64,000 bases of DNA, from positions 2,111,001-2,175,000 of the forward strand of contig NZ_CP071604.1 of assembly GCF_017357225.1 (NCBI RefSeq), written 5' to 3'. The notes beneath the pieces are model-generated. The model was given only the letters and a program-made list of their open reading frames with translations, did not search any database and was not told where the DNA came from. The stretch comes from Rhizobium binae. GTDB lineage: Bacteria; Pseudomonadota; Alphaproteobacteria; Rhizobiales; Rhizobiaceae. Positions 1 to 64,000 of this stretch are shown in pieces. Within the stretch, counting starts at the first letter, position 1; each line of letters opens with the position of its first letter. The translations under genes were made by a program, and so were the position numbers.

Positions 1-527
1 GCCTCAAGTCAGGCGATCCGCTGGTCTATGGCCGGGCAGGGGAAGAAATGGCCGCATTGCGTGCTGCCGGCATCACCTATGAGGTCGTGCCCGGCATCAC
101 CTCGGCTTTCGCGGCCGCCGCCGATTTCGAACTGCCGCTGACCCTGCGCGGCGTCGCTTCCTCGCTGGTCTTCACGACCGGCCATGATCTCACCGGCGAC
201 GTGCTGCCGGATTGGGCAAGCCTTGCCGTCTCCGGCGCGACGATCGCCGTCTATATGGGCCGCACCGTTGCCGCCTCGGTCGCCGAGCGGCTGATGCAGG
301 CCGGCATTCCAGCCGAAACGACGGTCGCCGTCATCGAAAATGCCAGCCGCGCTGACCGCCGTCTGCTGCATGGCACGCTTGCCGATCTGCCCGATCTGCA
401 GCACCGCGATGAGTTGACCGGGCCGGTCATGGTCATTATCGGCGATGCCGTCGCCGGCGCCAATTTCGAACTGTCCGAGCCGCTGGTGCGTGCGAACGCC
501 CGGATCGAGGAACTTGCAAGGAGCTGA
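1..527 (+). CDS. cysG: Siroheme synthase / uroporphyrinogen-III C-methyltransferase, 3' part
   Basis: The gene is cut by the window edge; the reading frame is open from base 3. The first visible residues, LKSGDPLVYGRAGEE, match the conserved LKxGDPxxFGRGGEE block of SUMT-type SAM methyltransferases. This enzyme methylates uroporphyrinogen III to precorrin-2, the first step towards siroheme, the cofactor of the sulfite reductase encoded two genes downstream. About 175 residues are visible; whether the missing N-terminus carries the dehydrogenase/ferrochelatase domain of a full CysG cannot be seen. It ends 2 bases before the next gene, so it is the upstream member of the cys operon. Confidence 0.9.
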   Translation, partial: LKSGDPLVYGRAGEEMAALRAAGITYEVVPGITSAFAAAADFELPLTLRGVASSLVFTTGHDLTGDVLPDWASLAVSGATIAVYMGRTVAASVAERLMQAGIPAETTVAVIENASRADRRLLHGTLADLPDLQHRDELTGPVMVIIGDAVAGANFELSEPLVRANARIEELARS

Positions 528-529
528 AT

Positions 530-844
530 ATGGTAGACAAGGTTCTGACGGCCAACCGGCTGACGGACGGCATTGCCGTCTGGCTGGATGCGAACGGGAA
601 ATGGTCGACCTCGCTGCAGAATGCGCTTGTCGCCCGCCATAACGAAGCCGTCGACGCGCTGGAAGCGATCGGCAAGAAATCCTATGCGGACAACGAGGTC
701 GTTGACGTCGCCGTCGTCGACGTTCAGGAAACCAACGGCATTCTCTGGCCGCTGCGCCTTCGCGAGCGCATCCGCGCCCAGGGGCCGACCATGGAATATG
801 CCCCGGGCTACGCTCCCGCCGATCCCGAATTCATTGCAGTCTGA
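530..844 (+). CDS. DUF2849 domain protein of the cys operon
   Basis: A 104-residue protein that begins 2 bases after cysG and ends 8 bases before cysI, so it is almost certainly co-transcribed with them. The opening residues MVDKVLTANRLTDGIAVWLD are typical of the DUF2849 family, which is regularly found between cysG and cysI in rhizobia. An AAGGAGC-like ribosome binding site lies just upstream. No catalytic residues can be named. A role in sulfite reduction or siroheme handling is inferred only from the conserved neighbourhood. Confidence 0.85.
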   Translation: MVDKVLTANRLTDGIAVWLDANGKWSTSLQNALVARHNEAVDALEAIGKKSYADNEVVDVAVVDVQETNGILWPLRLRERIRAQGPTMEYAPGYAPADPEFIAV

Positions 845-852
845 GGAAGACG

Positions 853-2523
<1,671 letters not shown>

Positions 2524-2530
2524 GGAGGGG

Positions 2531-3046
2531 ATGATGACGAAGATCTGGAAAGAAACCGGTTTTGTCGAGAACGATCCCTGGGTGATCGAGACCGACGAGG
2601 TGAAGGCGAGTGGCGAGCAGAAGCCGCTGCTCGGCCTCGACGCGCTGATCGCCAAGGCCGACGAAAGCAATGATGTCGGTCTTGGGGTGCTCGTCAAGCC
2701 GGCCGACGACGTACGCCGGCTGGAGCCCTATCTCTCCCGCCTCGACATCATCGCCGTCGCCTTCCCGGCCTTCAACGACGGCCGCGCCTTCAGCCATGCC
2801 TCGCTGCTGCGCCAGCGTTTGGGCTACACCAGCGAGCTGCGCGCCGTCGGCGACGTGCTGATCGACCAGGTCCCGCTGATGCTGCGCGTCGGCATCGACA
2901 GTTTCTCGGTCAGCAACGCCACGGCGCTGAAGCGGCTTGCCGAAAACCGTCTTCCCGCCATTCCCCATCACTATCAGCCGGCGGTGCGTGACGCCGAAGC
3001 CGGCAAGGGCTATAGTTGGCGCCGTCAGGCGAAGCCGGCCGCATAA
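2531..3046 (+). CDS. DUF934 domain protein of the cys operon
   Basis: The chosen start at 2531 has a very strong ribosome binding site (AAGGAGGGG, 2522-2530) directly after the cysI stop; a second ATG follows at 2534. The 171-residue product contains DIIAVAFPAFNDGRAFS and LRQRLGYTSELRAVGDVLIDQ, the hallmark segments of DUF934, a family encoded next to cysI and cysH in proteobacteria. Its biochemical role is unknown, but the operon links it to sulfite reduction. Reading the frame further upstream would overlap cysI by more than 130 bases and is not supported. Confidence 0.9.
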   Translation: MMTKIWKETGFVENDPWVIETDEVKASGEQKPLLGLDALIAKADESNDVGLGVLVKPADDVRRLEPYLSRLDIIAVAFPAFNDGRAFSHASLLRQRLGYTSELRAVGDVLIDQVPLMLRVGIDSFSVSNATALKRLAENRLPAIPHHYQPAVRDAEAGKGYSWRRQAKPAA

Positions 3047-3083
3047 GCGGCCGGTCCGCCTCTTGCGATGGCGGAACAATAGC

Positions 3084-4295
3084 ATGAAGACATTTGAAAT
3101 CGCGGTGATCGGTGGCGGGCTCGCCGGCATGATCGCCGCAATCGCGCTTGCCCGCGGTGGCCGCAATGTGGCGCTGGTGGCTCCCCTGGCGACAAGGGAG
3201 GACCGGCGCACGACGGCGCTGATGGATCAGTCGATCAGCTTCCTCGACCGGTTGGCGCTCTGGGAAAAGCTGCGCCCTGCGGCAGCGCCGCTGACCAGCA
3301 TGCGCATCATCGACGGCACCGACCGGCTGCTGCGCGCGCCGACGACGACATTCCGCGCCGCCGAGGTCGGTCTCGACGCCTTCGGCTATAATTTCCCCAA
3401 CAAGGCCATGACCGACATCCTCGAACAGGCGACGGCCGGCGAGGGCAATATCAGCCGCTTCCCCAGTATGGCTGAATCGATCGAGATCTCGGCCGAGAGG
3501 GTCTCGATCACGCTTGCCGGCGGCGAGACGTTCGCAGCCGATTTTGCCGTCGGCGCCGACGGCCGCGGCTCGAAGCTGCGCGAGACGGCCGGGATCGGCG
3601 TGCGCAACTGGTCCTATCCGCAATCGGCCATGGTGCTGAATTTCGCCCATTCCCTGCCGCACCAGAACATATCGAGCGAATTCCACACCAAACACGGCCC
3701 CTTTACCCAAGTGCCACTGCCGGGAAGCCGTTCGAGCCTCGTCTGGGTGCAGGATCCGGCTGAGGCCGCCGCACGCATGGAGTTGCCGCTGGCCGAGCTC
3801 GGCCGCCTTGTCGAAGCGCAGATGCAGTCCATGCTCGGCAAGGTCGATGTGGAGGAAGGTGTCCAACTCTGGCCGCTGTCGGGCATGATGGCGCATCGTT
3901 TCGGCAAGGGTCGCATCGCCCTGATCGGCGAGGCGGCGCATGTCTTCCCGCCGATCGGGGCGCAGGGGCTGAACCTCAGCCTGCGCGATATCATGGCGCT
4001 CACCGACATCCTCTGTGACAGGGCCGAATTGCCGGTGCCGGCCGATGCCGGCGACAGCTTCGATCGCAAACGCCGCGCCGACATCATGACGCGTACGGCC
4101 AGCGTCGATCTCCTCAACCGCTCGCTGCTCTCGGATTTCCTGCCGGTGCAGATGCTGCGCGCTGCCGGCCTGCATATCCTCTCGGCCATTCCGCCGCTGC
4201 GCAACCTCGTCATGCGCGAGGGCATCGAGCCCGGCCGCGGCTTCCGCGACATTCCCGATTCCCTAAGGGAAAAGCTGAAGCGGAAGAAGGCCTGA
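3084..4295 (+). CDS. UbiH/UbiF/COQ6-family FAD-dependent hydroxylase
   Basis: A 403-residue flavoprotein starting at ATG 3084. The N-terminal Rossmann motif VIGGGLAGMIAAIALARGG binds the FAD ADP moiety. Near residue 280 the segment LIGEAAHVFPPIGAQGLNL matches the second FAD motif and the signature of the UbiH/UbiF/COQ6 ring hydroxylases. Members hydroxylate the ubiquinone precursor ring, usually at the membrane. Which ring position this one modifies cannot be told from sequence. It follows the cys operon by 37 bases and its last 33 bases overlap the convergent AEC transporter gene. Confidence 0.88.
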   Translation: MKTFEIAVIGGGLAGMIAAIALARGGRNVALVAPLATREDRRTTALMDQSISFLDRLALWEKLRPAAAPLTSMRIIDGTDRLLRAPTTTFRAAEVGLDAFGYNFPNKAMTDILEQATAGEGNISRFPSMAESIEISAERVSITLAGGETFAADFAVGADGRGSKLRETAGIGVRNWSYPQSAMVLNFAHSLPHQNISSEFHTKHGPFTQVPLPGSRSSLVWVQDPAEAAARMELPLAELGRLVEAQMQSMLGKVDVEEGVQLWPLSGMMAHRFGKGRIALIGEAAHVFPPIGAQGLNLSLRDIMALTDILCDRAELPVPADAGDSFDRKRRADIMTRTASVDLLNRSLLSDFLPVQMLRAAGLHILSAIPPLRNLVMREGIEPGRGFRDIPDSLREKLKRKKA

Positions 4296-5225
4296 GCGGA
4301 TCGCGATCAGCCAGAGCGAAACGCTCGCCACCGAAAGCACCGTCGTGATCAGGATCGTCGCCGAGGCCCGCTCCTGCCACACGCCATATTGCTGGCCGAT
4401 GACGAAGACATTGGTTGCCGTCGGTAATGAGGCGAGCAGCACGGCCGCCTGGATCCAGACCGGCTCGAAACCGCCGACAGCAGTCAGCGCCAGGAAAACC
4501 GCGATGGGATGCAGGATCAGCTTGGCCGGCACGATGTAAACGATCTCCGTGGGAACCCGTTTCAGCGGCCGTAGCGCCAGCGTCACGCCCATGGCAAAGA
4601 GTGCGCACGGCGCCGCCGCCTGGGCGAGGTAATCGACGAGGCGCTGAAACGCCAGCGGCTGATCGATGTGGAAGGCGGCGACGGCAAAGCCCGCCGCCGT
4701 CGACAGGATGAAGGGATGCAGCGCCACCTTCCGGGCGATATCGGCGGCAAGCTGGCCCCCAGAACGCTTGTCATCGCCGGCCGCCGCCATCAGGGCCGGG
4801 GCGACGATGAAATGCAGCGCGTTCTCGAAGCAGATGATCAGCGCCACCGGCACGGCGGCACCTTCGCCGAGCGCCAGCAGCGCCAGGCCCGGCCCCATAT
4901 AGCCGATATTGCCATAGGCGCCGGCAAAGGACTGGATGGTGCAGTCATCAAGCGCATTGCCGCGCACGAACCGGCCGATGGCAAAGAGCAGGATGAAGAC
5001 CGCATAGGTGGCGGCGATATCGGTGACGATGAAATCGACGCGCGTCAGCTCTTCGATCGGTGTGCGCGAGACGAGCTTGAAGAACAAGGCGGGCAGGGCG
5101 GCATAAATGATGAAGGTGTTCAGCCAGCCGAGCGCCTCCGCCGGCTGCTTCGTCGCCTTGGCGGCGGCATAACCGATCAGGATCAGGCCGAAGAACGGCA
5201 GCAGCAGGCTGATGATGTCGGCCAA
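4263..5225 (-). CDS. AEC-family (auxin efflux carrier type) permease
   Basis: A 320-residue hydrophobic protein with about ten predicted membrane segments. It begins MADIISLLLPFFGLILIGYA, the usual first helix of the AEC family, and has the weak internal duplication of that family. Such carriers export or take up organic acids such as malonate and malate. The substrate is unknown here. The 3' end runs 33 bases into the convergent hydroxylase gene. The next gene on this strand, ccdA, starts upstream at 6020, leaving a 45-base gap, so the two may share a transcript. Confidence 0.88.
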   Translation of the reverse strand: MADIISLLLPFFGLILIGYAAAKATKQPAEALGWLNTFIIYAALPALFFKLVSRTPIEELTRVDFIVTDIAATYAVFILLFAIGRFVRGNALDDCTIQSFAGAYGNIGYMGPGLALLALGEGAAVPVALIICFENALHFIVAPALMAAAGDDKRSGGQLAADIARKVALHPFILSTAAGFAVAAFHIDQPLAFQRLVDYLAQAAAPCALFAMGVTLALRPLKRVPTEIVYIVPAKLILHPIAVFLALTAVGGFEPVWIQAAVLLASLPTATNVFVIGQQYGVWQERASATILITTVLSVASVSLWLIAIRSGLLPLQLFP

Positions 5226-5270
5226 GGGAAAGTCCGGTTTTCGCGGGATGGTCGGCGGGAAGAATCTCTT

Positions 5271-6020
5271 CTAGCCGATTTGCATCAGGATCGGAAAGGT
5301 CTGCTGGAACCAGATCGCCACATCGCTGACCCAGCCGAACAGAAAGGCGAGGCCGGTGAGGATGAGGAAGACGCCCATCACCTTTTCCACCGTGCCGAGA
5401 TGGCGGCGGAAGCGCGACAGGAAGCGCATGAAGGCGCCGGAGAAGCCCGCGGCGATCCAGAACGGAATCGCAAGACCCAGCGAGTAGATGGCCAGCAGCC
5501 CGGCCCCCGAACCGACCGTCTCGCGCGAGGCGGCGACACCGAGGATCGCGCCGAGCACCGGCCCGATGCAGGGCGTCCAGCCGAAGGCGAAGGCCAGGCC
5601 CATGACATAGGCGCCCGTCAAGGTCGCCGGCTTGCCGCCACCCTGGAAGCGCGCTTCGCGGGCAAGCAGACCGATTCGGAACAGGCCGAGGAAATTCAAC
5701 CCCATGACGATGATGATCAGTCCCCCGATCTTGGAGAGCAGATCAAGATGCTGGCGCAGCGCCATGCCGATGCTGGACGCCCCGGCGCCGAGGGCCACGA
5801 AGACGGTGGCAAAACCGAGCGTGAAGAGCAGCGACGACAACAGCACCCCGCGCCTGATATCCGGCGCCACCACAACCGCGGAGCCGCCGCGGAACTGCTC
5901 GACCGATATGCCGGCCATATAGCAGAGATAGGGCGGGACCAGGGGAAGCACGCACGGCGAAAGGAAGGAAAGCGCCCCGGCTATCAACGCGCTCCACAGG
6001 GAAATATCGGCAATCGACAC
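5271..6020 (-). CDS. ccdA: Cytochrome c biogenesis protein CcdA
   Basis: A 249-residue integral membrane protein of the CcdA/DsbD-transmembrane family, which passes electrons from cytoplasmic thioredoxin to periplasmic apocytochrome c maturation factors. The two redox cysteine regions are visible: SPCVLPLVPPYLCY near the N-terminus and GWTPCIGPVLG in the middle, each at the start of a three-helix repeat. Length and six-helix pattern fit the short CcdA form. The large open frame on the opposite strand through this region (from about 4668) is a codon-bias shadow. Confidence 0.92.
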   Translation of the reverse strand: MSIADISLWSALIAGALSFLSPCVLPLVPPYLCYMAGISVEQFRGGSAVVVAPDIRRGVLLSSLLFTLGFATVFVALGAGASSIGMALRQHLDLLSKIGGLIIIVMGLNFLGLFRIGLLAREARFQGGGKPATLTGAYVMGLAFAFGWTPCIGPVLGAILGVAASRETVGSGAGLLAIYSLGLAIPFWIAAGFSGAFMRFLSRFRRHLGTVEKVMGVFLILTGLAFLFGWVSDVAIWFQQTFPILMQIG

Positions 6021-6231
6021 GCATTCTCTCCGGCTGCAATCTGCGCCCTGTTCCTAGCGTCGCAGGCCCGGGATTGCCAATCACCTTTTTGCGTCCGGCC
6101 GAAACGCATCTTTGGGCGCGAGAGAAATGTGCCTTACCTTTGCAAAAGCCGAATTTTTCGGTTGACCGCAATGGGTCACCTGCCTATGTTCCGCCCACTT
6201 CCAGCCGGGGTGCCTCACACCCGCGGAGAGG

Positions 6232-6307
6232 GAGAGCGTAGCTCAGCCGGTAGAGCAACTGACTTTTAATCAGTAGGTCTCGGGTTCGAACCCCGACGCT
6301 CTCACCA
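6232..6307 (+). tRNA. tRNA-Lys(UUU), integration target of two elements
   Basis: A 76-nt cloverleaf with acceptor stem GAGAGCG/CGCTCTC, discriminator A and encoded CCA (6305-6307). The anticodon stem ACTGA/TCAGT encloses loop CTTTTAA with anticodon TTT at 6265-6267. The T arm contains GGTTCGAAC. The part from base 6259 to the end is repeated at 47743 and (46 nt) at 58500. So this gene is the left attachment site, and its 3' half now comes from the integrated element while keeping the tRNA intact. Confidence 0.97.
6259..6307 (+). repeat. attL core (left attachment site of prophage)
   Basis: Forty-nine bases, from the anticodon stem to the CCA end of tRNA-Lys, are identical to 47743-47791. The match stops at both ends (A6258 versus C47742; A6308 versus T47792). 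The first 3 bases are absent from the third copy at 58500-58545. Integration of tyrosine-recombinase elements into the 3' half of tRNA genes commonly leaves such a direct repeat. Confidence 0.95.
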
Positions 6308-6355
6308 ATAATTTCAATCACTTATAGACAGTATCGGGCTAGCGAATGTTGGCTG

Positions 6356-6376
6356 GTCGCCACCGAGTCGCCACCG
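6356..6376 (+). repeat. Arm-type integrase repeats, left end of prophage
   Basis: The 11-mer GTCGCCACCGA occurs twice head to tail here (the second copy lacks its last match base), 48 bases inside attL. The identical double repeat lies at 47610-47630, 112 bases inside the right att core, in the same orientation. In the excised circle the two would flank attP on either side, as expected for arm-binding sites of a tyrosine integrase. Confidence 0.7.
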
Positions 6377-6497
6377 ATCTGGGTGCGCGCATCTTCAGCC
6401 TTTTCGCCTGCCTGCATTTTAATGCCATTTTTTCGCCTAAACTGGTTTCGGAAAATACATCATATCACCGGCATCAACCTGAAACATGGAGGTGCCA

Positions 6498-6710
6498 ATG
6501 CAACGAAACATCCGAGTCAAAGAGGCTGCTCACTATGTCGGCCTGTCGAAATCCAGCCTCGATAAGCTTCGCCATTTCGGTGGCGGTCCAAAGTACTTCA
6601 AGCTCGGTCGGGCCGTGGTCTACTCGACTGCCGACCTAGACGATTGGATGTCTGAACGTCGGCGTTCTGAAACCTGGAACGGCGCCAACGACAATCATCG
6701 CGCCGCCTAA
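6498..6710 (+). CDS. AlpA/excisionase-like helix-turn-helix protein
   Basis: ATG 6498 is preferred over 6486 because GGAGGT (6488-6493) is spaced correctly for it. The 70-residue product contains VKEAAHYVGLSKSSLDKLR, a winged HTH typical of the MerR-like excisionase/AlpA family. This is followed by GGPKYFKLGRAVVYSTADLDDW, the characteristic wing and helix. It is the first gene inside attL. It probably works as a recombination directionality factor and/or early transcription regulator. The satellite has a counterpart at 56059-56265. Confidence 0.8.
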   Translation: MQRNIRVKEAAHYVGLSKSSLDKLRHFGGGPKYFKLGRAVVYSTADLDDWMSERRRSETWNGANDNHRAA

Positions 6711-6803
6711 TTCTGGACATTACGGTCGGCTCTGCCGACATAGCTTCCGCCACCACATCACCGACATTTTGCCGACCGGCCACGCGCCGGCGAGAGGAGA
6801 CAC

Positions 6804-7226
6804 ATGCGCATTTCTGACATTCAAGGTCCGTCCCTAACCGAAGTCATCGCATTCACCATGATCGAGAAGCCCGAAGACGTCGCGATAGTCGAGCGCCAAG
6901 CTGCCGATCGCATGGCTACTGTCCGCGGCTGGTACGGCTGGCGGGCTGTCGACGTCGACGTCGTCGATGACGCTGACGAACTGGTGCGCCTGACCATCTA
7001 CGCCCAACCTGTCGGCGCTGGATACCGGGAAGAGGCGACATTTACGTTCCTGACCGATCGAGATGGCAAGCGTCGATCAGCTCGCCTTGATGCATTCCTC
7101 GCGGCTTGCGGCGTATCGGAACGCGTAGACGACACCCGCGAAATCAAGGGTCGCTTCTTCGCAACCAAGAATCGCGGCCGAGGCGTTAGAGACTTCGGAC
7201 CGCTGACCAACGCGCTGGTCGGCTGA
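6804..7226 (+). CDS. Phage early protein, unknown function (possibly DUF669-like)
   Basis: A 140-residue soluble protein with a good ribosome binding site (GAGAGGAG, 6791-6798). The C-terminal part AFLAACGVSERVDDTREIKGR followed by a basic KNRGRG stretch recalls phage DUF669-type single-strand DNA-binding proteins, but the resemblance is weak. It lies directly upstream of the primase-helicase, so a role in replication is plausible. No firm family assignment can be made by eye. Confidence 0.6.
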   Translation: MRISDIQGPSLTEVIAFTMIEKPEDVAIVERQAADRMATVRGWYGWRAVDVDVVDDADELVRLTIYAQPVGAGYREEATFTFLTDRDGKRRSARLDAFLAACGVSERVDDTREIKGRFFATKNRGRGVRDFGPLTNALVG

Positions 7227-7228
7227 CC

Positions 7229-7510
7229 ATGATAGTCGCCAACATGACGCCTGCCGCCGATCTGGGCGGCGGGACGATGAAGCACGTCGCCGATTTCGAC
7301 CTGCAAATCACCGATGACATCAGGATCTGCGGAATGCGGTTGTTGCGAGCGCCGGACGGTCGACTCCTGACCTATGCGCCCACGGCGCTGGGAGGTCGCC
7401 GGTCGGTGACATTCTCGCCGGAAACGACTGCAGCAATTACCGACGCCGCCCGCAACAGTTACTTGGAGCTCGTAACAGCCGATGACCGCAGCAGCACTGC
7501 AGCAGCCTGA
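7229..7510 (+). CDS. Small phage early protein, unknown (SpoVG-like pattern)
   Basis: A 93-residue protein that starts 2 bases after the previous stop and overlaps the primase-helicase start by 29 bases. The pattern of a short beta strand, then MRLLRAPDGRLLTYAP, then a helix after FSPETTAAI resembles small SpoVG-type nucleic-acid-binding proteins. This is only a pattern impression. Tight coupling with the primase-helicase suggests an early replication accessory role. Confidence 0.55.
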   Translation: MIVANMTPAADLGGGTMKHVADFDLQITDDIRICGMRLLRAPDGRLLTYAPTALGGRRSVTFSPETTAAITDAARNSYLELVTADDRSSTAAA

Positions 7511-9596
7511 AGTACCATCCCCTCTCGAAATCGCGCTCGGATATAACCGTCTCCAGTGGCCTGTCTTTCCCTGCCGCCACGCTCCCGAAGATGTCGCAGA
7601 CCCGCAGACCGGTGAGATCGAGACTCGCGGCGCCAAGACGCCTCTTATTTCCAACGGGCTAAACGGCGCGACCCTAAACACACCACTCATCGGCAGGCTC
7701 TGGACGCGTTTCCCCGACGCCATGATAGGCATCCCCACAGGAAAGAAGATCGGCGCGTGGGTTCTCGACATCGACGTGCCGCCCGGGCATGCCGACGGCC
7801 GCCTTTGGCTCGCCGAGATGGAGGCAAGGCACGGTAAGCTTCCTCCCACGCGCACGGCCACAACGGCCAGCGGCGGCCGGCACTATTTTTGGAAATATAG
7901 CTCCGACGTAAAGAACCGAGCGTCGATCGGTCCTGGCGCCGATCTGCGAGGCGAGGGCGGCTACGTCATTGCTGCCGGCAGCGTCATGGCCGACGGCCGT
8001 CGTTATGACTGGGACAACGACTTCGACATCGCTGAGGCGCCAGCGTGGCTGATGGAGCTGGCGACACCGCAGCAGTCGGCGCCGACGCCAGGTCAAACCT
8101 TCGACTATCGTACCCGCGCTACCGATCGCTACGTGGAAGCAAGTGTCGACGACGAGCTACGCATCCTCGCGTCTACGGCACAGGGTGGGCGTGGGCACCA
8201 GGTCAACGCCTCGGCTTACAATCTCGGTCGGTTCGTCGGCGCCAACCTTCTGAGCCGTTCAGAAGCCGAGGCCGGTCTCTACGCCGCTGCGCAGGCCAAC
8301 GGCGTTGCGCAGAAGGATGGCGAGCGCGAGACATGGGCCAAGATCCGGCGCGGGCTAGACGCGGGCATACTGAAACCGAAGCACATCCCGGAACGAGAAG
8401 TTGCTGACAACACACCCCCGATGGATCACTCGCGGATGGTCGAGCGAGCGAGAGAGAAATCAGCTGCTCAAAAGCTAGAAGCGGCTAATGACAACGTCCC
8501 GCCCGCATCGACCATTTCCGAATTGCCTGTGGTCAATCCGGCTGATTGGCAAGACAAAGAAGTGCCTCCTCGTGAATGGTTCATCGCCGATTGGATTCCT
8601 CACCGACAGGTGACAATCCTATCCGGCGATGGTGGCGTAGGTAAATCTCTGCTTGCGCTTCAGTTCGGCGCCGCGTCGGCGCTCGCGGTAGACACCGCAG
8701 GCCTTTCGCCCAAGCCTGGCAAGGTTCTGTATCTCGGCGCTGAGGACGAAGAGGATGAGTTCCATCGACGGCTTGCCGATATCGTCCGCGGACATGGGCG
8801 ACATCTCTCCGACCTAAGCGATTTCCGGCTGGTGCCGATGGCCGATTTGGACGCCCTGTTAGCTGTTCCTGACGCCAAGGGGGTGCTGCAGCCGACGAAG
8901 GTCTGGACGAAGTTCTGCGAGCTAGCTCGAAGCTTCGAGCCGCGTTTCATCGTACTCGATACTGTCGCGGATCTCTTCGGCGGTGACGAGATCAAACGCG
9001 GGCAGGCGCGGCAATTTATCGGCATGCTTCGAAAGTTGGCCATTGAGTTGGACTGCTCGATCATGCTCCTGGCGCATCCATCGCAAGAGGGTATTCGATC
9101 TGGCACAGGGTCGTCAGGTAGCACTGGCTGGAAAAACAGCTCGCGCAGCATGCTCTATTTCAGTCGGTCCGATGACAAAGAGGCGGACACAGATCTTCGA
9201 TTCCTCACAAATAAGAAGATCAACTACGCCGGTGTCGGTAGCGAGATACGGTTGCGATGGGAAAGCGGATGTTTCGTTCCTGAGATTGCGGGATCCTCAC
9301 CGGCAATGGGATTGCTTAACCGGCAGGCAGAGAGGACCTTCATAGATCTTCTTCGTACCTTCTCGAGAACGGGCCAGCATGTCGGCGCATCGCCAGGAAC
9401 AAACTTCGCACCGGCGAAAATGGCTAAGCATCCAAGCGCCGGCGGCGTTTCGAAGAAATCACTCGAAGCTGCGATGCAGCGGCTCCTTGAGGATGGGACG
9501 ATCAAACTGATTTGGGAAGGCCCGGCGTCGAAACAAAGGCAGAGGCTAATCGTCACCGCGGATGATTATTTTTCACGAAAAAGGGACGAAGAGTGA
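7482..9596 (+). CDS. Bifunctional primase-polymerase / RepA-type helicase
   Basis: A 704-residue replication protein. Residues about 12-195 form a prim-pol domain with the metal-binding pair D96-x-D98 in WVLDID and the downstream SGGRHYFW block (H134). After a linker, a RecA-like ATPase begins with Walker A GDGGVGKS (382-389) and continues through FIVLDTVADLFGG (Walker B) and LLAHPSQEG, as in hexameric RepA/DnaB-like helicases. The C-terminus (about 620-704) looks like a small winged-helix region. It should prime and unwind phage DNA. TTCCACC repeats begin directly at its 3' end. Confidence 0.9.
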   Translation: MTAAALQQPEVPSPLEIALGYNRLQWPVFPCRHAPEDVADPQTGEIETRGAKTPLISNGLNGATLNTPLIGRLWTRFPDAMIGIPTGKKIGAWVLDIDVPPGHADGRLWLAEMEARHGKLPPTRTATTASGGRHYFWKYSSDVKNRASIGPGADLRGEGGYVIAAGSVMADGRRYDWDNDFDIAEAPAWLMELATPQQSAPTPGQTFDYRTRATDRYVEASVDDELRILASTAQGGRGHQVNASAYNLGRFVGANLLSRSEAEAGLYAAAQANGVAQKDGERETWAKIRRGLDAGILKPKHIPEREVADNTPPMDHSRMVERAREKSAAQKLEAANDNVPPASTISELPVVNPADWQDKEVPPREWFIADWIPHRQVTILSGDGGVGKSLLALQFGAASALAVDTAGLSPKPGKVLYLGAEDEEDEFHRRLADIVRGHGRHLSDLSDFRLVPMADLDALLAVPDAKGVLQPTKVWTKFCELARSFEPRFIVLDTVADLFGGDEIKRGQARQFIGMLRKLAIELDCSIMLLAHPSQEGIRSGTGSSGSTGWKNSSRSMLYFSRSDDKEADTDLRFLTNKKINYAGVGSEIRLRWESGCFVPEIAGSSPAMGLLNRQAERTFIDLLRTFSRTGQHVGASPGTNFAPAKMAKHPSAGGVSKKSLEAAMQRLLEDGTIKLIWEGPASKQRQRLIVTADDYFSRKRDEE

Positions 9597-9598
9597 AT

Positions 9599-9710
9599 TT
9601 CCACCGACCCTTCCACCGGCCTTCCACCACCCTTCCACCGCGTTCCACCGACCCTTCCACCTCTCCCCCTACAACCCCCGGCGAGGTGGAAGCACCTCGC
9701 GGTGGTGGAA
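9599..9710. repeat. TTCCACC iteron-like cluster, candidate phage origin
   Basis: Six direct copies of TTCCACC start at 9599, 9611, 9622, 9633, 9643 and 9655, about 10-12 bases apart. They are followed by two inverted copies GGTGGAA (9685, 9704) and the hairpin GAGGTG/CACCTC (9683-9698). The cluster directly follows the helicase-primase gene. One-turn spacing of a fixed 7-mer is the pattern of iterons bound by an initiator. An alternative is that this is simply the low-complexity start of the overlapping reading frame. Confidence 0.5.
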
Positions 9711-9784
9711 CCACCGCAGCGCTCCCACCCTCTGAAAGGAAAAGACATGCCGCATCTCAAAGAAGAGAACAGGAGTCTACACCT

Positions 9785-10243
9785 GTGAACCCAACAACGT
9801 TCATGATGCGCAATCCGATCCGCAAAGGCGAGGATCTTCGGAAGTTCATCATCCGGACGATCACCGAGAACTGCGATTCCGACCTTCCCGGGGCTCGTGA
9901 AGAAATGATCGGTGAGGCGCTCCAGTTTTACCGGGCTAGGATAGTCGAGCACGTTCAGCAGGAAGAGCAAGACCGAGCCGCTGCTGATCGTCGTCACCTG
10001 GAAGCACGACTTGCGGATCTCACCGCCAAGTATGACGCGTTGGGGGCGCAGCACGCGCGGCTCAAGTCCACCATGCCGACGTCAATCTCAATACGCGAAG
10101 CGGAGGAGGCCAGGCTAGGCGCGTTCAAGCTGGCGCGCGAGAAGGCGGCGAAGCTCATGGAAGGTCCCGATGGCCAGCCCACGCCTTGGAGTGAGGCAAT
10201 CCGGGAAAAGATCAAAGATCCGAAACCTAAGTGGACAAAATAG
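9785..10243 (+). CDS. Phage protein, unknown function
   Basis: The frame is open from 9593, but its first 64 codons are the TTCCACC repeat. The likely start is GTG 9785 after AGGAG (9770-9774), or ATG 9803. The 152-residue form is helical and charged, with a coiled-coil-like stretch AADRRHLEARLADLTAKYDALGA in the middle written here only in part as ARLADLTAKYD. No family is recognised. The position between replication and packaging modules suggests an early or regulatory role. Confidence 0.6.
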   Translation: MNPTTFMMRNPIRKGEDLRKFIIRTITENCDSDLPGAREEMIGEALQFYRARIVEHVQQEEQDRAAADRRHLEARLADLTAKYDALGAQHARLKSTMPTSISIREAEEARLGAFKLAREKAAKLMEGPDGQPTPWSEAIREKIKDPKPKWTK

Positions 10244-10254
10244 GAGGTGGAGAC

Positions 10255-11253
10255 ATGGCGACAGAAGAGACCGACGAGATTTTGGATGCTACGGGCCGGA
10301 CCGTGTTCACGGGCAAAGAGCCTCACCCGTACCGAACCAACACGCGCTTCGCCCAGGTCAACGGCCAATGGGAGCCAATATTAACAAAGAAGCCAGCCGC
10401 GACCACTTTGATAACGCGCTCACCGGAAGAGCAGGTTCGGGAGCGCAACGCCAACAGGGCTGCGGCCCAGGCGAGAGCAAACGGGGAGAGACGCCGCATG
10501 GCGAAGTTAATAAGCAAGATCGCTAAACGGCAGTCAAAGGGCGACCCCGCCACCGTGCAAAGCCGAGCAGAGGACTTCCCGCTCCTGGAGACGTTGCGTC
10601 GAGACAAGAACGAAGAAGGCATCAAACTTGTTAGACGATACCGGTTGCTGGTCGCGCTCTGTGAAGCCGAGCCGCTGAAAGGGCTGGACTATAGCAGGGC
10701 GGATGGCGGCGAGGTTGTACGCGTCAGTAAACGGCTCACGCCGGAAGCCGACGTTGATAAGGCGGGGGCTAGCGGTTGGTCCGTAATCGCTGATGGTGAG
10801 ATCAGATATTCATCGAAGATAAGGAAGAGCAAGGGCGCCCACGCTGAACCCTCGAAGCGTGTCGTCGTCGCCTCGAACGATAATGCGGCGGAAGGTAGCC
10901 GCATCAGATCGGAAAACCTCCACATCAAGGTGACTGACGAAGTTCTGGTGGCGCAGATAGATGCCAAGCCAATCCTTGCCGAACTTCGCAGATCAATCGG
11001 CCCTCTCGTGGACCCATTTGAGGACGCTGTCCTGGGCGGCAAGACTTACGAGGAGGTGGGCCTCATCAGTGGTGCATCTGCGCGATATGCCGTGGGTGTA
11101 GGGAAGTCTTTGGTTGGTACCGCTATCGCATCCCTCACCGTCACATGGAAAGAAATAGACGCTCGTGAACGGCTGTTGGAGATAGAAGCCGCAAGGCGGT
11201 TGGCGTCCCGGAATGCAGCCAACGATAACCGCGCGGTCCGCAAAGCCTCATAG
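10255..11253 (+). CDS. Phage protein, unknown function (late early-region gene)
   Basis: ATG 10255 follows an excellent ribosome binding site TAGGAGGTGG (10241-10250). The 332-residue protein is basic and probably DNA-associated. A helical C-terminal region (about 225-320) with AYEEV-like HTH character around KTYEEVGLISGASARYAVG may bind DNA. The frame is open, and the gene closes the rightward early block. It could be an antiterminator or late regulator by position, but nothing in the sequence proves this. Confidence 0.65.
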   Translation: MATEETDEILDATGRTVFTGKEPHPYRTNTRFAQVNGQWEPILTKKPAATTLITRSPEEQVRERNANRAAAQARANGERRRMAKLISKIAKRQSKGDPATVQSRAEDFPLLETLRRDKNEEGIKLVRRYRLLVALCEAEPLKGLDYSRADGGEVVRVSKRLTPEADVDKAGASGWSVIADGEIRYSSKIRKSKGAHAEPSKRVVVASNDNAAEGSRIRSENLHIKVTDEVLVAQIDAKPILAELRRSIGPLVDPFEDAVLGGKTYEEVGLISGASARYAVGVGKSLVGTAIASLTVTWKEIDARERLLEIEAARRLASRNAANDNRAVRKAS

Positions 11254-11608
11254 GGTGTCGCGCCACGCGCATTGAGGTCGCCAACGGTTGAGAGGGTGCA
11301 TCGCTGCACCCCAAACCGTTTGCGGCAAAGTCCGCCGATCCGTCATGCTGCAGTTGGGTGCAGCCGCTGAACGTGGGCGTAACTATCTGGCCGTGCACCG
11401 TGGCTGCTTCTGCGTAAACGGGCTCTTATCAGCGATGCAGGAAATTGTAACTCCTGCATTCGTCGGGGATGGATCAACCAACGGCAGCGCTAACGCCCCA
11501 CGTTATGCTCGGTGCCATCCCCATAATTTCCCATTACCTGGCGCTGCCTCCTCTCGGCGACGGGTAATCCTGCCGCTGGTCGAGCTTCACTGCTCCCAGC
11601 GGCTTTCG
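11254..11608. other. 355-bp region without a convincing gene
   Basis: It separates the rightward early block from the leftward DUF3606 gene. The only open frame (11288-11656, +) has atypical composition and no ribosome binding site. Several C/G-rich dyads occur around 11560-11600, just before the convergent stop at 11609, and could terminate transcription. No RNA gene was recognised. Confidence 0.5.
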
Positions 11609-11794
11609 CTATTTCTTGAGACGCTCGGCCGCCTTGTTAGCCTCGCTTCGGTCTGACCCATGACGCTTTACGATCTTCTCGGCCTCGTCGCGACTTATCC
11701 CATGTTTCCTGGCGAAATAGCGGACTTCGTAAGGTTCGCTCGCAGAAATCCTTCTGCGATCTGCGGCGCCTCGCTTGGACTTGTCATCGGCCAT
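11609..11794 (-). CDS. DUF3606 domain protein
   Basis: The start is set at 11794 because GGAGG lies just upstream on the minus strand. Reading further upstream would give a Ser-rich tail unlike the family. The 61-residue product shows the DUF3606 pattern: basic N-terminus, then YEVRYFARKHGISRDEAEKI and a closing KRHGSDRSEANKAAERL. The family is abundant in rhizobia, and its function is unknown. It is one of only two leftward genes between the early and packaging modules, so it is probably an independently expressed cargo gene. Confidence 0.8.
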   Translation of the reverse strand: MADDKSKRGAADRRRISASEPYEVRYFARKHGISRDEAEKIVKRHGSDRSEANKAAERLKK

Positions 11795-11894
11795 CTTCTT
11801 TTCCTCCAATGGAGGAGACCGAACGCTTGAGCAGTTCGACGGTTCCTCGCGGCTGCTCCACTGCGATTGCGGTGTTGAGCGGCCGCTTTCGTTT

Positions 11895-12389
11895 TCAGGG
11901 AATGAAGTCAAGGCGCTCGTGATCTAGGACGAGGCGATCAGCTTGGCGGATCTTACTTGCAGTCAGCATTCGCTGATTTGAAAACTCCGTTGGAAGAAAC
12001 TGAGTTGCGTAGCGCTCGGGCCCATTGAAAACGACCTGTCCCACACCTTTTGTGAAGTCGATTTCGAAGAACAAAAGGTAATCTGCTTTGGTTTCCGTTT
12101 TACGGAAAGCAGGACCACGGCTCGTTCCCGTAGCTTTCACTTGGACGGTAGAAATTCCATCGGCAGTGTATCCATCAATCCCGGGATGGGATTTGGTTTC
12201 CACCAACCTCACGCCAAAGTGCTTAACGGCAAGCGCTTCGCCAAGGTCTCCGACCAGATTGCCATCGAACGTAAAATGAAGCTTTACCGCCGGACTGTGA
12301 TGCGTCCGTAAGATATCATCGTAATGATCGCGCAGTTTATTTCTGGCCGCAATCAAGTCTGAAAGCATCGGGATTTCAATTGTTCTCAT
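11895..12389 (-). CDS. Putative PD-(D/E)XK-fold nuclease-like protein
   Basis: A 164-residue protein. Residues 46-90 show a possible nuclease core: helix with E51 (GDLGEALAV), then D72 (HPGIDGY) and the strand TVQVKATG (Q83-V-K85). This is the E...D...(E/Q)xK layout of restriction-endonuclease-like folds such as the DUF6998-type proteins. A further strand ADYLLFFEID follows. It sits leftward beside the DUF3606 gene and the rightward HNH gene. It could be a restriction-like or DNA-repair cargo. The nuclease assignment is inference from pattern only. Confidence 0.6.
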   Translation of the reverse strand: MRTIEIPMLSDLIAARNKLRDHYDDILRTHHSPAVKLHFTFDGNLVGDLGEALAVKHFGVRLVETKSHPGIDGYTADGISTVQVKATGTSRGPAFRKTETKADYLLFFEIDFTKGVGQVVFNGPERYATQFLPTEFSNQRMLTASKIRQADRLVLDHERLDFIP

Positions 12390-12429
12390 GTAACATCTTC
12401 ATTCGCGGTCTCACGGCGCTCACATTAAT

Positions 12430-12732
12430 ATGGCCAGCTTAAAACGCAGTGAAGATGCCGAGAAATATAGACGTCTCTATCGAACTGCCGCCTGGCGCCG
12501 CATCCGCCATCAGCAGCTAGCCCTTCAACCCCTATGCGAGTGGTGCCTCGAGCGCGAGGTCGTTACCGAAGCGACGGAGGTGCACCATGGCGAAGCGCAT
12601 CGGGGAAACCTTGAGCTCTTCTTCAACGGCCCCTTCATCTCAACATGCAAACCTTGTCACTCCTCGCGAGGGCAGCGTGAAGACCTTGGTCAGACGGTAC
12701 TGCGCTTCGGGCCGGACGGCTGGCCCCTCTGA
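12430..12732 (+). CDS. HNH endonuclease next to terminase
   Basis: A 100-residue HNH nuclease with the zinc cysteines CEWC and CKPC framing the catalytic block EVHHGEAHRGN and a final CHSSRGQ. HNH proteins beside P27-type small and large terminases are common in HK97-like phages, where they help cleave cohesive ends during packaging. The gene lies 110 bases upstream of terS. This supports a cos-type packaging mode, although no cos site could be identified by eye. Confidence 0.9.
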   Translation: MASLKRSEDAEKYRRLYRTAAWRRIRHQQLALQPLCEWCLEREVVTEATEVHHGEAHRGNLELFFNGPFISTCKPCHSSRGQREDLGQTVLRFGPDGWPL

Positions 12733-12842
12733 CGGGGAGGGGTGTTCCATTCTTACGGAATGCCGCCGCCAGCGAACCGGCGCCCCCGCATCGCGCACGC
12801 ATCTGCATTTCAAAATATGACCCCTCGTAAGGATTTCGTCCC

Positions 12843-13229
12843 ATGGCAAGACCGAGGAGTCCTCTCGGCAAAGCCAAAGCCGAGGGGCGAGACACAATCA
12901 ATCGTGGCCGCTTCAAACAGCGCAAGGAGCCGGGCGCCAATGAGCCGCTCGGGCCGCCCCCGAAATGGATCGTCGACAATGACACGATCAAGGCTAAGTC
13001 GGCTTGGGAGTTGTTCCGTAAGGAGATCCCGTGGCTAACGGAGTCTCACCGCATGCTGGTTGGCATGGCGGCCAATATTCAAGGGCGCATCATGGCCGGC
13101 CAGGAGGTCGGCGTTCAGGCAATGAACCTTCTCCGGCAGATGCTGGGGCAGATGGGTGCGACGCCTTCTGACGCCTCCAAAGTAACGGTGCCCGATGCCG
13201 GTGAGGAAAAAGACGACCTGCTCGACTGA
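12843..13229 (+). CDS. Terminase small subunit (P27 family)
   Basis: A 128-residue protein that starts MARPRSPLGKAKAEGRD and carries a basic N-terminal tail, then a helical core SAWELFRKEIPWLTESHRML. The segment MLGQMGATPSDASKV near the end is typical of P27-family small terminases, which recognise the phage DNA for packaging. It lies between the HNH and large-terminase genes. The large-subunit frame overlaps its 3' end by 35 bases if the upstream start is used. Confidence 0.88.
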   Translation: MARPRSPLGKAKAEGRDTINRGRFKQRKEPGANEPLGPPPKWIVDNDTIKAKSAWELFRKEIPWLTESHRMLVGMAANIQGRIMAGQEVGVQAMNLLRQMLGQMGATPSDASKVTVPDAGEEKDDLLD

Positions 13230-15102
13230 GGGGGTGGCGCTAAGGCGCGTAAATGAATACGCCAGGAGCGTTCTGGACGGCCAAACCATCGCCGGCCCGC
13301 ACGTTCGAAATGCTTGCCGCAGGCATTTTGCAGATCTGGCCAACGGCCGTGAACGCGGCTTGCGCTGGGACGATGCAGCAGCGACGAGGGTCTTCCGGTT
13401 CTTCGAAGAGCGGCTGCGCCTAAGCGACGGCCAGTTCGATGGTAGGCCGTTCAAGTTGCATCCATCGCAGGCATTTAAGCTGGGCTCGATCTTCGGCTGG
13501 AAAAGAGCAGACGGAACCAGACGCTTTCGCACCGTCTACATCGAGGAAGGCAAAGGCAACGGCAAGTCTCCTTTCGCCGGCGGCATAGGTCTCTATGGCC
13601 TTATGGCAGACGATGAGCCTGGCGCGCAGATTTATGCGGCCGCAGCGAAAAAGGATCAGGCAAACATCCTGTTTCAGGATGCGTGCAAAATGGTCCGGCA
13701 GGCGCCAGCTTTGAATGATCGGCTAAAATTCAGCGGCGGCATAGGCAAAGAATTCAACATCGCCCACCACCGGTCACAGTCGTTCTTTCGGCCGATCTCC
13801 AAGGAGGCTGGCAAGACCGGATCGGGGCCGCGGCCGCATTTCGCCTTGTGTGACGAGGTGCATGAGCACCCGGACCGCAGCATCATGGAGATGCTCCAGC
13901 GCGGCTTTAAGTTCCGGCAGAACCCTCTGCTCCTGATGATTACCAATTCGGGTAGCGACAGGAATTCCGTCTGCTGGGAGGAGCGGGAGCGAGCGGTAAA
14001 AGTTGTGGTCGGCACCCAAACGCCCGACGACGATTTCACTTTCGTCGGCGACGCTTGGGAGGGCAGCGACAGCGTCTTCGCATTCATTTGCGGCTTGGAC
14101 AAAGACGATGATCCGATGACGGATCCATCGTGCTGGGTGAAGGCGAATCCACTCCTCGGCACTATTTTGACCGAGGATTATCTCGCCGGGGTCGTTGCCG
14201 AGGCTAAGGCGGTCCCTGGCAAGCTGAACAACGTTCTTCGCCTGCATTTTTGCGTCTGGACCGATGCCGACAAAGCGTGGATGTCTCGAGCGACAGTCGA
14301 GAGGGTCATGGCGCCGTTCGATCCGGAAGAGCACGCGGGCAGGGATGCCTACCTGGGGATCGACCTCGCCGGCACCAAGGACATGGCTGTTGTGGCGTGC
14401 GTGGTGCCTACTGGAACGGTCGAAGTCGTTCGATCCGACAGCAGCTTGGTAATTCTGCCGACCTACGACGCCTGGATTGAGGCCTGGACGCCGGGCGACA
14501 CTTTGGCGGCGCGCACCGCGGCAGACAAGCAACCCTATGATCTATGGGTCCGTGACGGGTTCTTGAATGCTCCCCCTGGCCCACGCATCCGCTTCGATGT
14601 CATCGCCGCTCGGGTGGCAGAGATTAACAGCACCTACAACATCAGGGCGATCGCCTATGACAACTACGCCTTCGCAAAGTTCAGAGATGAACTCGACGTG
14701 TTGGGCGTAGAGGCCGAGACCCTGCCGCATCCGCAGGGCGGGAAGGTGAGGGCCAGGCCCTCTGAGGCACGGATCGAGGCAGCCAAGGCCGCCGGCGAAA
14801 AAACGCCGCTCGGTCTGTGGATGCCCGGCTCAGTCACCGAACTCGAAAATCTTATCATCGATGGGCGTATTCGGCTTCGCAGTAGCCCAGTGCTCATGAG
14901 TGCCCTGATGGGCGCAACGTTCAACCATCCACCGGACCCGCACGGAAATAGGTGGTTTGTGAAAACGCGGGCTTCGGTCCGCATCGATGCGGCAGTCGCT
15001 CTCGCAATGGCGACCGGTGCTGCGGCAGACGGCGGACTTGAAATCGCGTGTGTTGCATCCCCATGGGACGACCCAGAATTCTCCATCAACAAGGCGGCAT
15101 AA
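13195..15102 (+). CDS. Terminase large subunit
   Basis: Up to 635 residues. GTG 13234, after GAGGG, is an equally good start and would shorten it by 13 residues. The ATPase has the Walker A-like GKGNGKSP (about 119-126) and Walker B ALCDEVHEH. The C-terminal nuclease contains YLGIDLAGTKDMAV and AIAYDNYAFAKF. This is the Terminase_1/HK97 type that pumps DNA into proheads and cuts it. It ends directly at the portal start, with no gap. Confidence 0.92.
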   Translation: MPVRKKTTCSTEGVALRRVNEYARSVLDGQTIAGPHVRNACRRHFADLANGRERGLRWDDAAATRVFRFFEERLRLSDGQFDGRPFKLHPSQAFKLGSIFGWKRADGTRRFRTVYIEEGKGNGKSPFAGGIGLYGLMADDEPGAQIYAAAAKKDQANILFQDACKMVRQAPALNDRLKFSGGIGKEFNIAHHRSQSFFRPISKEAGKTGSGPRPHFALCDEVHEHPDRSIMEMLQRGFKFRQNPLLLMITNSGSDRNSVCWEERERAVKVVVGTQTPDDDFTFVGDAWEGSDSVFAFICGLDKDDDPMTDPSCWVKANPLLGTILTEDYLAGVVAEAKAVPGKLNNVLRLHFCVWTDADKAWMSRATVERVMAPFDPEEHAGRDAYLGIDLAGTKDMAVVACVVPTGTVEVVRSDSSLVILPTYDAWIEAWTPGDTLAARTAADKQPYDLWVRDGFLNAPPGPRIRFDVIAARVAEINSTYNIRAIAYDNYAFAKFRDELDVLGVEAETLPHPQGGKVRARPSEARIEAAKAAGEKTPLGLWMPGSVTELENLIIDGRIRLRSSPVLMSALMGATFNHPPDPHGNRWFVKTRASVRIDAAVALAMATGAAADGGLEIACVASPWDDPEFSINKAA

Positions 15103-16371
15103 ATGGCATTAAAAGACTGGTTTAGCCGCCCGAATGCGGAAAAATCGCCGGAAACGCGGGCAACAATCGAGAATCCGATGATCCCGGTGAGCGCTGACAA
15201 TTTTCTGGCGTTCTTCGGCATCAATTCGGCCAATCTGCCGGCCGTCACGGTCGACAGCGCCCTCACGGTGCCGGCGGTTTGGGCCGCCGTCGCCTTCATG
15301 TCCAGAACGCTTGCCGCGCTGCCGCGGCATGCCTATCGCGACACGAAAGCTGGTGCGGCGCGGATAACCGGGCGGCTGGAAACGGTCGTCAACATCGCGC
15401 CGAACGATGGAATCGGCTCTTTCGCGTTTTGGCAGTGGTTCTGGCAGCAGGTTTTCACCCACGGTCGCGGCCTGGCCTACATCGAGCGCACGCCGCTAGG
15501 CGTGGATTCGCTCTGGCCAATGGATCCGACGAAAACGACGGTCAAGCGCGTCGGCCTGAAGATCTCCTACGAGTACGACGGCAAGACCTATGACGCCGCT
15601 GACGTCATCGACGTGCCGTTCATGCGCCGCAGTTGCGGATTGAGGCACTATGGCCCGATCGCGCAGACATCCAAGGCGATCCAGCTCGCGATCGCCATGA
15701 ACGACTACGGATCGAATTTCTTCGCCGGCGGCGGTGTCCCGCCACTCGCGCTGAAAGGTCCGCTGCCGGCCAGCGGGGAAGCGCTCAAGCGCGCGCAGGC
15801 CGACATCAAGCGGGCCGTCGACGCCGCGAAGGGCGCCGGGGAATCTGTTTTCCCGATTCCGCCTGGTTATGACCTAACGGCGGTTGGCCTTGATCCTGCC
15901 AAGGGGCAGATGATCGAGGCGCGGCGATTCCAGGTCGAAGAGATCGCCAGGACATACCAATTGCCGCCGGTTTTTCTGCAGGATCTAACCAGGGCCACGT
16001 TTAGCAACGTTGAGCAGCAGGATCTGCACCTCACCAAGCACTTGATCGGCCAATGGGCTAAGGCGCTTGAGGACGAGATCAACTTGAAGTTCTTCGGCCG
16101 CAACGGCGGTGGACGTTACGTGGAGCATGTGCTCGACGGAATACTTCGTGGCGACTTCAAGAGCCGCATGGATGGTTACGGCGTCGCAATCCAGAATGGC
16201 ATCCGCACTCCGGATGAGGTTCGCAAGCTGGAGAACCTGCCGGCCAAAGGTGGCGAGGCGGACAAGCTTCACATCCAGGGCGCCACGGTCCCGCTCGGCT
16301 CGCAGCCGAAGCCTGGCACGGATCCGCCGGCCAATGACAACAATTCCGATGATGAGGCGCAGGCCGCATGA
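15103..16371 (+). CDS. Portal protein (HK97 family)
   Basis: A 422-residue protein following terL without a gap. Typical segments are VPAVWAAVAFMSRTLAALPR near residue 60 and QLPPVFLQDLTRATFSNVEQ around 290, both standard in HK97 gp3-like portals. The dodecameric portal is the DNA entry channel of the head. The stop overlaps the protease start by 4 bases (ATGA). Confidence 0.93.
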   Translation: MALKDWFSRPNAEKSPETRATIENPMIPVSADNFLAFFGINSANLPAVTVDSALTVPAVWAAVAFMSRTLAALPRHAYRDTKAGAARITGRLETVVNIAPNDGIGSFAFWQWFWQQVFTHGRGLAYIERTPLGVDSLWPMDPTKTTVKRVGLKISYEYDGKTYDAADVIDVPFMRRSCGLRHYGPIAQTSKAIQLAIAMNDYGSNFFAGGGVPPLALKGPLPASGEALKRAQADIKRAVDAAKGAGESVFPIPPGYDLTAVGLDPAKGQMIEARRFQVEEIARTYQLPPVFLQDLTRATFSNVEQQDLHLTKHLIGQWAKALEDEINLKFFGRNGGGRYVEHVLDGILRGDFKSRMDGYGVAIQNGIRTPDEVRKLENLPAKGGEADKLHIQGATVPLGSQPKPGTDPPANDNNSDDEAQAA

Positions 16372-16967
16372 CGACAGAAATTGAAAAGCGCAGCCTCATT
16401 GCTGACGTCGAGCACCGTGCTGCGGATGACAAGCGCACCTTGGTTGGCTACGCCGCTGTTTTTGAGCGGCTGGCCGACATCGGCGGCTACTTCCAGGAGA
16501 AGATCGCTCCTGGCGCCTTCACCGATGCCATCAAGGGCGACATCCGCGCCCTCGTCGACCATGACATGGGCCGAGTGATCGGCCGCACCAAGAGCGGCAC
16601 GCTGCGCCTTCAGGAAGATGGCAAAGGCCTGCTCGTAGAAGTAGACGTGCCGGACACCACCGACGGGAATGACCTGTGGGTGCTCGTCGAGCGCGGAGAC
16701 ATCAGCGGCATGAGCTTCGGCTTCCGCGTCACCAAGGAAACTTGGGATGAAACAGGCGCCGTGCCGGTGCGGACGATCGAAAAGGTCAACCTGCTCGAGG
16801 TCTCGGCCGTTGCCTGGCCGGCATACGATGACACCACAATCGGCCTACGGTCGCTTGCGGCGACTAGGGCTGAAGGCGGCGCGCGGAACGCCGCGGCCGC
16901 CCGTCGGCGCATTGCTGAGCGCGAAGCTCGCCAGGAACAAAAAATTCGGGGCATCCGGCAGGACTGA
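16368..16967 (+). CDS. HK97-family prohead protease
   Basis: A 199-residue serine protease of the assemblin/U35 type. The probable catalytic residues are H65 in LVDHDMGRVIGRT and S116 in ISGMSFGF, the two family blocks. It removes the delta domain of the capsid protein and then itself during head maturation. It starts inside the portal stop and lies 101 bases upstream of the capsid gene, whose N-terminus carries the coiled coil expected to be cleaved. Confidence 0.93.
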   Translation: MTTEIEKRSLIADVEHRAADDKRTLVGYAAVFERLADIGGYFQEKIAPGAFTDAIKGDIRALVDHDMGRVIGRTKSGTLRLQEDGKGLLVEVDVPDTTDGNDLWVLVERGDISGMSFGFRVTKETWDETGAVPVRTIEKVNLLEVSAVAWPAYDDTTIGLRSLAATRAEGGARNAAAARRRIAEREARQEQKIRGIRQD

Positions 16968-17068
16968 CCCGTAAGCGGCCGCAAGGCTGAAGTCACCCGG
17001 CGCCCAGCCGGAGGGCCGGACACGCCGTCCTGCCATTTCCCACCAAAACCACCACATTGGAGACTTGC

Positions 17069-18337
17069 ATGACTCTCACCGAGCTGCAGGAAAAGCGCGG
17101 CCGTCTCGTCACGGAAGCCCGCGCCGCCCTGGAAGAAATCAAGAAAAACACTGACGAAGCCCGCGCCGCTGAGCTCGAAGCTCGCCACGACACCATCATG
17201 GCCGAGTTCGACCGCGTCGAGCGCAACATCAAGCGCGAAGAAGACCAGGCCGCGATCGAAGCCCGCTTCGCTGCCCGCCAGGAAGAAGAGCGCGCCAAGA
17301 AGCGCCCGGGCGCTGGGTCCGAAGAGCGCGCGTCTGGCTCCGAGACCGGGAATGAGCTGAGCTATCGCCATGTCTTCGCAAAGGTCGTCTGCGGTGGTCT
17401 CGATGATCTGAGCCCCGAAGAGCGCGCCGTACTGAAGCAGGGCGTCGCCAAGTTCGAGCAGCGTGCTCAGACTGCGGGCTCGACGACTGCAGGTGGTTTC
17501 ACGGTTCCAACAGAGCTTGCCAACGAGATCGTTCGGAGCATGCTGGCGTGGGGCCCGATGTACGACGGTGATGTCGCGCGTGTGATCGAGTCCTCGGCCG
17601 GCAACCCGATGAAGGTGCCGACGGTCAACGACACTGCAAAGTCGGCCGGTGCCCACACCGAAGGCGCCGCGCTGACCGATGACGGATCCGAAGATGTTAC
17701 CTTCGGGCAAAAGTCGCTCGACGCATACGTCTTCGACACGGAGTTCATCCGGTGGTCGTTCGAGCTGGATGCCGACTCGATCTTCTCCATGGAAGCTCTT
17801 CTGGCGGACCTTCTCGGCGAACGTCTCGGCCGCATTGCGAACGCCCAGCTCACGCTCGGCACCGGCACGTCTGCTCCGAATGGTGTTGTTACCGCATCGA
17901 CACTCGGCAAGACCGCCGCTTCGGCTACGGCGCTTACGACCGATGAGCTGATTGACCTCGAGCATTCCGTCAACCGTGCTTATCGTAAATCGCCCAAGAC
18001 GGCGTTCATGATGAACGACCTGACGGTCAAGGCGGTGAGGAAGCTGAAAAACTCGGACGGCGATTATATCTGGTCTGCCGGCGACGTCACCCAGGGCCGA
18101 CCGGCTACGCTGCTCGGCTACAAGCTGAACGTAAACGACTCCATGGCCGATATTGCCACGGGACAAAAGACCGTTCTCTTCGGTGACTTCAACAAGTATT
18201 TTGTCAGAAAGGTCGGTTCCCCGGTGATCGGCGTTCTCCGTGAACGCTTCTGGCCGGATCTTGGCATCGCCGGCCTCATCCGCTTCGATGGTGAACTAGC
18301 GGACACCGCGGCGATCAAACATCTCATCCAGGCTTAG
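17069..18337 (+). CDS. Major capsid protein (HK97 gp5 family)
   Basis: ATG 17069 is chosen because TTGGAG (17057-17062) acts as its ribosome binding site. The 422-residue protein begins with a strongly helical charged delta domain (about 1-100, rich in Glu/Lys/Arg). The HK97 fold proper then starts around GSTTAGGFTVPTELANEI, and RFDGELADTAAIKHL closes it. The protease lies immediately upstream, and no separate scaffold gene is present, consistent with the delta domain acting as scaffold. Confidence 0.94.
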   Translation: MTLTELQEKRGRLVTEARAALEEIKKNTDEARAAELEARHDTIMAEFDRVERNIKREEDQAAIEARFAARQEEERAKKRPGAGSEERASGSETGNELSYRHVFAKVVCGGLDDLSPEERAVLKQGVAKFEQRAQTAGSTTAGGFTVPTELANEIVRSMLAWGPMYDGDVARVIESSAGNPMKVPTVNDTAKSAGAHTEGAALTDDGSEDVTFGQKSLDAYVFDTEFIRWSFELDADSIFSMEALLADLLGERLGRIANAQLTLGTGTSAPNGVVTASTLGKTAASATALTTDELIDLEHSVNRAYRKSPKTAFMMNDLTVKAVRKLKNSDGDYIWSAGDVTQGRPATLLGYKLNVNDSMADIATGQKTVLFGDFNKYFVRKVGSPVIGVLRERFWPDLGIAGLIRFDGELADTAAIKHLIQA

Positions 18338-18345
18338 TGAAACGC

Positions 18346-18369
18346 GCGGGCTGGCTTAGGCTGGCCCGC
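18346..18369 (+). terminator. Hairpin after capsid gene (possible attenuator)
   Basis: GCGGGC (18346-18351) pairs with GCCCGC (18364-18369) nine bases after the capsid stop. There is no uridine run, only CAATCTTT after the stem. It may partly terminate and so keep capsid expression higher than the connector genes. Confidence 0.35.
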
Positions 18370-18389
18370 CAATCTTTAAAGGAGGCGAC

Positions 18390-18602
18390 ATGCTTTTGAA
18401 AATGACGGTCGGCTTGTGCGGCCCTGAATTCAACCTGGCGCCTGGCGACGAGCGCGAATTCGAAGATGCCGAGGCTGAGCGCCTGGTTGATGCAGGCTTT
18501 GCCTTGAAGGCAGAAGCTGACGAAGTGCCGGCCGCAGCACCGGCTCGCAAGAAGGGCAAGGCCAATGTGGTATCCGCCGAAGGTGACGCTGGCTCCGAGT
18601 GA
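18390..18602 (+). CDS. Small phage head-region protein, unknown
   Basis: A 70-residue acidic and Ala/Lys-rich protein with an excellent ribosome binding site (AAAGGAGGCGAC, 18378-18389). The pattern ends in an alanine-proline-lysine tail. Small genes of this type often sit between capsid and connector in HK97-like rhizobial prophages. The start of the next gene lies 38 bases inside it. No function can be given. Confidence 0.75.
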   Translation: MLLKMTVGLCGPEFNLAPGDEREFEDAEAERLVDAGFALKAEADEVPAAAPARKKGKANVVSAEGDAGSE

Positions 18603-19107
18603 GCCAATCTCCGTCGCGGAGGCGAAGCGCCATTGCGTGGTTTTGCACAACGATGATGATGCGCTATTCGACGCCCTCATCACCGCGGCACGCGACTACG
18701 TCGAACGATACTGCAATACGCCCCTGGCAACGCAGACGATCGAAGTGAAATGCGACGCCTTCTGCGATTTCGATCGCTTGCCGGTGGCGCCGGTGCAGTC
18801 GGTCACCATGATCGCCTATATCGCCACCGACGGCACAAATGCGACCGTTGACGCCGGCGACACAGAGATGCGCTTCGACGGCCTTGAGGCATCGATCTTG
18901 CCCGCCTACGGCAAGCAGTGGCCGGTCCCGCGCAACGGGTCGCGCATCACGCTGACCGCCATCGTTGGCTATACCGCGCTGCCGCCATCCATCAAACACG
19001 CGATGCTGCTCTGGATCGCCGATGCCTACGAGCAGCGCGAAAGCGAAGAGCTGCCAGGCTGGACCGCGTTCGACGCGCTGCTTTGCAACCATAGACGCGG
19101 CGCGTAA
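18565..19107 (+). CDS. Head-tail connector (gp6-like)
   Basis: A 180-residue helical protein. The opening PSEPISVAEAKRHCVV and the helix FDALITAARDYVERYCNTPLA are diagnostic of the phage gp6-like head-tail connector family, whose ring sits below the portal. The order capsid - connector - adaptor - gp10 - DUF3168 is standard. A long insertion (about 75-130) with beta character makes it longer than the minimal gp6 of about 110 residues. Confidence 0.88.
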   Translation: MWYPPKVTLAPSEPISVAEAKRHCVVLHNDDDALFDALITAARDYVERYCNTPLATQTIEVKCDAFCDFDRLPVAPVQSVTMIAYIATDGTNATVDAGDTEMRFDGLEASILPAYGKQWPVPRNGSRITLTAIVGYTALPPSIKHAMLLWIADAYEQRESEELPGWTAFDALLCNHRRGA

Positions 19108-19125
19108 GCCGCAGGAGACTTTCCC

Positions 19126-19536
19126 ATGGCAGACCTCGTAATTGTAGCCGCGAACGTCGTGGCTGGCGCGGATTCGTCCGCAGTCACCGGCGTCGCCGGC
19201 GAAACGATCACGGCCGGCAAGGCCGTCTACCTCAGCTCCACCACGAAGAAGTGGATGCTGGCCGACTCCAACTCGGTAACTGCTGAGGCGCGGCAAGCAA
19301 AGGGCATCGCGCTGAATGGCGCATCGCTAAATCAGCCCATCGCCGTGCACAAGAGCGGCGAAATCACGATTGGCGCGACCCTCGTCGCTGGAACGGCATA
19401 CTACCTGAGCGACACCGCAGGCGGCATTTGCCCGCTCGCCGATGTGGGCGCCGGCGAGTATGTCTGCCTTCTCGGCCTCGCTAAATCGACCACCGTACTG
19501 GCCGTCGATATCCAGTTTCCGAATGTGAGCCTGTAA
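19126..19536 (+). CDS. Probable head decoration / fibre-base protein
   Basis: A 136-residue protein with Ala, Gly, Val and Thr-rich beta pattern; repeats such as AVYLSSTTKKW and TAYYLSDTAGGICPL resemble small capsid-cement proteins of phages. A good AGGAG site lies 8 bases upstream. The stop codon overlaps the start of the following 51-residue gene (TAATG). Assignment to decoration is inferred from composition and its place between connector and adaptor. Confidence 0.65.
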   Translation: MADLVIVAANVVAGADSSAVTGVAGETITAGKAVYLSSTTKKWMLADSNSVTAEARQAKGIALNGASLNQPIAVHKSGEITIGATLVAGTAYYLSDTAGGICPLADVGAGEYVCLLGLAKSTTVLAVDIQFPNVSL

Positions 19537-19691
19537 TGTGGGTGCGGTTTCTGGCTGACTACGACTGGAAACCGCGGCCACAGGTGACGGTCGCGTTTAA
19601 GGCTGGCTGCGTCCACAACGTCACGCGTGCATGCGCGGCAGCCGCGATATCGGCCAGCAAAGCCACACCAACCGAGAGGCCAGCGAAATGA
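19536..19691 (+). CDS. 51-residue conserved phage protein between decoration and adaptor
   Basis: A short gene starting in TAATG with the stop of the previous gene and ending in ATGA with the start of the next, so translation is coupled on both sides. The product begins MWVRFLADYDWKPRPQVTVA and continues AFKAGCVHNVTRACAAAA. This Trp/Pro opening followed by YKAG-like and NVTRxCAxAA blocks recurs in small proteins of HK97-like alphaproteobacterial phages as I recall them. Function unknown; head-tail joining is inferred from position. Confidence 0.8.
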   Translation: MWVRFLADYDWKPRPQVTVAFKAGCVHNVTRACAAAAISASKATPTERPAK

Positions 19692-20038
19692 CTGCAGGAA
19701 ATCTGCGATCCAAGCTGCACTTTCAAAAGCGCGGGCAGAGCGACGACGGCTTCGGCAACTCGGTCACCGGCGAATTCGAAACGGTCTTCACTGACGCCGC
19801 CGAAATCATCCCGCGCATGGGCTCTGAGACAGTAATTGCCAGCCGGCTGCAAGGCGTTCAGCCCTTTACGATCCGCGTGCGCTCGTCGACGCAGACGAGG
19901 GAGCTCGACGCCACCTGGCGCGCCATAGACGCACGCTCGGCCCTGGTCTATTCCATTGTCTCGCCACCAACCAACCTGGATCAGAAGAACGCTTATATCG
20001 AAATGCTAGCCACAACTGGCGGGCAGACCGACGCATGA
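19688..20038 (+). CDS. Head-tail adaptor / head closure protein
   Basis: ATG 19688 overlaps the preceding stop; the frame's earlier ATG (19631) would overlap that gene heavily. The 116-residue protein begins MTAGNLRSKLHFQKRG, followed by DGFGNSVTGEFETVF and an IRVRSS strand, the pattern of SPP1 gp16/HK97-type head closure proteins. It closes the connector after packaging. The stop overlaps the next start by 4 bases. Confidence 0.88.
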   Translation: MTAGNLRSKLHFQKRGQSDDGFGNSVTGEFETVFTDAAEIIPRMGSETVIASRLQGVQPFTIRVRSSTQTRELDATWRAIDARSALVYSIVSPPTNLDQKNAYIEMLATTGGQTDA

Positions 20039-20493
20039 CGGTTCGAGGCCTTAAGGAACTGCAGCGCAAGCTTGATCTCTTGCCGGCCGTCGCAAAGGCT
20101 CGGATCCGAGAAGCGATGGAGAAAGGCGCCGGCGAGATCGTATCCATGATGCGATCGCTCGTTCCGACTGATAGCGGCGATCTACGCGATAGCATAGCGT
20201 GGACATGGGGCAGGGCGCCTAAAGGCGCATTGACGCTGGGCAAGGTGCAGTCTGTCGGCGGCGATCTGACAATCACGATCTATGCCGGCAACGCGACAGC
20301 GTATTATTCCAGGTTCGTGGAGTTTGGTACGGCGTCGCATACGGCGGGCGGAATGTTTGCCGGCGCAACCATTCCAGCCATCGCGGCGTCTCCATTTTTC
20401 TTCGTGAGCTACCGAGCCAACCGCAAGAAGGTGAAGAGCCGTATCACCCGCGCCATTAACAAGGCAGCCAGAGAAGTGGCGGCTGGGAGTTAA
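20035..20493 (+). CDS. HK97 gp10-family tail completion protein
   Basis: A 152-residue protein with the family features: MTVRGLKELQRKLDLLP at the start, the LVPTDSGDLRDSI block around residue 45, and the YYSRFVEFGTASH motif near residue 92. Members join the tail tube to the head. Overlapping ATGA with the previous gene indicates coupled translation. Confidence 0.92.
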   Translation: MTVRGLKELQRKLDLLPAVAKARIREAMEKGAGEIVSMMRSLVPTDSGDLRDSIAWTWGRAPKGALTLGKVQSVGGDLTITIYAGNATAYYSRFVEFGTASHTAGGMFAGATIPAIAASPFFFVSYRANRKKVKSRITRAINKAAREVAAGS

Positions 20494-20496
20494 CCC

Positions 20497-20913
20497 TTGG
20501 ATCCCGTTTTCGAACTCAAGGCGGCTGTCATCGGCAGGCTTAAGGCCGACGCCGCGCTAGCCGCGTTTGTTGCTGGTAACGTCTTTGACCGCCCGCCCGA
20601 TGGGGCGAAGCCTTCTCCATACATTTCTATGGGGCCGTGGGATGCAACGACGGACGAAGCAGACTGCATCGACGGCATGGAAATCAACATGCAGATCGAT
20701 TGCTGGTCATGGGGCGGCGGCGAGGCATTCAGCAGCGCCGAGGTCAGCAAGATCGCTGGTGCCGTCCGATCGGCACTTCATGAGGCCGAATTTGAACTAT
20801 CGACCAATGCGCTGGCGACAATAAGCCACCGCATCACCCGTTACCAGCGGGAGTCGGATGGGGCGACTAACCGCGCCATCATCACCGTAACGGCATTCGT
20901 CGAGCTCCCGTAG
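20497..20913 (+). CDS. DUF3168 tail completion protein
   Basis: A 138-residue protein starting at TTG 20497 behind GGGAG; no in-frame ATG lies nearby. It shows the DUF3168 pattern: an N-terminal helix with LKADAALAAFVAGNVFDRPP, the strand PYISMGPW and a central MQIDCWSW. DUF3168 proteins (gp17-like) terminate the tail tube at the head side. Confidence 0.9.
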   Translation: MDPVFELKAAVIGRLKADAALAAFVAGNVFDRPPDGAKPSPYISMGPWDATTDEADCIDGMEINMQIDCWSWGGGEAFSSAEVSKIAGAVRSALHEAEFELSTNALATISHRITRYQRESDGATNRAIITVTAFVELP

Positions 20914-20949
20914 CCGGCGGCCACCAATCACCACAGCTTGGAGACTACT

Positions 20950-21387
20950 ATGGCCCAGCCTTCTACAGCTCGTTTTGGCAAATTCCGCATACTGCTCGGC
21001 AATAATGCTGAGCCTATCGTCTACACCGCTCCTTGCGGCTTTACGTCCAAGAGCCTCACGCTCACCAAGGACCTGACCGACGTCACGCTTCCCGATTGCG
21101 ACGATCCTGATGCTGTTGCGTGGGTTGGTCGCGACGCAAGCACGCTTTCCGCTTCAGTTTCCGGTGAAGGAGTGCTCGCGTCCGAGTCCGTCGAGACCTG
21201 GCTCGATGCCTGGGAAAACGTCGCATCCGTTCCGGTCAAGATCGAAATCGAGTTTCCTGCGAAAACGATTACCTGGACTGGCCTTATGCACGTTTCCTCG
21301 CTCAACCCTTCAACTGAGCAGGGCGGCCGCGTGACGATGTCGGTTGAGATGCAGAGCGACGGCGAGCTCGTGCGCACGGTGGCCTAA
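20950..21387 (+). CDS. Major tail (tube) protein
   Basis: ATG 20950 is chosen; TTGGAG (20938-20943) is its ribosome binding site. The 145-residue beta-rich protein contains FGKFRILLGN, the DCDDPDAVAWVGRDA segment and WENVASVPVKIEIEF, typical of siphophage tail-tube subunits related to gene transfer agent tail proteins. It lies directly before the tail assembly chaperone, as usual. Confidence 0.87.
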   Translation: MAQPSTARFGKFRILLGNNAEPIVYTAPCGFTSKSLTLTKDLTDVTLPDCDDPDAVAWVGRDASTLSASVSGEGVLASESVETWLDAWENVASVPVKIEIEFPAKTITWTGLMHVSSLNPSTEQGGRVTMSVEMQSDGELVRTVA

Positions 21388-21752
21388 TGAGCCGCGATGC
21401 AAAAATTACCCTGACCTGGGCGGACGGTGACTACACCTTCCGCCTCGGCTGGGGCGAGTTGGCTGAGCTTCAGGAAAAAACCGACGCCGGACCGTATGTC
21501 GTGCTGAACCGCTTGCACACCCACCACTGGCGAATCGAAGACCTGTCAAACGTCATTCGTCTTGGTTTGGTCGGCGGCGGGCTAGAGCCAGTTAAGGCTC
21601 TCAAGTTGGTCCGCACATACGTCGAAGCGCGCCCGCCAATGGAAAATCATCCATATGCAGTTGCCATTCTCTCCGCCGGCCTGATCGGCGCGGAAGATGA
21701 GCCGCTGGGGGAGGACGAGGCGCCAAATCAGATGCCGGAAGCCAATCAATAG
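21387..21752 (+). CDS. Tail assembly chaperone (GTA-type, G-like)
   Basis: A 121-residue protein starting in TAATG with the tail-tube stop. It resembles the gene-transfer-agent family chaperone: DYTFRLGWGELAELQEKTDAG, then RLGLVGGGLEPVKALKLV. It lies exactly where phage lambda G sits, between tube and tape measure. Near its 3' end (21707-21711) a run of five G precedes an open -1 frame, so a longer G-T-like product is likely. Confidence 0.88.
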   Translation: MSRDAKITLTWADGDYTFRLGWGELAELQEKTDAGPYVVLNRLHTHHWRIEDLSNVIRLGLVGGGLEPVKALKLVRTYVEARPPMENHPYAVAILSAGLIGAEDEPLGEDEAPNQMPEANQ

Positions 21753-21961
21753 ATGACCTTCCAAACGGCAAGATCCGATTTGGCGCGATCTACGGCACAG
21801 GCGCGGCCATTGGCTTCACGCCTCAAGATGTGAACGCGATGTCGATGTGGCAGTTCATGGCGGCCGTGGAGGGCTACGTGAAGGCGCACAGTGGCGAAGA
21901 CGCCAAGATGTCCGACAAAGAAGCCGACGATCTGTTCGAGTGGCTGAAGTCTAAGGAATAA
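21701..21961 (+). CDS. Tail chaperone second part, read by likely -1 frameshift
   Basis: The -1 frame opens right after a TGA at 21698-21700 and runs to TAA 21959-21961. Its product contains FGAIYGTGAAIGFTPQDVN and AMSMWQFMAAVEGYVKAHSG, which looks like the C-terminal domain of tail chaperones in alphaproteobacterial phages. No ATG with a ribosome binding site opens this frame before AAIGF; internal GTG 21829 or the later ATGs would truncate it. It therefore most likely forms the T extension of the upstream chaperone. Confidence 0.75.
   Translation, partial: AAGGGRGAKSDAGSQSIDDLPNGKIRFGAIYGTGAAIGFTPQDVNAMSMWQFMAAVEGYVKAHSGEDAKMSDKEADDLFEWLKSKE
21707..21711 (+). promoter_or_regulatory. Candidate -1 frameshift site (GGGGG)
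   Basis: In the zero frame the codons read CTG GGG GAG. Slipping back one base keeps GGG perfectly paired and enters the frame that is open to 21961. The slip run lies 6 bases after the -1 stop and 39 bases before the zero-frame stop TAG (21750-21752). This confined window is expected for a programmed shift, though the site is not the classic GGGAAAG heptamer. Confidence 0.55.
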
Positions 21962-21976
21962 CGGAGCGCCAGAAAG

Positions 21977-24247
21977 ATGGCCCAAGATCTTGAGCGCCTC
22001 GTTGTGCAGCTGTCCGCTGACATCAAGGGATATGAGAATGCGCTAAATCGAGCGCAGGGCGTGACCGTAAAGCGGTTTGCTGCCATACAAAAAAGCGCAG
22101 AAACATCCAATAAAGCTGTCGCCGCCTCATTCATCAGGACAGGCGCGCAAATTGGCGCAGCCTTCCTGGCGAGTTCTGTCGTTAGGGAAGCGGCACAGCT
22201 TTCTGACGCTGCCACCCGCATCAGCAACTCGTTAAAGGTGGCCGGACTATCGGGCGAGGAGCTCGAGAAGGTATACCAGCGTCTCAATAAGGCGGCGCTG
22301 GCCAATGGCGCTCCGATTGAGACGCTGGCCACGCTTTACGGCAAAGCTGCGCAAGCTCAAAGGGAACTAGGCGTCAGCAGCGAGGAACTTCTCGGCTTCA
22401 CCAACAACGTGGCTCTAGCGCTGCGAGTTGCGGGAACTGATTCACAATCTGCGAGCGGTGCGCTTTTGCAGCTTGGCCAGGCGTTGGGCTCCGGTACTGT
22501 CCACGCCGAGGAATTCAATTCCATTTTGGAAGGCGCGCCCACGATCGCGCAGGCCGTTGCAGCCGGTCTGCTGGAGGCCGGTGGATCCGTCTCCAAGCTG
22601 AAGTCGCTCATCGTCGACGGCAAAGTTTCGTCAGAGGCGTTCTTCCGCGCTTTTGAGGCCGGCGCACCGATACTTCAAGAAAAGGTCGCCGGCTCCGTCT
22701 TTACGATTGATCAGGCCACGACGAATCTTGTGACGGCCCTGACTGATGTCGCCAAAGAATTCAACGAGTCGACCGGCGCAAGTGAGAGTTTCGCCGGTGG
22801 CATAAACACCGCCGCGGGCGCAATAAACGACTTCGACGTTTCTGGGCTGATCGAAAAAATTCGATCGGCCAAGGCGGAGTTCGAGGACTTCCTTGGTAGC
22901 CTCGGAAACTCTGACTTTTTTGCGTCGCTGAATGAAGCGCTTGGCGTCACTGATGGCAACGGCAATGTCATCAATCTCGATGCATCCGAGGCCAAAGATG
23001 AGACGGCGAGCCTCGAGAAAGAGGTGGCAACACTTCAGGACCGCATCGCGCTAAACACGTCACTCGGTTTCGATAATACTGAGGCGCTTGCTCGCCTAGG
23101 CGAAGTGCAGCAGGCGCTTGCAAATATCCGTGCGGCAGCCGCTAATCTTCCCGCCACGGTCTCCGTGGAAAGCCTTACCGCTCCTGCGCCTGCGGCTCCC
23201 GCTGCGGCGGGAACTGGAGAGCAGTTCGGTCCACCCAAACCGCCTGAGAAGTTTGGGCCCCCGAAGCCGGTGGCCGTCAAACCCATCTCCACCAATGACT
23301 TCAAGCCACCCGCAAGTTCAAAGGGTGGTGGCGGTGGCGGTCGAAAGAAGGACGGTGGCAGCGGCGAGAATGAGTATCAGCGCGAGATCGAACAGATCAA
23401 GGAGCGTACAGCCGCAATTCAAGCGGAAACGACAGCTCAAGCTGGTGTTAACCCTCTTGTCGAGGACTATGGCTTTGCAATCGAAAAGGCGCGCGCTCAG
23501 AGCGACCTTCTGACTGCAGCGCAAAAAGCAGGCATGACGATCACGCCGGAGCTTAAGGCGTCGATCGACCAGCTGGCAACCGGTTACGCGAATGCCAGCG
23601 TTGCGGCCGAAAGGCTTCAGGAATCCCAGGATCGGGTAAAATACGCGGCGGCCGACTTCAAGGACACCGCCAAGGACATCACCAGCGGCTTCATATCTGA
23701 CCTTCGCAACGGATCTTCCGCTGCTGAGGCGCTTTCTAATGCCCTGAATAAGGTGCTCGACAAGGTCATCGACATCGGCCTGAACGCCATCTTTGGCGGC
23801 GGAGGCGGTGGCGGCGGGCTATTGGCTGGACTTGGCTCTCTTCTTGGCTTTGCCGATGGCGGCTATACCGGCCCGGGCGGCAAGAATGAGCCTGCCGGCA
23901 TAGTCCACAAGGGCGAATACGTCCTCGATGCGGAGACCACCAAGCGGATCGGCGTCAAAAACCTGCGCAGGCTTCAGGGTTACGCAAGCGGCGGCCTCGT
24001 CGGCGCTCCAGCCATGCCAGTCATTCGCGGCGCCGCATCTGGCGGTAAGCAAGGCGGCAAGACGCAGATCCAGGTCGGCGTATCCGTTGACGACACCGGC
24101 GGCCTGCGGGCCTACGTGAAGAGCGTCAGCCAAGACACAGTGACCGCGGCAAGCCCGCGCATCCTGAGCGCCGCTAACCAGCAGGTGGTTCCGACCATGG
24201 CGAAATACCAAAACGACAGCGCTGGCGGGGATTACAGAAATGGTTGA
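21977..24247 (+). CDS. Tail tape measure protein
   Basis: The longest tail gene (756 residues). The N-terminal helical region starts MAQDLERLVVQLSADIKGYE. A tape-measure core around residues 60-300 includes ALRVAGTDSQSASGALLQLG and EEFNSILEGAPTIAQA. A Pro/Gly-rich linker follows (about 400-465). The C-terminus has a glycine run and GFADGGYTGPGGKNEPAGIV, very common in lambda-type tape measures. Its length sets tail length. Confidence 0.93.
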   Translation: MAQDLERLVVQLSADIKGYENALNRAQGVTVKRFAAIQKSAETSNKAVAASFIRTGAQIGAAFLASSVVREAAQLSDAATRISNSLKVAGLSGEELEKVYQRLNKAALANGAPIETLATLYGKAAQAQRELGVSSEELLGFTNNVALALRVAGTDSQSASGALLQLGQALGSGTVHAEEFNSILEGAPTIAQAVAAGLLEAGGSVSKLKSLIVDGKVSSEAFFRAFEAGAPILQEKVAGSVFTIDQATTNLVTALTDVAKEFNESTGASESFAGGINTAAGAINDFDVSGLIEKIRSAKAEFEDFLGSLGNSDFFASLNEALGVTDGNGNVINLDASEAKDETASLEKEVATLQDRIALNTSLGFDNTEALARLGEVQQALANIRAAAANLPATVSVESLTAPAPAAPAAAGTGEQFGPPKPPEKFGPPKPVAVKPISTNDFKPPASSKGGGGGGRKKDGGSGENEYQREIEQIKERTAAIQAETTAQAGVNPLVEDYGFAIEKARAQSDLLTAAQKAGMTITPELKASIDQLATGYANASVAAERLQESQDRVKYAAADFKDTAKDITSGFISDLRNGSSAAEALSNALNKVLDKVIDIGLNAIFGGGGGGGGLLAGLGSLLGFADGGYTGPGGKNEPAGIVHKGEYVLDAETTKRIGVKNLRRLQGYASGGLVGAPAMPVIRGAASGGKQGGKTQIQVGVSVDDTGGLRAYVKSVSQDTVTAASPRILSAANQQVVPTMAKYQNDSAGGDYRNG

Positions 24248-24950
24248 CGTCGTCGAATGGCCGACCTGCTTGCTCACGCCGCAACAGGTGCAGGCCAATG
24301 TCGTCGCTTTCACGAGAAGCGGCGGCAAATCCCTGGGTGGCGTCGAGCCGGTTATCCGCACAGATCTGGGCTATTGGGCCATCGATTACACCGGTGTCGT
24401 TGTTCAGAACCGCTATCGCGACCAGTGGCGAACATGGCAGGCCATCAGGCAGAAGCTTGGCGGCCGCTCCGGCCTGATTGCGGTGCGCGTTCCATCGTCG
24501 CTCTCTGCGCCTTATGCGTCCGGCAAATTTGAGCCGACGACCGAGACAACGCACGGCGATGACACGACGTTCGGCGATGACACTGAATACGAGCAGAATG
24601 CCATTTCGGTCGTGTCCGTCGGCGTCACGCCTCTGGCGGCCACGTCAATCAAGCTCCGCATTATCAAAGCCCAGGCCGATTTGGTTGGCGTGCGCTTCTC
24701 CTTCAACAACGCGCTCTATGAAACCGGCCCGGTCACCGAAATCGATGGCGACACATGGACGGTGTCGATATCGCCGAGCGTGCGCGAGCTCATTCCTGAT
24801 GGCGCCGATTTGAATTTCGATCGCCCGACCTGCCTCTGCCATCTCGCTGAAGATCGCGGCATGGACATCTCGCAGGACGCCATCAACAAGGCCACACGGC
24901 CGAATGTCAGCTTCGTCGAGGCGACAGATTACTGGAATTCGCTGGTTTAG
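24240..24950 (+). CDS. Distal tail / tail tip protein, unassigned
   Basis: A 236-residue protein overlapping the tape measure stop by 8 bases. It is beta-rich with Trp residues (LGYWAIDYTGVV, YRDQWRTWQAIRQKLGGRSG) and sits exactly where distal tail proteins are encoded in siphophages. No named family is recognised with certainty; it is a structural tail-tip component by position. Confidence 0.7.
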   Translation: MVDVVEWPTCLLTPQQVQANVVAFTRSGGKSLGGVEPVIRTDLGYWAIDYTGVVVQNRYRDQWRTWQAIRQKLGGRSGLIAVRVPSSLSAPYASGKFEPTTETTHGDDTTFGDDTEYEQNAISVVSVGVTPLAATSIKLRIIKAQADLVGVRFSFNNALYETGPVTEIDGDTWTVSISPSVRELIPDGADLNFDRPTCLCHLAEDRGMDISQDAINKATRPNVSFVEATDYWNSLV

Positions 24951-24976
24951 GCCGGCGTCATTAATTGGAGGCCGGT

Positions 24977-25543
24977 TTGGCCAGTCTTCGTGTTTTGTGC
25001 CAGGTGGAGCTTCCATCTGGCACTCTTCGTTTTTGGGATGGGTCAGGCGGTCCGCTCATCGGCGCCGACGGCGAAGTCTATCGCGCTTGCACCCTAACAG
25101 AGGACGCTCTGGCGCAGATAGAGGCGGCAATCAACGCTGAGGCATTCACACTGTCGCTGGTGCTTTCTGGCATCAGAGAGGCGGAGAGCAACGCGATCTG
25201 GGCCGACTATCAGGCCGGCACCATCGTCGGATCGAAGTTTCGGATTCTCCTGCAGAAGTGCGACAACTACGATCAGCCGACCGGCTCACCCATTGTTAAA
25301 TTCACTGGCACCATAGCCAATTTGAATTTCGTCGATAGCGCCAGCAATACCGGCATCAACTCCACGATTCAGGTGGATATCGCCAACCGCTTTACGCTGC
25401 GCTCGGTGACCAACGGCGCCGTCTTGTCAGACGTCGACCAGCGCGCTCGAGCGAAGATTTTAAATCCTTCAGCCGCGGACGACAAATTCTGCGAACGCAT
25501 CCCTGGCTTGAAGGATCGGACGATCAGGTGGCCGCAGTGGTAG
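24977..25543 (+). CDS. Tail tip protein (DUF2163-like)
   Basis: TTG 24977, 5 bases after GGAGG (24967-24971), fits best; the earlier TTG at 24965 overlaps that ribosome binding site. The 188-residue product (MASLRVLCQVELPSGTLRFW...) has an L-shaped pattern of LSGIREAESNAIWADYQAG and IVGSKFRILLQ. It resembles the phage BR0599/DUF2163 group that precedes the peptidase-like tail tip gene in alphaproteobacterial phages and GTAs. The C-terminal CERIPG may belong to a metal or disulfide site. Confidence 0.65.
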   Translation: MASLRVLCQVELPSGTLRFWDGSGGPLIGADGEVYRACTLTEDALAQIEAAINAEAFTLSLVLSGIREAESNAIWADYQAGTIVGSKFRILLQKCDNYDQPTGSPIVKFTGTIANLNFVDSASNTGINSTIQVDIANRFTLRSVTNGAVLSDVDQRARAKILNPSAADDKFCERIPGLKDRTIRWPQW

Positions 25544-25935
25544 AGCAGGCGCTTGCCTCCTTCCTGGCCGCGCAAGAGCTGAAAGCCTGGGATGCGGCGA
25601 CGTTGAATTGCATGCTCTTTCCGGCTGCATGGGCGATCTGGCTTGGCCATCGCGACCCCGTCGAGAAGTGGCGCGGCGCATTCGCCAGCGAGGCTGAATA
25701 TCTGGCCATTGTCAGGGCGGCCGGCGGTTGCGTGCCGCTGATGGAGAAGGCGGCTGAGCGCATCAATGCGCGGCGTCTGATGGTCCCTGTGTGTGGCGCC
25801 GTGGGCGTCATCGGGTCGCATACCAATTTCGATCGGCAGTTTGGCGCAATCTTCGACGGCCGCCGCTGGCTGGTGCGCTTCACCAATCGCATTGGGAGCA
25901 TGGCCGCGCGCCCTCTGGCCATCTGGTCCATTTAG
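25528..25935 (+). CDS. Tail tip assembly protein (DUF6950-like)
   Basis: A 135-residue protein starting at GTG 25528, 16 bases inside the preceding gene. The segments WDAATLNCMLFPAAWAIWL and EAEYLAIVRAAGGCVPLME recall DUF6950, a family occupying the slot of the NlpC/P60 tail peptidase. The Cys-containing helix NCMLF would be at the active-site position, but a clear His partner is not visible. Probably an inactive or divergent peptidase-fold tail protein. Confidence 0.7.
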   Translation: MAAVVEQALASFLAAQELKAWDAATLNCMLFPAAWAIWLGHRDPVEKWRGAFASEAEYLAIVRAAGGCVPLMEKAAERINARRLMVPVCGAVGVIGSHTNFDRQFGAIFDGRRWLVRFTNRIGSMAARPLAIWSI

Positions 25936-25943
25936 GAATTTCC

Positions 25944-27989
25944 ATGACTGGTCTTGAGCTTATTCCGCTGATCGTATCGTCAGCGGCAACGACGGTTGCA
26001 GCGGCAAACGCACTCTATCTCGGCACGGCAGCGCTCCTTTATGGCGGCTTGGCGGCTGGTCTCGGGTTTGTATCCAGGGCGCTTATGCCAAAGCCTTCGG
26101 TTCCGAAGCCAGAGGACGGAACATACAATCTAAAGCAGTCCGTGCCTTCGCTGCCGATCGTGCTCGGCCGCGTTAAGAAAGCCGGCGACTACGTCTTTCT
26201 TGAAGAAAAGAATGGCGTCGCATACCACATCATCGTCCACGCAGGCCATCGGATCCAAGGTTACGTTAAGCACTATCTTCACGACGAAGAGGTAACCATT
26301 GACGGCTCCGGCACTGTCGTGTCGCCAGCGCACTTCAATGATGACGGCAATGCCTACATCCACATAGAATCTAGGATTGGACAGTCCGGCGAGACTGCAT
26401 ACTCTTCGGTTGTCGGCGCATTCCCAACGATATGGTCGAACAATCATCGCGGTGATGGCCTTGCATCAGTCGAAATGCATTGCTTCACGGCACCGTCGAA
26501 GGACTATCTGAAGATTTATCCAAATCAGATGCCGGAGCATTCGGCGGTTATTGATGGGATGCCGCTCTACGATCCACGCACCGGCACGACAGCCTTTACC
26601 AATAATTTGGCGATCATGCGGCTTTGGCACCTAACCAGCCCATACGGCGGGAAGCTGTCATTGAGCGACATGTACCTGCCTGACTGGATAAACGCGGCCA
26701 ATGTCTGCGGCCAAAACGTCACCAATCGAAGCGGCGGCACGGAAAACCGTTACGACGGCGGAATGTGGTTCAGGGCGAACAGCGACCCGATCGAGGTTGG
26801 TCGCACGCTGGATCAGGCCGCCGAGCTCGTTGTCTATGAGCGCGCTGATGGCCTTATCGGTGTTCATGCTGGCGAATATGTTGAGCCGACAATTACGCTC
26901 ACAAGAAACGAAATCATATCGTTCGGCCTAAATGCGAATGTCGATCCAGCCACTACCGTTTTGGCGGTTCGTGGGCGCTTCACCGATCCGAGTGACCTCT
27001 ACAACACTAACGACGCGGCCATCTATGGCAATCCGTATATCGGAGAGGACACCGAGCGGACGCTGACCGTCGACAACGTGGCGGTTCAATCGCACAACCA
27101 CATTCAGCGCCTACAAAAGCTGGCCTATATCCGCCGCAACGGCGCTCGCGTGAGCATCACGGCCCACTACGATCCAGACAATGACGTCGCCTATCATCGG
27201 TTCATTCGCGTCCAGTATTCTCCGAAGCTTTCCGATGCAGTCATCGAAATCACATCCAAGGTCAACATCTCCCTCAAAGACATGACAGTCACGTTCAGTG
27301 GGATTGTTGTCCCTTCTGGGCTGTATGATTTCAATGCAGCAACCGAAGAGGGTGAGCCTGGGGCATCAATCGTCATCATTCCGCCGAGCAGCGCCCCGGT
27401 GCCAGTCAACTTCGACGTTGTCATCCAGACAGAGGTCGTTTCTGGCGGATCCTCTGCGGCTTATGCATTGGCTACGTGGGATTTCGCCGCCTCTTCACTG
27501 ACATACGAACTCGAGTGGGAAAAGACATCCGGCTCAACTGGACCTCAGTCGGTCATCTCCACCGCCGGCGAGACGCAGGTTAGATCGGGCTATCTAGCCG
27601 ATGGCACGCAATATAAATTCCGTCTCCGCAGTTGGGCTGGTGGTGCGAGCTCGGGCTGGACTGCCTACGAGATACGAACCGCAACGGCGGACTCGACGCC
27701 GCCTGGCGTCGTCACTGGCGCTTCAGCTACAGGCGGATCTGGGCAAGCCACATTCAATTGGACGGCGCCCAACAGTGCGAACTATGCGGCAGCACGGATC
27801 TATACCAACACCGTCAACAGCTTCTCTGGCTCAACGCTCATCGCGACAGAGTATGGGCCGCCGAGCTCGGCGGATAGCCGTGTCGTCACAGGCCTAACGG
27901 CTGGAATCAAATACGGCTTCATTGAAGCCATCAATGCATCTGGCATTGCTGCGACTCCGCAAGCAACCGGCTCATTCACCGTTACCTAA
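25944..27989 (+). CDS. Central tail tip / host specificity protein (gpJ-like)
   Basis: ATG 25944 follows AGGAATT. The 681-residue protein starts with hydrophobic helices (about 5-50), then SLPIVLGRVKKAGDYVFLEE, a block common to gpJ-type tail tip proteins. Two fibronectin type III-like repeats (about 490-680; SLTYELEWEKTSG and DGTQYKFRLRSW) close it. It forms the tail tip that contacts the host and carries the tailspike encoded next. Confidence 0.85.
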   Translation: MTGLELIPLIVSSAATTVAAANALYLGTAALLYGGLAAGLGFVSRALMPKPSVPKPEDGTYNLKQSVPSLPIVLGRVKKAGDYVFLEEKNGVAYHIIVHAGHRIQGYVKHYLHDEEVTIDGSGTVVSPAHFNDDGNAYIHIESRIGQSGETAYSSVVGAFPTIWSNNHRGDGLASVEMHCFTAPSKDYLKIYPNQMPEHSAVIDGMPLYDPRTGTTAFTNNLAIMRLWHLTSPYGGKLSLSDMYLPDWINAANVCGQNVTNRSGGTENRYDGGMWFRANSDPIEVGRTLDQAAELVVYERADGLIGVHAGEYVEPTITLTRNEIISFGLNANVDPATTVLAVRGRFTDPSDLYNTNDAAIYGNPYIGEDTERTLTVDNVAVQSHNHIQRLQKLAYIRRNGARVSITAHYDPDNDVAYHRFIRVQYSPKLSDAVIEITSKVNISLKDMTVTFSGIVVPSGLYDFNAATEEGEPGASIVIIPPSSAPVPVNFDVVIQTEVVSGGSSAAYALATWDFAASSLTYELEWEKTSGSTGPQSVISTAGETQVRSGYLADGTQYKFRLRSWAGGASSGWTAYEIRTATADSTPPGVVTGASATGGSGQATFNWTAPNSANYAAARIYTNTVNSFSGSTLIATEYGPPSSADSRVVTGLTAGIKYGFIEAINASGIAATPQATGSFTVT

Positions 27990-28003
27990 TATCTGGAGTG
28001 CAT

Positions 28004-30490
28004 ATGCCCGCACCTACAGCAGCCATCGCATGGCGCGACTACGTAACCGACGGCGTGCCGTCTTCCGGCAATCACAATCCAGACAAATTGGAGATCCGCT
28101 CCTGGGGCCTGTGGCTGGAATCATTCATATCGGCCATCGGCGCGAATAGCGGGTCTGTCTTCACCACCCGCGCAGCCCTATTCGCCGACCTGGCTCATGC
28201 CGCAAACTCGATGGCGTGGGTAATCGGTGACACGACTGTCGCCTACAATGGCATATACCGGAAGAGCGGCGCGTCAGGAACCGGATCCTGGACGCGGGTT
28301 GCGGACCTTCCGTACAGCTTCATCACCGCTGTGGATGCTGGGGCCGGCACGCCGAATGCGATCCAGGCAACGAGTACAATACCGGTCTCCGAATCGGCGC
28401 TAATCGTTATGAACATCTTCGAGGCCAACACCGGATCGCCGGTAACGGTCTCGTTCAATGGTGGCTCGACGCTCACCGTCAAGAGCAACAGCGGGAATGA
28501 CATCTCGGCCGGCGGCCTGACGGCCAACATGCGAGTGCTAGGCGTCATTTCCGGCACCGAATTCCGGCTGGTCAGTGACCAGGTCTCGGCCGCGATCGTG
28601 GCTGCGGCTGAAGCAGCGGCTGCGTCGGCTGCCTCCTCAGCATCGACCGCCACGAGCGCCGCGGCAACGGCGGTTGCGGCCGCTGCGTCGATCACCAATA
28701 TCCCTATCGTCTTCAAGGCTTTTGGCGATCTGACCGCAGACACCGTTTTGAGTTATTCTGGCTCGTTCCCGGTTGTCGCAGGCTCAACCGTCGTGCAGGT
28801 CTCGTCGAAGGGATGGAGCTATATCGTCGCCGCTTCCGGCGCGAGCGATTACCACATCATCACGGCCGGCGGGGTGAAGCTTTATGCGCTGCCGTTCAAC
28901 GGTTATGTGAACGTCGAGCAGTTCATTCAGGCCGGTTACGTTAACAGCACGACCAACGTCCTGGCCGCCTTCACTGCGGCTATAGCAACGGCGCATCGTG
29001 TCAAAGGCGACCCCGAGCACATCTACGGCATAAATGGCAAGATCACGCTCGCGGCCGGCACTTGGCTCGAGGACATCTCCGCGAAGCAGCTGGCGCCGCA
29101 TGCCACCACCAGTGTCGTAACAATCGGCTCGACTTCAGTCAGCAACATCACGCTGAAACGCGTCAAGGTCGATCGCAACGGTGATGGGACCGGCGGCTCT
29201 CTTAATAATGCGGCCGGCATCTCCATCAGCGGCGGCTCGGGCCATTATCTCGAAGACGTCGAAGTGTTCGGGTCGGATATCGGCACCGGCATCGTGGTCA
29301 GCAGTGCGACAGATTTCCAGATCGTTAGACCGCATGTGCACGACATCCTTTACGTGTCGGCATCCCTACCTTCTGATGACCAGGCTCAGGGTTTGTGGCT
29401 TAGCAGCTGCTCGGATTTCTCTGTTATCGAGCCGAAGATCCATCATATAGGTGGCATTGTCGGCGGCACGTTCCGCAGAGCGTTCGGCCGCATGATGCCG
29501 ATCGGGTTGGGTTGCTCGTTTTTCCGTATTGTTGGCGGCGATCTCTATGATGGTGACGTCGGCATCGATCTCACCGGTTCGAAGGGCAATGTTAATTTTG
29601 CCCTGATGGGCGTGACGGTTCGAGATGTCGAAACCTGGGGAATCAAGCTGGCGAACTACAATCGCTTCGGCGAGGTGATTGGCTGCAACGTTCACCGCGC
29701 GGGATCTGCCGGATTCGTTGGCTCGGGACCGACTGTCGATGTTGATCCTGATACGCCAGTGCCAGACAGCTTGCCGCGGCATGTGACCTTCACCAGTTGC
29801 GGCGCTTGGGACACCGGCTATGGCAACACCGGCCGCGGCACGTCCCAACCGGCTGGCTTTCTGATCACACCCGGTGCAGCGCCGTCCTATCAAGACTTCC
29901 CGCGCGGATATCGGATGGTTGGCTGCGTTGCCTACGACAACCAGACCGTTAAGACGCAATACCACGGATTCAGGTGCGAAACGACCTTCGGCGGCGCGCC
30001 GTTGAACGAAGTCATCAACTGCAAATCTGGCGGCTATGCAGCCGGCGGTCAGCATGTTGCGCTGTTCCCGTATCCGGCCTGTCGTGCCTATAACAGCGCC
30101 GCGATCTCGATACCGAACAACACATCGACGATCGTGTCGTTCAACGCCGAGGACTTCGACGGCTCGGCGATGCATAGCACGTCGTCGAACACGGATGCGA
30201 TTTTTGTCCAAGAAGCAGGCTGGTACCGTGTTGAGGGCCAGGCGACATTCGCGCAAAACGGCACCGGGTTGCGCAGTGCTATCGTCAGTTTCGGCGGCGT
30301 CAATCAGCCGCGCATCGCCGATAGCCAGCCGGGCAGCGCCGTCAATGACACAACGGTTCGCGTCAGCGGCATGGTCTACATCAGCGACGTCACCGGCAGC
30401 TTCAAGCTCAGTGTGTATCAGAACTCAGGCGGGGCGCTGAACGCGTCGAACGTCCAGCTGTCCGTGACGAGGGCGATGCCGAACAATTGA
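28004..30490 (+). CDS. Tailspike with right-handed beta-helix
   Basis: ATG 28004 has CTGGAG as ribosome binding site. The 828-residue protein has an N-terminal virion-binding part, an alanine-rich helix (about 200-230; coiled-coil trimer stalk) and then repeated short beta turns such as GISISGGSGHYLEDVEVFGSD. These are typical of beta-helix tailspikes that bind or cleave surface polysaccharide. The last 70 residues (from AIVSFGG to RAMPNN) form a C1q-like tip that is duplicated, in divergent form, at 40478-40700. Confidence 0.87.
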   Translation: MPAPTAAIAWRDYVTDGVPSSGNHNPDKLEIRSWGLWLESFISAIGANSGSVFTTRAALFADLAHAANSMAWVIGDTTVAYNGIYRKSGASGTGSWTRVADLPYSFITAVDAGAGTPNAIQATSTIPVSESALIVMNIFEANTGSPVTVSFNGGSTLTVKSNSGNDISAGGLTANMRVLGVISGTEFRLVSDQVSAAIVAAAEAAAASAASSASTATSAAATAVAAAASITNIPIVFKAFGDLTADTVLSYSGSFPVVAGSTVVQVSSKGWSYIVAASGASDYHIITAGGVKLYALPFNGYVNVEQFIQAGYVNSTTNVLAAFTAAIATAHRVKGDPEHIYGINGKITLAAGTWLEDISAKQLAPHATTSVVTIGSTSVSNITLKRVKVDRNGDGTGGSLNNAAGISISGGSGHYLEDVEVFGSDIGTGIVVSSATDFQIVRPHVHDILYVSASLPSDDQAQGLWLSSCSDFSVIEPKIHHIGGIVGGTFRRAFGRMMPIGLGCSFFRIVGGDLYDGDVGIDLTGSKGNVNFALMGVTVRDVETWGIKLANYNRFGEVIGCNVHRAGSAGFVGSGPTVDVDPDTPVPDSLPRHVTFTSCGAWDTGYGNTGRGTSQPAGFLITPGAAPSYQDFPRGYRMVGCVAYDNQTVKTQYHGFRCETTFGGAPLNEVINCKSGGYAAGGQHVALFPYPACRAYNSAAISIPNNTSTIVSFNAEDFDGSAMHSTSSNTDAIFVQEAGWYRVEGQATFAQNGTGLRSAIVSFGGVNQPRIADSQPGSAVNDTTVRVSGMVYISDVTGSFKLSVYQNSGGALNASNVQLSVTRAMPNN

Positions 30491-30499
30491 CGAAAAGGA

Positions 30500-30520
30500 G
30501 GGGCGCAACAAAGGCGCCCC
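30500..30520 (+). terminator. Hairpin after tailspike gene
   Basis: GGGGCGC (30500-30506) and GCGCCCC (30514-30520) form a perfect 7-bp stem with a 7-base loop, 10 bases after the tailspike stop. There is no T-run, so it may be a weak terminator or mRNA-end stabiliser. Confidence 0.5.
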
Positions 30521-30577
30521 GCTCACTGCGAACTCGCGGAAGTTGAACAGGTCCCAGGCTTATGTTAGGGCCTGATC

Positions 30578-31618
30578 ATGATCCAGCGCTATAACCTCGG
30601 AAAAGAAACAGCCGTTATCGACGCACTCCGAGGCATCGCGGGCCTTCTGGTCTTTCTGTCTCACGCTGATGCGTACAATCTGATCAGGATAAAACCGATC
30701 GCGCATTACTCAGGCTACGTGGGGGCGATCGGGGTCTGCGTGTTTTTCGTTTTGTCTGGATATTTGATCTGGGCTTCGGCGGGCAGGCTGCTCGATCGCC
30801 CCCATGGACTTAGAACCTACGCCATACACCGGGCCGCAAGGATCATGCCCCTCTACTATGTGGCCCTTGGCTTTGCTGCTTTGATCTTCCGGCATGTCTC
30901 GGGCTATCCTGTAGAAGTAGGCTTCTATGACATGGTCCGGCACATCACGTTCACTCAGGCGCTTATTCCGGATGTCAGCAGGGCGCTAAACCCGGTGCTT
31001 TGGACGCTTACCTTTGAGATGATCTTCTACGTGGCGGCGCCGGCTCTCTTCGCGCTTCGCAGCTTCTTTCCTGCTTTCATCATCATCGCGGCTTCGTCCT
31101 TCATCCTCTGCCAGTTCGTTGCCTCGCCGTATTTCAAATTCCTCAACCTGATGCCGCTCTTCGTGCTCGGCATGTGGCTGGCGCATTACCGTCTGGCTCC
31201 GACGTGGGTTTGCGCGGTGGCCTGCGCGGTGATCGGGATCGCTTTGGGGCTTCTCGGCGCGAAAGCCTACCTGATCTCGTCGGTCTGGGGTTTTGGGGTT
31301 TTTTCGGCAATGGTTTGGCTTCGTGGTTTCCGTTCGTCCCTGGCTGTCAAAGCGTTAGCGTGGGTGGGCGTTATCTCGTACTCGCTGTACATCTGGCACT
31401 ACATGCTGATTGAGATTGTCGGCTGGCTTCTAACGCGCGTCGGATTTATGCCAAGCAACTATCCAGTCTCTACTGGCGTCGGGTTAACCGCCCTGACGCT
31501 CGCGGTATCGTGGGCAAGTTACAGATACATCGAACTGCCCGCACAGGCGTCAGTCCGCAGGCGGCTTTCTAAAAGTTTTGCTGTTCATAACCTTTCTGCG
31601 GTCACCGAGAAATCGTGA
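30578..31618 (+). CDS. Membrane O-acyltransferase (acyltransferase 3 / OafA type)
   Basis: A 346-residue membrane protein with about ten helices. It contains DALRGIAGLLVFLSHADAYN (the conserved R/H-containing first block), VCVFFVLSGYLIW and RAARIMPLYYV, all signatures of the acyltransferase 3 family. Such enzymes O-acetylate lipopolysaccharide O-antigen or exopolysaccharide. On a prophage and directly behind the tailspike it probably changes the host receptor, giving serotype conversion and superinfection immunity. The substrate is not determinable. Confidence 0.9.
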   Translation: MIQRYNLGKETAVIDALRGIAGLLVFLSHADAYNLIRIKPIAHYSGYVGAIGVCVFFVLSGYLIWASAGRLLDRPHGLRTYAIHRAARIMPLYYVALGFAALIFRHVSGYPVEVGFYDMVRHITFTQALIPDVSRALNPVLWTLTFEMIFYVAAPALFALRSFFPAFIIIAASSFILCQFVASPYFKFLNLMPLFVLGMWLAHYRLAPTWVCAVACAVIGIALGLLGAKAYLISSVWGFGVFSAMVWLRGFRSSLAVKALAWVGVISYSLYIWHYMLIEIVGWLLTRVGFMPSNYPVSTGVGLTALTLAVSWASYRYIELPAQASVRRRLSKSFAVHNLSAVTEKS

Positions 31619-31642
31619 TCGAATAATACAAACAAGCGTATG

Positions 31643-31665
31643 GGCCGCTGCTGAGCGGCCTTTTT
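31643..31665 (+). terminator. Rho-independent terminator of the acyltransferase
   Basis: GGCCGCT (31643-31649) pairs with AGCGGCC (31654-31660) around a 4-base loop and is followed by TTTTT. It lies 25 bases after the acyltransferase stop. A second G/C stem at about 31717-31737 (GGCGGG/CCCGCC) may terminate the opposing gene. Confidence 0.85.
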
Positions 31666-31740
31666 CGTGCCTGGAAACATCCTACCTGACTGGCGGTGGG
31701 CGCTATTGGGGTTTTGGCAGGGCGGGTTCGGCCCGCCTCT

Positions 31741-31938
31741 TCAGCTATCGTCGTCTTCCCGGTCGGCGATATCCTCAGCCAACTCCGCGGCATGCTCTGA
31801 AAGAATGGCAGCCACGTTGTCGAGAAGCTGCGCCAATTCAGGATCGCTGGCGAAAAGCCGCTCCTGATTGGTCCTCAGCTTTTCAATGTAAAATCGATGG
31901 ATGTAAAGCGAGCCGTTCATTTGTGCGAGGCTTGGCAT
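31741..31938 (-). CDS. Small acidic protein, unknown
   Basis: A 65-residue leftward gene with GGAG 7 bases upstream of ATG. The product has a helical middle FASDPELAQLLDNVAAILSE and ends in an acidic cluster. No family is recognised. It is one of two leftward moron genes between acyltransferase and lysis genes, with a hairpin just past its stop. Confidence 0.6.
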   Translation of the reverse strand: MPSLAQMNGSLYIHRFYIEKLRTNQERLFASDPELAQLLDNVAAILSEHAAELAEDIADREDDDS

Positions 31939-32014
31939 GACAATGCTCCGTATGCAGGCTTGTCACGTCATACGCTCGTGACGGTTCATCATCATAGCAC
32001 AGTCCATTTTGCGG

Positions 32015-32398
32015 TCAGAGATTCTCAAGCTCTGGAAAAGCCGAATACTGTAGTCGGTCGGTGTTGCATCCCGGCGCGTCCTGCAGTGAACTGACGACGC
32101 TCGCGCCCCGAAAACGAAGCGACGTCGACGTCATTCCGACGTATCCGCCCATTCGGTTTTTTGCATTAAATCGGACGCAAATTGACCTATAGCCGGTATC
32201 TAGGAGCGTGACTGCATTGGAAATGCTAGCGTCCCGGATGGAATACGGGTCGTAGAAGGTGCTCTTGATATAAGTAATTGCGGCGGCTCGTTCGGCGGCT
32301 GTTGGCGGCATCTGCGACCCGTATATCTTGTCCAATTGCTCGGCGCTCACACAGCCCGACAGAACTCCAACCCCAACTAATAGAATCGTCCGCTTCAT
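32015..32398 (-). CDS. Putative lipoprotein, unknown function
   Basis: A 127-residue protein with a signal peptide and lipobox L13-S-G-C16, so it should be an envelope lipoprotein. The mature part contains AERAAAITYIKSTFYDPYSI, a pattern seen in small rhizobial lipoproteins. It lies leftward just upstream of the lysis genes, in the place where prophages often keep immunity or lysogenic-conversion genes. Confidence 0.72.
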   Translation of the reverse strand: MKRTILLVGVGVLSGCVSAEQLDKIYGSQMPPTAAERAAAITYIKSTFYDPYSIRDASISNAVTLLDTGYRSICVRFNAKNRMGGYVGMTSTSLRFRGASVVSSLQDAPGCNTDRLQYSAFPELENL

Positions 32399-32542
32399 TC
32401 ACCCCTCCCAGGTTGTGAAGCGATATTGCATGATTCTGCTGCGGTAGAAACTGATCAGACGCAGCAGACATTCACGGTGCGAGAGTTTGATCGAGCCTCT
32501 CATTCGCGCGCCTTTTCTTTCCACAAAAACCGGAGCCCACCA

Positions 32543-32800
32543 TTGCTTCGCACGCTTTTCTCAGGCGCGCGTGACGCTTTCGCGCGCGTGCTCATTCCCG
32601 ATGCGGCCGCAACCACCAAGAGCGCCTGGTCGCTGCGCCTCATCGAGTTGGCGGCCCTAGCCGACATAATCCTGAACCTCGTGCCGGTCGTCTCCGATTA
32701 CCTGCCGTGGTGGCTGACGCTTGCGCTCCTCGTCGGCGCATGGATTGCGCGCCACCTCATCCAGCCTGAAAAGGAGCCTGCAGATGGCGACAAGGCTTAG
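32543..32800 (+). CDS. Holin-like membrane protein
   Basis: TTG 32543 follows GGAG (32532-32535); an earlier frame start at 32426 has no clear ribosome binding site. The 85-residue protein has two close hydrophobic stretches (LIELAALADIILNLVPVV and LPWWLTLALLVGAWIA) and a charged tail. The position directly before the endolysin supports a holin or pinholin. No family is recognised with confidence. Confidence 0.65.
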   Translation: MLRTLFSGARDAFARVLIPDAAATTKSAWSLRLIELAALADIILNLVPVVSDYLPWWLTLALLVGAWIARHLIQPEKEPADGDKA

Positions 32801-33272
32801 AAAAACGGGCGGCGGTCTCGCCGCCATTACGCTCGCAGGTGCGCTTGCGGTGCAGACAGTCGGCGGGTTCGAGGGGCTGAAGCTCTACGCCTACCGCGAT
32901 GTGGTCGGCATCTGGACCGCCTGTTACGGCGAGACGAAGGGCATAAAGCCCGGCATGAAGTTCTCCAAGGCCGATTGCGATAACCTGCTGATCGACAGCC
33001 TAGTCGAGCACGAGGCCGGCATGCGTGGTTGCCTCAAGGTGCCAGACGCTCTGCCGATCCAGACATACATCGCCGGCGTGTCGCTGACCTATAATATCGG
33101 CCCCGGCGGCTTCTGCGGCTCGACCGTGGCGCGCAAGCTGAATGCCGGAGACATCCGCGGCGCCTGCGACGCCTTCCTCATGTGGGACAAGGCGAAGGGC
33201 CGCAAGATCCCCGGCCTGACGAAACGCCGCGTCGCCGAACGGGCGCTCTGCCTGCAGGGTGTCGCAGCATGA
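32784..33272 (+). CDS. SAR-type endolysin, GH24 lysozyme
   Basis: ATG 32784 lies behind AAGGAG and overlaps the holin-like gene by 17 bases. The 162-residue protein has the GH24 catalytic triad spaced E30-x8-D39-x5-T45. The N-terminal segment (about 9-28) is weakly hydrophobic and rich in Gly and Ala, as in signal-arrest-release endolysins that need no holin for export. It cleaves peptidoglycan at the end of the lytic cycle. Confidence 0.92.
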   Translation: MATRLRKTGGGLAAITLAGALAVQTVGGFEGLKLYAYRDVVGIWTACYGETKGIKPGMKFSKADCDNLLIDSLVEHEAGMRGCLKVPDALPIQTYIAGVSLTYNIGPGGFCGSTVARKLNAGDIRGACDAFLMWDKAKGRKIPGLTKRRVAERALCLQGVAA

Positions 33273-33640
33273 TCGCGTTCTTCTTGAGTCCCATCGGCCG
33301 CCGCCTCGCCGGCGCGCTGGCCGCGCTCGCGCTGCTGTTGGCCGCTTATGCCCACATCGACCACCGCGGCTACGCCCGCGCCGAGGCGCACTACAAGGGC
33401 GTCATTGCTGCGGAACATGCGGCCGCAGCCGACGCAGCCATCGCCGAGACCGAACGGCAAGCCGCAGCGAACAACGCGGCCAAGGCCCGCGAGGCGGAGC
33501 GCATTGCTCAGATGCAAGCCGAAAACGAATCCCTGGAATTGAATATTAAGGAGCTCGAGCGTGAGGCTGATGAAGATCCTAGCGCTGATGTGCCTGTGCT
33601 TGGCGCTCCCGGCGTGCAGCGCATTAACAAGGTCCGATAG
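33269..33640 (+). CDS. Inner-membrane spanin (Rz-like)
   Basis: ATG 33269 overlaps the endolysin stop. The 123-residue protein has one N-terminal membrane segment (about 10-26) and a long periplasmic helix rich in Ala/Glu/Lys, as expected for an i-spanin. Its 3' end overlaps the o-spanin gene in another frame by 80 bases. Confidence 0.85.
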   Translation: MIAFFLSPIGRRLAGALAALALLLAAYAHIDHRGYARAEAHYKGVIAAEHAAAADAAIAETERQAAANNAAKAREAERIAQMQAENESLELNIKELEREADEDPSADVPVLGAPGVQRINKVR

Positions 33641-33863
33641 ACTGGTTGTGCCGCCGGCGCCGCCTAAACTGGTGCGGCCGGACAGCGCATTGACGGCGCG
33701 CTGCCTCGGCCCGGTCGACCTTGGCGACAAGGCGTTGACGCAGGCGCAGCTGGAAAAACTCTGGATCACTGACCGCGAGCGGCTTCTGACGTGCATCCGG
33801 CGACACTTGGCGCTGCGCGATTTCTATGCCGACCGCGACGCAGGGTTGGAGCGCAGGCCATGA
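33561..33863 (+). CDS. Outer-membrane spanin lipoprotein (Rz1-like)
   Basis: GTG 33561 has AAGGAG at 33548-33553 (ATG 33570 is less well spaced). The 100-residue protein has a signal peptide with lipobox L16-P-A-C19 and a proline-rich mature start (VVPPAPPKLVRP). Its gene starts within the Rz-like gene, the classic nested arrangement. Together the pair fuses inner and outer membranes at lysis. Confidence 0.87.
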   Translation: MRLMKILALMCLCLALPACSALTRSDRLVVPPAPPKLVRPDSALTARCLGPVDLGDKALTQAQLEKLWITDRERLLTCIRRHLALRDFYADRDAGLERRP

Positions 33864-34171
33864 CCGGACCAGAAATCATGGCCGTTGTCGGCTTCTTCGT
33901 CATGCTCGCCGGCGCCGGCTGGCGCGTCTGGACTCGCGTCGAAGCCAAGGTGAAGGTCGCCGAGGACAAGGCCGACAAGAACACCGCCGACCTTGCCGCG
34001 TACAAACTCCATGCTGCGGAAACATTCGCAACGAAGACCAGCCAGGCCGAGCAGACGGCGCAATTGCTGCGAGCCATCGAGGGCGTCGGCAGCAGGATAG
34101 ATGGCGTGCACGAGCGCCTCGATCGCCTCTACGAGAACTCACCACAGCGGCGCACCACCACGCGCGGCTAA
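33860..34171 (+). CDS. Membrane-anchored coiled-coil protein (XhlA-like)
   Basis: A 103-residue protein with an N-terminal membrane helix (about 6-22) and a charged coiled coil (KVKVAEDKADKNTADLAAYK). ATGA overlap with the spanin stop shows that it is part of the lysis operon. It resembles XhlA/hemolysin-like lysis accessories in layout. Function is inferred from position. Confidence 0.6.
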   Translation: MTGPEIMAVVGFFVMLAGAGWRVWTRVEAKVKVAEDKADKNTADLAAYKLHAAETFATKTSQAEQTAQLLRAIEGVGSRIDGVHERLDRLYENSPQRRTTTRG

Positions 34172-34199
34172 TTCCTCTCCCAATCTCCTGGACATCATC

Positions 34200-34463
34200 A
34201 TGGCTACTGAACTCCTCGCGGTGGGCTCCACCGCGGCCAATTCCGCTGATCTCGTAGTAGCATCTGGCTCTACCGTGCTCGTGGGCATCAAGGGCACTAC
34301 GACCTCACAAGCGCGGGTGCGCATCACCCTCAAGGACGACGCGGGCGGCTACACCGATATTGGCGAACTCACGCCTTTCCGCCCCGCGATCGCGATCACC
34401 GCGCCAGGCACATACCGCTTCAGCCGCGTCGCTGGCGAAACGTGTGGTGTCTTCAGTGCTTGA
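34200..34463 (+). CDS. Small beta-rich phage protein preceding the FAD fusion
   Basis: An 87-residue protein (MATELLAVGSTAANSADLVV...) made of short beta strands and ending APGTYRFSRVAGETCGVFSA. Similar short proteins often precede lectin-like virion genes in rhizobial prophages. Its stop overlaps the likely start of the next gene by 8 bases. It may be a structural fibre component. Confidence 0.75.
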   Translation: MATELLAVGSTAANSADLVVASGSTVLVGIKGTTTSQARVRITLKDDAGGYTDIGELTPFRPAIAITAPGTYRFSRVAGETCGVFSA

Positions 34464-37044
34464 TAGCAGTACGTTTCTGAGTTCGCCGCTCTCCCCCTTT
34501 GGGCGATACAGCGTCGTTGGCCGAATTCCTGGCGGGGCCGGGGGCGGCTTGCCGTCTCTGGCGCCATATACATTCGAGGCGGAGACCAACGCTCTCGCCG
34601 CGGCCATTACCGCGCCGACTACCAACGCCAAGCGGTCGATGAACCGCGCAATCAAGCGTCTCAAGGCGGCAGGCATCTGGTCTAGGGCCGTGGGGATGGG
34701 CTTCCTAGTTGGCCCTGATGAGGCGACTGCCCTGCGCTGGTGGAATGACCCCTCGCGCACCTGTACAAAGATCAGCACTCCGGGCTTTAACACCGGTTTT
34801 GGCTGGACAGCGACGGCGAACGGCCAGGCCCTCAATACCGGCTTGTTAGCCAGCGATCTGAACGGCGCAGGCGGCACCGCCCCGACCGACCTCGGTGCTT
34901 ACGTCTATTGCACCAATGCGGTTACCGGCAGCAGCAACAGCGACATGGGCGCTATCAACGCCTCGTCTCAAGGCATCAACATTTGCGCCCGTCGAGCGAC
35001 AAACGACAACCAGACGATCCGTTTGGCATCAGCTGCGATCACCACCATCGCGGCGGATGGCGATACTGATGGCGCCGGTCTTACGGGCGCGAGCCGTTTC
35101 GATGCGGCGAACATAACCGGATCCCACCTCGGGGTTGCCAAGAACACGGTTGCTGCTGCATCGGTCGCCCTTCCTTCGATCCCGATCTACTTGCTTGCGC
35201 ACAACGCAAACGGTTCAGTCTCGAGTTTCTCGCCACGCCGTCTGGCATTCTGGTATGTGGGCCGAGGCCTGACCAACTCCCAAGAGATCGAACTTAATTC
35301 CATCTGCGCCGAGTATCTGGCGGCAGCGGGTTACGGGCATGCCTACATCGAGGAAGTCGGGGTTGGCACACAGTCGATCACCGTGGACTTCATCGGCTAC
35401 GGCTTCGAGGCTCAAACGGTCCTCGCCTGCCTACAGGCTGCCCGAAACGGGTTGACCGTTGCCATGGTTGGCGGTTGGCGTGATCGCTTCAACTTCGGCG
35501 GCATGTCGTCAGGCGGTCTCGGCTTCGGCGACATCCTTAATACCGCCGCGTTTGGTGGTCTGGTCAACTGGCTCATTAAGCGCATCCAGGCGATTGGCAA
35601 CCAGGCGAGCCCTCAATACTATTTTGAGCCCAGATGGATGCAATGGGCGCTACGCGAGCTGCTCACGTTCGAGAAGAATGGCGGGTATAACATCCCCATT
35701 TATCAGACGAATGGCGTCCTGTCCGTCACCAAAGATCCAGCCACCAAAGCTGTCACCTCAGTCACCACGATGGACGGGCGCACCTTCAACATTAAGGGCT
35801 GGTACGATGGCTCGTATGAGAAGGACTTGGCCGCTGCGGCTGGTTGCTCGTATCGGATCGGGCGAGAAGCTGCGACGGGCGGCGCAGGCGAGCAGTACAA
35901 CGGCATTCGCGCCACCTACAACGAGTACGCGGGCGTTGATCCGTGGAAGACGCCGGGGGATACAAGTAGCGGCCTGATCAACATGATCCAGGCTGTCAAA
36001 TCGACCTTTACGCCCGCCCTCAACACCTTGCCTGCGGCGGGAACAGCTCATGACAAAGAGCAGGCTTTCAACTTCCGCATGACGATGACGAACTCGCCAA
36101 AGTGGCGCCGGCCGTTGCCGAGCACGCCACCTGCCGGGTTCGACATCGCAGATTACGAAATCCTGCTGCGCTTCATGGCGGCAAACCCAACAAAGACCAG
36201 CTTCACCGACTACTTCAAGGCGGATGCCGTTTTTACCTCCAGCGGCGAAAGCAAGTTCGACGTGAACAACCGCGCCGGGCCCGCCGCGCCGTCGACTGAC
36301 TTCATCGGCAAGAACTGGGGCTATTCGACGGCCAACTACTCGGCCCGCGAGGTTATGTGGAGGGCTCACTGGAACTGGATCATGGGCATGCTGTACCTGC
36401 TGCAGTATGGCACCGATCCTCGTATCCCAGCAGCGCTAAAGACGAACTGCCTGAACTGGGGCCTCTGCGCCGATCATTACCACTCGCCGCACGAGAGCGA
36501 CACGGTCGGCATGAACCCGCAGCTGTACGTTCGCGAGGCGCGCCGCCTAATAGGTGTCGCCACCATGACGGGCGACGAGCTGAAGCGCGGCGACGGCGGT
36601 GTGCCATCGATCTCGACCAACACGATTTCCATGATCTCGTATTTCATGGACAGTCACGCTATCCAGTACATCGCCTACGAAAAGACGGCTGGGAACTGGA
36701 TAGTGGCGGGTGAGGGCGGCTTCGGCGAGCCGGAAGGTTCATTGGGCGGGGCAGACGGCATGTTCCCGCTTCCGCTTGAGATCGCGACGCCTGTTGCCTC
36801 TGAGTGCACCAACGGCTTCGTGGGCTTCGGCTTCTCTACCACCCATATCGCGTTCGCAGCCTGCCGAATGGAGCCTACCGCATGGCAGGCCGGCCAGAGC
36901 CTTGGCCAAGTGGCTGCGGAAGCGATCAAAAACAACCGCACATTCCAAGATGCGGCGAACTATCCGGCCGCACGCACGGCGCTCTTGGCGAATGCCTTCG
37001 CACTCAGCAATGAGACTGTGCCGGTACTCGCACAGGCGACCTAA
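34456..37044 (+). CDS. Lectin-like domain fused to PF12831-type FAD oxidoreductase
   Basis: A fusion of about 862 residues; GTG 34456 is the most likely start, though no strong ribosome binding site is seen. Residues about 1-290 form a beta-rich, Gly/Asn/Thr-rich domain (GFNTGFGWTATANGQALNTG, ITGSHLGVAKNT) like LamG/lectin-type modules of phage virion proteins. From about 305 the FAD-dependent oxidoreductase family PF12831 is recognisable: VDFIGYGFEAQTVLACLQAA (Rossmann turn GYGFEA instead of GxGxxG), NFGGMSSGGLGFGD, PQLYVREARRLIG, and C-terminal ECTNGFVGFGFSTTHIAFAA then RMEP. Substrate unknown; action on host surface glycans is a guess from domain and position. Confidence 0.8.
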   Translation: MLDSSTFLSSPLSPFGRYSVVGRIPGGAGGGLPSLAPYTFEAETNALAAAITAPTTNAKRSMNRAIKRLKAAGIWSRAVGMGFLVGPDEATALRWWNDPSRTCTKISTPGFNTGFGWTATANGQALNTGLLASDLNGAGGTAPTDLGAYVYCTNAVTGSSNSDMGAINASSQGINICARRATNDNQTIRLASAAITTIAADGDTDGAGLTGASRFDAANITGSHLGVAKNTVAAASVALPSIPIYLLAHNANGSVSSFSPRRLAFWYVGRGLTNSQEIELNSICAEYLAAAGYGHAYIEEVGVGTQSITVDFIGYGFEAQTVLACLQAARNGLTVAMVGGWRDRFNFGGMSSGGLGFGDILNTAAFGGLVNWLIKRIQAIGNQASPQYYFEPRWMQWALRELLTFEKNGGYNIPIYQTNGVLSVTKDPATKAVTSVTTMDGRTFNIKGWYDGSYEKDLAAAAGCSYRIGREAATGGAGEQYNGIRATYNEYAGVDPWKTPGDTSSGLINMIQAVKSTFTPALNTLPAAGTAHDKEQAFNFRMTMTNSPKWRRPLPSTPPAGFDIADYEILLRFMAANPTKTSFTDYFKADAVFTSSGESKFDVNNRAGPAAPSTDFIGKNWGYSTANYSAREVMWRAHWNWIMGMLYLLQYGTDPRIPAALKTNCLNWGLCADHYHSPHESDTVGMNPQLYVREARRLIGVATMTGDELKRGDGGVPSISTNTISMISYFMDSHAIQYIAYEKTAGNWIVAGEGGFGEPEGSLGGADGMFPLPLEIATPVASECTNGFVGFGFSTTHIAFAACRMEPTAWQAGQSLGQVAAEAIKNNRTFQDAANYPAARTALLANAFALSNETVPVLAQAT

Positions 37045-37049
37045 ACATC

Positions 37050-37079
37050 AGCCGCCTCTCCTTCACCGGGGAGGCGGCT
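37050..37079 (+). terminator. Terminator after the FAD fusion gene
   Basis: AGCCGCCTC (37050-37058) pairs perfectly with GAGGCGGCT (37071-37079), six bases after the stop, with a 12-base loop and a short ATTTCG after it. It ends the long rightward late transcript. Confidence 0.75.
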
Positions 37080-37182
37080 ATTTCGTTTGGCACGGGCGCC
37101 CAGGGACGGAGTTCCGCATCCACTTGTGGGCGACGATTGAACATGACCTTCCGATGCCGTATCTATTGATGAAAAGGTATTG

Positions 37183-37758
37183 ATGGCGATGTCTGCAGCA
37201 CTCTTAAAAGAGCGGGTGAAAAGGTTCGAGGACTTCCTCAATCCGGATTGGCCGTCACTGGATGCCGACCCGGGAGAGGTGGCAGCCGCTTACGCGCGGG
37301 GTTTCGCAAAATTTGTCCTTAAACTTCGCTCTGCTGATGCACTCGATCGAGCAGGCCTCGCTGAGGAGGTTGAAAGTGCGATTCAAGACAACAATAGAGC
37401 GGCCCTGATAGGCTTGAGACTTGCTTGCCTGGATTACGGCACGAGCGCGTATAAAAACGTCTTGCGCTCGCGTCAGGTCCTCCAACAAATGCAGCAACTT
37501 ATCGATCAGCGTGCCGCTCGCATTAGCGACCCGGGCAAGCGGAGATACTTTCGCGCAAAAAGCGCTGAATCTATCAAAGCGCACGAGCAGGCGGTGGGAA
37601 TAGAAGAGGCCTTTATCTCTTATCTTCAGCAGGAGATTCAGCCGAAGATCGATAGTAAGATTCGGGAACAAGCCCGAGCCATTGCCGGTGATGAAGCGGC
37701 TATTCGGGAAGACCTAAATAAACGATATCCAATAGTCACGGCATACTTGGCTAGATGA
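37183..37758 (+). CDS. Unknown partner of Doc-type toxin (191 aa)
   Basis: ATG 37183 follows AAAAGG. The product is a helical, charged protein with long amphipathic stretches (for example RAKSAESIKAHEQAVGIEEA). Its stop overlaps the start of the Doc-like gene (ATGA), so the two are translationally coupled. Normal Phd antitoxins are about 70 residues with an AbrB/YefM-type DNA-binding domain; nothing of that kind is visible. It may be a new antitoxin class or a co-toxin. The gene looks more AT-rich than the phage late genes. Confidence 0.7.
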   Translation: MAMSAALLKERVKRFEDFLNPDWPSLDADPGEVAAAYARGFAKFVLKLRSADALDRAGLAEEVESAIQDNNRAALIGLRLACLDYGTSAYKNVLRSRQVLQQMQQLIDQRAARISDPGKRRYFRAKSAESIKAHEQAVGIEEAFISYLQQEIQPKIDSKIREQARAIAGDEAAIREDLNKRYPIVTAYLAR

Positions 37759-38144
37759 CCACGCCAATCTGGGTAGATGTCGAGAGCGTGGTTACGATCA
37801 ACGCCCAGCAGGTCTTTAGGACTGGCGAGACGCACTTTTTGCGAGACCTTGGCGCGTTGGAAAGCGCCGTGATGTCGCCAAGGAACCATTGGCTCTACGA
37901 GAGCCAAGATCTCGTGCGAGCGTTTGGCATTATGCTCTTCGCGATCGCGAAGGCGCACGCCTTCGAACAAGGCAACAAAAGAACAGCGTTTCACGCCAGC
38001 GCAGAGTTTTTAGCGAAAAATGGAGCCACCCTAATTATGCCTGATGATGAGTTCTGGGCTAGCAAGATCGAGGACGTCGTCTCAGGACGGGCACAGCTGG
38101 GAGACTTCATCAGAGTTATTAGGATTTTCATTATTCTGCCCTGA
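37755..38144 (+). CDS. Doc/Fic-domain toxin
   Basis: A 129-residue protein with the Fic active-site loop HAFEQGNKRTAF (68-79), in the Doc-type form ending NKR rather than NGR. The residue before GNKR is Gln72 instead of the usual Asp/Asn. It has the Doc-type N-terminus (TGETHFLRDLGALESAV). Doc enzymes phosphorylate elongation factor Tu and stop growth. The gene overlaps its unknown partner and probably acts as a prophage-maintenance or anti-phage module. Confidence 0.85.
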   Translation: MTTPIWVDVESVVTINAQQVFRTGETHFLRDLGALESAVMSPRNHWLYESQDLVRAFGIMLFAIAKAHAFEQGNKRTAFHASAEFLAKNGATLIMPDDEFWASKIEDVVSGRAQLGDFIRVIRIFIILP

Positions 38145-38189
38145 AGGCCAATGTGCAGCCACCAATGTCTGTCTTAGATGCAGATCTGA

Positions 38190-38987
38190 TCAGGATCTCA
38201 CCCTATACGATGAGCGTGACGGTCTGATCTCGTACATGGAGCTGCCAAACAGGTGATGCAGCATAAAGCCGCGAACCATTTCCACTGGGGTGTTGTTTGC
38301 TGGACCTATGATAATTTTTGCGATCAACTCCTGCCGTTGCTCTTCGGGTATGCTTATATCCAGGTAAGGAGCGAGGTGGGTGCCTTTGGCAACATAGTTA
38401 CATTTCTCGTAGCCGGCCTCGTGAACGATACGCCATTCACGCTCCTCTTCAAAGCCTGGGTTCTTGAAAGCGAACGCGAAATTCTTTGTTGCCTCTAACG
38501 AGATATCGGTGGGCTTTCGTTGTCGCTGCTTTTCGACGATCTGCGTAACAATACGTTCCTGCTCGCCCTCGTCATAAATCACTTTAATCGCCCGGCCTCC
38601 CATCTTAGCGAGTTGCATTAGCTTCTCACCTCGGAAACCTATGCAGAATCCGCGACCGTCATCGGCGTAGCCGCGCCATTGGCTGAGCAGATCGCATTGC
38701 TCTGACAGGCACAATCCCAGGATAGCAGCTTGATTGATGAAATCTCGCTGACTGTAATACCAGCGCGGAAGGAATTCCTGCGCGTTCTGCGCCTGGATAG
38801 CGTCCTTCAGTTTGCTGTCGTACCATTCGCCTTCCATGCTGTCATTGGACAGCCGTAGCGCCGATAGCCTGATGGTCGCGTTCGAAATGATCGCGTGGAA
38901 TGTCGCAGTGGAGCAGTAGTGATACAATATCTCAGGATTGCCATTGTATTGCTCTGGTTTTAACGGATCAGATTCAAAATCAATCAT
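38190..38987 (-). CDS. DUF2971 domain protein
   Basis: A 265-residue protein with the family's pattern: LYHYCSTATFHAIISNATIR, then RLSNDSMEGEWYDSKL, then LCLSEQCDLLSQWRGYADDG and later EEEREWRIVHE. The family is widespread as accessory cargo and its function is unknown; some members occur near defence genes. The gene is leftward, convergent with the Doc gene, and more AT-rich than the structural genes, suggesting later acquisition. Confidence 0.8.
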   Translation of the reverse strand: MIDFESDPLKPEQYNGNPEILYHYCSTATFHAIISNATIRLSALRLSNDSMEGEWYDSKLKDAIQAQNAQEFLPRWYYSQRDFINQAAILGLCLSEQCDLLSQWRGYADDGRGFCIGFRGEKLMQLAKMGGRAIKVIYDEGEQERIVTQIVEKQRQRKPTDISLEATKNFAFAFKNPGFEEEREWRIVHEAGYEKCNYVAKGTHLAPYLDISIPEEQRQELIAKIIIGPANNTPVEMVRGFMLHHLFGSSMYEIRPSRSSYRVRS

Positions 38988-39069
38988 AGTATCTTTTCTT
39001 TTCGTGTTCGGTATTATGCGACAATTTTATATGTTGCGCGCCTCGCCGCGGCAAGTAATCCTCAATACA

Positions 39070-39444
39070 TTATCCACACCAGTCGTTCCGCTGCTTCGGG
39101 CTCCAGCTGCGAGCGAAGCCTTCCTTCAGCAGCTTCTTGCCGATTTCTTCACCATTCATTCGGTAGATGTTGACGAGCGGCCGGTGCGTTGGTGTCTTGT
39201 CCACCGCGCCGCTGAACATCACACGCAGTCCCTTTTCAGCCAAAAGCTCTTTCAGCCTGCCTTTTGCAATCAGCGCCAGCTTCCGTTCCTTGACGCACTT
39301 CGCGTGGCTCCCGATCTCCGGCGTGTCGATGCCCGAAACGAACGGAACACCTTCTCCCAGCAGTCGCATGTTCTGCCCATCGCATTTCACGGTGTCGCCG
39401 TCGACGGCCGTCAGCGAGGCGCATAGTATCAATCCAGCAATCAT
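39070..39444 (-). CDS. Staphylococcal-nuclease-like (thermonuclease) protein
   Basis: A 124-residue protein starting with a probable signal peptide and then AVDGDTVKCDGQNMRLLG, GIDTPEIG and GRLKELLAEKGL, the order of SNase motifs. It lacks the second half found in full nucleases, and a clear Arg-Glu catalytic pair is hard to place, so activity is uncertain. It is the last gene of a leftward four-gene block (39070-40190). Confidence 0.82.
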   Translation of the reverse strand: MIAGLILCASLTAVDGDTVKCDGQNMRLLGEGVPFVSGIDTPEIGSHAKCVKERKLALIAKGRLKELLAEKGLRVMFSGAVDKTPTHRPLVNIYRMNGEEIGKKLLKEGFARSWSPKQRNDWCG

Positions 39445-39665
39445 TGAACGGTCGTCCCACCCTCCGCAGCCTCGAGGTTCCGTCGCAGCGCTTGTTCGTG
39501 TTCGAAAGATTTATGCGGGAAATGCTCAAAGCACCACCATAGTGTCGCCACGGCGGGCGAGGGGCTGTTACCCCAGCTTCCCCAATTGTCGCAGCCTTGG
39601 TGCTCGCAATAATGGACGTAGAGGTCTGGCGCTTTAGCCAGCGGTGACCTGTCAATGTCGCTCAT
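39441..39665 (-). CDS. Small Cys/His protein of the SNase block
   Basis: The start is set at 39665 because AGGAGGT precedes it. The 74-residue product has CEHQGCDNWGSWG and a later WWCFEH, which could form a small zinc site. Its stop overlaps the SNase start by 4 bases (ATGA) and its start overlaps the upstream gene's stop, so it belongs to the same operon. Function unknown. Confidence 0.7.
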   Translation of the reverse strand: MSDIDRSPLAKAPDLYVHYCEHQGCDNWGSWGNSPSPAVATLWWCFEHFPHKSFEHEQALRRNLEAAEGGTTVQ

Positions 39666-39976
39666 TTGACCTCCTGGAGTTGCCAGCGCGCCTTCGGCTT
39701 CGGCCATCCGTTCTTAGCCGCGCGAAAATCAGCCTCAGTTTCGGCCTTTCTCCTGGCCTCCATGGCGCCGGTCGCCCAGACTGTAATCCGCATGCGGCCA
39801 GCTCTGAAGACGAAACGGCGCTCGGAGGCGTGCTTGCCGGCGGTATATCCTGCACGGAAACAAGCCCGCGCGGCTGACCGGCTGACGCTGTCGCGAAACG
39901 ATGGCGGCTGCGACCGCCACCAGTCGTTAAATGCCACATCGAAGGTAACGTTTTTTGGTTGCGGGCGGTCAAGCAT
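39662..39976 (-). CDS. Small phage-type protein, unknown
   Basis: A 104-residue basic protein with DWWRSQPPSFRDSVSRSAAR and an AWKN-type tail. It is translationally coupled (4-base overlap) to the next gene downstream. Similar short Trp-rich proteins occur in rhizobial prophages, and no function is known. Confidence 0.7.
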   Translation of the reverse strand: MLDRPQPKNVTFDVAFNDWWRSQPPSFRDSVSRSAARACFRAGYTAGKHASERRFVFRAGRMRITVWATGAMEARRKAETEADFRAAKNGWPKPKARWQLQEVK

Positions 39977-39977
39977 A

Positions 39978-40190
39978 TCAGTCTCGCTCGTAGCTCGGGC
40001 GCCACCCGCGCGTGATGCCTCGGCCCATAGCGCCTTCGGTCAGCACCAACTGCCAGCGAAGGTGGCGGATGTCTGCCAGGAGGGTTCCTATCGCGGCTTG
40101 CGCATCGCCTTTGTGATAAGCAAGCACCTCTGCGATCTCATCATCAACCATGGCTTCGCCGATCGGCTGCGCGTGCATTCCGTGCTCCAT
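39978..40190 (-). CDS. Small phage-type protein, unknown
   Basis: A 70-residue protein containing EVLAYHKGDAQAAIGTLLAD and ending ITRGWRPSYERD, a pattern that I recall from rhizobial prophages. It is the first gene of the leftward block that ends with the SNase gene. ATG 40190 is used; an ATG four codons in is also possible. Confidence 0.72.
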   Translation of the reverse strand: MEHGMHAQPIGEAMVDDEIAEVLAYHKGDAQAAIGTLLADIRHLRWQLVLTEGAMGRGITRGWRPSYERD

Positions 40191-40284
40191 ACTTTCCGTT
40201 GTCAGATTGGCGGCCGCCTCGCCGATGTTCTTATTATGTTCACGTCAGCAGATGAGTCAATAATCAGTTTAGGCAAATTGATTT

Positions 40285-40482
40285 TTAAGATGTTGCTGCT
40301 GAACTGCGGTCTTGATGATGGTGCCTCGCAAGTCTTCCCAGCCGCTGCTCAGTGAGACCGAAGCGCCGATCCGCAGCCGCCCGCGAAAGAAGCGTGACCC
40401 CGCCCAATCCCAGCTGCTGCTCGACCCAGTGCCGGCGCGCATCGAGCCGTGCCTGGCGCTGCTGTTGGTCTTCGTCGTGCAA
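40285..40482 (-). pseudogene. Truncated leftward gene fragment
   Basis: A leftward frame with HDEDQQQRQARLDARRHWV and HHHQDRSSAATS. It has no proper start codon; its upstream end meets the tailspike-like fragment that begins at about 40478. It was probably cut when that fragment arrived. Confidence 0.35.
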
Positions 40483-40700
40483 TCGTATCCCTTGGAGGAA
40501 ACAATATTCCTCGCATCGCCGACAGCCAGCCCCCCCCCGGGGGGGGGTCGGTCAACGATACCACTGTACGTGTCAGTGGCCTCGCTTACGTGAGCGACAT
40601 CAGTGGCGGGTTCAGGCTTAGCCTTTACCAAAACTCAGGCGCCGCTCTGAATGCTAGCAATGTGCAACTGTCGGTCACGAAGTCGATGCCGAACAACTGA
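40478..40700 (+). pseudogene. Orphan tailspike C-terminal domain (duplicate)
   Basis: The frame reads AIVSLGGNNIPRIADSQ, VNDTTVRVSGLAYVSDISG and QLSVTKSMPNN, and it aligns over its whole length to the end of the tailspike at 30.3-30.49 kb (roughly three residues in four identical by eye). The rest of the tailspike is missing. Between IADSQ and SVNDT it has PPPGGG, encoded by a C9G9 run (40530-40547), where the complete copy has PGSA. It lies in the same orientation, 10 kb away, followed by a methyltransferase gene. Confidence 0.8.
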
Positions 40701-40758
40701 TGCTTCTTGACTTGGGATTCTAAATGAAGAACGGTCCGTGATCGACCAGAGGGCGTTT

Positions 40759-41844
40759 ATGAATCTCATTGACCTGATAAATCGTAAAGACCAGCGCCTG
40801 ACGCTGAATGGAAATTGGCGGCAGATCAAGGTTAGCTATAACGGCGCTGTGTGGCGCGGCGCCGAATTCTCTGACGGGGCTTCATGCACCATAAGCGGCA
40901 TCGACAAGGTCTACAGGCTCGCGTCTCTCCCGGGAGTAATTGGTTGGTTTGTTCGGCTTCGAAATATTGCCAAGTTGCCGGTTAATTTGTTTTCGCGGCG
41001 AGCGCAGGTGGAGATAGCCCTCTGGAAGAATGGGAAGCGTTTTGCGGCCCAACGGTTGAGGTTCGGCTTATCGGCGGTTGCGGTACCTATGCCCTGGACG
41101 AAAAAGCTGGGATCGATACCCGACGGCGCTGAATTGCATCTGTCATTCAAAGCCCCCAAGGGCTATTCCGTTGAGCTTCTTGCGCATAAGGCGCTCGATC
41201 GCGCAGAGATCTTAAAACGAGCCACCGGCAACGGAATCGAGATTGGCCCAGGGCCAAGACCTCAAGTACACCAAAGCGCCGCGACGTCGGTTCGATATGT
41301 TGAGGAAATGCCTATAGACAAATGGGCGGAACTCTATGATCCAACGGGAAAATACGGGACGCCGCAGGCCGACTTTTCGAAATATGTTATCGGAACCGCT
41401 GACAACCTGCCGGCTGAAGATAACTCGCTTGACTTCATCTTCAGTAGTCATGTGTTTGAACATCTCGCCAATCCTCTCGGGCATCTGGTCAGATGGCGGG
41501 ACAAGCTGGCCGCTGGCGGCGTTATCTTGGCGGTGATCCCGGAGATGCACTCGACAAAGGACGCGACAGGAAAGCCGTCGACGATCGAAGAGATTGAGAT
41601 CGAATTCAACGCCGGGATCTGGCGCCCGACACTGGCTCACTACGAGCGATATTTCAGCCTCCGCGGCATGCCACAGTCAGCGAACGAAATGATGGAGAAG
41701 AACAGCTCAATCCACGTTCACTTCTACGACAAACGCAATCTCGCAATCCTGCTGGAAAAGGCAGTGAAAGAGCATGGCTTCTCGTCCTACGAGATCATCC
41801 ACACCGAGAACCATAAGGACTTCTATTTTTCGATCTGGAAATAG
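40759..41844 (+). CDS. Class I SAM-dependent methyltransferase
   Basis: ATG 40759 follows AGAGGG. The product of 361 residues has an N-terminal extra domain (about 1-150) and then a Methyltransf_11-like core: NGIEIGPGPRPQ (SAM motif I), DFIFSSHVFEHLANPLGHL and AAGGVILAVIPE. Such two-part enzymes are often linked to polysaccharide modification. It sits directly after the orphan tailspike end, as the acyltransferase sits after the complete tailspike, so it may be a rival surface-modification cassette. Confidence 0.82.
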   Translation: MNLIDLINRKDQRLTLNGNWRQIKVSYNGAVWRGAEFSDGASCTISGIDKVYRLASLPGVIGWFVRLRNIAKLPVNLFSRRAQVEIALWKNGKRFAAQRLRFGLSAVAVPMPWTKKLGSIPDGAELHLSFKAPKGYSVELLAHKALDRAEILKRATGNGIEIGPGPRPQVHQSAATSVRYVEEMPIDKWAELYDPTGKYGTPQADFSKYVIGTADNLPAEDNSLDFIFSSHVFEHLANPLGHLVRWRDKLAAGGVILAVIPEMHSTKDATGKPSTIEEIEIEFNAGIWRPTLAHYERYFSLRGMPQSANEMMEKNSSIHVHFYDKRNLAILLEKAVKEHGFSSYEIIHTENHKDFYFSIWK

Positions 41845-42283
41845 ACAAGGAACTTGGCGGGCCGCGAGGCTAGCTCGCCGTACCGGTTGCTATCTTGTCT
41901 GAGGTATTCGATCAGTTTTTTTGGCCCGAATTTCTGGCCATCTCGTCGGTTTTCCTGGATCGGTTGCGGAGGCCATGACAGCCGCAATAATGCATGCGCA
42001 AACCATCGCAATCGCGGCAAATCGGTATGTCGTTACCCAAATACGGCTATCCATGCAGCCTCAATGAAATCGCTTCGGCGCGTCCTCGATCTGTTCCAGG
42101 ATCCGAATAAGTCCCAGGACTGCGTTGGCGTTGAGACCCGCCAGAATGAGACCGGAGCGCTCAGCAATTTTGCCGGTGCGCCAATCGAAAATTGTCTATG
42201 TCTGGTCTTTGCGGGCGCCAAAGCGCGGATCTCGATCATGAATTCGTCTCCATCTGCTCCGGACACGGTGGGCCGCTTTGCGT
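41845..42283. other. 439-bp region without a convincing gene
   Basis: The open frames here (41854-42339 +, 42033-42266 -) have no ribosome binding sites and poor protein character. Nothing else was recognised. It lies between the methyltransferase stop and a convergent lipoprotein gene and may be debris from earlier exchange. Confidence 0.5.
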
Positions 42284-42649
42284 CTAGAACGCAGCCGCAG
42301 CCTTGCCAAACACGAAGTCGGCTTCGGTTCCATCGTTGAGGCGCACTCGACCAGAGCCATCGACTTTATTTGCCTCACGGGTAGCGATTACGAAGCCCTT
42401 GCGGCCGTCGGAGCACTGAACCGGCATGGAGATCGTGACGGACTGGTCCAACGCATTGTATGTGCCGGCGCACTTTGTCTCTTTGCCCTTCAGCTTGCCG
42501 GCCACCGTGAATGATCCACCGGACACTGCGGCGGTTGCCGTGCCGCGCATCACCTCGCCGTTACTCGAAATGACAGCGACCGGAACGGTGAAACCGCACG
42601 ACGACAAACACACCGCGACAGCGGCGACAACAAAAATGTTAGATTTCAT
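42284..42649 (-). CDS. Putative lipoprotein, unknown function
   Basis: The start is set at 42649 so that a proper signal peptide with lipobox L15-S-S-C18 results. The 121-residue lipoprotein contains EVMRGTATAAVSGGSFTVAG and a C-terminal SGRVRLNDGTEADFVFG repeat-like strand. Similar small lipoproteins occur in rhizobial prophages; role unknown, possibly exclusion. Confidence 0.75.
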   Translation of the reverse strand: MKSNIFVVAAVAVCLSSCGFTVPVAVISSNGEVMRGTATAAVSGGSFTVAGKLKGKETKCAGTYNALDQSVTISMPVQCSDGRKGFVIATREANKVDGSGRVRLNDGTEADFVFGKAAAAF

Positions 42650-42699
42650 AGAAAGCCCCTCAACCCACGCGCGCAATCTGCACGAATGGTGGTGTGGGG

Positions 42700-42930
42700 T
42701 CAAGACGGATCGCGCAGGCGGACGCCAGGGCCGTTGCCGTTAGAGTCGATGAAAATAACGCCGGCCGCTTCGAGTGCGAGGCGAATAGCATCGACGGTTC
42801 GGGATTTCAGGATCTCATCGCCCTTTTCGAAACGAGTGATGGTATTAGTCGAAACTTTTGCCGCTTCGGCAAGCTCCCGCACTCCCATGCCAAGCGCGGC
42901 ACGCGCCATCCTACACTGCGAGGGCAACAT
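42700..42930 (-). CDS. XRE/Cro-type repressor-like HTH protein
   Basis: A 76-residue protein with an HTH_XRE domain: ARAALGMGVRELAEAAKVST, then NTITRFEKGDEILKSRTVDA. It is read leftward and its start overlaps one copy of a repeat (GTAGCGAAAA) that lies with its palindrome in front of the divergent gene at 43033. This is a plausible prophage or cargo regulator, repressing both genes. Confidence 0.85.
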   Translation of the reverse strand: MLPSQCRMARAALGMGVRELAEAAKVSTNTITRFEKGDEILKSRTVDAIRLALEAAGVIFIDSNGNGPGVRLRDPS

Positions 42931-43008
42931 TTTCGCTACTCCGTTGCGATTTCGCCTTGACGTGGCGATTATCTGTGGTATTTGTCTACATCGTAGCGAA
43001 AACGCTAC
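42930..43008. promoter_or_regulatory. Divergent promoter with operator repeats
   Basis: GTAGCG-AAAA-CGCTAC is a perfect 16-nt dyad at 42993-43008, and its half site repeats as TTTTCGCTAC at 42930-42939, just at the HTH gene start. A possible rightward promoter is TTGACG (42957-42962) with TATTTG (42979-42984), 16 bases apart. The layout suggests autoregulation by the HTH protein. Confidence 0.6.
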
Positions 43009-43032
43009 CGAAACGCAACGAGGAGACTAAAA

Positions 43033-43302
43033 ATGCTAGCCGCACCGGCCACAATCGACAGACCCGCACTGCCGCGTTCGCTTCTCGGCAGAAGAAGACG
43101 CCCCATCAACCCGGACTATTTTTTTGAATACGAGATCGGTCAGGTAGTCGTGCTGGAGTGCACAGGCGAGACTGCCGTTGTTGCCGGCCGCTTCCAAATG
43201 ATAGGATGCATCGACGAATATTTTATCGAAGTGATCGGCGCGAAGTGCGAGCCGCTACAAGTGCAGGCTCACCAAATCCGCGAAGACACCACACGTTCTT
43301 GA
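43033..43302 (+). CDS. Small unknown protein divergent from the repressor
   Basis: ATG 43033 follows GAGGAG. The 89-residue product contains INPDYFFEYEIGQVVVLECTG and VAGRFQMIGCIDEYFIEVIG, suggesting a small beta-barrel. It is divergent from the HTH gene and shares its operator. No family is recognised; function unknown. Confidence 0.7.
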   Translation: MLAAPATIDRPALPRSLLGRRRRPINPDYFFEYEIGQVVVLECTGETAVVAGRFQMIGCIDEYFIEVIGAKCEPLQVQAHQIREDTTRS

Positions 43303-43741
43303 GTTTCAATCCTGCCGGTCCATCACCCGGCAGGCCAGCGGCGCCGCTTGAACCGGTGCCGTGGCCGGACGCGTTTTCGCTCTCGATGCGCCTCCGGTTT
43401 CATTCGGCCCGCCCTGGCCGATACGCGCTCGGTCGCAGTCGCCGCATGACGCGGCCGAGCGCTCACCGAACACCATAGGCCGGCGCGATCACCACCCGCG
43501 ACCACACCAGCGGCGCGTCGGCCGGCTCTATTGACTGCATGCAAGAGTTGCGCTAACAAAAACCTAGCGGACATAGGTGCCGCATCGCCTCAGGGCCATG
43601 TCTCGAAGCGCTAGCGTTTACGAGACTCTTCAACGCAACGAATCATCCGCTTTGCGGACATCGGAAAACTGCGCGCTCAAGCGGAGCTCGCGGATGATCA
43701 ATCACGCGCGCCTTGAGCCGCGTTGCTAGAGGAGACCTGAC
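43303..43741. other. 439-bp region, hairpins but no gene
   Basis: It holds the hairpin CCTGCCGG/CCGGCAGG (about 43312-43335), which may terminate the upstream gene. Longer dyads occur around 43600-43720, for example ATCATCCGC/GCGGATGAT. The leftward frame at 43323-43574 is Arg-rich shadow. The structured part directly before the 43742 gene could act as an mRNA leader. Confidence 0.45.
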
Positions 43742-44131
43742 ATGACCAACACCCTTTCCTTCGAGCTCAACAAAACCGCAGAATGGCGCACCCGCAAGCT
43801 CGAGCGCCACCCCGAAGACTCCCGAAATCAGACTGCACGAATATTGCTAGCCCAGTTGTCCGAGCAGGATGCAAACGTTGAATTGGCGCGCCGCTATGAC
43901 GCCATTCAAGACGATGAGGAAATCAGCGCTGAACGCCTTGGTGAGGTCCATTCTGAAATCCTGGCGGAAATCGGTTTTAGCTGGGAACCGAAGCACGTCG
44001 ATGAAGTGCTGGAGCGGATCATCAATCGGGCAACGGGCAAGGCGCCAACCTTGACTGATGTGATGGAGGTCCAACGTAAACGTGGCGAGGCAGACGCTGC
44101 GGCAGCCGTAGATGGAAAGACTGCCAACTAA
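43742..44131 (+). CDS. Unknown helical protein
   Basis: A 129-residue protein with AGAGGAG upstream. It is acidic and helical, with ARRYDAIQDDEEISAERLGE and ILAEIGFSWEPKHVDEVL. No family is recognised. A hairpin follows its stop. Confidence 0.65.
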   Translation: MTNTLSFELNKTAEWRTRKLERHPEDSRNQTARILLAQLSEQDANVELARRYDAIQDDEEISAERLGEVHSEILAEIGFSWEPKHVDEVLERIINRATGKAPTLTDVMEVQRKRGEADAAAAVDGKTAN

Positions 44132-44141
44132 TACAAGCGCT

Positions 44142-44169
44142 CCGTCGGCCTCACCAGCCGGCGGCTTTT
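44142..44169 (+). terminator. Terminator after 43742 gene
   Basis: CCGTCGGC (44142-44149) pairs with GCCGGCGG (44157-44164), one mismatch, followed by CTTTTCC. It lies about 10 bases beyond the stop. Confidence 0.6.
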
Positions 44170-44276
44170 CCGTTTCTCGGCGCTGTAGTAAACAGTGCAG
44201 ATGAACAGCACGCCCATCCATCTCCGACAGAAACGCGTGCGCCATCGGGGCGCACCGACTTCGTTCGGAGATCGAC

Positions 44277-44465
44277 ATGCATCACAAGAGAAAGCGCCCG
44301 CGCAAGGCTTCCTGCGGGCTCTGCAAGCCGCATAAAACGAACGGCAACTGCCCGCGTCACAAAAACATGCAGTGGGGCAACCTGCGCCGCTACCTCTCTG
44401 GATCTGACGAGCTTCGCTGCGAGGGTGTCAGGGTGTCGGACAGGGATCGGCCGTACAGGCAGTAG
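44277..44465 (+). CDS. Short Cys/His/Lys-rich protein
   Basis: A 62-residue protein with GGAG 6 bases upstream. It begins with basic residues, then CGLCKPHKTNGNCPRHKNM. Small CGLCKPHK-type proteins occur as accessory genes in rhizobia as I recall them. Function is unknown; zinc or nucleic acid binding is possible. Confidence 0.5.
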   Translation: MHHKRKRPRKASCGLCKPHKTNGNCPRHKNMQWGNLRRYLSGSDELRCEGVRVSDRDRPYRQ

Positions 44466-44470
44466 TGGGG

Positions 44471-44500
44471 GGTGAGGGATCGGCAGGGATCGGCCTCACC
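44471..44500. terminator. Hairpin between convergent genes
   Basis: GGTGAGG (44471-44477) and CCTCACC (44494-44500) frame a 16-base loop containing GGATCGGC twice, right between convergent genes. It may serve both directions; the T-content is low. Confidence 0.4.
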
Positions 44501-44738
44501 TTCTAGTGGGGCTTTTCTGTAACTTCGGTCGTCTTGCTTTGCCCGAGAAGCTGCATGATGGCGACTTCGTCATGTGCTTAAAACTAGGGCTGCCGTCGTC
44601 GCTACTGTACGGCCGAACATAACGATTGCACTCGGGGCAAAGGTATACTGATTTACGCCTGTAAAGCGCCTCCTGTATTCTGCAGTCTTCTAGTTCACCC
44701 ATCAGGTTGCGCCGCTTGGCTGAGAGAAGAGGTGCCAT
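44496..44738 (-). CDS. Zinc-ribbon-like small protein
   Basis: An 80-residue protein with YLCPECNRYVRP, then a later HMTKSPSCSF, a pattern fitting a Cys/His zinc ribbon. ATG 44738 lies 3 bases after the upstream gene's stop; ATG 44702 is an alternative. It forms a leftward pair with the gene at 44742. Function unknown. Confidence 0.6.
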   Translation of the reverse strand: MAPLLSAKRRNLMGELEDCRIQEALYRRKSVYLCPECNRYVRPYSSDDGSPSFKHMTKSPSCSFSGKARRPKLQKSPTRR

Positions 44739-44741
44739 TAA

Positions 44742-45839
44742 TCACCGGATGCCGCCAGGCGGCTTTTCGCTTGCTGCTTTGAAATACGAATAGACAGTCT
44801 CAACCCATTCTCCACCTGGGATTTTTGCGAGCACTGGCACAATTCCACCGGCGGACAAAAGAGCGGTGACGATTGCTGTCGCTAACCGCTTCCGCCCGTC
44901 TGCGACGATATCGCGGCCGATCCCCAGAGCGACCTTCGACACGACCGACCAAACATTCTCCAGTGAACGCGTTAGCGACAGAACATCCCGGTTATCAGGA
45001 GTGTCGCTGTCCTGAACCCACCGAGAGGCAGTGTCCAGCGCATCGACTACCGCTATATCGGCCAGATGTTCATCCCGTAGCTGCTTGACGAGTTCTGCGG
45101 TGGCCTGAGTGAGTTTTTCGACTGAGCCAGCGTCAATATTAAGGTCTGCCGCGTTCTTCGAATAGATTCGCCAGTCCTCAAACTGCGCAAGGGCGGAGAA
45201 CACGCTCTCGATGTGGCCGATCAAGAGGCTAAACATTGTCGGTGATAGTTCTTCAATGTCGCCATGTACGAGCCTGCGGCAGATTTGAGCACGCACTCCC
45301 ACCTGCACGATATTTTTATAACCCGCCATCGTCGCTTGAAGTTGCCGAAAGGCCTCCTTGAGACGAGGCGACGAGTTTGTCGCCGCCAAGTCACTAATCA
45401 CGTACTCGCCGTGTTCCACGGCCGCCTCAATGGCAGCCATCGCCATTTCCTTCTCACGTAAAGAGGGGCGCAATGGCTGATCTACGACTTTCAGCACGTC
45501 TTCATCGAGCCGAAATTGAAACGCGGCGGTCTTTTGCCCTGGCAAAGACTCGAGCAGTTCGTCTGGCCCAAGTTGATTGAGCCCAAATTTTAGGCCGAGC
45601 ACCAAATTCCCCAAGTTGGGGTGATCGCCAGGTGGTATTGGGACACTTCTAATCTGCTTTTCGAGAGCCGCAACATCGGCCGCTCGCAAAGAATCGACCT
45701 TGCTGATATATCTTCTAACTTCCGCTTTCACAGCAGCTAGCGGAATCGCAATGTGGTACGACCGCTCATAAGATCGCTCCAGACGGCCGACACGCCCTTC
45801 CAGCTCAATAAGGAGATTGCGAAGTTTGTCTGGCTTCAT
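44742..45839 (-). CDS. Large accessory protein, unknown function
   Basis: A 365-residue, mostly helical protein with no recognised family. It has acidic coiled-coil-like stretches, one semi-hydrophobic segment near the C-terminus (about 320-345, AIVTALLSAGGIVPVLAKIP), and a mid region VEHGEYVISDLAAT. It is read leftward, with a small zinc-ribbon gene downstream. It is in the lysogenic cargo region next to the integrase, where phages keep defence or exclusion genes. Base composition looks lower in GC than the phage structural genes. Confidence 0.65.
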   Translation of the reverse strand: MKPDKLRNLLIELEGRVGRLERSYERSYHIAIPLAAVKAEVRRYISKVDSLRAADVAALEKQIRSVPIPPGDHPNLGNLVLGLKFGLNQLGPDELLESLPGQKTAAFQFRLDEDVLKVVDQPLRPSLREKEMAMAAIEAAVEHGEYVISDLAATNSSPRLKEAFRQLQATMAGYKNIVQVGVRAQICRRLVHGDIEELSPTMFSLLIGHIESVFSALAQFEDWRIYSKNAADLNIDAGSVEKLTQATAELVKQLRDEHLADIAVVDALDTASRWVQDSDTPDNRDVLSLTRSLENVWSVVSKVALGIGRDIVADGRKRLATAIVTALLSAGGIVPVLAKIPGGEWVETVYSYFKAASEKPPGGIR

Positions 45840-45957
45840 GCATTTCCCACCGCCATTGCACGCAAGGAACTATAGGGATCGCGTTGAGAGAGCGCCAGCG
45901 GCTCGAGGATATGTTATCCACAGGGCAACAAACGTGCGGATGGATCTTCTTTGCCAT

Positions 45958-46311
45958 CTAAACAGAGCGGCCCTCATCATAATCAGCAATCGCATTGCGG
46001 ACATGTGTCTCTGAATAGCCGAACTTTTCCGAAGCGATGCGAAGGGCATCCTCGTACTTCACGCCAGCCTCTCGGAGTTGGTGGTATTTCTCGCCAATCT
46101 CATGCCAATGCCGCGTAAGGGCAGGACGCCGGCCACGTCCGCGCTTTGGCGGCCGGATCATTTCCGCTGCGAGACGCTGTACGACTTTATCCGCCGTACC
46201 GGCCAACAGGAGCCGGACGATCTCAGTCTTGGCATCTTCCGTTCTTCCCTCCGCCAAGGCGGAACGAATGGGAATGGCTTGCACACTAAATCCCTCAGGC
46301 AGCTTGGCCAT
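45958..46311 (-). CDS. Small HTH-like protein coupled to integrase
   Basis: A 117-residue protein overlapping the integrase 3' end by 17 bases, so co-expressed with it. The C-terminal half GVKYEDALRIASEKFGYSET may be an HTH. An ERKPPKRGRGRRP-like basic patch lies in the middle. It may influence integrase expression or DNA binding; no family is recognised. Confidence 0.65.
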   Translation of the reverse strand: MAKLPEGFSVQAIPIRSALAEGRTEDAKTEIVRLLLAGTADKVVQRLAAEMIRPPKRGRGRRPALTRHWHEIGEKYHQLREAGVKYEDALRIASEKFGYSETHVRNAIADYDEGRSV

Positions 46312-47590
46312 TTCCGCCTCCGATCGCCCGGTCGATATGGTCGCCGATGAAGTCGGTCACACGTCGCATTGGATCCGTGTCCAGATGCGCATAGCGCTGC
46401 GTCGTGGCCATGTTCTTATGACCGAGGAGCTTTCCAATAATCGGCAGTCCCTGGCCTCCGCCCGCGCCGATGCTTGCATAGGTATGTCGTAGGTCGTGAA
46501 GCCTAAGCTTTTCCAGGCCGGCGCGTTGCGTCACGGCCTTCCACGGGCGGTCAAGGTCTGCGCGCGGCGCTTCGTTCTCGGTGCCGGCATCAGCACCAGC
46601 TATCACGTATTTTCCAATTCGGGTCAGGTTCGTAAGGATTGCCTGCGCCTGGGGGGACAAGATCACCGGCTTCTTGCCGGTCTTGGAGTCGGGCAGAAAC
46701 AAGATACCTCGCTCGAGGTCGACGTCTGACCACATGAGCTTCAAGATTTCACTGCGCCGGCAGCCCGTAAAGAGGTATAGCCTTATGGCAGCTATTGCGT
46801 GTTCGCCGTAGACTGTTCGACGGTTCTCAGCCTTGTTCGCGTGCTTAGCCTTGGCTTTTGTCTCGTCAATCTCGTAGGGGAGGCCGATCGTCTCGGCCTC
46901 CGTGAGGGCCGCGGCCAGTGCTCCGATTTCTTCGGAGGTCAGAAAGCGCTCGATCTGGTTTTCCTTGAAGCGCTCGATAGAGGCGACTGGATTGAAGCCG
47001 ACGGGAACGATCCTCAAGTCTTGCGCCCAACCATATATGGCGGACAAAGCGGCCAGTGCACGATTGGCCATTGTGCGCCCACCGTTCGCCTTGTCCGTCT
47101 TGCCGCGGATGATCTTTGCCTGCATGCGGAGCACGTCAGATGGCTCCACGAGAGAGAATTTCATGCTTCCAAGCACGGGCTTGATGTAGCGTTCTACGGC
47201 CAATTTGTATTCACCGTATGTCCTGGGCTTGCGCTTGATTAGGACGTGTTCTTCGAGCCAGGAATCGGCGACATCAGCGACCGTTTGGCCTTTGCGCTCG
47301 TCAGACCTTGACGCGGCGGGATCCGATCCGAGCGTCACGCGGGCGAGGGTGCGCGATGCTTCGTCCCGGGCCGCCTCCGGTGAGTGAGTGGCTAGTGTGC
47401 CGATCTTGATGCGCTTCTTCGAAACGCCGCGGCCGCCGGCGCCAGGCCGGTACTCGATAATCCACGACTTGGCGCCGGTCGGCATTACCTTAAGACCGAA
47501 ACCCTTGAGGGTGGCATCGTAGTAGATGGTAGGCTTTGCGCTGGGCACGATGTCCGCAAGCGCCTTTCGGCTGATTTTGATTGTCGGCAA
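46295..47590 (-). CDS. int: Tyrosine integrase of the prophage
   Basis: A 431-residue P4-type integrase with N-terminal DUF4102-like arm domain (DATLKGFGLKVMPTGAKSW), core-binding domain, and the catalytic residues R278 (TGCRRSE), H365-x-x-R368 (LHDLRHT), H391 (LGHKNM) and Y400 (QRYAHL). It is read leftward from next to the right attachment site. The arm repeats are at 6356 and 47610. It recombines at the 3' end of tRNA-Lys. Confidence 0.95.
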   Translation of the reverse strand: MPTIKISRKALADIVPSAKPTIYYDATLKGFGLKVMPTGAKSWIIEYRPGAGGRGVSKKRIKIGTLATHSPEAARDEASRTLARVTLGSDPAASRSDERKGQTVADVADSWLEEHVLIKRKPRTYGEYKLAVERYIKPVLGSMKFSLVEPSDVLRMQAKIIRGKTDKANGGRTMANRALAALSAIYGWAQDLRIVPVGFNPVASIERFKENQIERFLTSEEIGALAAALTEAETIGLPYEIDETKAKAKHANKAENRRTVYGEHAIAAIRLYLFTGCRRSEILKLMWSDVDLERGILFLPDSKTGKKPVILSPQAQAILTNLTRIGKYVIAGADAGTENEAPRADLDRPWKAVTQRAGLEKLRLHDLRHTYASIGAGGGQGLPIIGKLLGHKNMATTQRYAHLDTDPMRRVTDFIGDHIDRAIGGGNGQAA

Positions 47591-47609
47591 TTTCCCCTCA
47601 CTTCATTTA

Positions 47610-47630
47610 GTCGCCACCGAGTCGCCACCG
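47610..47630 (+). repeat. Arm-type integrase repeats, right end of prophage
   Basis: The same doubled GTCGCCACCGA unit as at 6356-6376 lies 20 bases upstream of the integrase start. In the excised circle it would be on the opposite side of attP from the left copy. Confidence 0.7.
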
Positions 47631-47742
47631 GCGACAGAAACACGGTGAAACTCGATGATGCATTCAACGGGAATATAGGAATAAAATGACGAAAAAACAA
47701 TGCAATATGAAACAGAAGGAAATTAGATGAAACACAACAAGC

Positions 47743-47791
47743 CTGACTTTTAATCAGTAGGTCTCGGGTTCGAACCCCGACGCTCTCACCA
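47743..47791 (+). repeat. Central att core (prophage attR / satellite attL)
   Basis: Identical to 6259-6307 for 49 bases. It is only the 3' part of tRNA-Lys, without the 5' acceptor strand or D arm, so it is not a tRNA gene. It forms the border between two elements. Downstream it continues TAAAA, while the third copy continues TAAAC. Confidence 0.95.
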
Positions 47792-47834
47792 TAAAATCTT
47801 TAAAATCTGCTAGTTACGGGACATACTAATAATC

Positions 47835-47901
47835 CGTTAGCTGGCTTTCGGCCGGGGCTAACGCCCCGCTAACGGACGCCGTTCGGCGGCTGGAGCTAAC
47901 C
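47835..47901. repeat. Left arm repeats of satellite (GCTAACG)
   Basis: Copies are at 47857-47863 and 47868-47874 (GCTAACG), 47895-47901 (GCTAACC) and inverted at 47835-47841 (CGTTAGC). Matching copies are near the right end (58364, 58381 inverted, 58471). They are likely the arm sites of the satellite integrase and differ from the prophage arm repeats. Confidence 0.6.
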
Positions 47902-48087
47902 TAAAGCCGTTCTTCTTCCGAATCCTTTCGACAGTATCGGGTGCGGGTTCTACGAGGGGATCGTAAGCAGCCTCAAGTGGTTGGTCTGCTATTCGTGGGG
48001 CTGCCGGGTTTACCGTAGGAATCCACACTTGCAGCCGTGAATTCTGGCCATATGTCCGCATTCAATGGAGCGAAAAGTGGGTATACT

Positions 48088-48119
48088 GGGGAAAACCCGG
48101 GGGAAAACTTGGGGAAAAC
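48088..48119 (+). repeat. Three phased GGGGAAAAC repeats
   Basis: GGGGAAAAC occurs at 48088, 48100 and 48111, that is 11-12 bases apart, so all lie on one face of the helix. A regulator or bending protein could bind here. No gene lies within the surrounding 300 bases except the 48381 ORF. Confidence 0.45.
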
Positions 48120-48380
48120 CTGGGGATTGGGCCTGTCTCCCGGTGCCCACGGGTACTGCTTTAAGCCTGGATGAGCTTCAGGCTAAGCGTCAAAGGTGAC
48201 GAAACCGCTCAAACGAATCAGCGGCATACAGAAACCATCTTGGTCAACACCTGTCATGTCGCGAAATGTGCTGATTTCCTTTGGACTTTTATTTCCGGTA
48301 ATCTCAGCATGGGTTAAGCCAATCGACCGCTCGCGGAAGTGCGGCTGGCCCACTGTCCACCGGATTGAAAGGAGGCCATC

Positions 48381-48518
48381 ATGGCTGCAATCTGGAAATT
48401 CGTGGTGGCAGCGGCGCTCGTGACTGTTGGCATGCACTACGTGGCCGAGGGTTATGAGAAAATGAAGGAGGCCGTCTCGGCAAAAAACCAAGACGGACCT
48501 CACGATACGAAGAAGTAG
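48381..48518 (+). CDS. 45-residue membrane protein of the satellite
   Basis: It begins MAAIWKFVVAAALVTVGMHY with one membrane helix, followed by a charged tail ending HDTKK. AAAGGAGG lies just upstream (48368-48375), and a strong terminator follows. It is the only rightward gene in the element apart from the tiny ORF at 48623. A role in exclusion or helper interference is possible, but unproven. Confidence 0.65.
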   Translation: MAAIWKFVVAAALVTVGMHYVAEGYEKMKEAVSAKNQDGPHDTKK

Positions 48519-48531
48519 CCGTTTGCTGCGT

Positions 48532-48571
48532 GGGGAAAGGATTTGCCTCGAAGCGCCTTTCCCCTTTTCTT
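48532..48571 (+). terminator. Rho-independent terminator after 48381 gene
   Basis: GGGGAAAGG (48532-48540) pairs perfectly with CCTTTCCCC (48556-48564), followed by TTTTCTT. It lies 14 bases beyond the stop. Confidence 0.85.
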
Positions 48572-48622
48572 CGTCATTTCACTTTCCCTCACATCGGTCC
48601 CAAAGTCAAAAGGGAGTTCAAC

Positions 48623-48700
48623 ATGGAAGCAAGAACTAGGAGACCTTTTTTCTCCCGCTTTGGATATCCCAAGTTTTTGGGAGGCGCCCCACTAAGGTGA
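48623..48700 (+). CDS. Very short ORF (25 aa) with ribosome binding site
   Basis: It reads MEARTRRPFFSRFGYPKFLG to a TGA at 48698. AAAAGGGAG precedes it at good spacing. Size and composition do not allow a functional call; it could be a leader peptide. Confidence 0.3.
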   Translation: MEARTRRPFFSRFGYPKFLGGAPLR

Positions 48701-48839
48701 CGGAGTGCTTGGAAAAGTCAGCGCAAACATTCGCACGTACTCCAGTGAGGAGACCTGTCGCCACCGGCAAGCGTCTTCCCTTATTTGTGCAGAGCTCGGC
48801 CACGTGTAATTGCGGAGTGGCTTGCCCGGAGCCTCAACC

Positions 48840-49187
48840 TCAAGTAGCGGCAACGGCGGCGTCTTCCATGTGGCGGCGCTCCACCCGGCGGGCGTTGGCA
48901 TCGCTCTTATCGGCGTCGCGAACTAGGTCCATCCACGCGACGCCCAGCTCGGCCGCGAGTTGCTGGAATACCGCATGGTTCAAGACGAACTGCCTCTGCC
49001 AGCTTGCCCGCGCCAGGCCGGGGCCAACAATCCGCTCGCCGTGCATCCGGGGGAGGACCACGCCATAGACCAGCCGAAGAGCCTTCTCAGTGCGGCGCAG
49101 TGGATCGTCGGGCGTGATTCGAGGTGCGCGGTCGGGGTCCCGGTCGGCCCTTATGCCGCCTCCAGGGCGGTCCCTCTGCGGAGCCAT
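48840..49187 (-). CDS. Small satellite protein, unknown
   Basis: A 115-residue protein with a basic start and a helical C-terminal part (FVLNHAVFQQLAAELGVAWM, DADKSDANARRVERRHMED). It starts 3 bases after the stop of the scaffold-like gene, so it is its last operon partner. No family is recognised. Confidence 0.6.
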   Translation of the reverse strand: MAPQRDRPGGGIRADRDPDRAPRITPDDPLRRTEKALRLVYGVVLPRMHGERIVGPGLARASWQRQFVLNHAVFQQLAAELGVAWMDLVRDADKSDANARRVERRHMEDAAVAAT

Positions 49188-49190
49188 TGG

Positions 49191-49691
49191 TCAGTGCACG
49201 TTCTTCAAGCGGGCCACCTCAGCGGCGAAGCCCCCGGCCTCGGCGCGCTCCGGTGCGGCGTAAGCCTCGCCGTCCTCTGCGATCCAATTGATCGCTGCCA
49301 TCTCGGCTTCCTCGCGTCCGCGCCGCCCTACGATGACGACCTTGCCGTCCTTGATGCCGAACTTGTGCTGCGACATGAACAGCGCCACAGCGCCGGGCAT
49401 AAGCTCCGGCTTGACGAACTGCGCTAGCTGCTCCCGCACCTTCTCGACCACCCTCCGCCGGTTGCTCTCATCCCTCAACTGAGCGTTTTCCCGGCGCAGT
49501 TTGTCATCCTCAAGCGCCCTAGAGACGTTGGCAATCAGAGCGTCTCGCTGGGCGTGGTCAAGCGTCAGGCGGTCACCGTTCTGCTTGTAGAAGTCCCGAA
49601 GACCCTCAGGAACGCCCTCGATCGAGGTGATTTCCTCTGGCATTTCCTGGGCGCTGGTCAGCACGCCCTCAAGATCGATGTCTACCTTCAT
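49191..49691 (-). CDS. Scaffold-like protein (DUF6651-type pattern)
   Basis: A 166-residue protein with the layout of phage scaffold proteins: VPEGLRDFYKQNGDRLTLDH, then a charged coiled coil (EDDKLRRENAQLRDESNRRR) and an amphipathic C-terminal helix. The opening resembles DUF6651-type head scaffolds. A related but decayed segment lies outside the element at 59203-59270. In a satellite, such a protein could redirect capsid assembly of a helper phage. Confidence 0.65.
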   Translation of the reverse strand: MKVDIDLEGVLTSAQEMPEEITSIEGVPEGLRDFYKQNGDRLTLDHAQRDALIANVSRALEDDKLRRENAQLRDESNRRRVVEKVREQLAQFVKPELMPGAVALFMSQHKFGIKDGKVVIVGRRGREEAEMAAINWIAEDGEAYAAPERAEAGGFAAEVARLKNVH

Positions 49692-49695
49692 GGCT

Positions 49696-50421
49696 CTACT
49701 CCTGCTGTGCGATTACGGCCTTTATTGCCTGCTCGGCTGCCTGCGCGTTGGCTGCTGCCTCGGCAATTTGGACGGCTGAACCAGTGGTCGCGCTGGCAAT
49801 GTAGTTGATAAACGAGCGCCCGCTGCGCTCCGTGGCTTCAAGGGCGGCGGTGAGCCGCTTGAGCCGCGCCTCTTCCGCCGGGTGGAACGTGGTCCGGTAA
49901 CGGTGGCGGACCATGTCTTGGCGGGATTGGCTCAGGCCGACCAGCAGCGCCGGGCCACGCAGCACAGCGGCTATGATGCTCCCATCCATTTCGGCGAATG
50001 CCTTGCCGATTGCCTCATCGCGGGCCTTTTCGGGCATACTGGCAAGCCGCGCTCGGATCTCAGCCTCAAGCCCGGCGGATAGTTGATCGCGCGGGGCAGG
50101 GGGCGTGCTGGTGCGAGCGGTGATCTCCGCTACTTCTTGCTGCACCCGCGCCTTGGCTTCGTCCAGCTTCTTCGCGGTGGCCTCGGCCAGCTTTAGGGCA
50201 TTGTCCCTCAGCTTGAGCCGTGCAGCATCCGGCGACAGCAGCCGATCCTTGGCCAGCGTATCGGCGTAAGCCGCAAGCGACTCGCTATTGAGCCGAGTGG
50301 TTCGCACGGCGGTAGCGAGTGAGGCAATTGTCGCGTCGTTCTCCACCTCGCCGCTGGGCGCGCGGGCATAATGGTGTTCGACGGCGGCTTCGTGAATGTC
50401 TGGCGGTGGTCTGAGCTTCAT
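49696..50421 (-). CDS. Coiled-coil satellite protein, unknown
   Basis: The start is set at 50421 because AAGGAGA precedes it; an earlier ATG at 50493 lacks a ribosome binding site. The 241-residue helical protein contains DNALKLAEATAKKLDEAKAR and HPAEEARLKRLTAALEATER. It stands between the terminase nuclease and scaffold-like genes. Assembly or portal-linked function is possible; no family is recognised. Confidence 0.65.
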   Translation of the reverse strand: MKLRPPPDIHEAAVEHHYARAPSGEVENDATIASLATAVRTTRLNSESLAAYADTLAKDRLLSPDAARLKLRDNALKLAEATAKKLDEAKARVQQEVAEITARTSTPPAPRDQLSAGLEAEIRARLASMPEKARDEAIGKAFAEMDGSIIAAVLRGPALLVGLSQSRQDMVRHRYRTTFHPAEEARLKRLTAALEATERSGRSFINYIASATTGSAVQIAEAAANAQAAEQAIKAVIAQQE

Positions 50422-50432
50422 CGTCTTCTCCT

Positions 50433-51161
50433 TTAGACAAAACCGGAAATGGCAGCTTGGCCTCCACCTGTCCGGGGGCGGGAGGCCCACCAAAGAGCGA
50501 TGGCGATGCTGAGAATGAGGTCGTCGTGCTTGCCTTCGCGCGCGTTGAAGCTCGCGCGGCCTGCGGCGCTGACGGTGCGGCGGAAGTCCTTCAGCTCCTC
50601 GGCTAGCGCTCCAGCGTCGGTCAGCTCGGCAGCAAAACGCAGCTCGCCAACGTGTAGCCGGGCGTCCACGGTGCTGATGAGATGCGCCTTCGGCACGTGC
50701 CAGCGGCGATTCTCGGGATTGGTGATCTCATTGCCGGCGGTGATGGCGACCCGCTGCGGTCGCATGCCGGCGGACTCGAATATGTCGGAGACGGCCCGGC
50801 CCACGCCCGTTTCGTCGACGACGAGGTCGCAGCCGTTGCGCAGGGGCGGGCGGTCAAGCAGTTCGGCAACGCGTCCCACGACCTGCGGGTAGGGAGTGCC
50901 CAGCGGCACACGCTCCAGAGCACGTACATCGAATCGGGTTTCGCTGCGTTCGCGTGTTACGTTGGGCCTGACGTGATCGCCGTAGGATAAGCTCCAGTCG
51001 CCCGTAGGCGTCACCGTATGATGGATGACGGATATAGCGGTGGGGTCATTCGACTGACCAAGGTCCACCCCCATGATGAAGCGGCTGACCGGCACGACAG
51101 GTATGCGCTGCCACGGTCCTCTGGCGCCCCGGCCTATCGGAGGGCTGGAGTGTGCTACCAT
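50433..51161 (-). CDS. Terminase large subunit, nuclease part (separate ORF)
   Basis: A 242-residue RNase H-fold protein with the terminase nuclease acidic residues D33 (IMGVDLGQSND), D116 (LVVDETGVG) and D213/D214 (KHDDLILSIAIALWW). Its ATG lies in an ATGGTAG overlap with the stop of the upstream ATPase gene. It would cut DNA during packaging. A terminase made of two ORFs is unusual, since tailed phages normally fuse them. Confidence 0.82.
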   Translation of the reverse strand: MVAHSSPPIGRGARGPWQRIPVVPVSRFIMGVDLGQSNDPTAISVIHHTVTPTGDWSLSYGDHVRPNVTRERSETRFDVRALERVPLGTPYPQVVGRVAELLDRPPLRNGCDLVVDETGVGRAVSDIFESAGMRPQRVAITAGNEITNPENRRWHVPKAHLISTVDARLHVGELRFAAELTDAGALAEELKDFRRTVSAAGRASFNAREGKHDDLILSIAIALWWASRPRTGGGQAAISGFV

Positions 51162-51901
51162 AGTGCTCTGACCTCCTGCGTGAATGCGGCTTCGATAATG
51201 GCGAGTGGGAAGACGGCCTCCTCAGGGTCGTGGAACTCTAAGCCGTACTCCTCGCTGAACTTGATGGCACCGAGGGCTTTCAGTTCCTCGTCCAGAAACT
51301 CCTGCGTGATCCGGGGGCATTCGCTCGCTGGAACCCTCACGCGCTCCCACGATGGATCGTCGCCGACCCAAGCCTCGTAGAACCAGCCGCGCTTGCCCGC
51401 TGGCGTGGTCAGGGCAACTAGGCGAGCGTCGCGTTTGGTCGCCATCATCGGCCGTACCGCAGTCAGCAGTTCGTCTTCGACGCGCGCCGCCTCGTCCATG
51501 ACTACGAGGTCCACCCCGGCAATTCCGCGGATGGTCTTTTCGGTGCCGGGTAGCGAAAGAATACGCGCACCGTTCGATAGCTCAGTTCCCTGTTTGCTTT
51601 CGGCGGTGGGGCGCGGCGCGCCCGGCAGCCGTCCAAGGAAGCCGACGATGGTGCGGAACAACTCGTTGGACTGGCGCTGCGTGGGACTGACGACCACGAT
51701 CTGCGCTGCCGGGACGAAGAGTGCTGTCTGGATGACGAGGAAGGCCGCGACGGTGGACTTGCCTGATTGGCGGGAGCACAGCAGCAGGGAGCGCCGGGGG
51801 TTGGCGTCTAGCAAAGTTGCCTGCCATGGGTCAGGCTCTATGCCGCACTCGCGGGCCAAGGTGACGGGGCTCAGTGCGCGGGCAAGGTCGCGGGCTAGCA
51901 T
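51155..51901 (-). CDS. Terminase large subunit, ATPase part (separate ORF)
   Basis: The 248-residue form beginning at ATG 51901 is preferred; a longer start at 51982 has no support. Walker A is SRQSGKST (43-50), Walker B DLVVMDEA (131-138), then an LTTPAGKRGWFYEAW motif. This is the packaging ATPase domain only; it stops before the nuclease. The nuclease gene overlaps its end by 7 bases and is probably expressed by coupled translation. Confidence 0.85.
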   Translation of the reverse strand: MLARDLARALSPVTLARECGIEPDPWQATLLDANPRRSLLLCSRQSGKSTVAAFLVIQTALFVPAAQIVVVSPTQRQSNELFRTIVGFLGRLPGAPRPTAESKQGTELSNGARILSLPGTEKTIRGIAGVDLVVMDEAARVEDELLTAVRPMMATKRDARLVALTTPAGKRGWFYEAWVGDDPSWERVRVPASECPRITQEFLDEELKALGAIKFSEEYGLEFHDPEEAVFPLAIIEAAFTQEVRALW

Positions 51902-52088
51902 CGATGCTGTCTCCACGAATGGCGAAAAGAGGCAGACCGGCGCGCGTCGGGCAAACACAAAGGAGAAGGCCCGGAACGACACTCAGGGAAACCAGCCGGA
52001 GACCTGTGCGTCGGCGCTGCCGGTCTGCCTTCACCCAGCGCGCGGCGGGGCTGCGCTGGTACTCGGAGGGTGAGCCTGCCGAGGTTCT

Positions 52089-52688
52089 TCATGAGCCGCC
52101 AACCCCGTTGCCGGGTACAGGGCCGCTGGCGTAGGAGTGGTCGATCACCATGCCTTCGGCGAACCGCGTCTCTAGCCCCTGGAGCACCAGCGCGACGGCC
52201 TGCCGTGCATCGGGAAAGCCCCGTAGCGCCTTGACGAGCTCGGTGCGCATCTCGATGTAGACCGGGGATACGAGCACGTTATTGTTGATGGTGGTGCCGG
52301 TGTTCAGGTCGCCAAGGAGCTTGCCTGTTAACTCGAGATTCCGGTGCAGCTGGCTGGAGATGCGCGTCACTGCCGCCGTATCGCCAACCTCATCGGCGGC
52401 GTCCATCGAGGCGAAGAGCCGGTGGCGAAGCGCGACGATGTTGGACAGCAGCGACTGCGATTCCGTCTCTCGCAGCCGGTCTATGTCCATGGGTAGCTCG
52501 GGCCCGGCCAAGAGCTGCGCCCTTAACTGAGGCGGCATGTGGTTCTTCGCGTGACGGCGCAGGCTATCGGAGCCGAGCTTGTAGCGCCGGGCGAGCACTG
52601 CGAACGGTACGTTGCGGGCCAGTGCGAGGTCAATGGCTGCGCGCTCACGGTGCCTGCAGACTGAGCATTCCGGTCCTCGTTTGGCCAT
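52089..52688 (-). CDS. Terminase small subunit-like protein
   Basis: A 199-residue protein with N-terminal possible zinc ligands C8-x2-C11-x-H13, followed by an HTH-like FAVLARRYKLGSDSLRRHAK, and a long helical region (ESQSLLSNIVALRHRLFA). This is the layout of DNA-recognising small terminases and it precedes the ATPase gene. Specificity for satellite DNA would let it claim helper proheads. Confidence 0.72.
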   Translation of the reverse strand: MAKRGPECSVCRHRERAAIDLALARNVPFAVLARRYKLGSDSLRRHAKNHMPPQLRAQLLAGPELPMDIDRLRETESQSLLSNIVALRHRLFASMDAADEVGDTAAVTRISSQLHRNLELTGKLLGDLNTGTTINNNVLVSPVYIEMRTELVKALRGFPDARQAVALVLQGLETRFAEGMVIDHSYASGPVPGNGVGGS

Positions 52689-52902
52689 GGCGGCGGAACT
52701 CGCTAAAATCGACGGCGGGTTACTTTTGATTAGCTGAGCGTTAGCTGCATCAACTCTTAGTTGTATACTAGCGTGCTAAAGCTTTGATTTAAAGGGTTTT
52801 TATATGCGTTAACCTGCTAATAGATTATAAGGCGGTCGCAATCGAGGAGAGTGAAAGCGCGTAGCGCAAAGGGCGACGACGCGGGAAGGAGGGCCGAGGA
52901 AC

Positions 52903-53574
52903 TTACCTGGGGTGGTCAGTCATTCGCTCGAAATCCCTTATAAAGCGATCGCAAACATCCTTTACCTGATCAAGGTATTGCATCGAATTCGCTGAGCAAC
53001 CTATTACCGCTTCGCTCGGACTGATTTCGAGGCGAGTATACCGCTCTTTAAGCTTATCGATCGATTCATCGATAGACTTGAGCAATTGCTCATGTCGCAT
53101 GTACGTCACTTCGATCTCCGATTGGATTCGGATAAATTCAGTTCTGTCTACTAAATCCTTTAGAAACCCTAATCTTTTTATTGCTTGCTTTTTGAACTCG
53201 ACATCGGATGGGATATTATTGATCTCCCAAAGCTCACCTTTTGAGGCGATCTGATTTCTTATATTCACCGAAGTCTCAGCCGCCTTCTGTGCCAACATGT
53301 AAGTTGGTCGCGCCTGAATACCTATTGTTGTCCGATGATGTTTCTCTGCTGCCCGCACCTGCTTCGATAGGTAGATGATGGTTGGCACCGCAACAACAAC
53401 GGCAACCCACCCGCCGAGCGCCGACATCCACTCTCGCAAGCATTCATCGTCTGCGCCGTAGCACCATGTGTCACGCGAGAAGAGCGAAGCTCCCCCATAC
53501 ATCACACCAACGTACGCTCCAATGACAAGGATGGCCGTCGCCGCCCAACCCCAGCTGTCCCAATGCTTCTGCAT
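52903..53574 (-). CDS. Membrane protein with coiled coil, cargo candidate
   Basis: ATG 53574 is preferred; a longer form begins at 53631. Two membrane segments (WGWAATAILVIGAYVGVMYG and LGGWVAVVVAVPTIIYL) are followed by a long cytoplasmic helix, and two short Cys residues sit in the loop (WCYGADDECL). The gene is clearly more AT-rich than its neighbours. It lies between the TerS-like gene and the candidate origin, so it looks like an inserted cargo gene. Function unknown; antiphage or exclusion is a guess. Confidence 0.65.
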   Translation of the reverse strand: MQKHWDSWGWAATAILVIGAYVGVMYGGASLFSRDTWCYGADDECLREWMSALGGWVAVVVAVPTIIYLSKQVRAAEKHHRTTIGIQARPTYMLAQKAAETSVNIRNQIASKGELWEINNIPSDVEFKKQAIKRLGFLKDLVDRTEFIRIQSEIEVTYMRHEQLLKSIDESIDKLKERYTRLEISPSEAVIGCSANSMQYLDQVKDVCDRFIRDFERMTDHPR

Positions 53575-53631
53575 AATCCTGCCCCACAACGCCCGGATGC
53601 CGAGCGTATGTAAGAGACGGCTGACTCGCAA

Positions 53632-54049
53632 GGCTCCGTAGGAGCCCGCCTACAAGCGCAAAGCTCCCGCCGAGGGTACCCTAGAGCGCGGCTCGGCCGC
53701 GAGAGCTAGGGGTCCTGCCAGCGGTCGCGGCGCTCGTACCGCGCGGCGAGCGACGGGGCGGCCCTTACCGTGCGGTCAGCCACCGGGGGAGCCTCAAATT
53801 AAGCGCTACTTCACGCGCACGTACGTATATAGGGGCGCGGGCGTACAGTCGGTTATAACGATTATACGTATATACGCGCAGTAAAAGCGTAGGCGCAGCA
53901 GGCGCTTGCATTATTCACGCCCCCCGGACTTAACGACTATAGCCTAAACTAAAAGTGGCGCGTTCCGCGATCCCGCCACGAAAAGCGCTCGCCTACTACC
54001 AAGCGCCAATCGCCGGCAGCGCTTTTATAATCGTCCCGACGGTTATAAA
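53632..54049. other. Candidate replication origin of the satellite
   Basis: A 411-bp noncoding stretch directly 3' of the primase gene, where satellites of the SaPI type keep their origin. It has alternating AT-rich tracts (GTACGTATATA at 53821, TTATACGTATATACG at 53862) and GGTTATAA twice (53851, 54041). It ends in a 12-bp near-perfect dyad TTTATAATCGTC/GACGGTTATAAA (54024-54049, one mismatch), which overlaps the primase stop. Confidence 0.5.
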
Positions 54050-55611
54050 GGCGGCCTTGCAGTGGGTGGCAGCGGGAGCTCAACCGGCTTGTCAAGCACG
54101 CTCATCCGCACCCACTTGACGGGTATCCCCTTTGGGCGACCCTTCACGATCTTCATCGTCTGTTTATAGTTATCCTTGCCGACCGCCTTCTTAATCAGGG
54201 TGCCGATCGTCTGCGTCGTTCCGTTCTTGAAACGCGAACTGCCCGTTCGAAGGAACTTGTCAAAGTCCTCAAACCGGAAATACACGCGGTCCTCCTCCGG
54301 CAGGGGAACCGGCTTACCAAGCAGAAGCTCATCGATGCTTTCGCCTCGATGTCGGTCCATGCAGAAGCTGCGAAGCTGTTCACGCATCATGTATTCAACA
54401 GTCTCGTCCTGCGGCACCTCTTCGAACTCGGCCCGCGCGCGGGCGTCGCGAAGGCGCTCGTTCCAGTCGTTGACTTTCATGTGACGATAGACGGCACCCA
54501 GCTGGCTGGCGCAGTGCACGTTGAACGCAAAGTAGTTCATGATCTCCTTCACCGGCAGCGTTATGTCACCATACCCAGACAGCGTGAGACGCCATTCAAC
54601 GGTCTCACCACCCGTCCGGACGACTAATTTTTCAATCCTCGGATACAGATCGCCGCCATCGCCGTCGCTCGCGTCGGGTGGCTGCTGTCTCCCATCCTTG
54701 ATGCCTTTGCGTACATGGCCTACAGCTTCGCCGTACGGCAGCCGGGCGCGAGTGGCGGCCTCCATCAGAGCGTCGAAGACAACATCTTCCTCTATCCAGC
54801 CCGCGCCGATCATCTTGCCCATGTCCTTGGAGAGTCCATAGAGCAGCTTGGCTCTCCCTCCTTCTGGCGCTTCGGCTATCTCAGTCACCGATGCGGCCAG
54901 CTTCCGCGCCGCCCGGTCGGTATCTTCGCCGCTTGCTGGAACACCTTCCGGCGCGGGCGGGCGGGTCAGCGCCGCAATTGCCGTTGGTGACTGGCGCGCC
55001 TTTTCCGCCGTCTCAAGAAACTCCGCCACCGCCATCCCTAGCCCCCCGGCCTTCACGCCGTATCGGTCGGAGGTTTCGCCGCCAAAATATGGCATATTCA
55101 TCCAGTTACCGAGGCCGGTGGCCGGGGGATACGTTTCCGCGTCAGGGTGGCCGAGCCGACAGGCAAGCGCGGTCAGCGCGGCATTCATCGCGGCCTGCGG
55201 CATCCAATCGCTGGCGAACAGCCAAACGTGCCCGCCGCCACTCTTGGAGCGCGTCAGCACCAATGGCAGACCCTCGCGCCGGATTTTACTAGCAAGTTCG
55301 CCGTGATCGATGCCGCCGTCGTAGAGGTCAATATCGACCACTCCGACCCGGCTCATTCCGTCCTCGCGCAACGGACTGACGCCGAGCGGGCGGGCGCCAG
55401 CAAGATGCTTCTCCCACAGCTCTGGCGAGGAACGACCCTTTACGTCGCGAGGTCCGTTGCCAGCCTCGTCTTTCATTTCCATCTTGGAGCCGACAAGACG
55501 CAGCCGCTTGACGTCATACGTGCCGTGCCGCTGCTCAGCGCCACGGAATAGTTCGTAAAGGCGCTCCGCAGCGGAGCGCCCCTTGAGGTTGTTGTTCGGC
55601 TGGAGGGTCAT
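54043..55611 (-). CDS. TOTE-type archaeo-eukaryotic primase of the satellite
   Basis: A 522-residue protein. The primase core has D93-x-D95 in GVVDIDLYDGG, then a TRSKSGGGHVWLF block (S124, H128), as in TOTE/AEP primases. The C-terminal half (from about 310) has no recognised helicase motif. It should synthesise primers for replication of the element. Its start overlaps the 152-residue gene's stop by 4 bases. Confidence 0.85.
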   Translation of the reverse strand: MTLQPNNNLKGRSAAERLYELFRGAEQRHGTYDVKRLRLVGSKMEMKDEAGNGPRDVKGRSSPELWEKHLAGARPLGVSPLREDGMSRVGVVDIDLYDGGIDHGELASKIRREGLPLVLTRSKSGGGHVWLFASDWMPQAAMNAALTALACRLGHPDAETYPPATGLGNWMNMPYFGGETSDRYGVKAGGLGMAVAEFLETAEKARQSPTAIAALTRPPAPEGVPASGEDTDRAARKLAASVTEIAEAPEGGRAKLLYGLSKDMGKMIGAGWIEEDVVFDALMEAATRARLPYGEAVGHVRKGIKDGRQQPPDASDGDGGDLYPRIEKLVVRTGGETVEWRLTLSGYGDITLPVKEIMNYFAFNVHCASQLGAVYRHMKVNDWNERLRDARARAEFEEVPQDETVEYMMREQLRSFCMDRHRGESIDELLLGKPVPLPEEDRVYFRFEDFDKFLRTGSSRFKNGTTQTIGTLIKKAVGKDNYKQTMKIVKGRPKGIPVKWVRMSVLDKPVELPLPPTARPPL

Positions 55612-56066
55612 TCATCACCCTCTTTTGCCTGTGCCTCTAGCTGCAGAGCAGCCTCGTACCGGCCCTTGAGGTCATGGAAGTGCGCCCCTGACCAGTTGCA
55701 CCGGCAGCAGTCGTAGAGCGCGAATTTGCACCCATCGGAATAGGTGAACCGCCGCACCCGCAGCGTGTCGTCGTCGAAGGCCAGAGCGCGGCTTAGCCGG
55801 TCTTCGCTCTCCTTGTTCAGCAGGAAACCCTCACTGGCCTTTTCCTGCTTTCGGCAGGCATCCTCTAGGCAAGCTACGCACTCCTCCGTGAACTCGTCTA
55901 AATCGCGGCGCGGGCTGTTCTCCAGTATCGCCTCGATGCGCGGATCGAACAGGGCGGGGTCGGGTTTACCGGCATCGGCCGGCACGCTATTATTCGACCC
56001 GTTGCGAGTAAGGTTGTTACTGGGCGGGGCTGCAACCCCGCCCTTATCTTTTTCGTCCTCAGCCAT
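55608..56066 (-). CDS. Unknown protein coupled to primase
   Basis: ATG 56066 gives 152 residues; the longer open frame upstream covers the HTH gene. It has FTEECVACLEDACRKQEKAS and a later YDCCRCNWSGAHFHD, so five or six cysteines may bind zinc. Overlaps on both sides (with the AlpA-like gene and the primase) make it part of the replication operon. Confidence 0.65.
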   Translation of the reverse strand: MAEDEKDKGGVAAPPSNNLTRNGSNNSVPADAGKPDPALFDPRIEAILENSPRRDLDEFTEECVACLEDACRKQEKASEGFLLNKESEDRLSRALAFDDDTLRVRRFTYSDGCKFALYDCCRCNWSGAHFHDLKGRYEAALQLEAQAKEGDE

Positions 56067-56265
56067 TGGCGGCCTCCGCGACATGGACCTCGCCGCGCCG
56101 AATGAAGTTATCGAGATCGGAGCGCCGGTACATGACGCGACGACCAACGCGGCAGAAGGTTGGCCCGGTCCGGCGCCACCTCCACCAGCGCAATGTGTCA
56201 ACTGGGACGCCACCAAGATATTTCCCCGCCGCAGAGGGCGGGAGTAGTTCATTTTCACCAGCCAT
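56059..56265 (-). CDS. AlpA/excisionase-like HTH protein of the satellite
   Basis: A 68-residue protein with PPSAAGKYLGGVPVDTLRWW, then GPTFCRVGRRVMYRRSDLDN, the AlpA/MerR-like winged HTH with its wing. It matches the family of the prophage HTH gene at 6498 but is a different sequence. It probably directs excision or activates the replication operon that follows. Confidence 0.82.
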   Translation of the reverse strand: MAGENELLPPSAAGKYLGGVPVDTLRWWRWRRTGPTFCRVGRRVMYRRSDLDNFIRRGEVHVAEAANG

Positions 56266-56357
56266 TACTTTCTCCTTGCTGAGAAATACTACCGTTATTG
56301 GTAATAGGCTGGTTGTAGCCGGTCACGGCCGGCACCCCAATAAGGGGCTTTAAAAAC

Positions 56358-57005
56358 CTATTTGCGGCGCGCGATGGTCTTGGTCAGGAGAAGCCAGCGT
56401 AGTTCTGCGTTCCGCGTAAAATTGTCCTTATACTGCTCCTTTGCCTTCTTAGCCTCGTTCGCGGTCATCCCGCAGATGAGCTTAGCCACCTCGGTCGCGC
56501 GCCGGGCGATGTCAGTCTGGCTCGCCGACGACGTTTGATAGGCGTGAAGAAGCAGCCTCTTTATCTCCTTGTGCTCCTGAACAAATTCGATCTGTCTAAG
56601 AGACAGTTCTACGCTGGGCTGCGAGCGATTGGTGAATGCCCCACTTTCGAGAAGCTGCGCCACGATCTCTAGAAAGGCCTCGGTTGGGGACTGCCGCAGA
56701 GCCGCCGCCATCAGGCGACCCCTGTCCGCTGGTGAGGTGATAGCGCTGCGCACAGCGTCCAGTTCGTCGGCCCGCATGTGGTACTTCGGATCGAACATGA
56801 ACCGCTCGTACCCGTCGGAATTTTCTGCCCCGTGCCGGAGGCTCTCCGCGAGTACCCAGTCGGTTAGCGCGGCTATGCGCCGCGCGTCCTCTGCCTTCTG
56901 TTCTTCGATGACCTTTTGCTTTTCGACGTCTGTCGCGCGGCGAGGTAACTTCTCTCGTTCGGGATAGCAGACTGTTTCCCATGCCGGCGTCGTGTGATCG
57001 CTCAC
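56358..57005 (-). CDS. Unknown helical protein next to integrase
   Basis: A 215-residue protein that overlaps the integrase stop by 4 bases (ATGA). It is helical with KQKVIEEQKAEDARRIAALT and FVQEHKEIKRLLLHAYQT. No family is recognised. It could be a regulator of excision by position. Confidence 0.65.
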   Translation of the reverse strand: MSDHTTPAWETVCYPEREKLPRRATDVEKQKVIEEQKAEDARRIAALTDWVLAESLRHGAENSDGYERFMFDPKYHMRADELDAVRSAITSPADRGRLMAAALRQSPTEAFLEIVAQLLESGAFTNRSQPSVELSLRQIEFVQEHKEIKRLLLHAYQTSSASQTDIARRATEVAKLICGMTANEAKKAKEQYKDNFTRNAELRWLLLTKTIARRK

Positions 57006-58339
57006 TCTTTCTCTCCCCTGATCGACACCACCTTGCCCTTCTTTGCAGCGGCCTCCACAGTGCGCTCGCGCCGCGCCGCCGCCGACCGCGCCGCCTCGGC
57101 CAGCACCTCACGGCTGACGTGGGTGTAGCGCATAGCCGTGGCTACCGACTTGTGCCCAACGACCGCCATTCCGACTGCCATAGGCAGGTCAGAGTCCGTG
57201 TATGTCTTCGTGCTGAACCAGTGCCGGATGGTATGCGAGCTAATCCCGTAACCCCCGGTCACTTCCGCCTCCTTCATTACGCGTTTGAAGGCAGAACCCA
57301 GAACGTCCACACGCAGCGGCAGCTCCGGGTCGGTGGCCGGGCAGACCCACGGCGAGCCGACGAACCGGGGGGCAGCCTTGAGCAGCCGCTCCACTTCCGG
57401 CGTGATGGGCTTCTCCAACTGTCCGGTTTTGGTCTTGGGCCAAATTATCAGCCCGGCCTCGCGGTCAATGTAGCTCCACTGCAATTTGCACACTTCACCC
57501 GCCCGCGCCCCGAGCGCGAAGATGAGCCGGACGGCTATCGCCGTCGAAGGCTGTAGACGACCCCCCGCCGCCATCGTCTCGGTCGTCGCCAGAAGGCGGG
57601 CAACCTCGTTTTCCGTGAAGAGCCTCGTTCGCCGCTTCGTGCCCTTCAACCCAAGCTCCTTGAAGTCCAGCGGCGGCGGCAGCGCGTTGCTGTAGAGCGT
57701 GGCCTTCTTCTTGCTGCGCGACCAGTTGAGCGCGGCGCGCAGCATTCGCATAGCGCCCTCGGCTTGCGCCTTGGCCGGGGGTAGGGGCTTGGCATTCGGA
57801 CTAGGCTTCTTACTGCGACGCTGGCGCGGGCGCTTGCTGAGCCTGTCGAAGAGCGAATGAACATCTTCCATCGTCAGCGCCGCCAGCTTGATCTTGCCGA
57901 TCTCGGGCTTGAGGATCTTATTCGCTGTCCGCTCGTACTCGTCTGCCGTTTTCTCAGCCAACTGCGACTTCGCATGCTCGGCTACGAACAAGTCGAGCAT
58001 ATAGCCCACCGTAGCTGCATTGCTCTTCCTGGTGGCCTCGCGCTGCGACTCCTCCCGCTCGGCAACCGGGTCCTTCCCCCGGTGGTATTGATTGGCCATC
58101 TCGGTCGCTTGATCGAAGGCGTCGTCGGCGGTTGTCGCCTTAATGGTGGCCCACTTCGGCTTGCCGTTGGCGCGATAGACGTAGACGAACGCCTTGGCGC
58201 CGCTCGGCCGTATGCGTAGGCCGAAACCCGTTAGGCGGCTGTCCCAGATTAGGCGGGTGGTCTTTCCGTCCTCGTGGGGTTGGGCGTTCTCCAACACGGC
58301 GCGGGTGATTTTCTTTTTTGGCTCTGTCTGCTTGCTCAC
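57002..58339 (-). CDS. Tyrosine integrase of the satellite
   Basis: A 445-residue P4-type integrase with DUF4102-like N-terminus (DSRLTGFGLRIRPSGAKAF) and the catalytic residues R279 (GARAGE), H369-x-x-R372 (SHTIRHW), H396 (VGHKSV) and Y405 (MRYTHV). It is clearly different in sequence from the prophage integrase. Yet it uses the same tRNA-Lys core. It is read leftward from next to the right att site. Confidence 0.95.
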   Translation of the reverse strand: MSKQTEPKKKITRAVLENAQPHEDGKTTRLIWDSRLTGFGLRIRPSGAKAFVYVYRANGKPKWATIKATTADDAFDQATEMANQYHRGKDPVAEREESQREATRKSNAATVGYMLDLFVAEHAKSQLAEKTADEYERTANKILKPEIGKIKLAALTMEDVHSLFDRLSKRPRQRRSKKPSPNAKPLPPAKAQAEGAMRMLRAALNWSRSKKKATLYSNALPPPLDFKELGLKGTKRRTRLFTENEVARLLATTETMAAGGRLQPSTAIAVRLIFALGARAGEVCKLQWSYIDREAGLIIWPKTKTGQLEKPITPEVERLLKAAPRFVGSPWVCPATDPELPLRVDVLGSAFKRVMKEAEVTGGYGISSHTIRHWFSTKTYTDSDLPMAVGMAVVGHKSVATAMRYTHVSREVLAEAARSAAARRERTVEAAAKKGKVVSIRGEKE

Positions 58340-58363
58340 GGCTAGCCTCCGGGCTATCTTGCA

Positions 58364-58477
58364 GCTAACGCGCGCTCCGGCGTTAGCCCGCGCGCTCCAG
58401 CTCTAAACTAACGTGAGTTTTCCTGAAAAGCTAGTATTTTCAATTAAATACAAGCGTAGACCAGCTCCAGGCTAACG
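58364..58477. repeat. Right arm repeats of satellite (GCTAACG)
   Basis: GCTAACG at 58364 and 58471, inverted CGTTAGC at 58381, and a partial CTAACG at 58408. They match the copies at 47835-47901, all between integrase start and att core. Confidence 0.6.
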
Positions 58478-58499
58478 CTGCCGGCTCCCGTACCTGCCT

Positions 58500-58545
58500 A
58501 CTTTTAATCAGTAGGTCTCGGGTTCGAACCCCGACGCTCTCACCA
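58500..58545 (+). repeat. Third att core (satellite attR)
   Basis: 46 bases identical to tRNA-Lys 3' end; the base at 58499 (T) differs from G in the other copies, so the match begins 3 bases later. Downstream lies the original chromosome side of the target. Confidence 0.93.
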
Positions 58546-58577
58546 TAAACCCGCAATGATTTCAATGGTGTAATCGC

Positions 58578-58610
58578 AGTAATTGGCGTAAAGCTTTACC
58601 GCCAATTACT
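58578..58610 (+). terminator. Probable original terminator of tRNA-Lys
   Basis: AGTAATTGGCG and CGCCAATTACT flank the inner palindrome GTAAAGCTTTAC, giving a near-perfect 33-base dyad. It lies 32 bases after the third att core and is followed by CAGATTTTAT. It would have been the natural 3' end of tRNA-Lys and now lies 52 kb from it. Confidence 0.7.
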
Positions 58611-58732
58611 CAGATTTTATGGCTCATAGCGCATATTTACGGCACATGATTGTCACACGGCACATGAAAAGCGGGAAAGCCGCCGGCAGGTGACGCCGAC
58701 GGCGCGCTTGTTGGCCACCCTGGCATTGGCAA

Positions 58733-59077
58733 CTAGAAATCGAAATACACGCTTACGCCTGACCGACGATGATACGGGTAATGGCGATAGCCGTAGTCGC
58801 GATACGGGTAGTAATCGCGATAACCATAATAGTCGCGGTGGCCGTAATACCGCGGACGATAGCACGAGCCATAATACCGGCAGTCACGGTAAGCGTACCG
58901 GTGTTTCTTCCAGTGGCCATACGCATGTCCATGACCGTGGCGACGGTAATGGATCAGATCGACGTCGGCGGCGGACATCGCTATTGATTTCGGCACGACC
59001 ATCGGCGTGGCGCTTAGCGGCAGGGCGAAAGATGCAGACAAGATCATTGCTGCAAGTGTGGAAAAAAGCATCCTCAT
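58733..59077 (-). CDS. Exported Tyr/His/Arg-rich protein
   Basis: A 114-residue protein with a clear signal peptide (SASFALPLSATP) and a mature part made of short Tyr/Arg/His repeats (RHGHGHAYGHWKKHR, YYGYRDYYPYRDYGYR). Small secreted proteins with this composition are common in rhizobia. Function unknown. Confidence 0.82.
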   Translation of the reverse strand: MRMLFSTLAAMILSASFALPLSATPMVVPKSIAMSAADVDLIHYRRHGHGHAYGHWKKHRYAYRDCRYYGSCYRPRYYGHRDYYGYRDYYPYRDYGYRHYPYHRRSGVSVYFDF

Positions 59078-59511
59078 CGGCGCATCCTTTCAGGCTGCGA
59101 TTCTGGGCTAATGAGCATTAACCTCCGATGAACGGCTACGTGCTTGAAGGAAGACCGGCCGGCGCGCCGCTGATGTGGTCGCGGGTGGTGCTCGCGCCAG
59201 CCTAAGCTCCAGCTTGACGAACCGGGCTAGGTGCTCCGCACCATCTCGACCACCCGCCGCCGGCTGGCTCCGGGTACGTCATGGCTACGGCCATTGCCTT
59301 CTGCCTTTGATCAGATGTCGGCGGTCGATATTTCGGCCTGAATATCCCTGTCGCCGCCAACGCCATTCAAGTAGGTTTCCAACTTGCTGCTAAATACAAC
59401 CTAAGACGGCAAAAATTACCATATAATCCTAGGGTAGTCCTAAAATGACCGATCTGATAAGTTCTGGGTGTTGCCTTACCAATCCAACAAGGCGCAACAG
59501 TGGAGATCGTC
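59078..59511 (-). pseudogene. Noncoding stretch with decayed scaffold fragment
   Basis: No complete gene is visible. Bases 59203-59270 are about 80-85 percent identical (by eye) to 49400-49467 in the satellite's scaffold-like gene, in the same orientation, starting TAAGCTCC and including TTGACGAAC and TCTCGACCACC. The rest of that gene is gone. It points to an older, decayed element beyond the current attR. Confidence 0.6.
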
Positions 59512-59943
59512 ATGACCGATAATTCCAAGACTCCTCCCGCCAAGAAGACAATCCAAGACCCCCCAGAATACGCGGCTGCCGCTCTCAAAAAGGCGCCGAA
59601 AGGTTCACTATCGGGCGGTTCCGAGGATTGGTTAGGCGGGCCGCAAAACGGCGAGGAAGAAAATCACCTTGGTGATTGGTTGGGCGGGCCGCAAAACGGA
59701 GCCGAATTTTCCGGCAGGGGAAGGCCACCCGAGCCAGTATCTCAAGATCTTCGAGGCCAGCTTAAATGGAATGAGCAGCGTACCGGCGAGACCGATGATT
59801 GGCTGGGTGGTCCGCAAAACGGAGCCGAAGCGCCTGGCTCCAAGGAGAGTGGTCCGACAGGCTCGGGCAAAGCGCAGGGCGAAGGGGCAAGAAACCCCCA
59901 AACGGGCGAACGAATTGCAAGGAACCCCCAAACGGGAGAGTAG
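59512..59943 (+). CDS. Unknown protein with three DWLGGPQNG repeats
   Basis: ATG 59512 follows GGAG. The 143-residue protein has no signal peptide. DWLGGPQNG occurs at residues 39-47, 55-63 and 96-104, each followed by an acidic residue. RNPQTGE occurs at 127-133 and 137-143, ending the protein. The spacers are Gly/Glu/Pro-rich. No family is recognised. A repeated short block with conserved sequence and free spacers recalls multi-core precursor peptides, but no modifying enzyme gene is seen nearby. Confidence 0.6.
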   Translation: MTDNSKTPPAKKTIQDPPEYAAAALKKAPKGSLSGGSEDWLGGPQNGEEENHLGDWLGGPQNGAEFSGRGRPPEPVSQDLRGQLKWNEQRTGETDDWLGGPQNGAEAPGSKESGPTGSGKAQGEGARNPQTGERIARNPQTGE

Positions 59944-59953
59944 GCCGCCGCCA

Positions 59954-60115
59954 AGCGCCGCCGATGAATATGACGCCGCCCAAGAGCGGGCGAGATACGC
60001 GCTTCACGGCAGCGCACTACCTCCAATGCGGAAGCAGTGGGCGTTGGCTACATCGGCCTTTCTCGCAAAGACATCCATGATGCCCGCCTGATCAGTGCTG
60101 ACCCCGGCGTTGTCC
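59954..60115 (+). pseudogene. Decayed phage-type gene fragment
   Basis: One frame gives DEYDAAQERARYALHG, and after a shift of frame near 60040 the other gives IGLSRKDIHDARLIS. Together these match a protein type I remember from rhizobial prophages and plasmids. The shift and missing ends show decay. Bases up to about 60310 are noncoding. Confidence 0.45.
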
Positions 60116-60316
60116 GGCGGGCACGCCGCGCCGCGAAGCCTTCGGTCGTGGAGGACTCGCCAACTTGGCGACTGCTCATGTGACGCCTTGATCAAATGCG
60201 GCAGGGGCAGAAGGAAACGGTCGGGCTTGCGACCGGCGGCGAACAAGCACTGGGGTATCGAATATCCCGGTGGTTCCCACTCTTGCCAGGGCCCCGGTTA
60301 ACTCCCGGACCTCGGC

Positions 60317-60607
60317 TCAAGCGCCCTTCAAGAAGCGGAGGTAGTCCGTGACCGCCATGGAGATCGTCGCAACCGCTACTAAGATGCTCGACGCGGCGAC
60401 GAGCCATCCGATTATCCGCTCAACGTTGCTGAAACGCCTTTCGACCTGGAGCTTCTTGCCGTCCCAATAAAGCAAGTTGTCATCACTGACCCCAAGCCGA
60501 CCAAGCCCATCAAGAGAAATAGGGCCGACTCCATGTGGCCAATGTGGGGGTGGCTCTGCGCCAACAGCTTTGGCAGACGCGCCACCCTGGTTCAAATCAA
60601 TATCCAT
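60317..60607 (-). CDS. Small membrane protein, unknown
   Basis: A 96-residue protein with a proline-rich N-terminus (AEPPPHWPHGVGPISLDG) and one membrane helix (IIGWLVAASSILVAVATISM) near the C-terminus. No family is recognised. Confidence 0.6.
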   Translation of the reverse strand: MDIDLNQGGASAKAVGAEPPPHWPHGVGPISLDGLGRLGVSDDNLLYWDGKKLQVERRFSNVERIIGWLVAASSILVAVATISMAVTDYLRFLKGA

Positions 60608-60778
60608 AAAGCCCCCATGCTGGTCCTACGCACGCCGGGAAGTTCGCTCAGCGCCCGCTAAACGCAAGACCAGTGATCTTGCCCCCAAGTTTTCCAGTTT
60701 TGAGTTCGCGCTTCCGCAGTTTGTGAAGCTCACCGCGATCTGGGTCAGCGGGAGCTGGAATTTTCCGGCCCTGGGCCT

Positions 60779-61252
60779 CTAAATCTTGCCCAGATGTTTC
60801 GGCCAGAATTCCCGGTGGACTTTGGCGGCTTCCTCTTCGAGGTTCGTCGGGCCAACCACGGTGACGGCACGCGCGCCGGTCTGCAACACCGCCCGGCTGG
60901 GTACGTTCAACCCGATCCCGGCAATCTCCCCAAGCCGCGTCTCGGAGCACGCAAACACCATGCGTCCGATACCCGACCAGTAGATCGCCCCGGAGCACAT
61001 CGCGCACGGCTCGGTGCTGGTGTAGAGCGTGCAGTCAGCGAGAAAAGCAGGGTCGTAGTGCTGTGCCGCCAGTTTGATCAGGTTCATCTCGGCGTGGTTT
61101 GTCATATCGTGGCCGGTGAAGACGCTGTTTTCGGCGCGCAGGATGACTTGCCCGTCCTTGACCAGGACCGAGCCAAACGGTTCGTCGCCGTTTTCCATCG
61201 CGGATTTCGAGAGCGCAATTGCCTCGCGCAGAAACGGCTCGTGATTTTCCAT
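60779..61252 (-). CDS. Nucleoside deaminase (cytidine/guanine deaminase superfamily)
   Basis: The start is set at 61252 where the family's N-terminus begins; the longer frame upstream is unlike the family. The 157-residue enzyme has H53-A-E55 and P82-C83-x-x-C86, the zinc and catalytic residues of the CDA superfamily, within NHAEMNLI and STEPCAMCSGA. It deaminates a base or nucleoside; guanine or tRNA-adenosine cannot be decided. Confidence 0.9.
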   Translation of the reverse strand: MENHEPFLREAIALSKSAMENGDEPFGSVLVKDGQVILRAENSVFTGHDMTNHAEMNLIKLAAQHYDPAFLADCTLYTSTEPCAMCSGAIYWSGIGRMVFACSETRLGEIAGIGLNVPSRAVLQTGARAVTVVGPTNLEEEAAKVHREFWPKHLGKI

Positions 61253-61282
61253 GAGACCCCCAAGAGTTGGCGCGGGATCGAT

Positions 61283-61612
61283 ATTCCTCTGAATCGAAAG
61301 GATTTCCAAGGGCTGCAGAACAGATCCGAGTTTGGTGATCTGTCCAAAGCCATCATCCTGGTTGCGAATACCGAACGGTTCGACAGGAAACATCTTTGGA
61401 AGTTACTCGATAGGGATGTGGCGGGGAGCACATGGGTCGACATACCCAAGTACCTGTCCGTTCCTACGGCTAGGCCGCAACGCTTGAGCGTCATATCGTC
61501 AAGGCATATGGCCTTCGCGCAGATGCCCGACGGGGCGGCCGCAGACTTCATTCTCGGAACCAAACGCGTCCGCATCGACTTTGAGCCCGGAGTTATCTTG
61601 GAGGTCCCCTGA
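61283..61612 (+). pseudogene. 3' fragment of an unknown gene
   Basis: The frame up to TGA 61610-61612 reads AIILVANTERFDRKHLWKLL and FAQMPDGAAADFILGTKRVR, which looks like real protein, but no ATG/GTG/TTG start with a ribosome binding site is found before it. It probably lost its 5' part. The exact left limit is uncertain. Confidence 0.35.
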
Positions 61613-61782
61613 TGGACAGAACACCGAAAACGGCGATCCGCGGAATGATGCTGTACGTACTGGCTCTCCTCGTGTTGGGCATTTTGGCGGGCGCCCTGTA
61701 CACAATCTATGGCCATCCCGGAGATCCGTCCGAACCACCTGCCGCCGCGGCGATTCAACAAAAAGGTGCGGCTCCGCAGTAA
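61612..61782 (+). CDS. 56-residue membrane protein
   Basis: ATG 61612 overlaps the upstream TGA (TGATG), with GGAGG 7 bases before. It reads MDRTPKTAIRGMMLYVLALL and has one membrane helix, followed by a Pro/Ala-rich tail. No family is recognised. Confidence 0.6.
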   Translation: MDRTPKTAIRGMMLYVLALLVLGILAGALYTIYGHPGDPSEPPAAAAIQQKGAAPQ

Positions 61783-62132
61783 GACAGCTGGGGTAAATCG
61801 ACTGGCCCCTTCCGAGAACAAATGATGACCGGCAAGGCTTCTGCCGGATCCGGCGCGCGCACCCGGTCAGGTCGTGTTGAAAAGACTTCGTTGCACAGCA
61901 AAGGCCAGCAAGCGGGAACGAACATGGCTTTGGAAAGTAAGGCGGAAATTCTGTCGCAAGTCCTTCCCACCAGTAGAGAGCCTATATTTATAGGGGGAAC
62001 AACCTGCGACAGGGGAGAAGTTCTGCAAGCAGCATGCACAAAACAGGGGAGGAACCGGTAGGAGCAGGTCGGCCTAGAGCGCTGACGGGTCTGGGGCAAT
62101 CATCCTCTCGCTTGCCTCCTCGATCAGGTGCG
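61783..62132. other. 350-bp region without a gene
   Basis: The open frames (61822-62061 +, 61755-62099 -) lack ribosome binding sites and protein character. Nothing else was recognised. Confidence 0.45.
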
Positions 62133-62591
62133 CTAGAGAATTTCGAACACCTCATACTCAACGCCACCTGGACACCGGCCGCCTTTGGCGACGGCAACGA
62201 TCTGGTTGAGCCAGGCGTATTGCGGCGCCGCCGTCTCGAAATAGGGCGTTGTCCGCAGATAGTATTCTGAGGCGTCGACCGCTTCGCCGCGGCCGAGACG
62301 CATGTCGACTTCAGGCGAGGAGCGTCTGACGCCGCGATAGGTCATCAAGATCGAGGCGCCGTCGTCGGCCAGGAGCAGAAGTCTCACATCCTGCTGGAAA
62401 GTGCCGTCTGCTCGCCCGAGCAGGAGGTCGGAGCCGATCAGGGGCGATACTTGCCCTTTGAGGCGCTCACCCTGAAACGATCCGCCGGAGACGGCAAATA
62501 TGCGGCGGCTTCCGGCAGGCGTCTGCCCGAGCTCCACCGCCGGATGAAGGGTCATGAAGAGTGTGAACAAGTGCTGAGATTGCAGGGACAT
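62133..62591 (-). CDS. DUF3237 domain protein
   Basis: A 152-residue protein with LFTLFMTLHPAVELGQTPAG, GGSFQGERLKGQVSP, and FETAAPQYAWLN, all DUF3237 landmarks. It is divergent from the LysR gene with a 102-base gap and is its likely target. It is often near aromatic-compound genes; function unknown. Confidence 0.88.
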   Translation of the reverse strand: MSLQSQHLFTLFMTLHPAVELGQTPAGSRRIFAVSGGSFQGERLKGQVSPLIGSDLLLGRADGTFQQDVRLLLLADDGASILMTYRGVRRSSPEVDMRLGRGEAVDASEYYLRTTPYFETAAPQYAWLNQIVAVAKGGRCPGGVEYEVFEIL

Positions 62592-62693
62592 TTGACTTCA
62601 CCTATGGTTGACGCCAAATCCTATCTGCGTGCGCGCTGCCTTCAAAACGCGCTTTGCTTGTGAGCATCACAAGAAGAACTGATGAAGGAGACC

Positions 62694-63551
62694 ATGCGGC
62701 CGCCATTGGAGTCCTTGCGAATATTGGAAGCATGCGTGTCCGCCGGCAGCTTCGCCCGCGCGGCCGAACGCCTGTGCCTTACCCCTGCGGCCGTCAGTCT
62801 CCGCATCCGCACAATGGAGGCAGAACTCGGAAAGCGGCTCTTTCATCGAGCCGGACGCCGCGTTGTCCCGACGACTGACGCCGTTGTGCTGGCGGGTCGC
62901 GTTCGCCAGGCTCTGGATGGCATTGCCGCGGCACTCGATGAGTTTCAGGCTGCCAAGCCGCCGCTGCGCGTGACCGCACCTCCGACATTCGCGTCGCGCT
63001 GGCTCGCCCCTCGGCTGTCACGTTATCCCGCGGCAGCAATTTCGCCCATCGAGGTCGACGTCTCCGCCGATATTCGCGATCCGGCCGCTTTTGACGTCGC
63101 CATACGGACGGGTCGTGGCGGATGGGACGGGCTTGAGGAATATCGGCTCACGCCCGTTGAGGCAACGCCGATGCTGGCGCCCTCCCTGCTTGGAGCGCAG
63201 CGCCTGGAGACGCCGGACGCTCTGGCGGATTTCGAGCTTTTGCCGCATCCGGATTGGGATGCTTGGTTCAAGAGCGCCCAAGGCAGGGCGCCTCGGTCGC
63301 TGCGGTTTGCGTCGGTCGATTATCCCACGCATGAGCTGGACGCCAATGCCGCGGTGGCAGGTGCGGGCGTGGCGCTGTTGTCGCCGTCTCTGTTTCGGCC
63401 GCTTTTGGACAAGGGACTTCTCATCGCACCTTTTTCACAAGTGCTGACGGGACCGGCCTGGCATTTCGCCTTGATGCGTCTGGATGACACCCGCCTCGCA
63501 CCCAGGCGGCTCTGTGCGTGGCTTCGGCAGCGGGCGCAGGAACACGCTTGA
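62694..63551 (+). CDS. LysR-family transcriptional regulator
   Basis: ATG 62694 follows AAGGAGA. The 285-residue protein has the N-terminal HTH (ESLRILEACVSAGSFARAAE, LTPAAVSLRIRTMEAELGK) and the periplasmic-binding-protein-like effector domain (LRVTAPPTFASRWLAPRL), most like the GcvA/DsdC-type branch. It probably regulates the divergent DUF3237 gene and/or the downstream monooxygenase. Confidence 0.92.
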   Translation: MRPPLESLRILEACVSAGSFARAAERLCLTPAAVSLRIRTMEAELGKRLFHRAGRRVVPTTDAVVLAGRVRQALDGIAAALDEFQAAKPPLRVTAPPTFASRWLAPRLSRYPAAAISPIEVDVSADIRDPAAFDVAIRTGRGGWDGLEEYRLTPVEATPMLAPSLLGAQRLETPDALADFELLPHPDWDAWFKSAQGRAPRSLRFASVDYPTHELDANAAVAGAGVALLSPSLFRPLLDKGLLIAPFSQVLTGPAWHFALMRLDDTRLAPRRLCAWLRQRAQEHA

Positions 63552-63750
63552 TCGGGGGAAACTCTGTCCTAACTGCGTCGGGATGTTTGATCCCGCAATT
63601 TGACCTTTCTGCCAAAAGAACGCACGCCGCCAACGGCGCAGGGCGAGCCGGGATCGCGCACGCAATCGAATTGGCGCCCGGATGCGGTCGGGCCGAATCG
63701 GTCCGGCCCTCTGAGATGCTGCGCCCACTTCGAAACCGAGGAGTTCGCCG

Positions 63751-64000
63751 ATGAGAGAACATGCGGTCGTGATATCAGGCGGAGGGCCGACGGGGCTGAT
63801 GCTGGCGGGTGAACTGGCGCTGGCGGGTGTCGATGTCGCCATCGTCGAACGGCGCGAGAATCAGGAGATCGTCGGTTCGCGGGCCGGCGGTCTGAGTTCG
63901 CGTACGCTCGAGGTTCTCGACCAGCGCGGCATCGTCGAGCGGTTCCTGGCTGAGGGGCAGGTCGCCCAGGTGACCGGGTTTGCGGTCACGCGGCTTGACA
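63751..64000 (+). CDS. FAD-dependent aromatic monooxygenase, 5' part
   Basis: The gene begins at ATG 63751 behind GAGGAG and runs off the window. Visible: VVISGGGPTGLMLAGELALA, the FAD-binding GxGxxG, and SRAGGLSSRTLEVLDQRGI, typical of PheA/PgaE/rifampicin-type hydroxylases. The substrate is not determinable. Confidence 0.9.
   Translation, partial: MREHAVVISGGGPTGLMLAGELALAGVDVAIVERRENQEIVGSRAGGLSSRTLEVLDQRGIVERFLAEGQVAQVTGFAVTRLD

Follow-up and report, generated by a model that had tools for sequence, protein, structure and literature searches.

The question raised by this locus is what kind of element occupies the 10.8 kb between a siphoprophage and the right border of a tRNA-Lys insertion in Rhizobium binae, and from which phage, if any, it draws its particles. 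Analysis of the window, i.e. the whole stretch of 64,000 nucleotides, suggests that the element is probably a phage satellite in its integrated state, belonging to a distinct family of rhizobia.

The insertion locus and the neighboring prophage

The element has its own att borders, separate from those of the siphoprophage. The preliminary description had proposed that three direct copies of the tRNA-Lys 3' end divide the insert, and this was confirmed, with exact identity of 46-50 bp between pairs. The first copy (6259..6307, plus strand) lies inside the intact tRNA-Lys(TTT) gene (6232-6307), forming its 3' end and the left border of the prophage. The second (47743..47795, plus strand) marks the boundary between the prophage and the element, matching the first exactly over 49 bp and the third over 50 bp. 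The third (58500..58549, plus strand) is the right border of the element and shows the shortest pairwise identity, 46 bp, with the first. The exact 35-bp core of these sites occurs three times in the whole 7.06-Mb genome, always in the window, and the reversed core, used as a control, is absent genome-wide. Across the genus, at least two copies of the core (with at most one mismatch) were recovered in 11 of 148 genomes, at pair spacings of 3.2 to 63.5 kb. Given this repeated reuse of the tRNA-Lys site, the stacking of prophage and element is unsurprising: they would be neighbors because the same tRNA-Lys end serves both, and it is plausible that they compete for this one att site. Not all intervals between core copies are phage-like, as an 8-kb interval in locus L077 has no integrase among its listed ORFs.

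All ten prophage proteins scanned match phage families, namely TerS, TerL, portal, protease, major head protein, tape measure, tail completion/Neck1, endolysin, integrase, and primase/polymerase, in agreement with the earlier identification of a full siphophage. Its head type is HK97-like with a protease. Beyond att its DNA has nothing in common with that of the element (best other match E 0.11). The integrases of the two had previously been described as unrelated; both are tyrosine recombinases of phrog_1, and their alignment (440 columns, 26% identity, E 1e-25) shows them to be homologous.

Gene content of the element

The core gene order of the element is found again in Rhizobium phaseoli, a Rhizobium MAG, Neorhizobium, and a further genome from the genus; the order int, alpA, primase, TerS, TerL_N, TerL_C, g241, g166 is kept in the related loci L011, L012, L013, and L074. 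The integrase, excisionase, primase, and two-part terminase predicted earlier are all present, together with a TerS that is best termed a candidate. All gene coordinates below refer to the minus strand. The tyrosine integrase (int; 57002..58339) was assigned by Pfam and PHROGs (phrog_1). Its end is overlapped by 4 nt (GTGA) by the next gene (56358..57005), which takes the position of iolg in the PICMI satellites, a likeness of layout only. Among five elements tested, the overlap is 4 nt in four and 1 nt in the remaining one; ORF coordinates give 4 nt for L074 as well. These are accompanied by an AlpA/excisionase-type HTH_17 protein recognized in domain scans (56059..56265), a small gene between alpA and the primase in the position of PICMI up1 (55608..56066), and an AEP/TOTE-type primase (54043..55611; phrog_21866). 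A 242-aa cargo protein, membrane-type by eye, lies between the primase and the TerS candidate (52903..53631) and has no tblastn match in L011-L014.

The TerS candidate (52089..52688) is named for its position and for the weak homologue that Meiothermus phages carry upstream of their TerL; in the more distant locus L048 a phrog_309 TerS occupies the matching place. The large terminase is encoded as two chains, an ATPase half, TerL_N (51155..51982; Terminase_6N, phrog_7579), and a nuclease half, TerL_C (50433..51161; phrog_27743), with the ATG of the latter overlapping the end of the former within CTATGG. This split junction is alike in the element, L011, L012, L013, L014, and L019, with TerL_C of L012 containing one in-frame stop.

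The signature protein g241 (49696..50421) is predicted to be all-helical. Neither tblastn against 50,697 phage records nor a fold comparison gave a match to it, and none of 42 pattern matches in IMG/VR was upheld as a relative by tblastn; from the two sequence searches we conclude that virus catalogues see such elements poorly. Relatives of g241 also mark more distant elements, which have other terminases or none identified. In L048 a recognized TerS and TerL pair precedes the g241-like gene. Two of these elements carry the primase domains DUF5906 (L048) and DUF3987 (L078), no alpA match was seen in L048, and in L044 and L045 int is placed elsewhere, without the int-overlapping layout.

The gene for g166 (49191..49691) had been described as scaffold-like. 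Two observations favor this, namely a match to phrog_206 and the resemblance of its N-terminus to a phrog_206 scaffold (3.7e-24) in L019, whose gene is next to one resembling g241 (hhalign E 5e-5, probability 67%); both scores for g166 itself are weak (phrog_206 E 0.0011; hhalign against the L019 scaffold, probability 41% over 28 columns). The genes that follow g241 in L044 and L045 showed no homology to g166 by hhalign. The late gene g115 (48840..49187) is shortened in this copy, where the loss of its end leaves 115 aa, while the L011 and L074 versions have 176 aa; tblastn found no match to it in L012 or L013. The att-proximal slot (47930..48853) contains no convincing gene here, and its DNA is unrelated to that of L011 and L074. 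In relatives this slot carries cargo with PIN_12 (L011), HEPN_Swt1-like (L014; below the Pfam cut-off), and Abi_alpha (L045) domains, a PHROG of unknown function in L013, and no recognized family in L012 and L074. PADLOC did not recognize the cargo of L011-L013.

For 11 of the 12 named proteins of the element, PHROGs comparisons recovered no family of capsid, portal, tail, or lysis proteins, consistent with the earlier claim that the element has no virion or lysis genes; g115 was represented by its longer L011 version, and the scan covered ORFs above very small size. Capsid or portal genes in close relatives would have indicated a decayed phage; no such family, nor any tail or lysis family, was detected among nine further proteins of L011-L013 scanned in the same way. 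Given its own motor and scaffold-like protein and no recognizable shell or tail genes, the element probably borrows the particle of another phage.

Conservation, rival readings, and the proposed helper

Between the element and its L011 relative, dN/dS is 0.06 for int, 0.07 for TerS, 0.09 for TerL_N, 0.08 for TerL_C, and 0.14 for both g241 and g166; the integrase is 95% identical in L011 and L074. Flanking att copies are found in L011 and L012, and also around the g241 genes of G1187 and G1210. The element in L013 ends at a tRNA-Thr, and the sites of the relatives are either tRNA-Lys or tRNA-Thr. On the whole, the satellite part of the preliminary description is upheld by conserved relatives without recognized virion genes, and its suggestion that the neighboring prophage serves as helper is not.

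These data also bear on the reading of the element as a domesticated anti-phage island, in which the terminase, the scaffold-like protein, and g241 would serve as decoys and disrupt the virion assembly of incoming phages, with hardly any transfer of its own. The defense-type PIN, HEPN (sub-threshold), and Abi_alpha domains of three relatives and the conservation of packaging genes without recognized virion genes would fit such an island. However, the conserved integrase and att sites, the different tRNAs used, and the exchange of early modules suggest that transfer continues, and known satellites combine defense with transfer; the two readings overlap, and we consider the island unlikely.

A satellite dependent on precisely the adjoining siphoprophage is highly improbable, despite the contact of the two on one att site. 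The major head protein of the prophage has no match (E<=0.001) in any of four other carrier genomes, its HK97-like head type with protease contrasts with the phrog_206-like scaffold of the element, att is the only common DNA, and other inserts use the site too. Within the genus this head protein (E<=1e-60) is present in 12 of 148 genomes and the close satellite in 3 of 148, coinciding only here, and with a single co-occurrence their association is too sparse to assess. A phage whose head depends on a scaffold is the probable helper, and not the HK97-like neighbor. Searching this genome for phrog_206 gave no match, a weak control because g166 itself was also missed. The least probable reading is a decaying prophage that has lost its head and tail genes, to which the truncated gene and gene-poor end of the window copy, the stop in L012 TerL_C, and the phage-type terminase and scaffold genes might point, but against which stand the recurrence of this compact gene set across several genomes and insertion sites and the purifying selection on the packaging genes; the conserved relatives without recognized virion genes indicate that this is no decayed phage.

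If the element is a satellite, a helper phage would trigger AlpA, and the integrase, AlpA, and the int-overlapping protein would excise the element from the tRNA, with the primase starting its replication. The TerS candidate and the two-chain TerL, with ATPase and nuclease separate, would then load the DNA through the portal of a helper procapsid. This procapsid, made of helper protein, would probably be shaped by the scaffold-like g166 and g241, and the particle would be finished with helper tails, lysis likewise being supplied by the helper. The chances appear evenly balanced for the fuller proposal of a new satellite lineage that imposes its own two-chain motor and a g166/g241 scaffold and size-control pair on a foreign procapsid and portal, and whose motor module (split, one-chain, or with no TerL identified) is exchangeable around a constant g241.

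Comparison with known satellites

In the order int, int-overlapping gene, alpA, small gene, primase, as well as in its few genes and a variable slot near one end, the element resembles the PICMI of Vibrionaceae as outlined in PMC10803314. The primase domains of the PICMI model given there, DUF3987 and DUF5906, occur only in the distant loci L078 and L048, in contrast to the AEP/TOTE-type primase of the element. In the same outline, PICMI lie next to fis, are without terS or capsid-remodeling genes, and are packaged as concatemers in full-size heads, whereas the element has a TerS candidate, TerL, a scaffold-like gene, and an AEP-type primase, and resides in tRNA-Lys rather than at fis. With the PICI (e.g. 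SaPI) sketched in PMC10690885 it shares an integrase, a replication gene, a TerS-like gene, a possible capsid-size protein, and cargo; these PICI use the large terminase of the helper, unlike the element, which has both TerL chains. The capsid-forming PICI and the Streptomyces satellites MulchRoom and MiniFlayer, as summarized in PMC10690885, are comparable in having their own large and small terminases, and the scaffold of the latter two has a counterpart in the scaffold-like gene of the element. Both groups, however, encode a major capsid protein and portal, the capsid-forming PICI being characterized by a protease of their own as well, and Pfam and PHROGs scans of the element found no major capsid protein, portal, or protease. 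MulchRoom and MiniFlayer are further described there as being without a primase.

The element apparently represents an undescribed satellite family between PICI/PICMI and the capsid-forming PICI. The known satellites compared use either the large terminase of the helper or a whole head of their own. If our reading is correct, a motor and scaffold without a shell would fill the step between both types and show a motor docking on a foreign portal; it also becomes testable whether terminase ATPase and nuclease work as separate chains.

P4-like satellites are defined by the proteins Psu, Delta, and Sid; scans of the element with the general Pfam and PHROGs models listed no such family. Psu and Sid are among the proteins named in PMC11389934. 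PLE are described with a large serine recombinase, as opposed to the tyrosine integrase found here, and Tycheposons and VEIMEs are marine elements, named in PMC10803314 and PMC11389934. A further parallel, drawn from description, is the Pseudomonas pair AH14a/AH14b, where the small prophage seems to use the capsids of the larger resident one; AH14b is given as 16.8 kb, with its helper found by induction (PMC4936722).

The closest TerL ATPases in the 50,697 phage records belong to the Thermus/Meiothermus phages MMP7, MMP17, and Riverbug (45-47% identity), and in MMP7 and MMP17 the weak homologue of the TerS candidate is directly upstream of TerL. The TerL of MMP17 (415 aa) and Riverbug (417 aa) is a single chain, and, unlike the element, these phages have head and sheath genes. 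The TerS label in the element is a positional one; the annotated TerS of Thermus phage Riverbug is a different gene, situated after TerL.

Two elements at one tRNA-Lys site

ARAGORN finds a single tRNA gene in the window, tRNA-Lys(TTT) at 6232-6307, and exact copies of its 3' end recur at 47743-47791 and 58500-58549. Copies 1 and 2 match exactly over 49 bp, copies 2 and 3 over 50 bp and copies 1 and 3 over 46 bp, confirming the three direct att copies of the preliminary description, and their 35-bp core occurs in three exact copies across the 7.06-Mb genome, all inside the window. The first interval contains, as had been proposed, a siphophage, with an HK97-like head; all ten hand-picked proteins were recognised as phage proteins, namely TerS, TerL, portal, protease, major head protein, tape measure, tail completion/Neck1, endolysin, primase/polymerase and integrase.

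The second interval, 10.75 kb from core to core, contains 12 named genes, all on the minus strand: an integrase, a gene overlapping its end by 4 nt, AlpA/HTH_17, a small gene, an AEP-type primase, a 242-aa protein, a TerS candidate, the TerL ATPase (TerL_N), the TerL nuclease half (TerL_C), the signature protein g241, the scaffold-like protein g166 and the shortened late gene g115. PHROGs scans took in 11 of the 12 named proteins, with g115 represented by its longer version from the Rhizobium phaseoli locus L011, and 8 other proteins from L011 and the related loci L012 (a Rhizobium MAG) and L013 (Neorhizobium petrolearium) that have no counterpart, or a diverged one, in the window. None of the scanned proteins, all products of named genes, fell into a capsid, portal, tail or lysis family, in keeping with the earlier view of an element devoid of virion and lysis genes.

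The core, allowing at most 1 mismatch, is present in 84 of 148 genomes of the genus and in at least 2 copies in 11 of the 148. Relatives of the neighbouring prophage lie between two cores about 40 kb apart in genomes G1193 and G1260, and close relatives of the second element, a probable phage satellite, are flanked in G1187 and G1210 by cores spaced 10.2 and 10.5 kb; therefore, each uses the tRNA-Lys site elsewhere without the other. A different element of about the same size as that of the window (L076, in G023 of the same genus) occupies the same tRNA-Lys with cores 10,795 bp apart, and has an integrase and an AlpA-like match without a terminase match. At 641-778 of L011, a 23-residue g166-like stretch adjoins a further att-like copy, the third there and an imperfect one (2 mismatches in 26), which may be a relic of an earlier satellite that used the same tRNA.

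Relatives of the probable satellite and comparison with PICMI

Scanning genome contigs with the TerL ATPase half recovered 5 loci. L011, L012 and L013 share int, alpA, primase, TerS, TerL_N, TerL_C, g241 and g166 in the same order, with one in-frame stop in TerL_C of L012; the Bradyrhizobium locus L014 has a TerS candidate, both TerL halves and, about 9 kb upstream, a weakly g241-like gene (hhalign probability 56%), and L015 has an ATPase match only. The tRNA at the element end is tRNA-Lys in L011, L012 and L014 and tRNA-Thr in L013, and att-like copies flank both sides in L011 and L012. Counting the R. binae genome itself, g241 is found in 4 of 148 genomes of the genus (3 close versions, 1 distant) and 6 of 394 of the family, and the TerL nuclease half in 4 of 385 of the class; the TerL ATPase at E 1e-20 is found in 1 of 397 genomes of the order, that of R. 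binae. The copy in G1210 is probably from the same strain as L011, and that in G1187 (L074) is a further close copy between att cores of its own. Since relatives recur in few of the sampled genomes, the family is real but sparse.

Comparison with L011 (Nei-Gojobori) gave dN/dS of 0.06-0.14 for int, TerS, TerL_N, TerL_C, g241 and g166, 0.25 for g115 and 0.24-0.49 for early genes where computable, dS being large and alpA saturated. L074 is 92-96% identical to the window in int, TerS and both TerL halves but 40% identical in the primase, and nothing in it matches the gene that follows int at E 0.01. The early module is thus subject to exchange, whereas int and the packaging block are retained. 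Next to att, beyond the last late gene, lies a slot that encodes PIN_12 in L011 (6.8e-27), Abi_alpha in L045, a distant g241 element (9e-20), a HEPN_Swt1-like protein below the Pfam cut-off in L014 and a PHROG of unknown function in L013; no Pfam family was detected there in L012 and L074, and PADLOC recognised no system in the cargo of L011-L013. The window slot has DNA unrelated to L011 and L074, and because this also replaces the end of g115, a 176-aa gene in L011 and L074, the window copy may be partly impaired.

The early genes resemble those of PICMI, the Vibrionaceae satellites, for which PMC10803314 gives the order int, iolg overlapping int (by 1, 4 or 13 nt), alpA, up1 and prim, with excision dependent on alpA, int and iolg and full copy number on prim. 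In 5 of 5 elements the gene after int likewise overlaps it, by 1 nt in L012 and by 4 nt in the window, L011, L013 and the distant g241 element L048, and ORF coordinates give a 4-nt overlap in L074 and for L058, the integrase upstream of L014. Two distant g241 elements have primase domains of the PICMI model, DUF5906 (L048) and DUF3987 (L078). The int-overlapping layout is absent from the distant elements L044 and L045, and alpA has no match in L048. The window element itself differs from PICMI in primase type, integration site and packaging genes, and identity with PICMI was rejected. Satellite families named in PMC10690885, PMC10803314 and PMC11389934 include P4-like, PICI, cf-PICI, PLE, PICMI, VEIME, tycheposon and Streptomyces satellites. 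As the literature searched has none of the same make from rhizobia, we take the element as a variant of phage satellites apparently without an earlier rhizobial description, although one may exist outside that literature.

Terminase halves, g241 and g166

The ATPase half contains, by eye, what we take to be Walker-type and coupling motifs, and the DLGQS, DETGVGR and HDDL motifs of the nuclease half are invariant or nearly so in a 20-row alignment. In the window, L011, L012, L013, L014 and the IMG/VR locus L019, TerL_N closes with Leu-Trp and 0-1 further residues ahead of its stop, and the start codon (ATG) of TerL_C is embedded in CTATGG in a different frame (for L019 inferred from its frames); the more distant L050 has a TerL_N/TerL_C overlap with different flanking letters. 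Because no slippery heptamer is apparent by eye at the junction, stop-start coupling into two chains is the simpler reading. The nuclease-half search returned 1504 proteins, the best 120 of which are all 170-277 aa, though it considered only lengths near that of the query, so that fused proteins would escape it. In phage records the nearest terminases belong to Thermus/Meiothermus phages and are one-chain in those inspected. The split is not confined to satellites, since in IMG/VR contigs it occurs beside genes that by eye are tape-measure-like (L001, L023) or portal-like (L022). L051 has, at 2186-4238, one ATPase half followed by two tandem nuclease-half genes, the usual DLGQ motif being lost by eye in the first and kept in the second. 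Near a tRNA-Pro in G035, L049 (10031-10808) preserves a split-terminase remnant, in which the ATPase half is reduced to its final part and the nuclease half is interrupted by a stop.

The g241 protein is predicted with good confidence to be all-helical (pLDDT 88.6). A tblastn search of 50,697 phage records found no match to it, and IMG/VR yielded no confirmed relative. Distant g241 elements, whose fetched stretches include tRNA genes, have other terminases or none identified: in L048 the g241-like gene (profile E 2e-11) is immediately preceded by TerS (phrog_309, 9e-13) and a one-chain TerL (phrog_2, 1e-25), L044 and L045 encode a primase and g241, no TerL being identified (7 of their proteins scanned), L046 has a remote TerL_N match only, and L047 looks like a fragment. 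The match of g166 to the head scaffolding family phrog_206 is weak. In L019 the neighbour of a g241-like protein (hhalign E 5e-5, probability 67%) is a clear phrog_206 scaffold, and the N-termini of this scaffold and g166 can be aligned (E 2.8e-4, probability 41%, 28 columns). Phage PMBT14 has its scaffold gene between the head morphogenesis and major head protein genes. L019 is not a clean example, because its 46.6-kb record, which includes L054 and L055 and has three integrases (two by eye), a split terminase and the scaffold and g241-like pair, probably represents several stacked elements rather than one phage.

The neighbouring prophage and the helper

The suggestion that the neighbouring prophage is the helper was not upheld: its head protein is present in none of the four genomes of L011-L014, and satellite and prophage each occur alone at the site elsewhere. 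Within the genus the head protein (E<=1e-60) is found in 12 of 148 genomes and the close satellite in 3 of 148, together only in that of R. binae (1 versus 0.24 expected by chance), which speaks neither for nor against an association. A phrog_206 search of the R. binae genome gave no match, though g166 itself was also missed, and hence leaves room for a resident helper. We infer, as the least supported step, that the helper comes from outside the genome, perhaps a virulent phage by analogy with PICMI.

A second, distant HK97-like major head protein (26% identity) is encoded elsewhere in the R. binae genome (G000:C1:2762078-2763007), and another prophage may therefore be resident. Within the neighbouring prophage, the gene at 38190-38987 resembles PDC-S31, a candidate defence family (E 3.8e-13), and the adjoining gene at 37755-38144 is Fic/Doc-like by eye.
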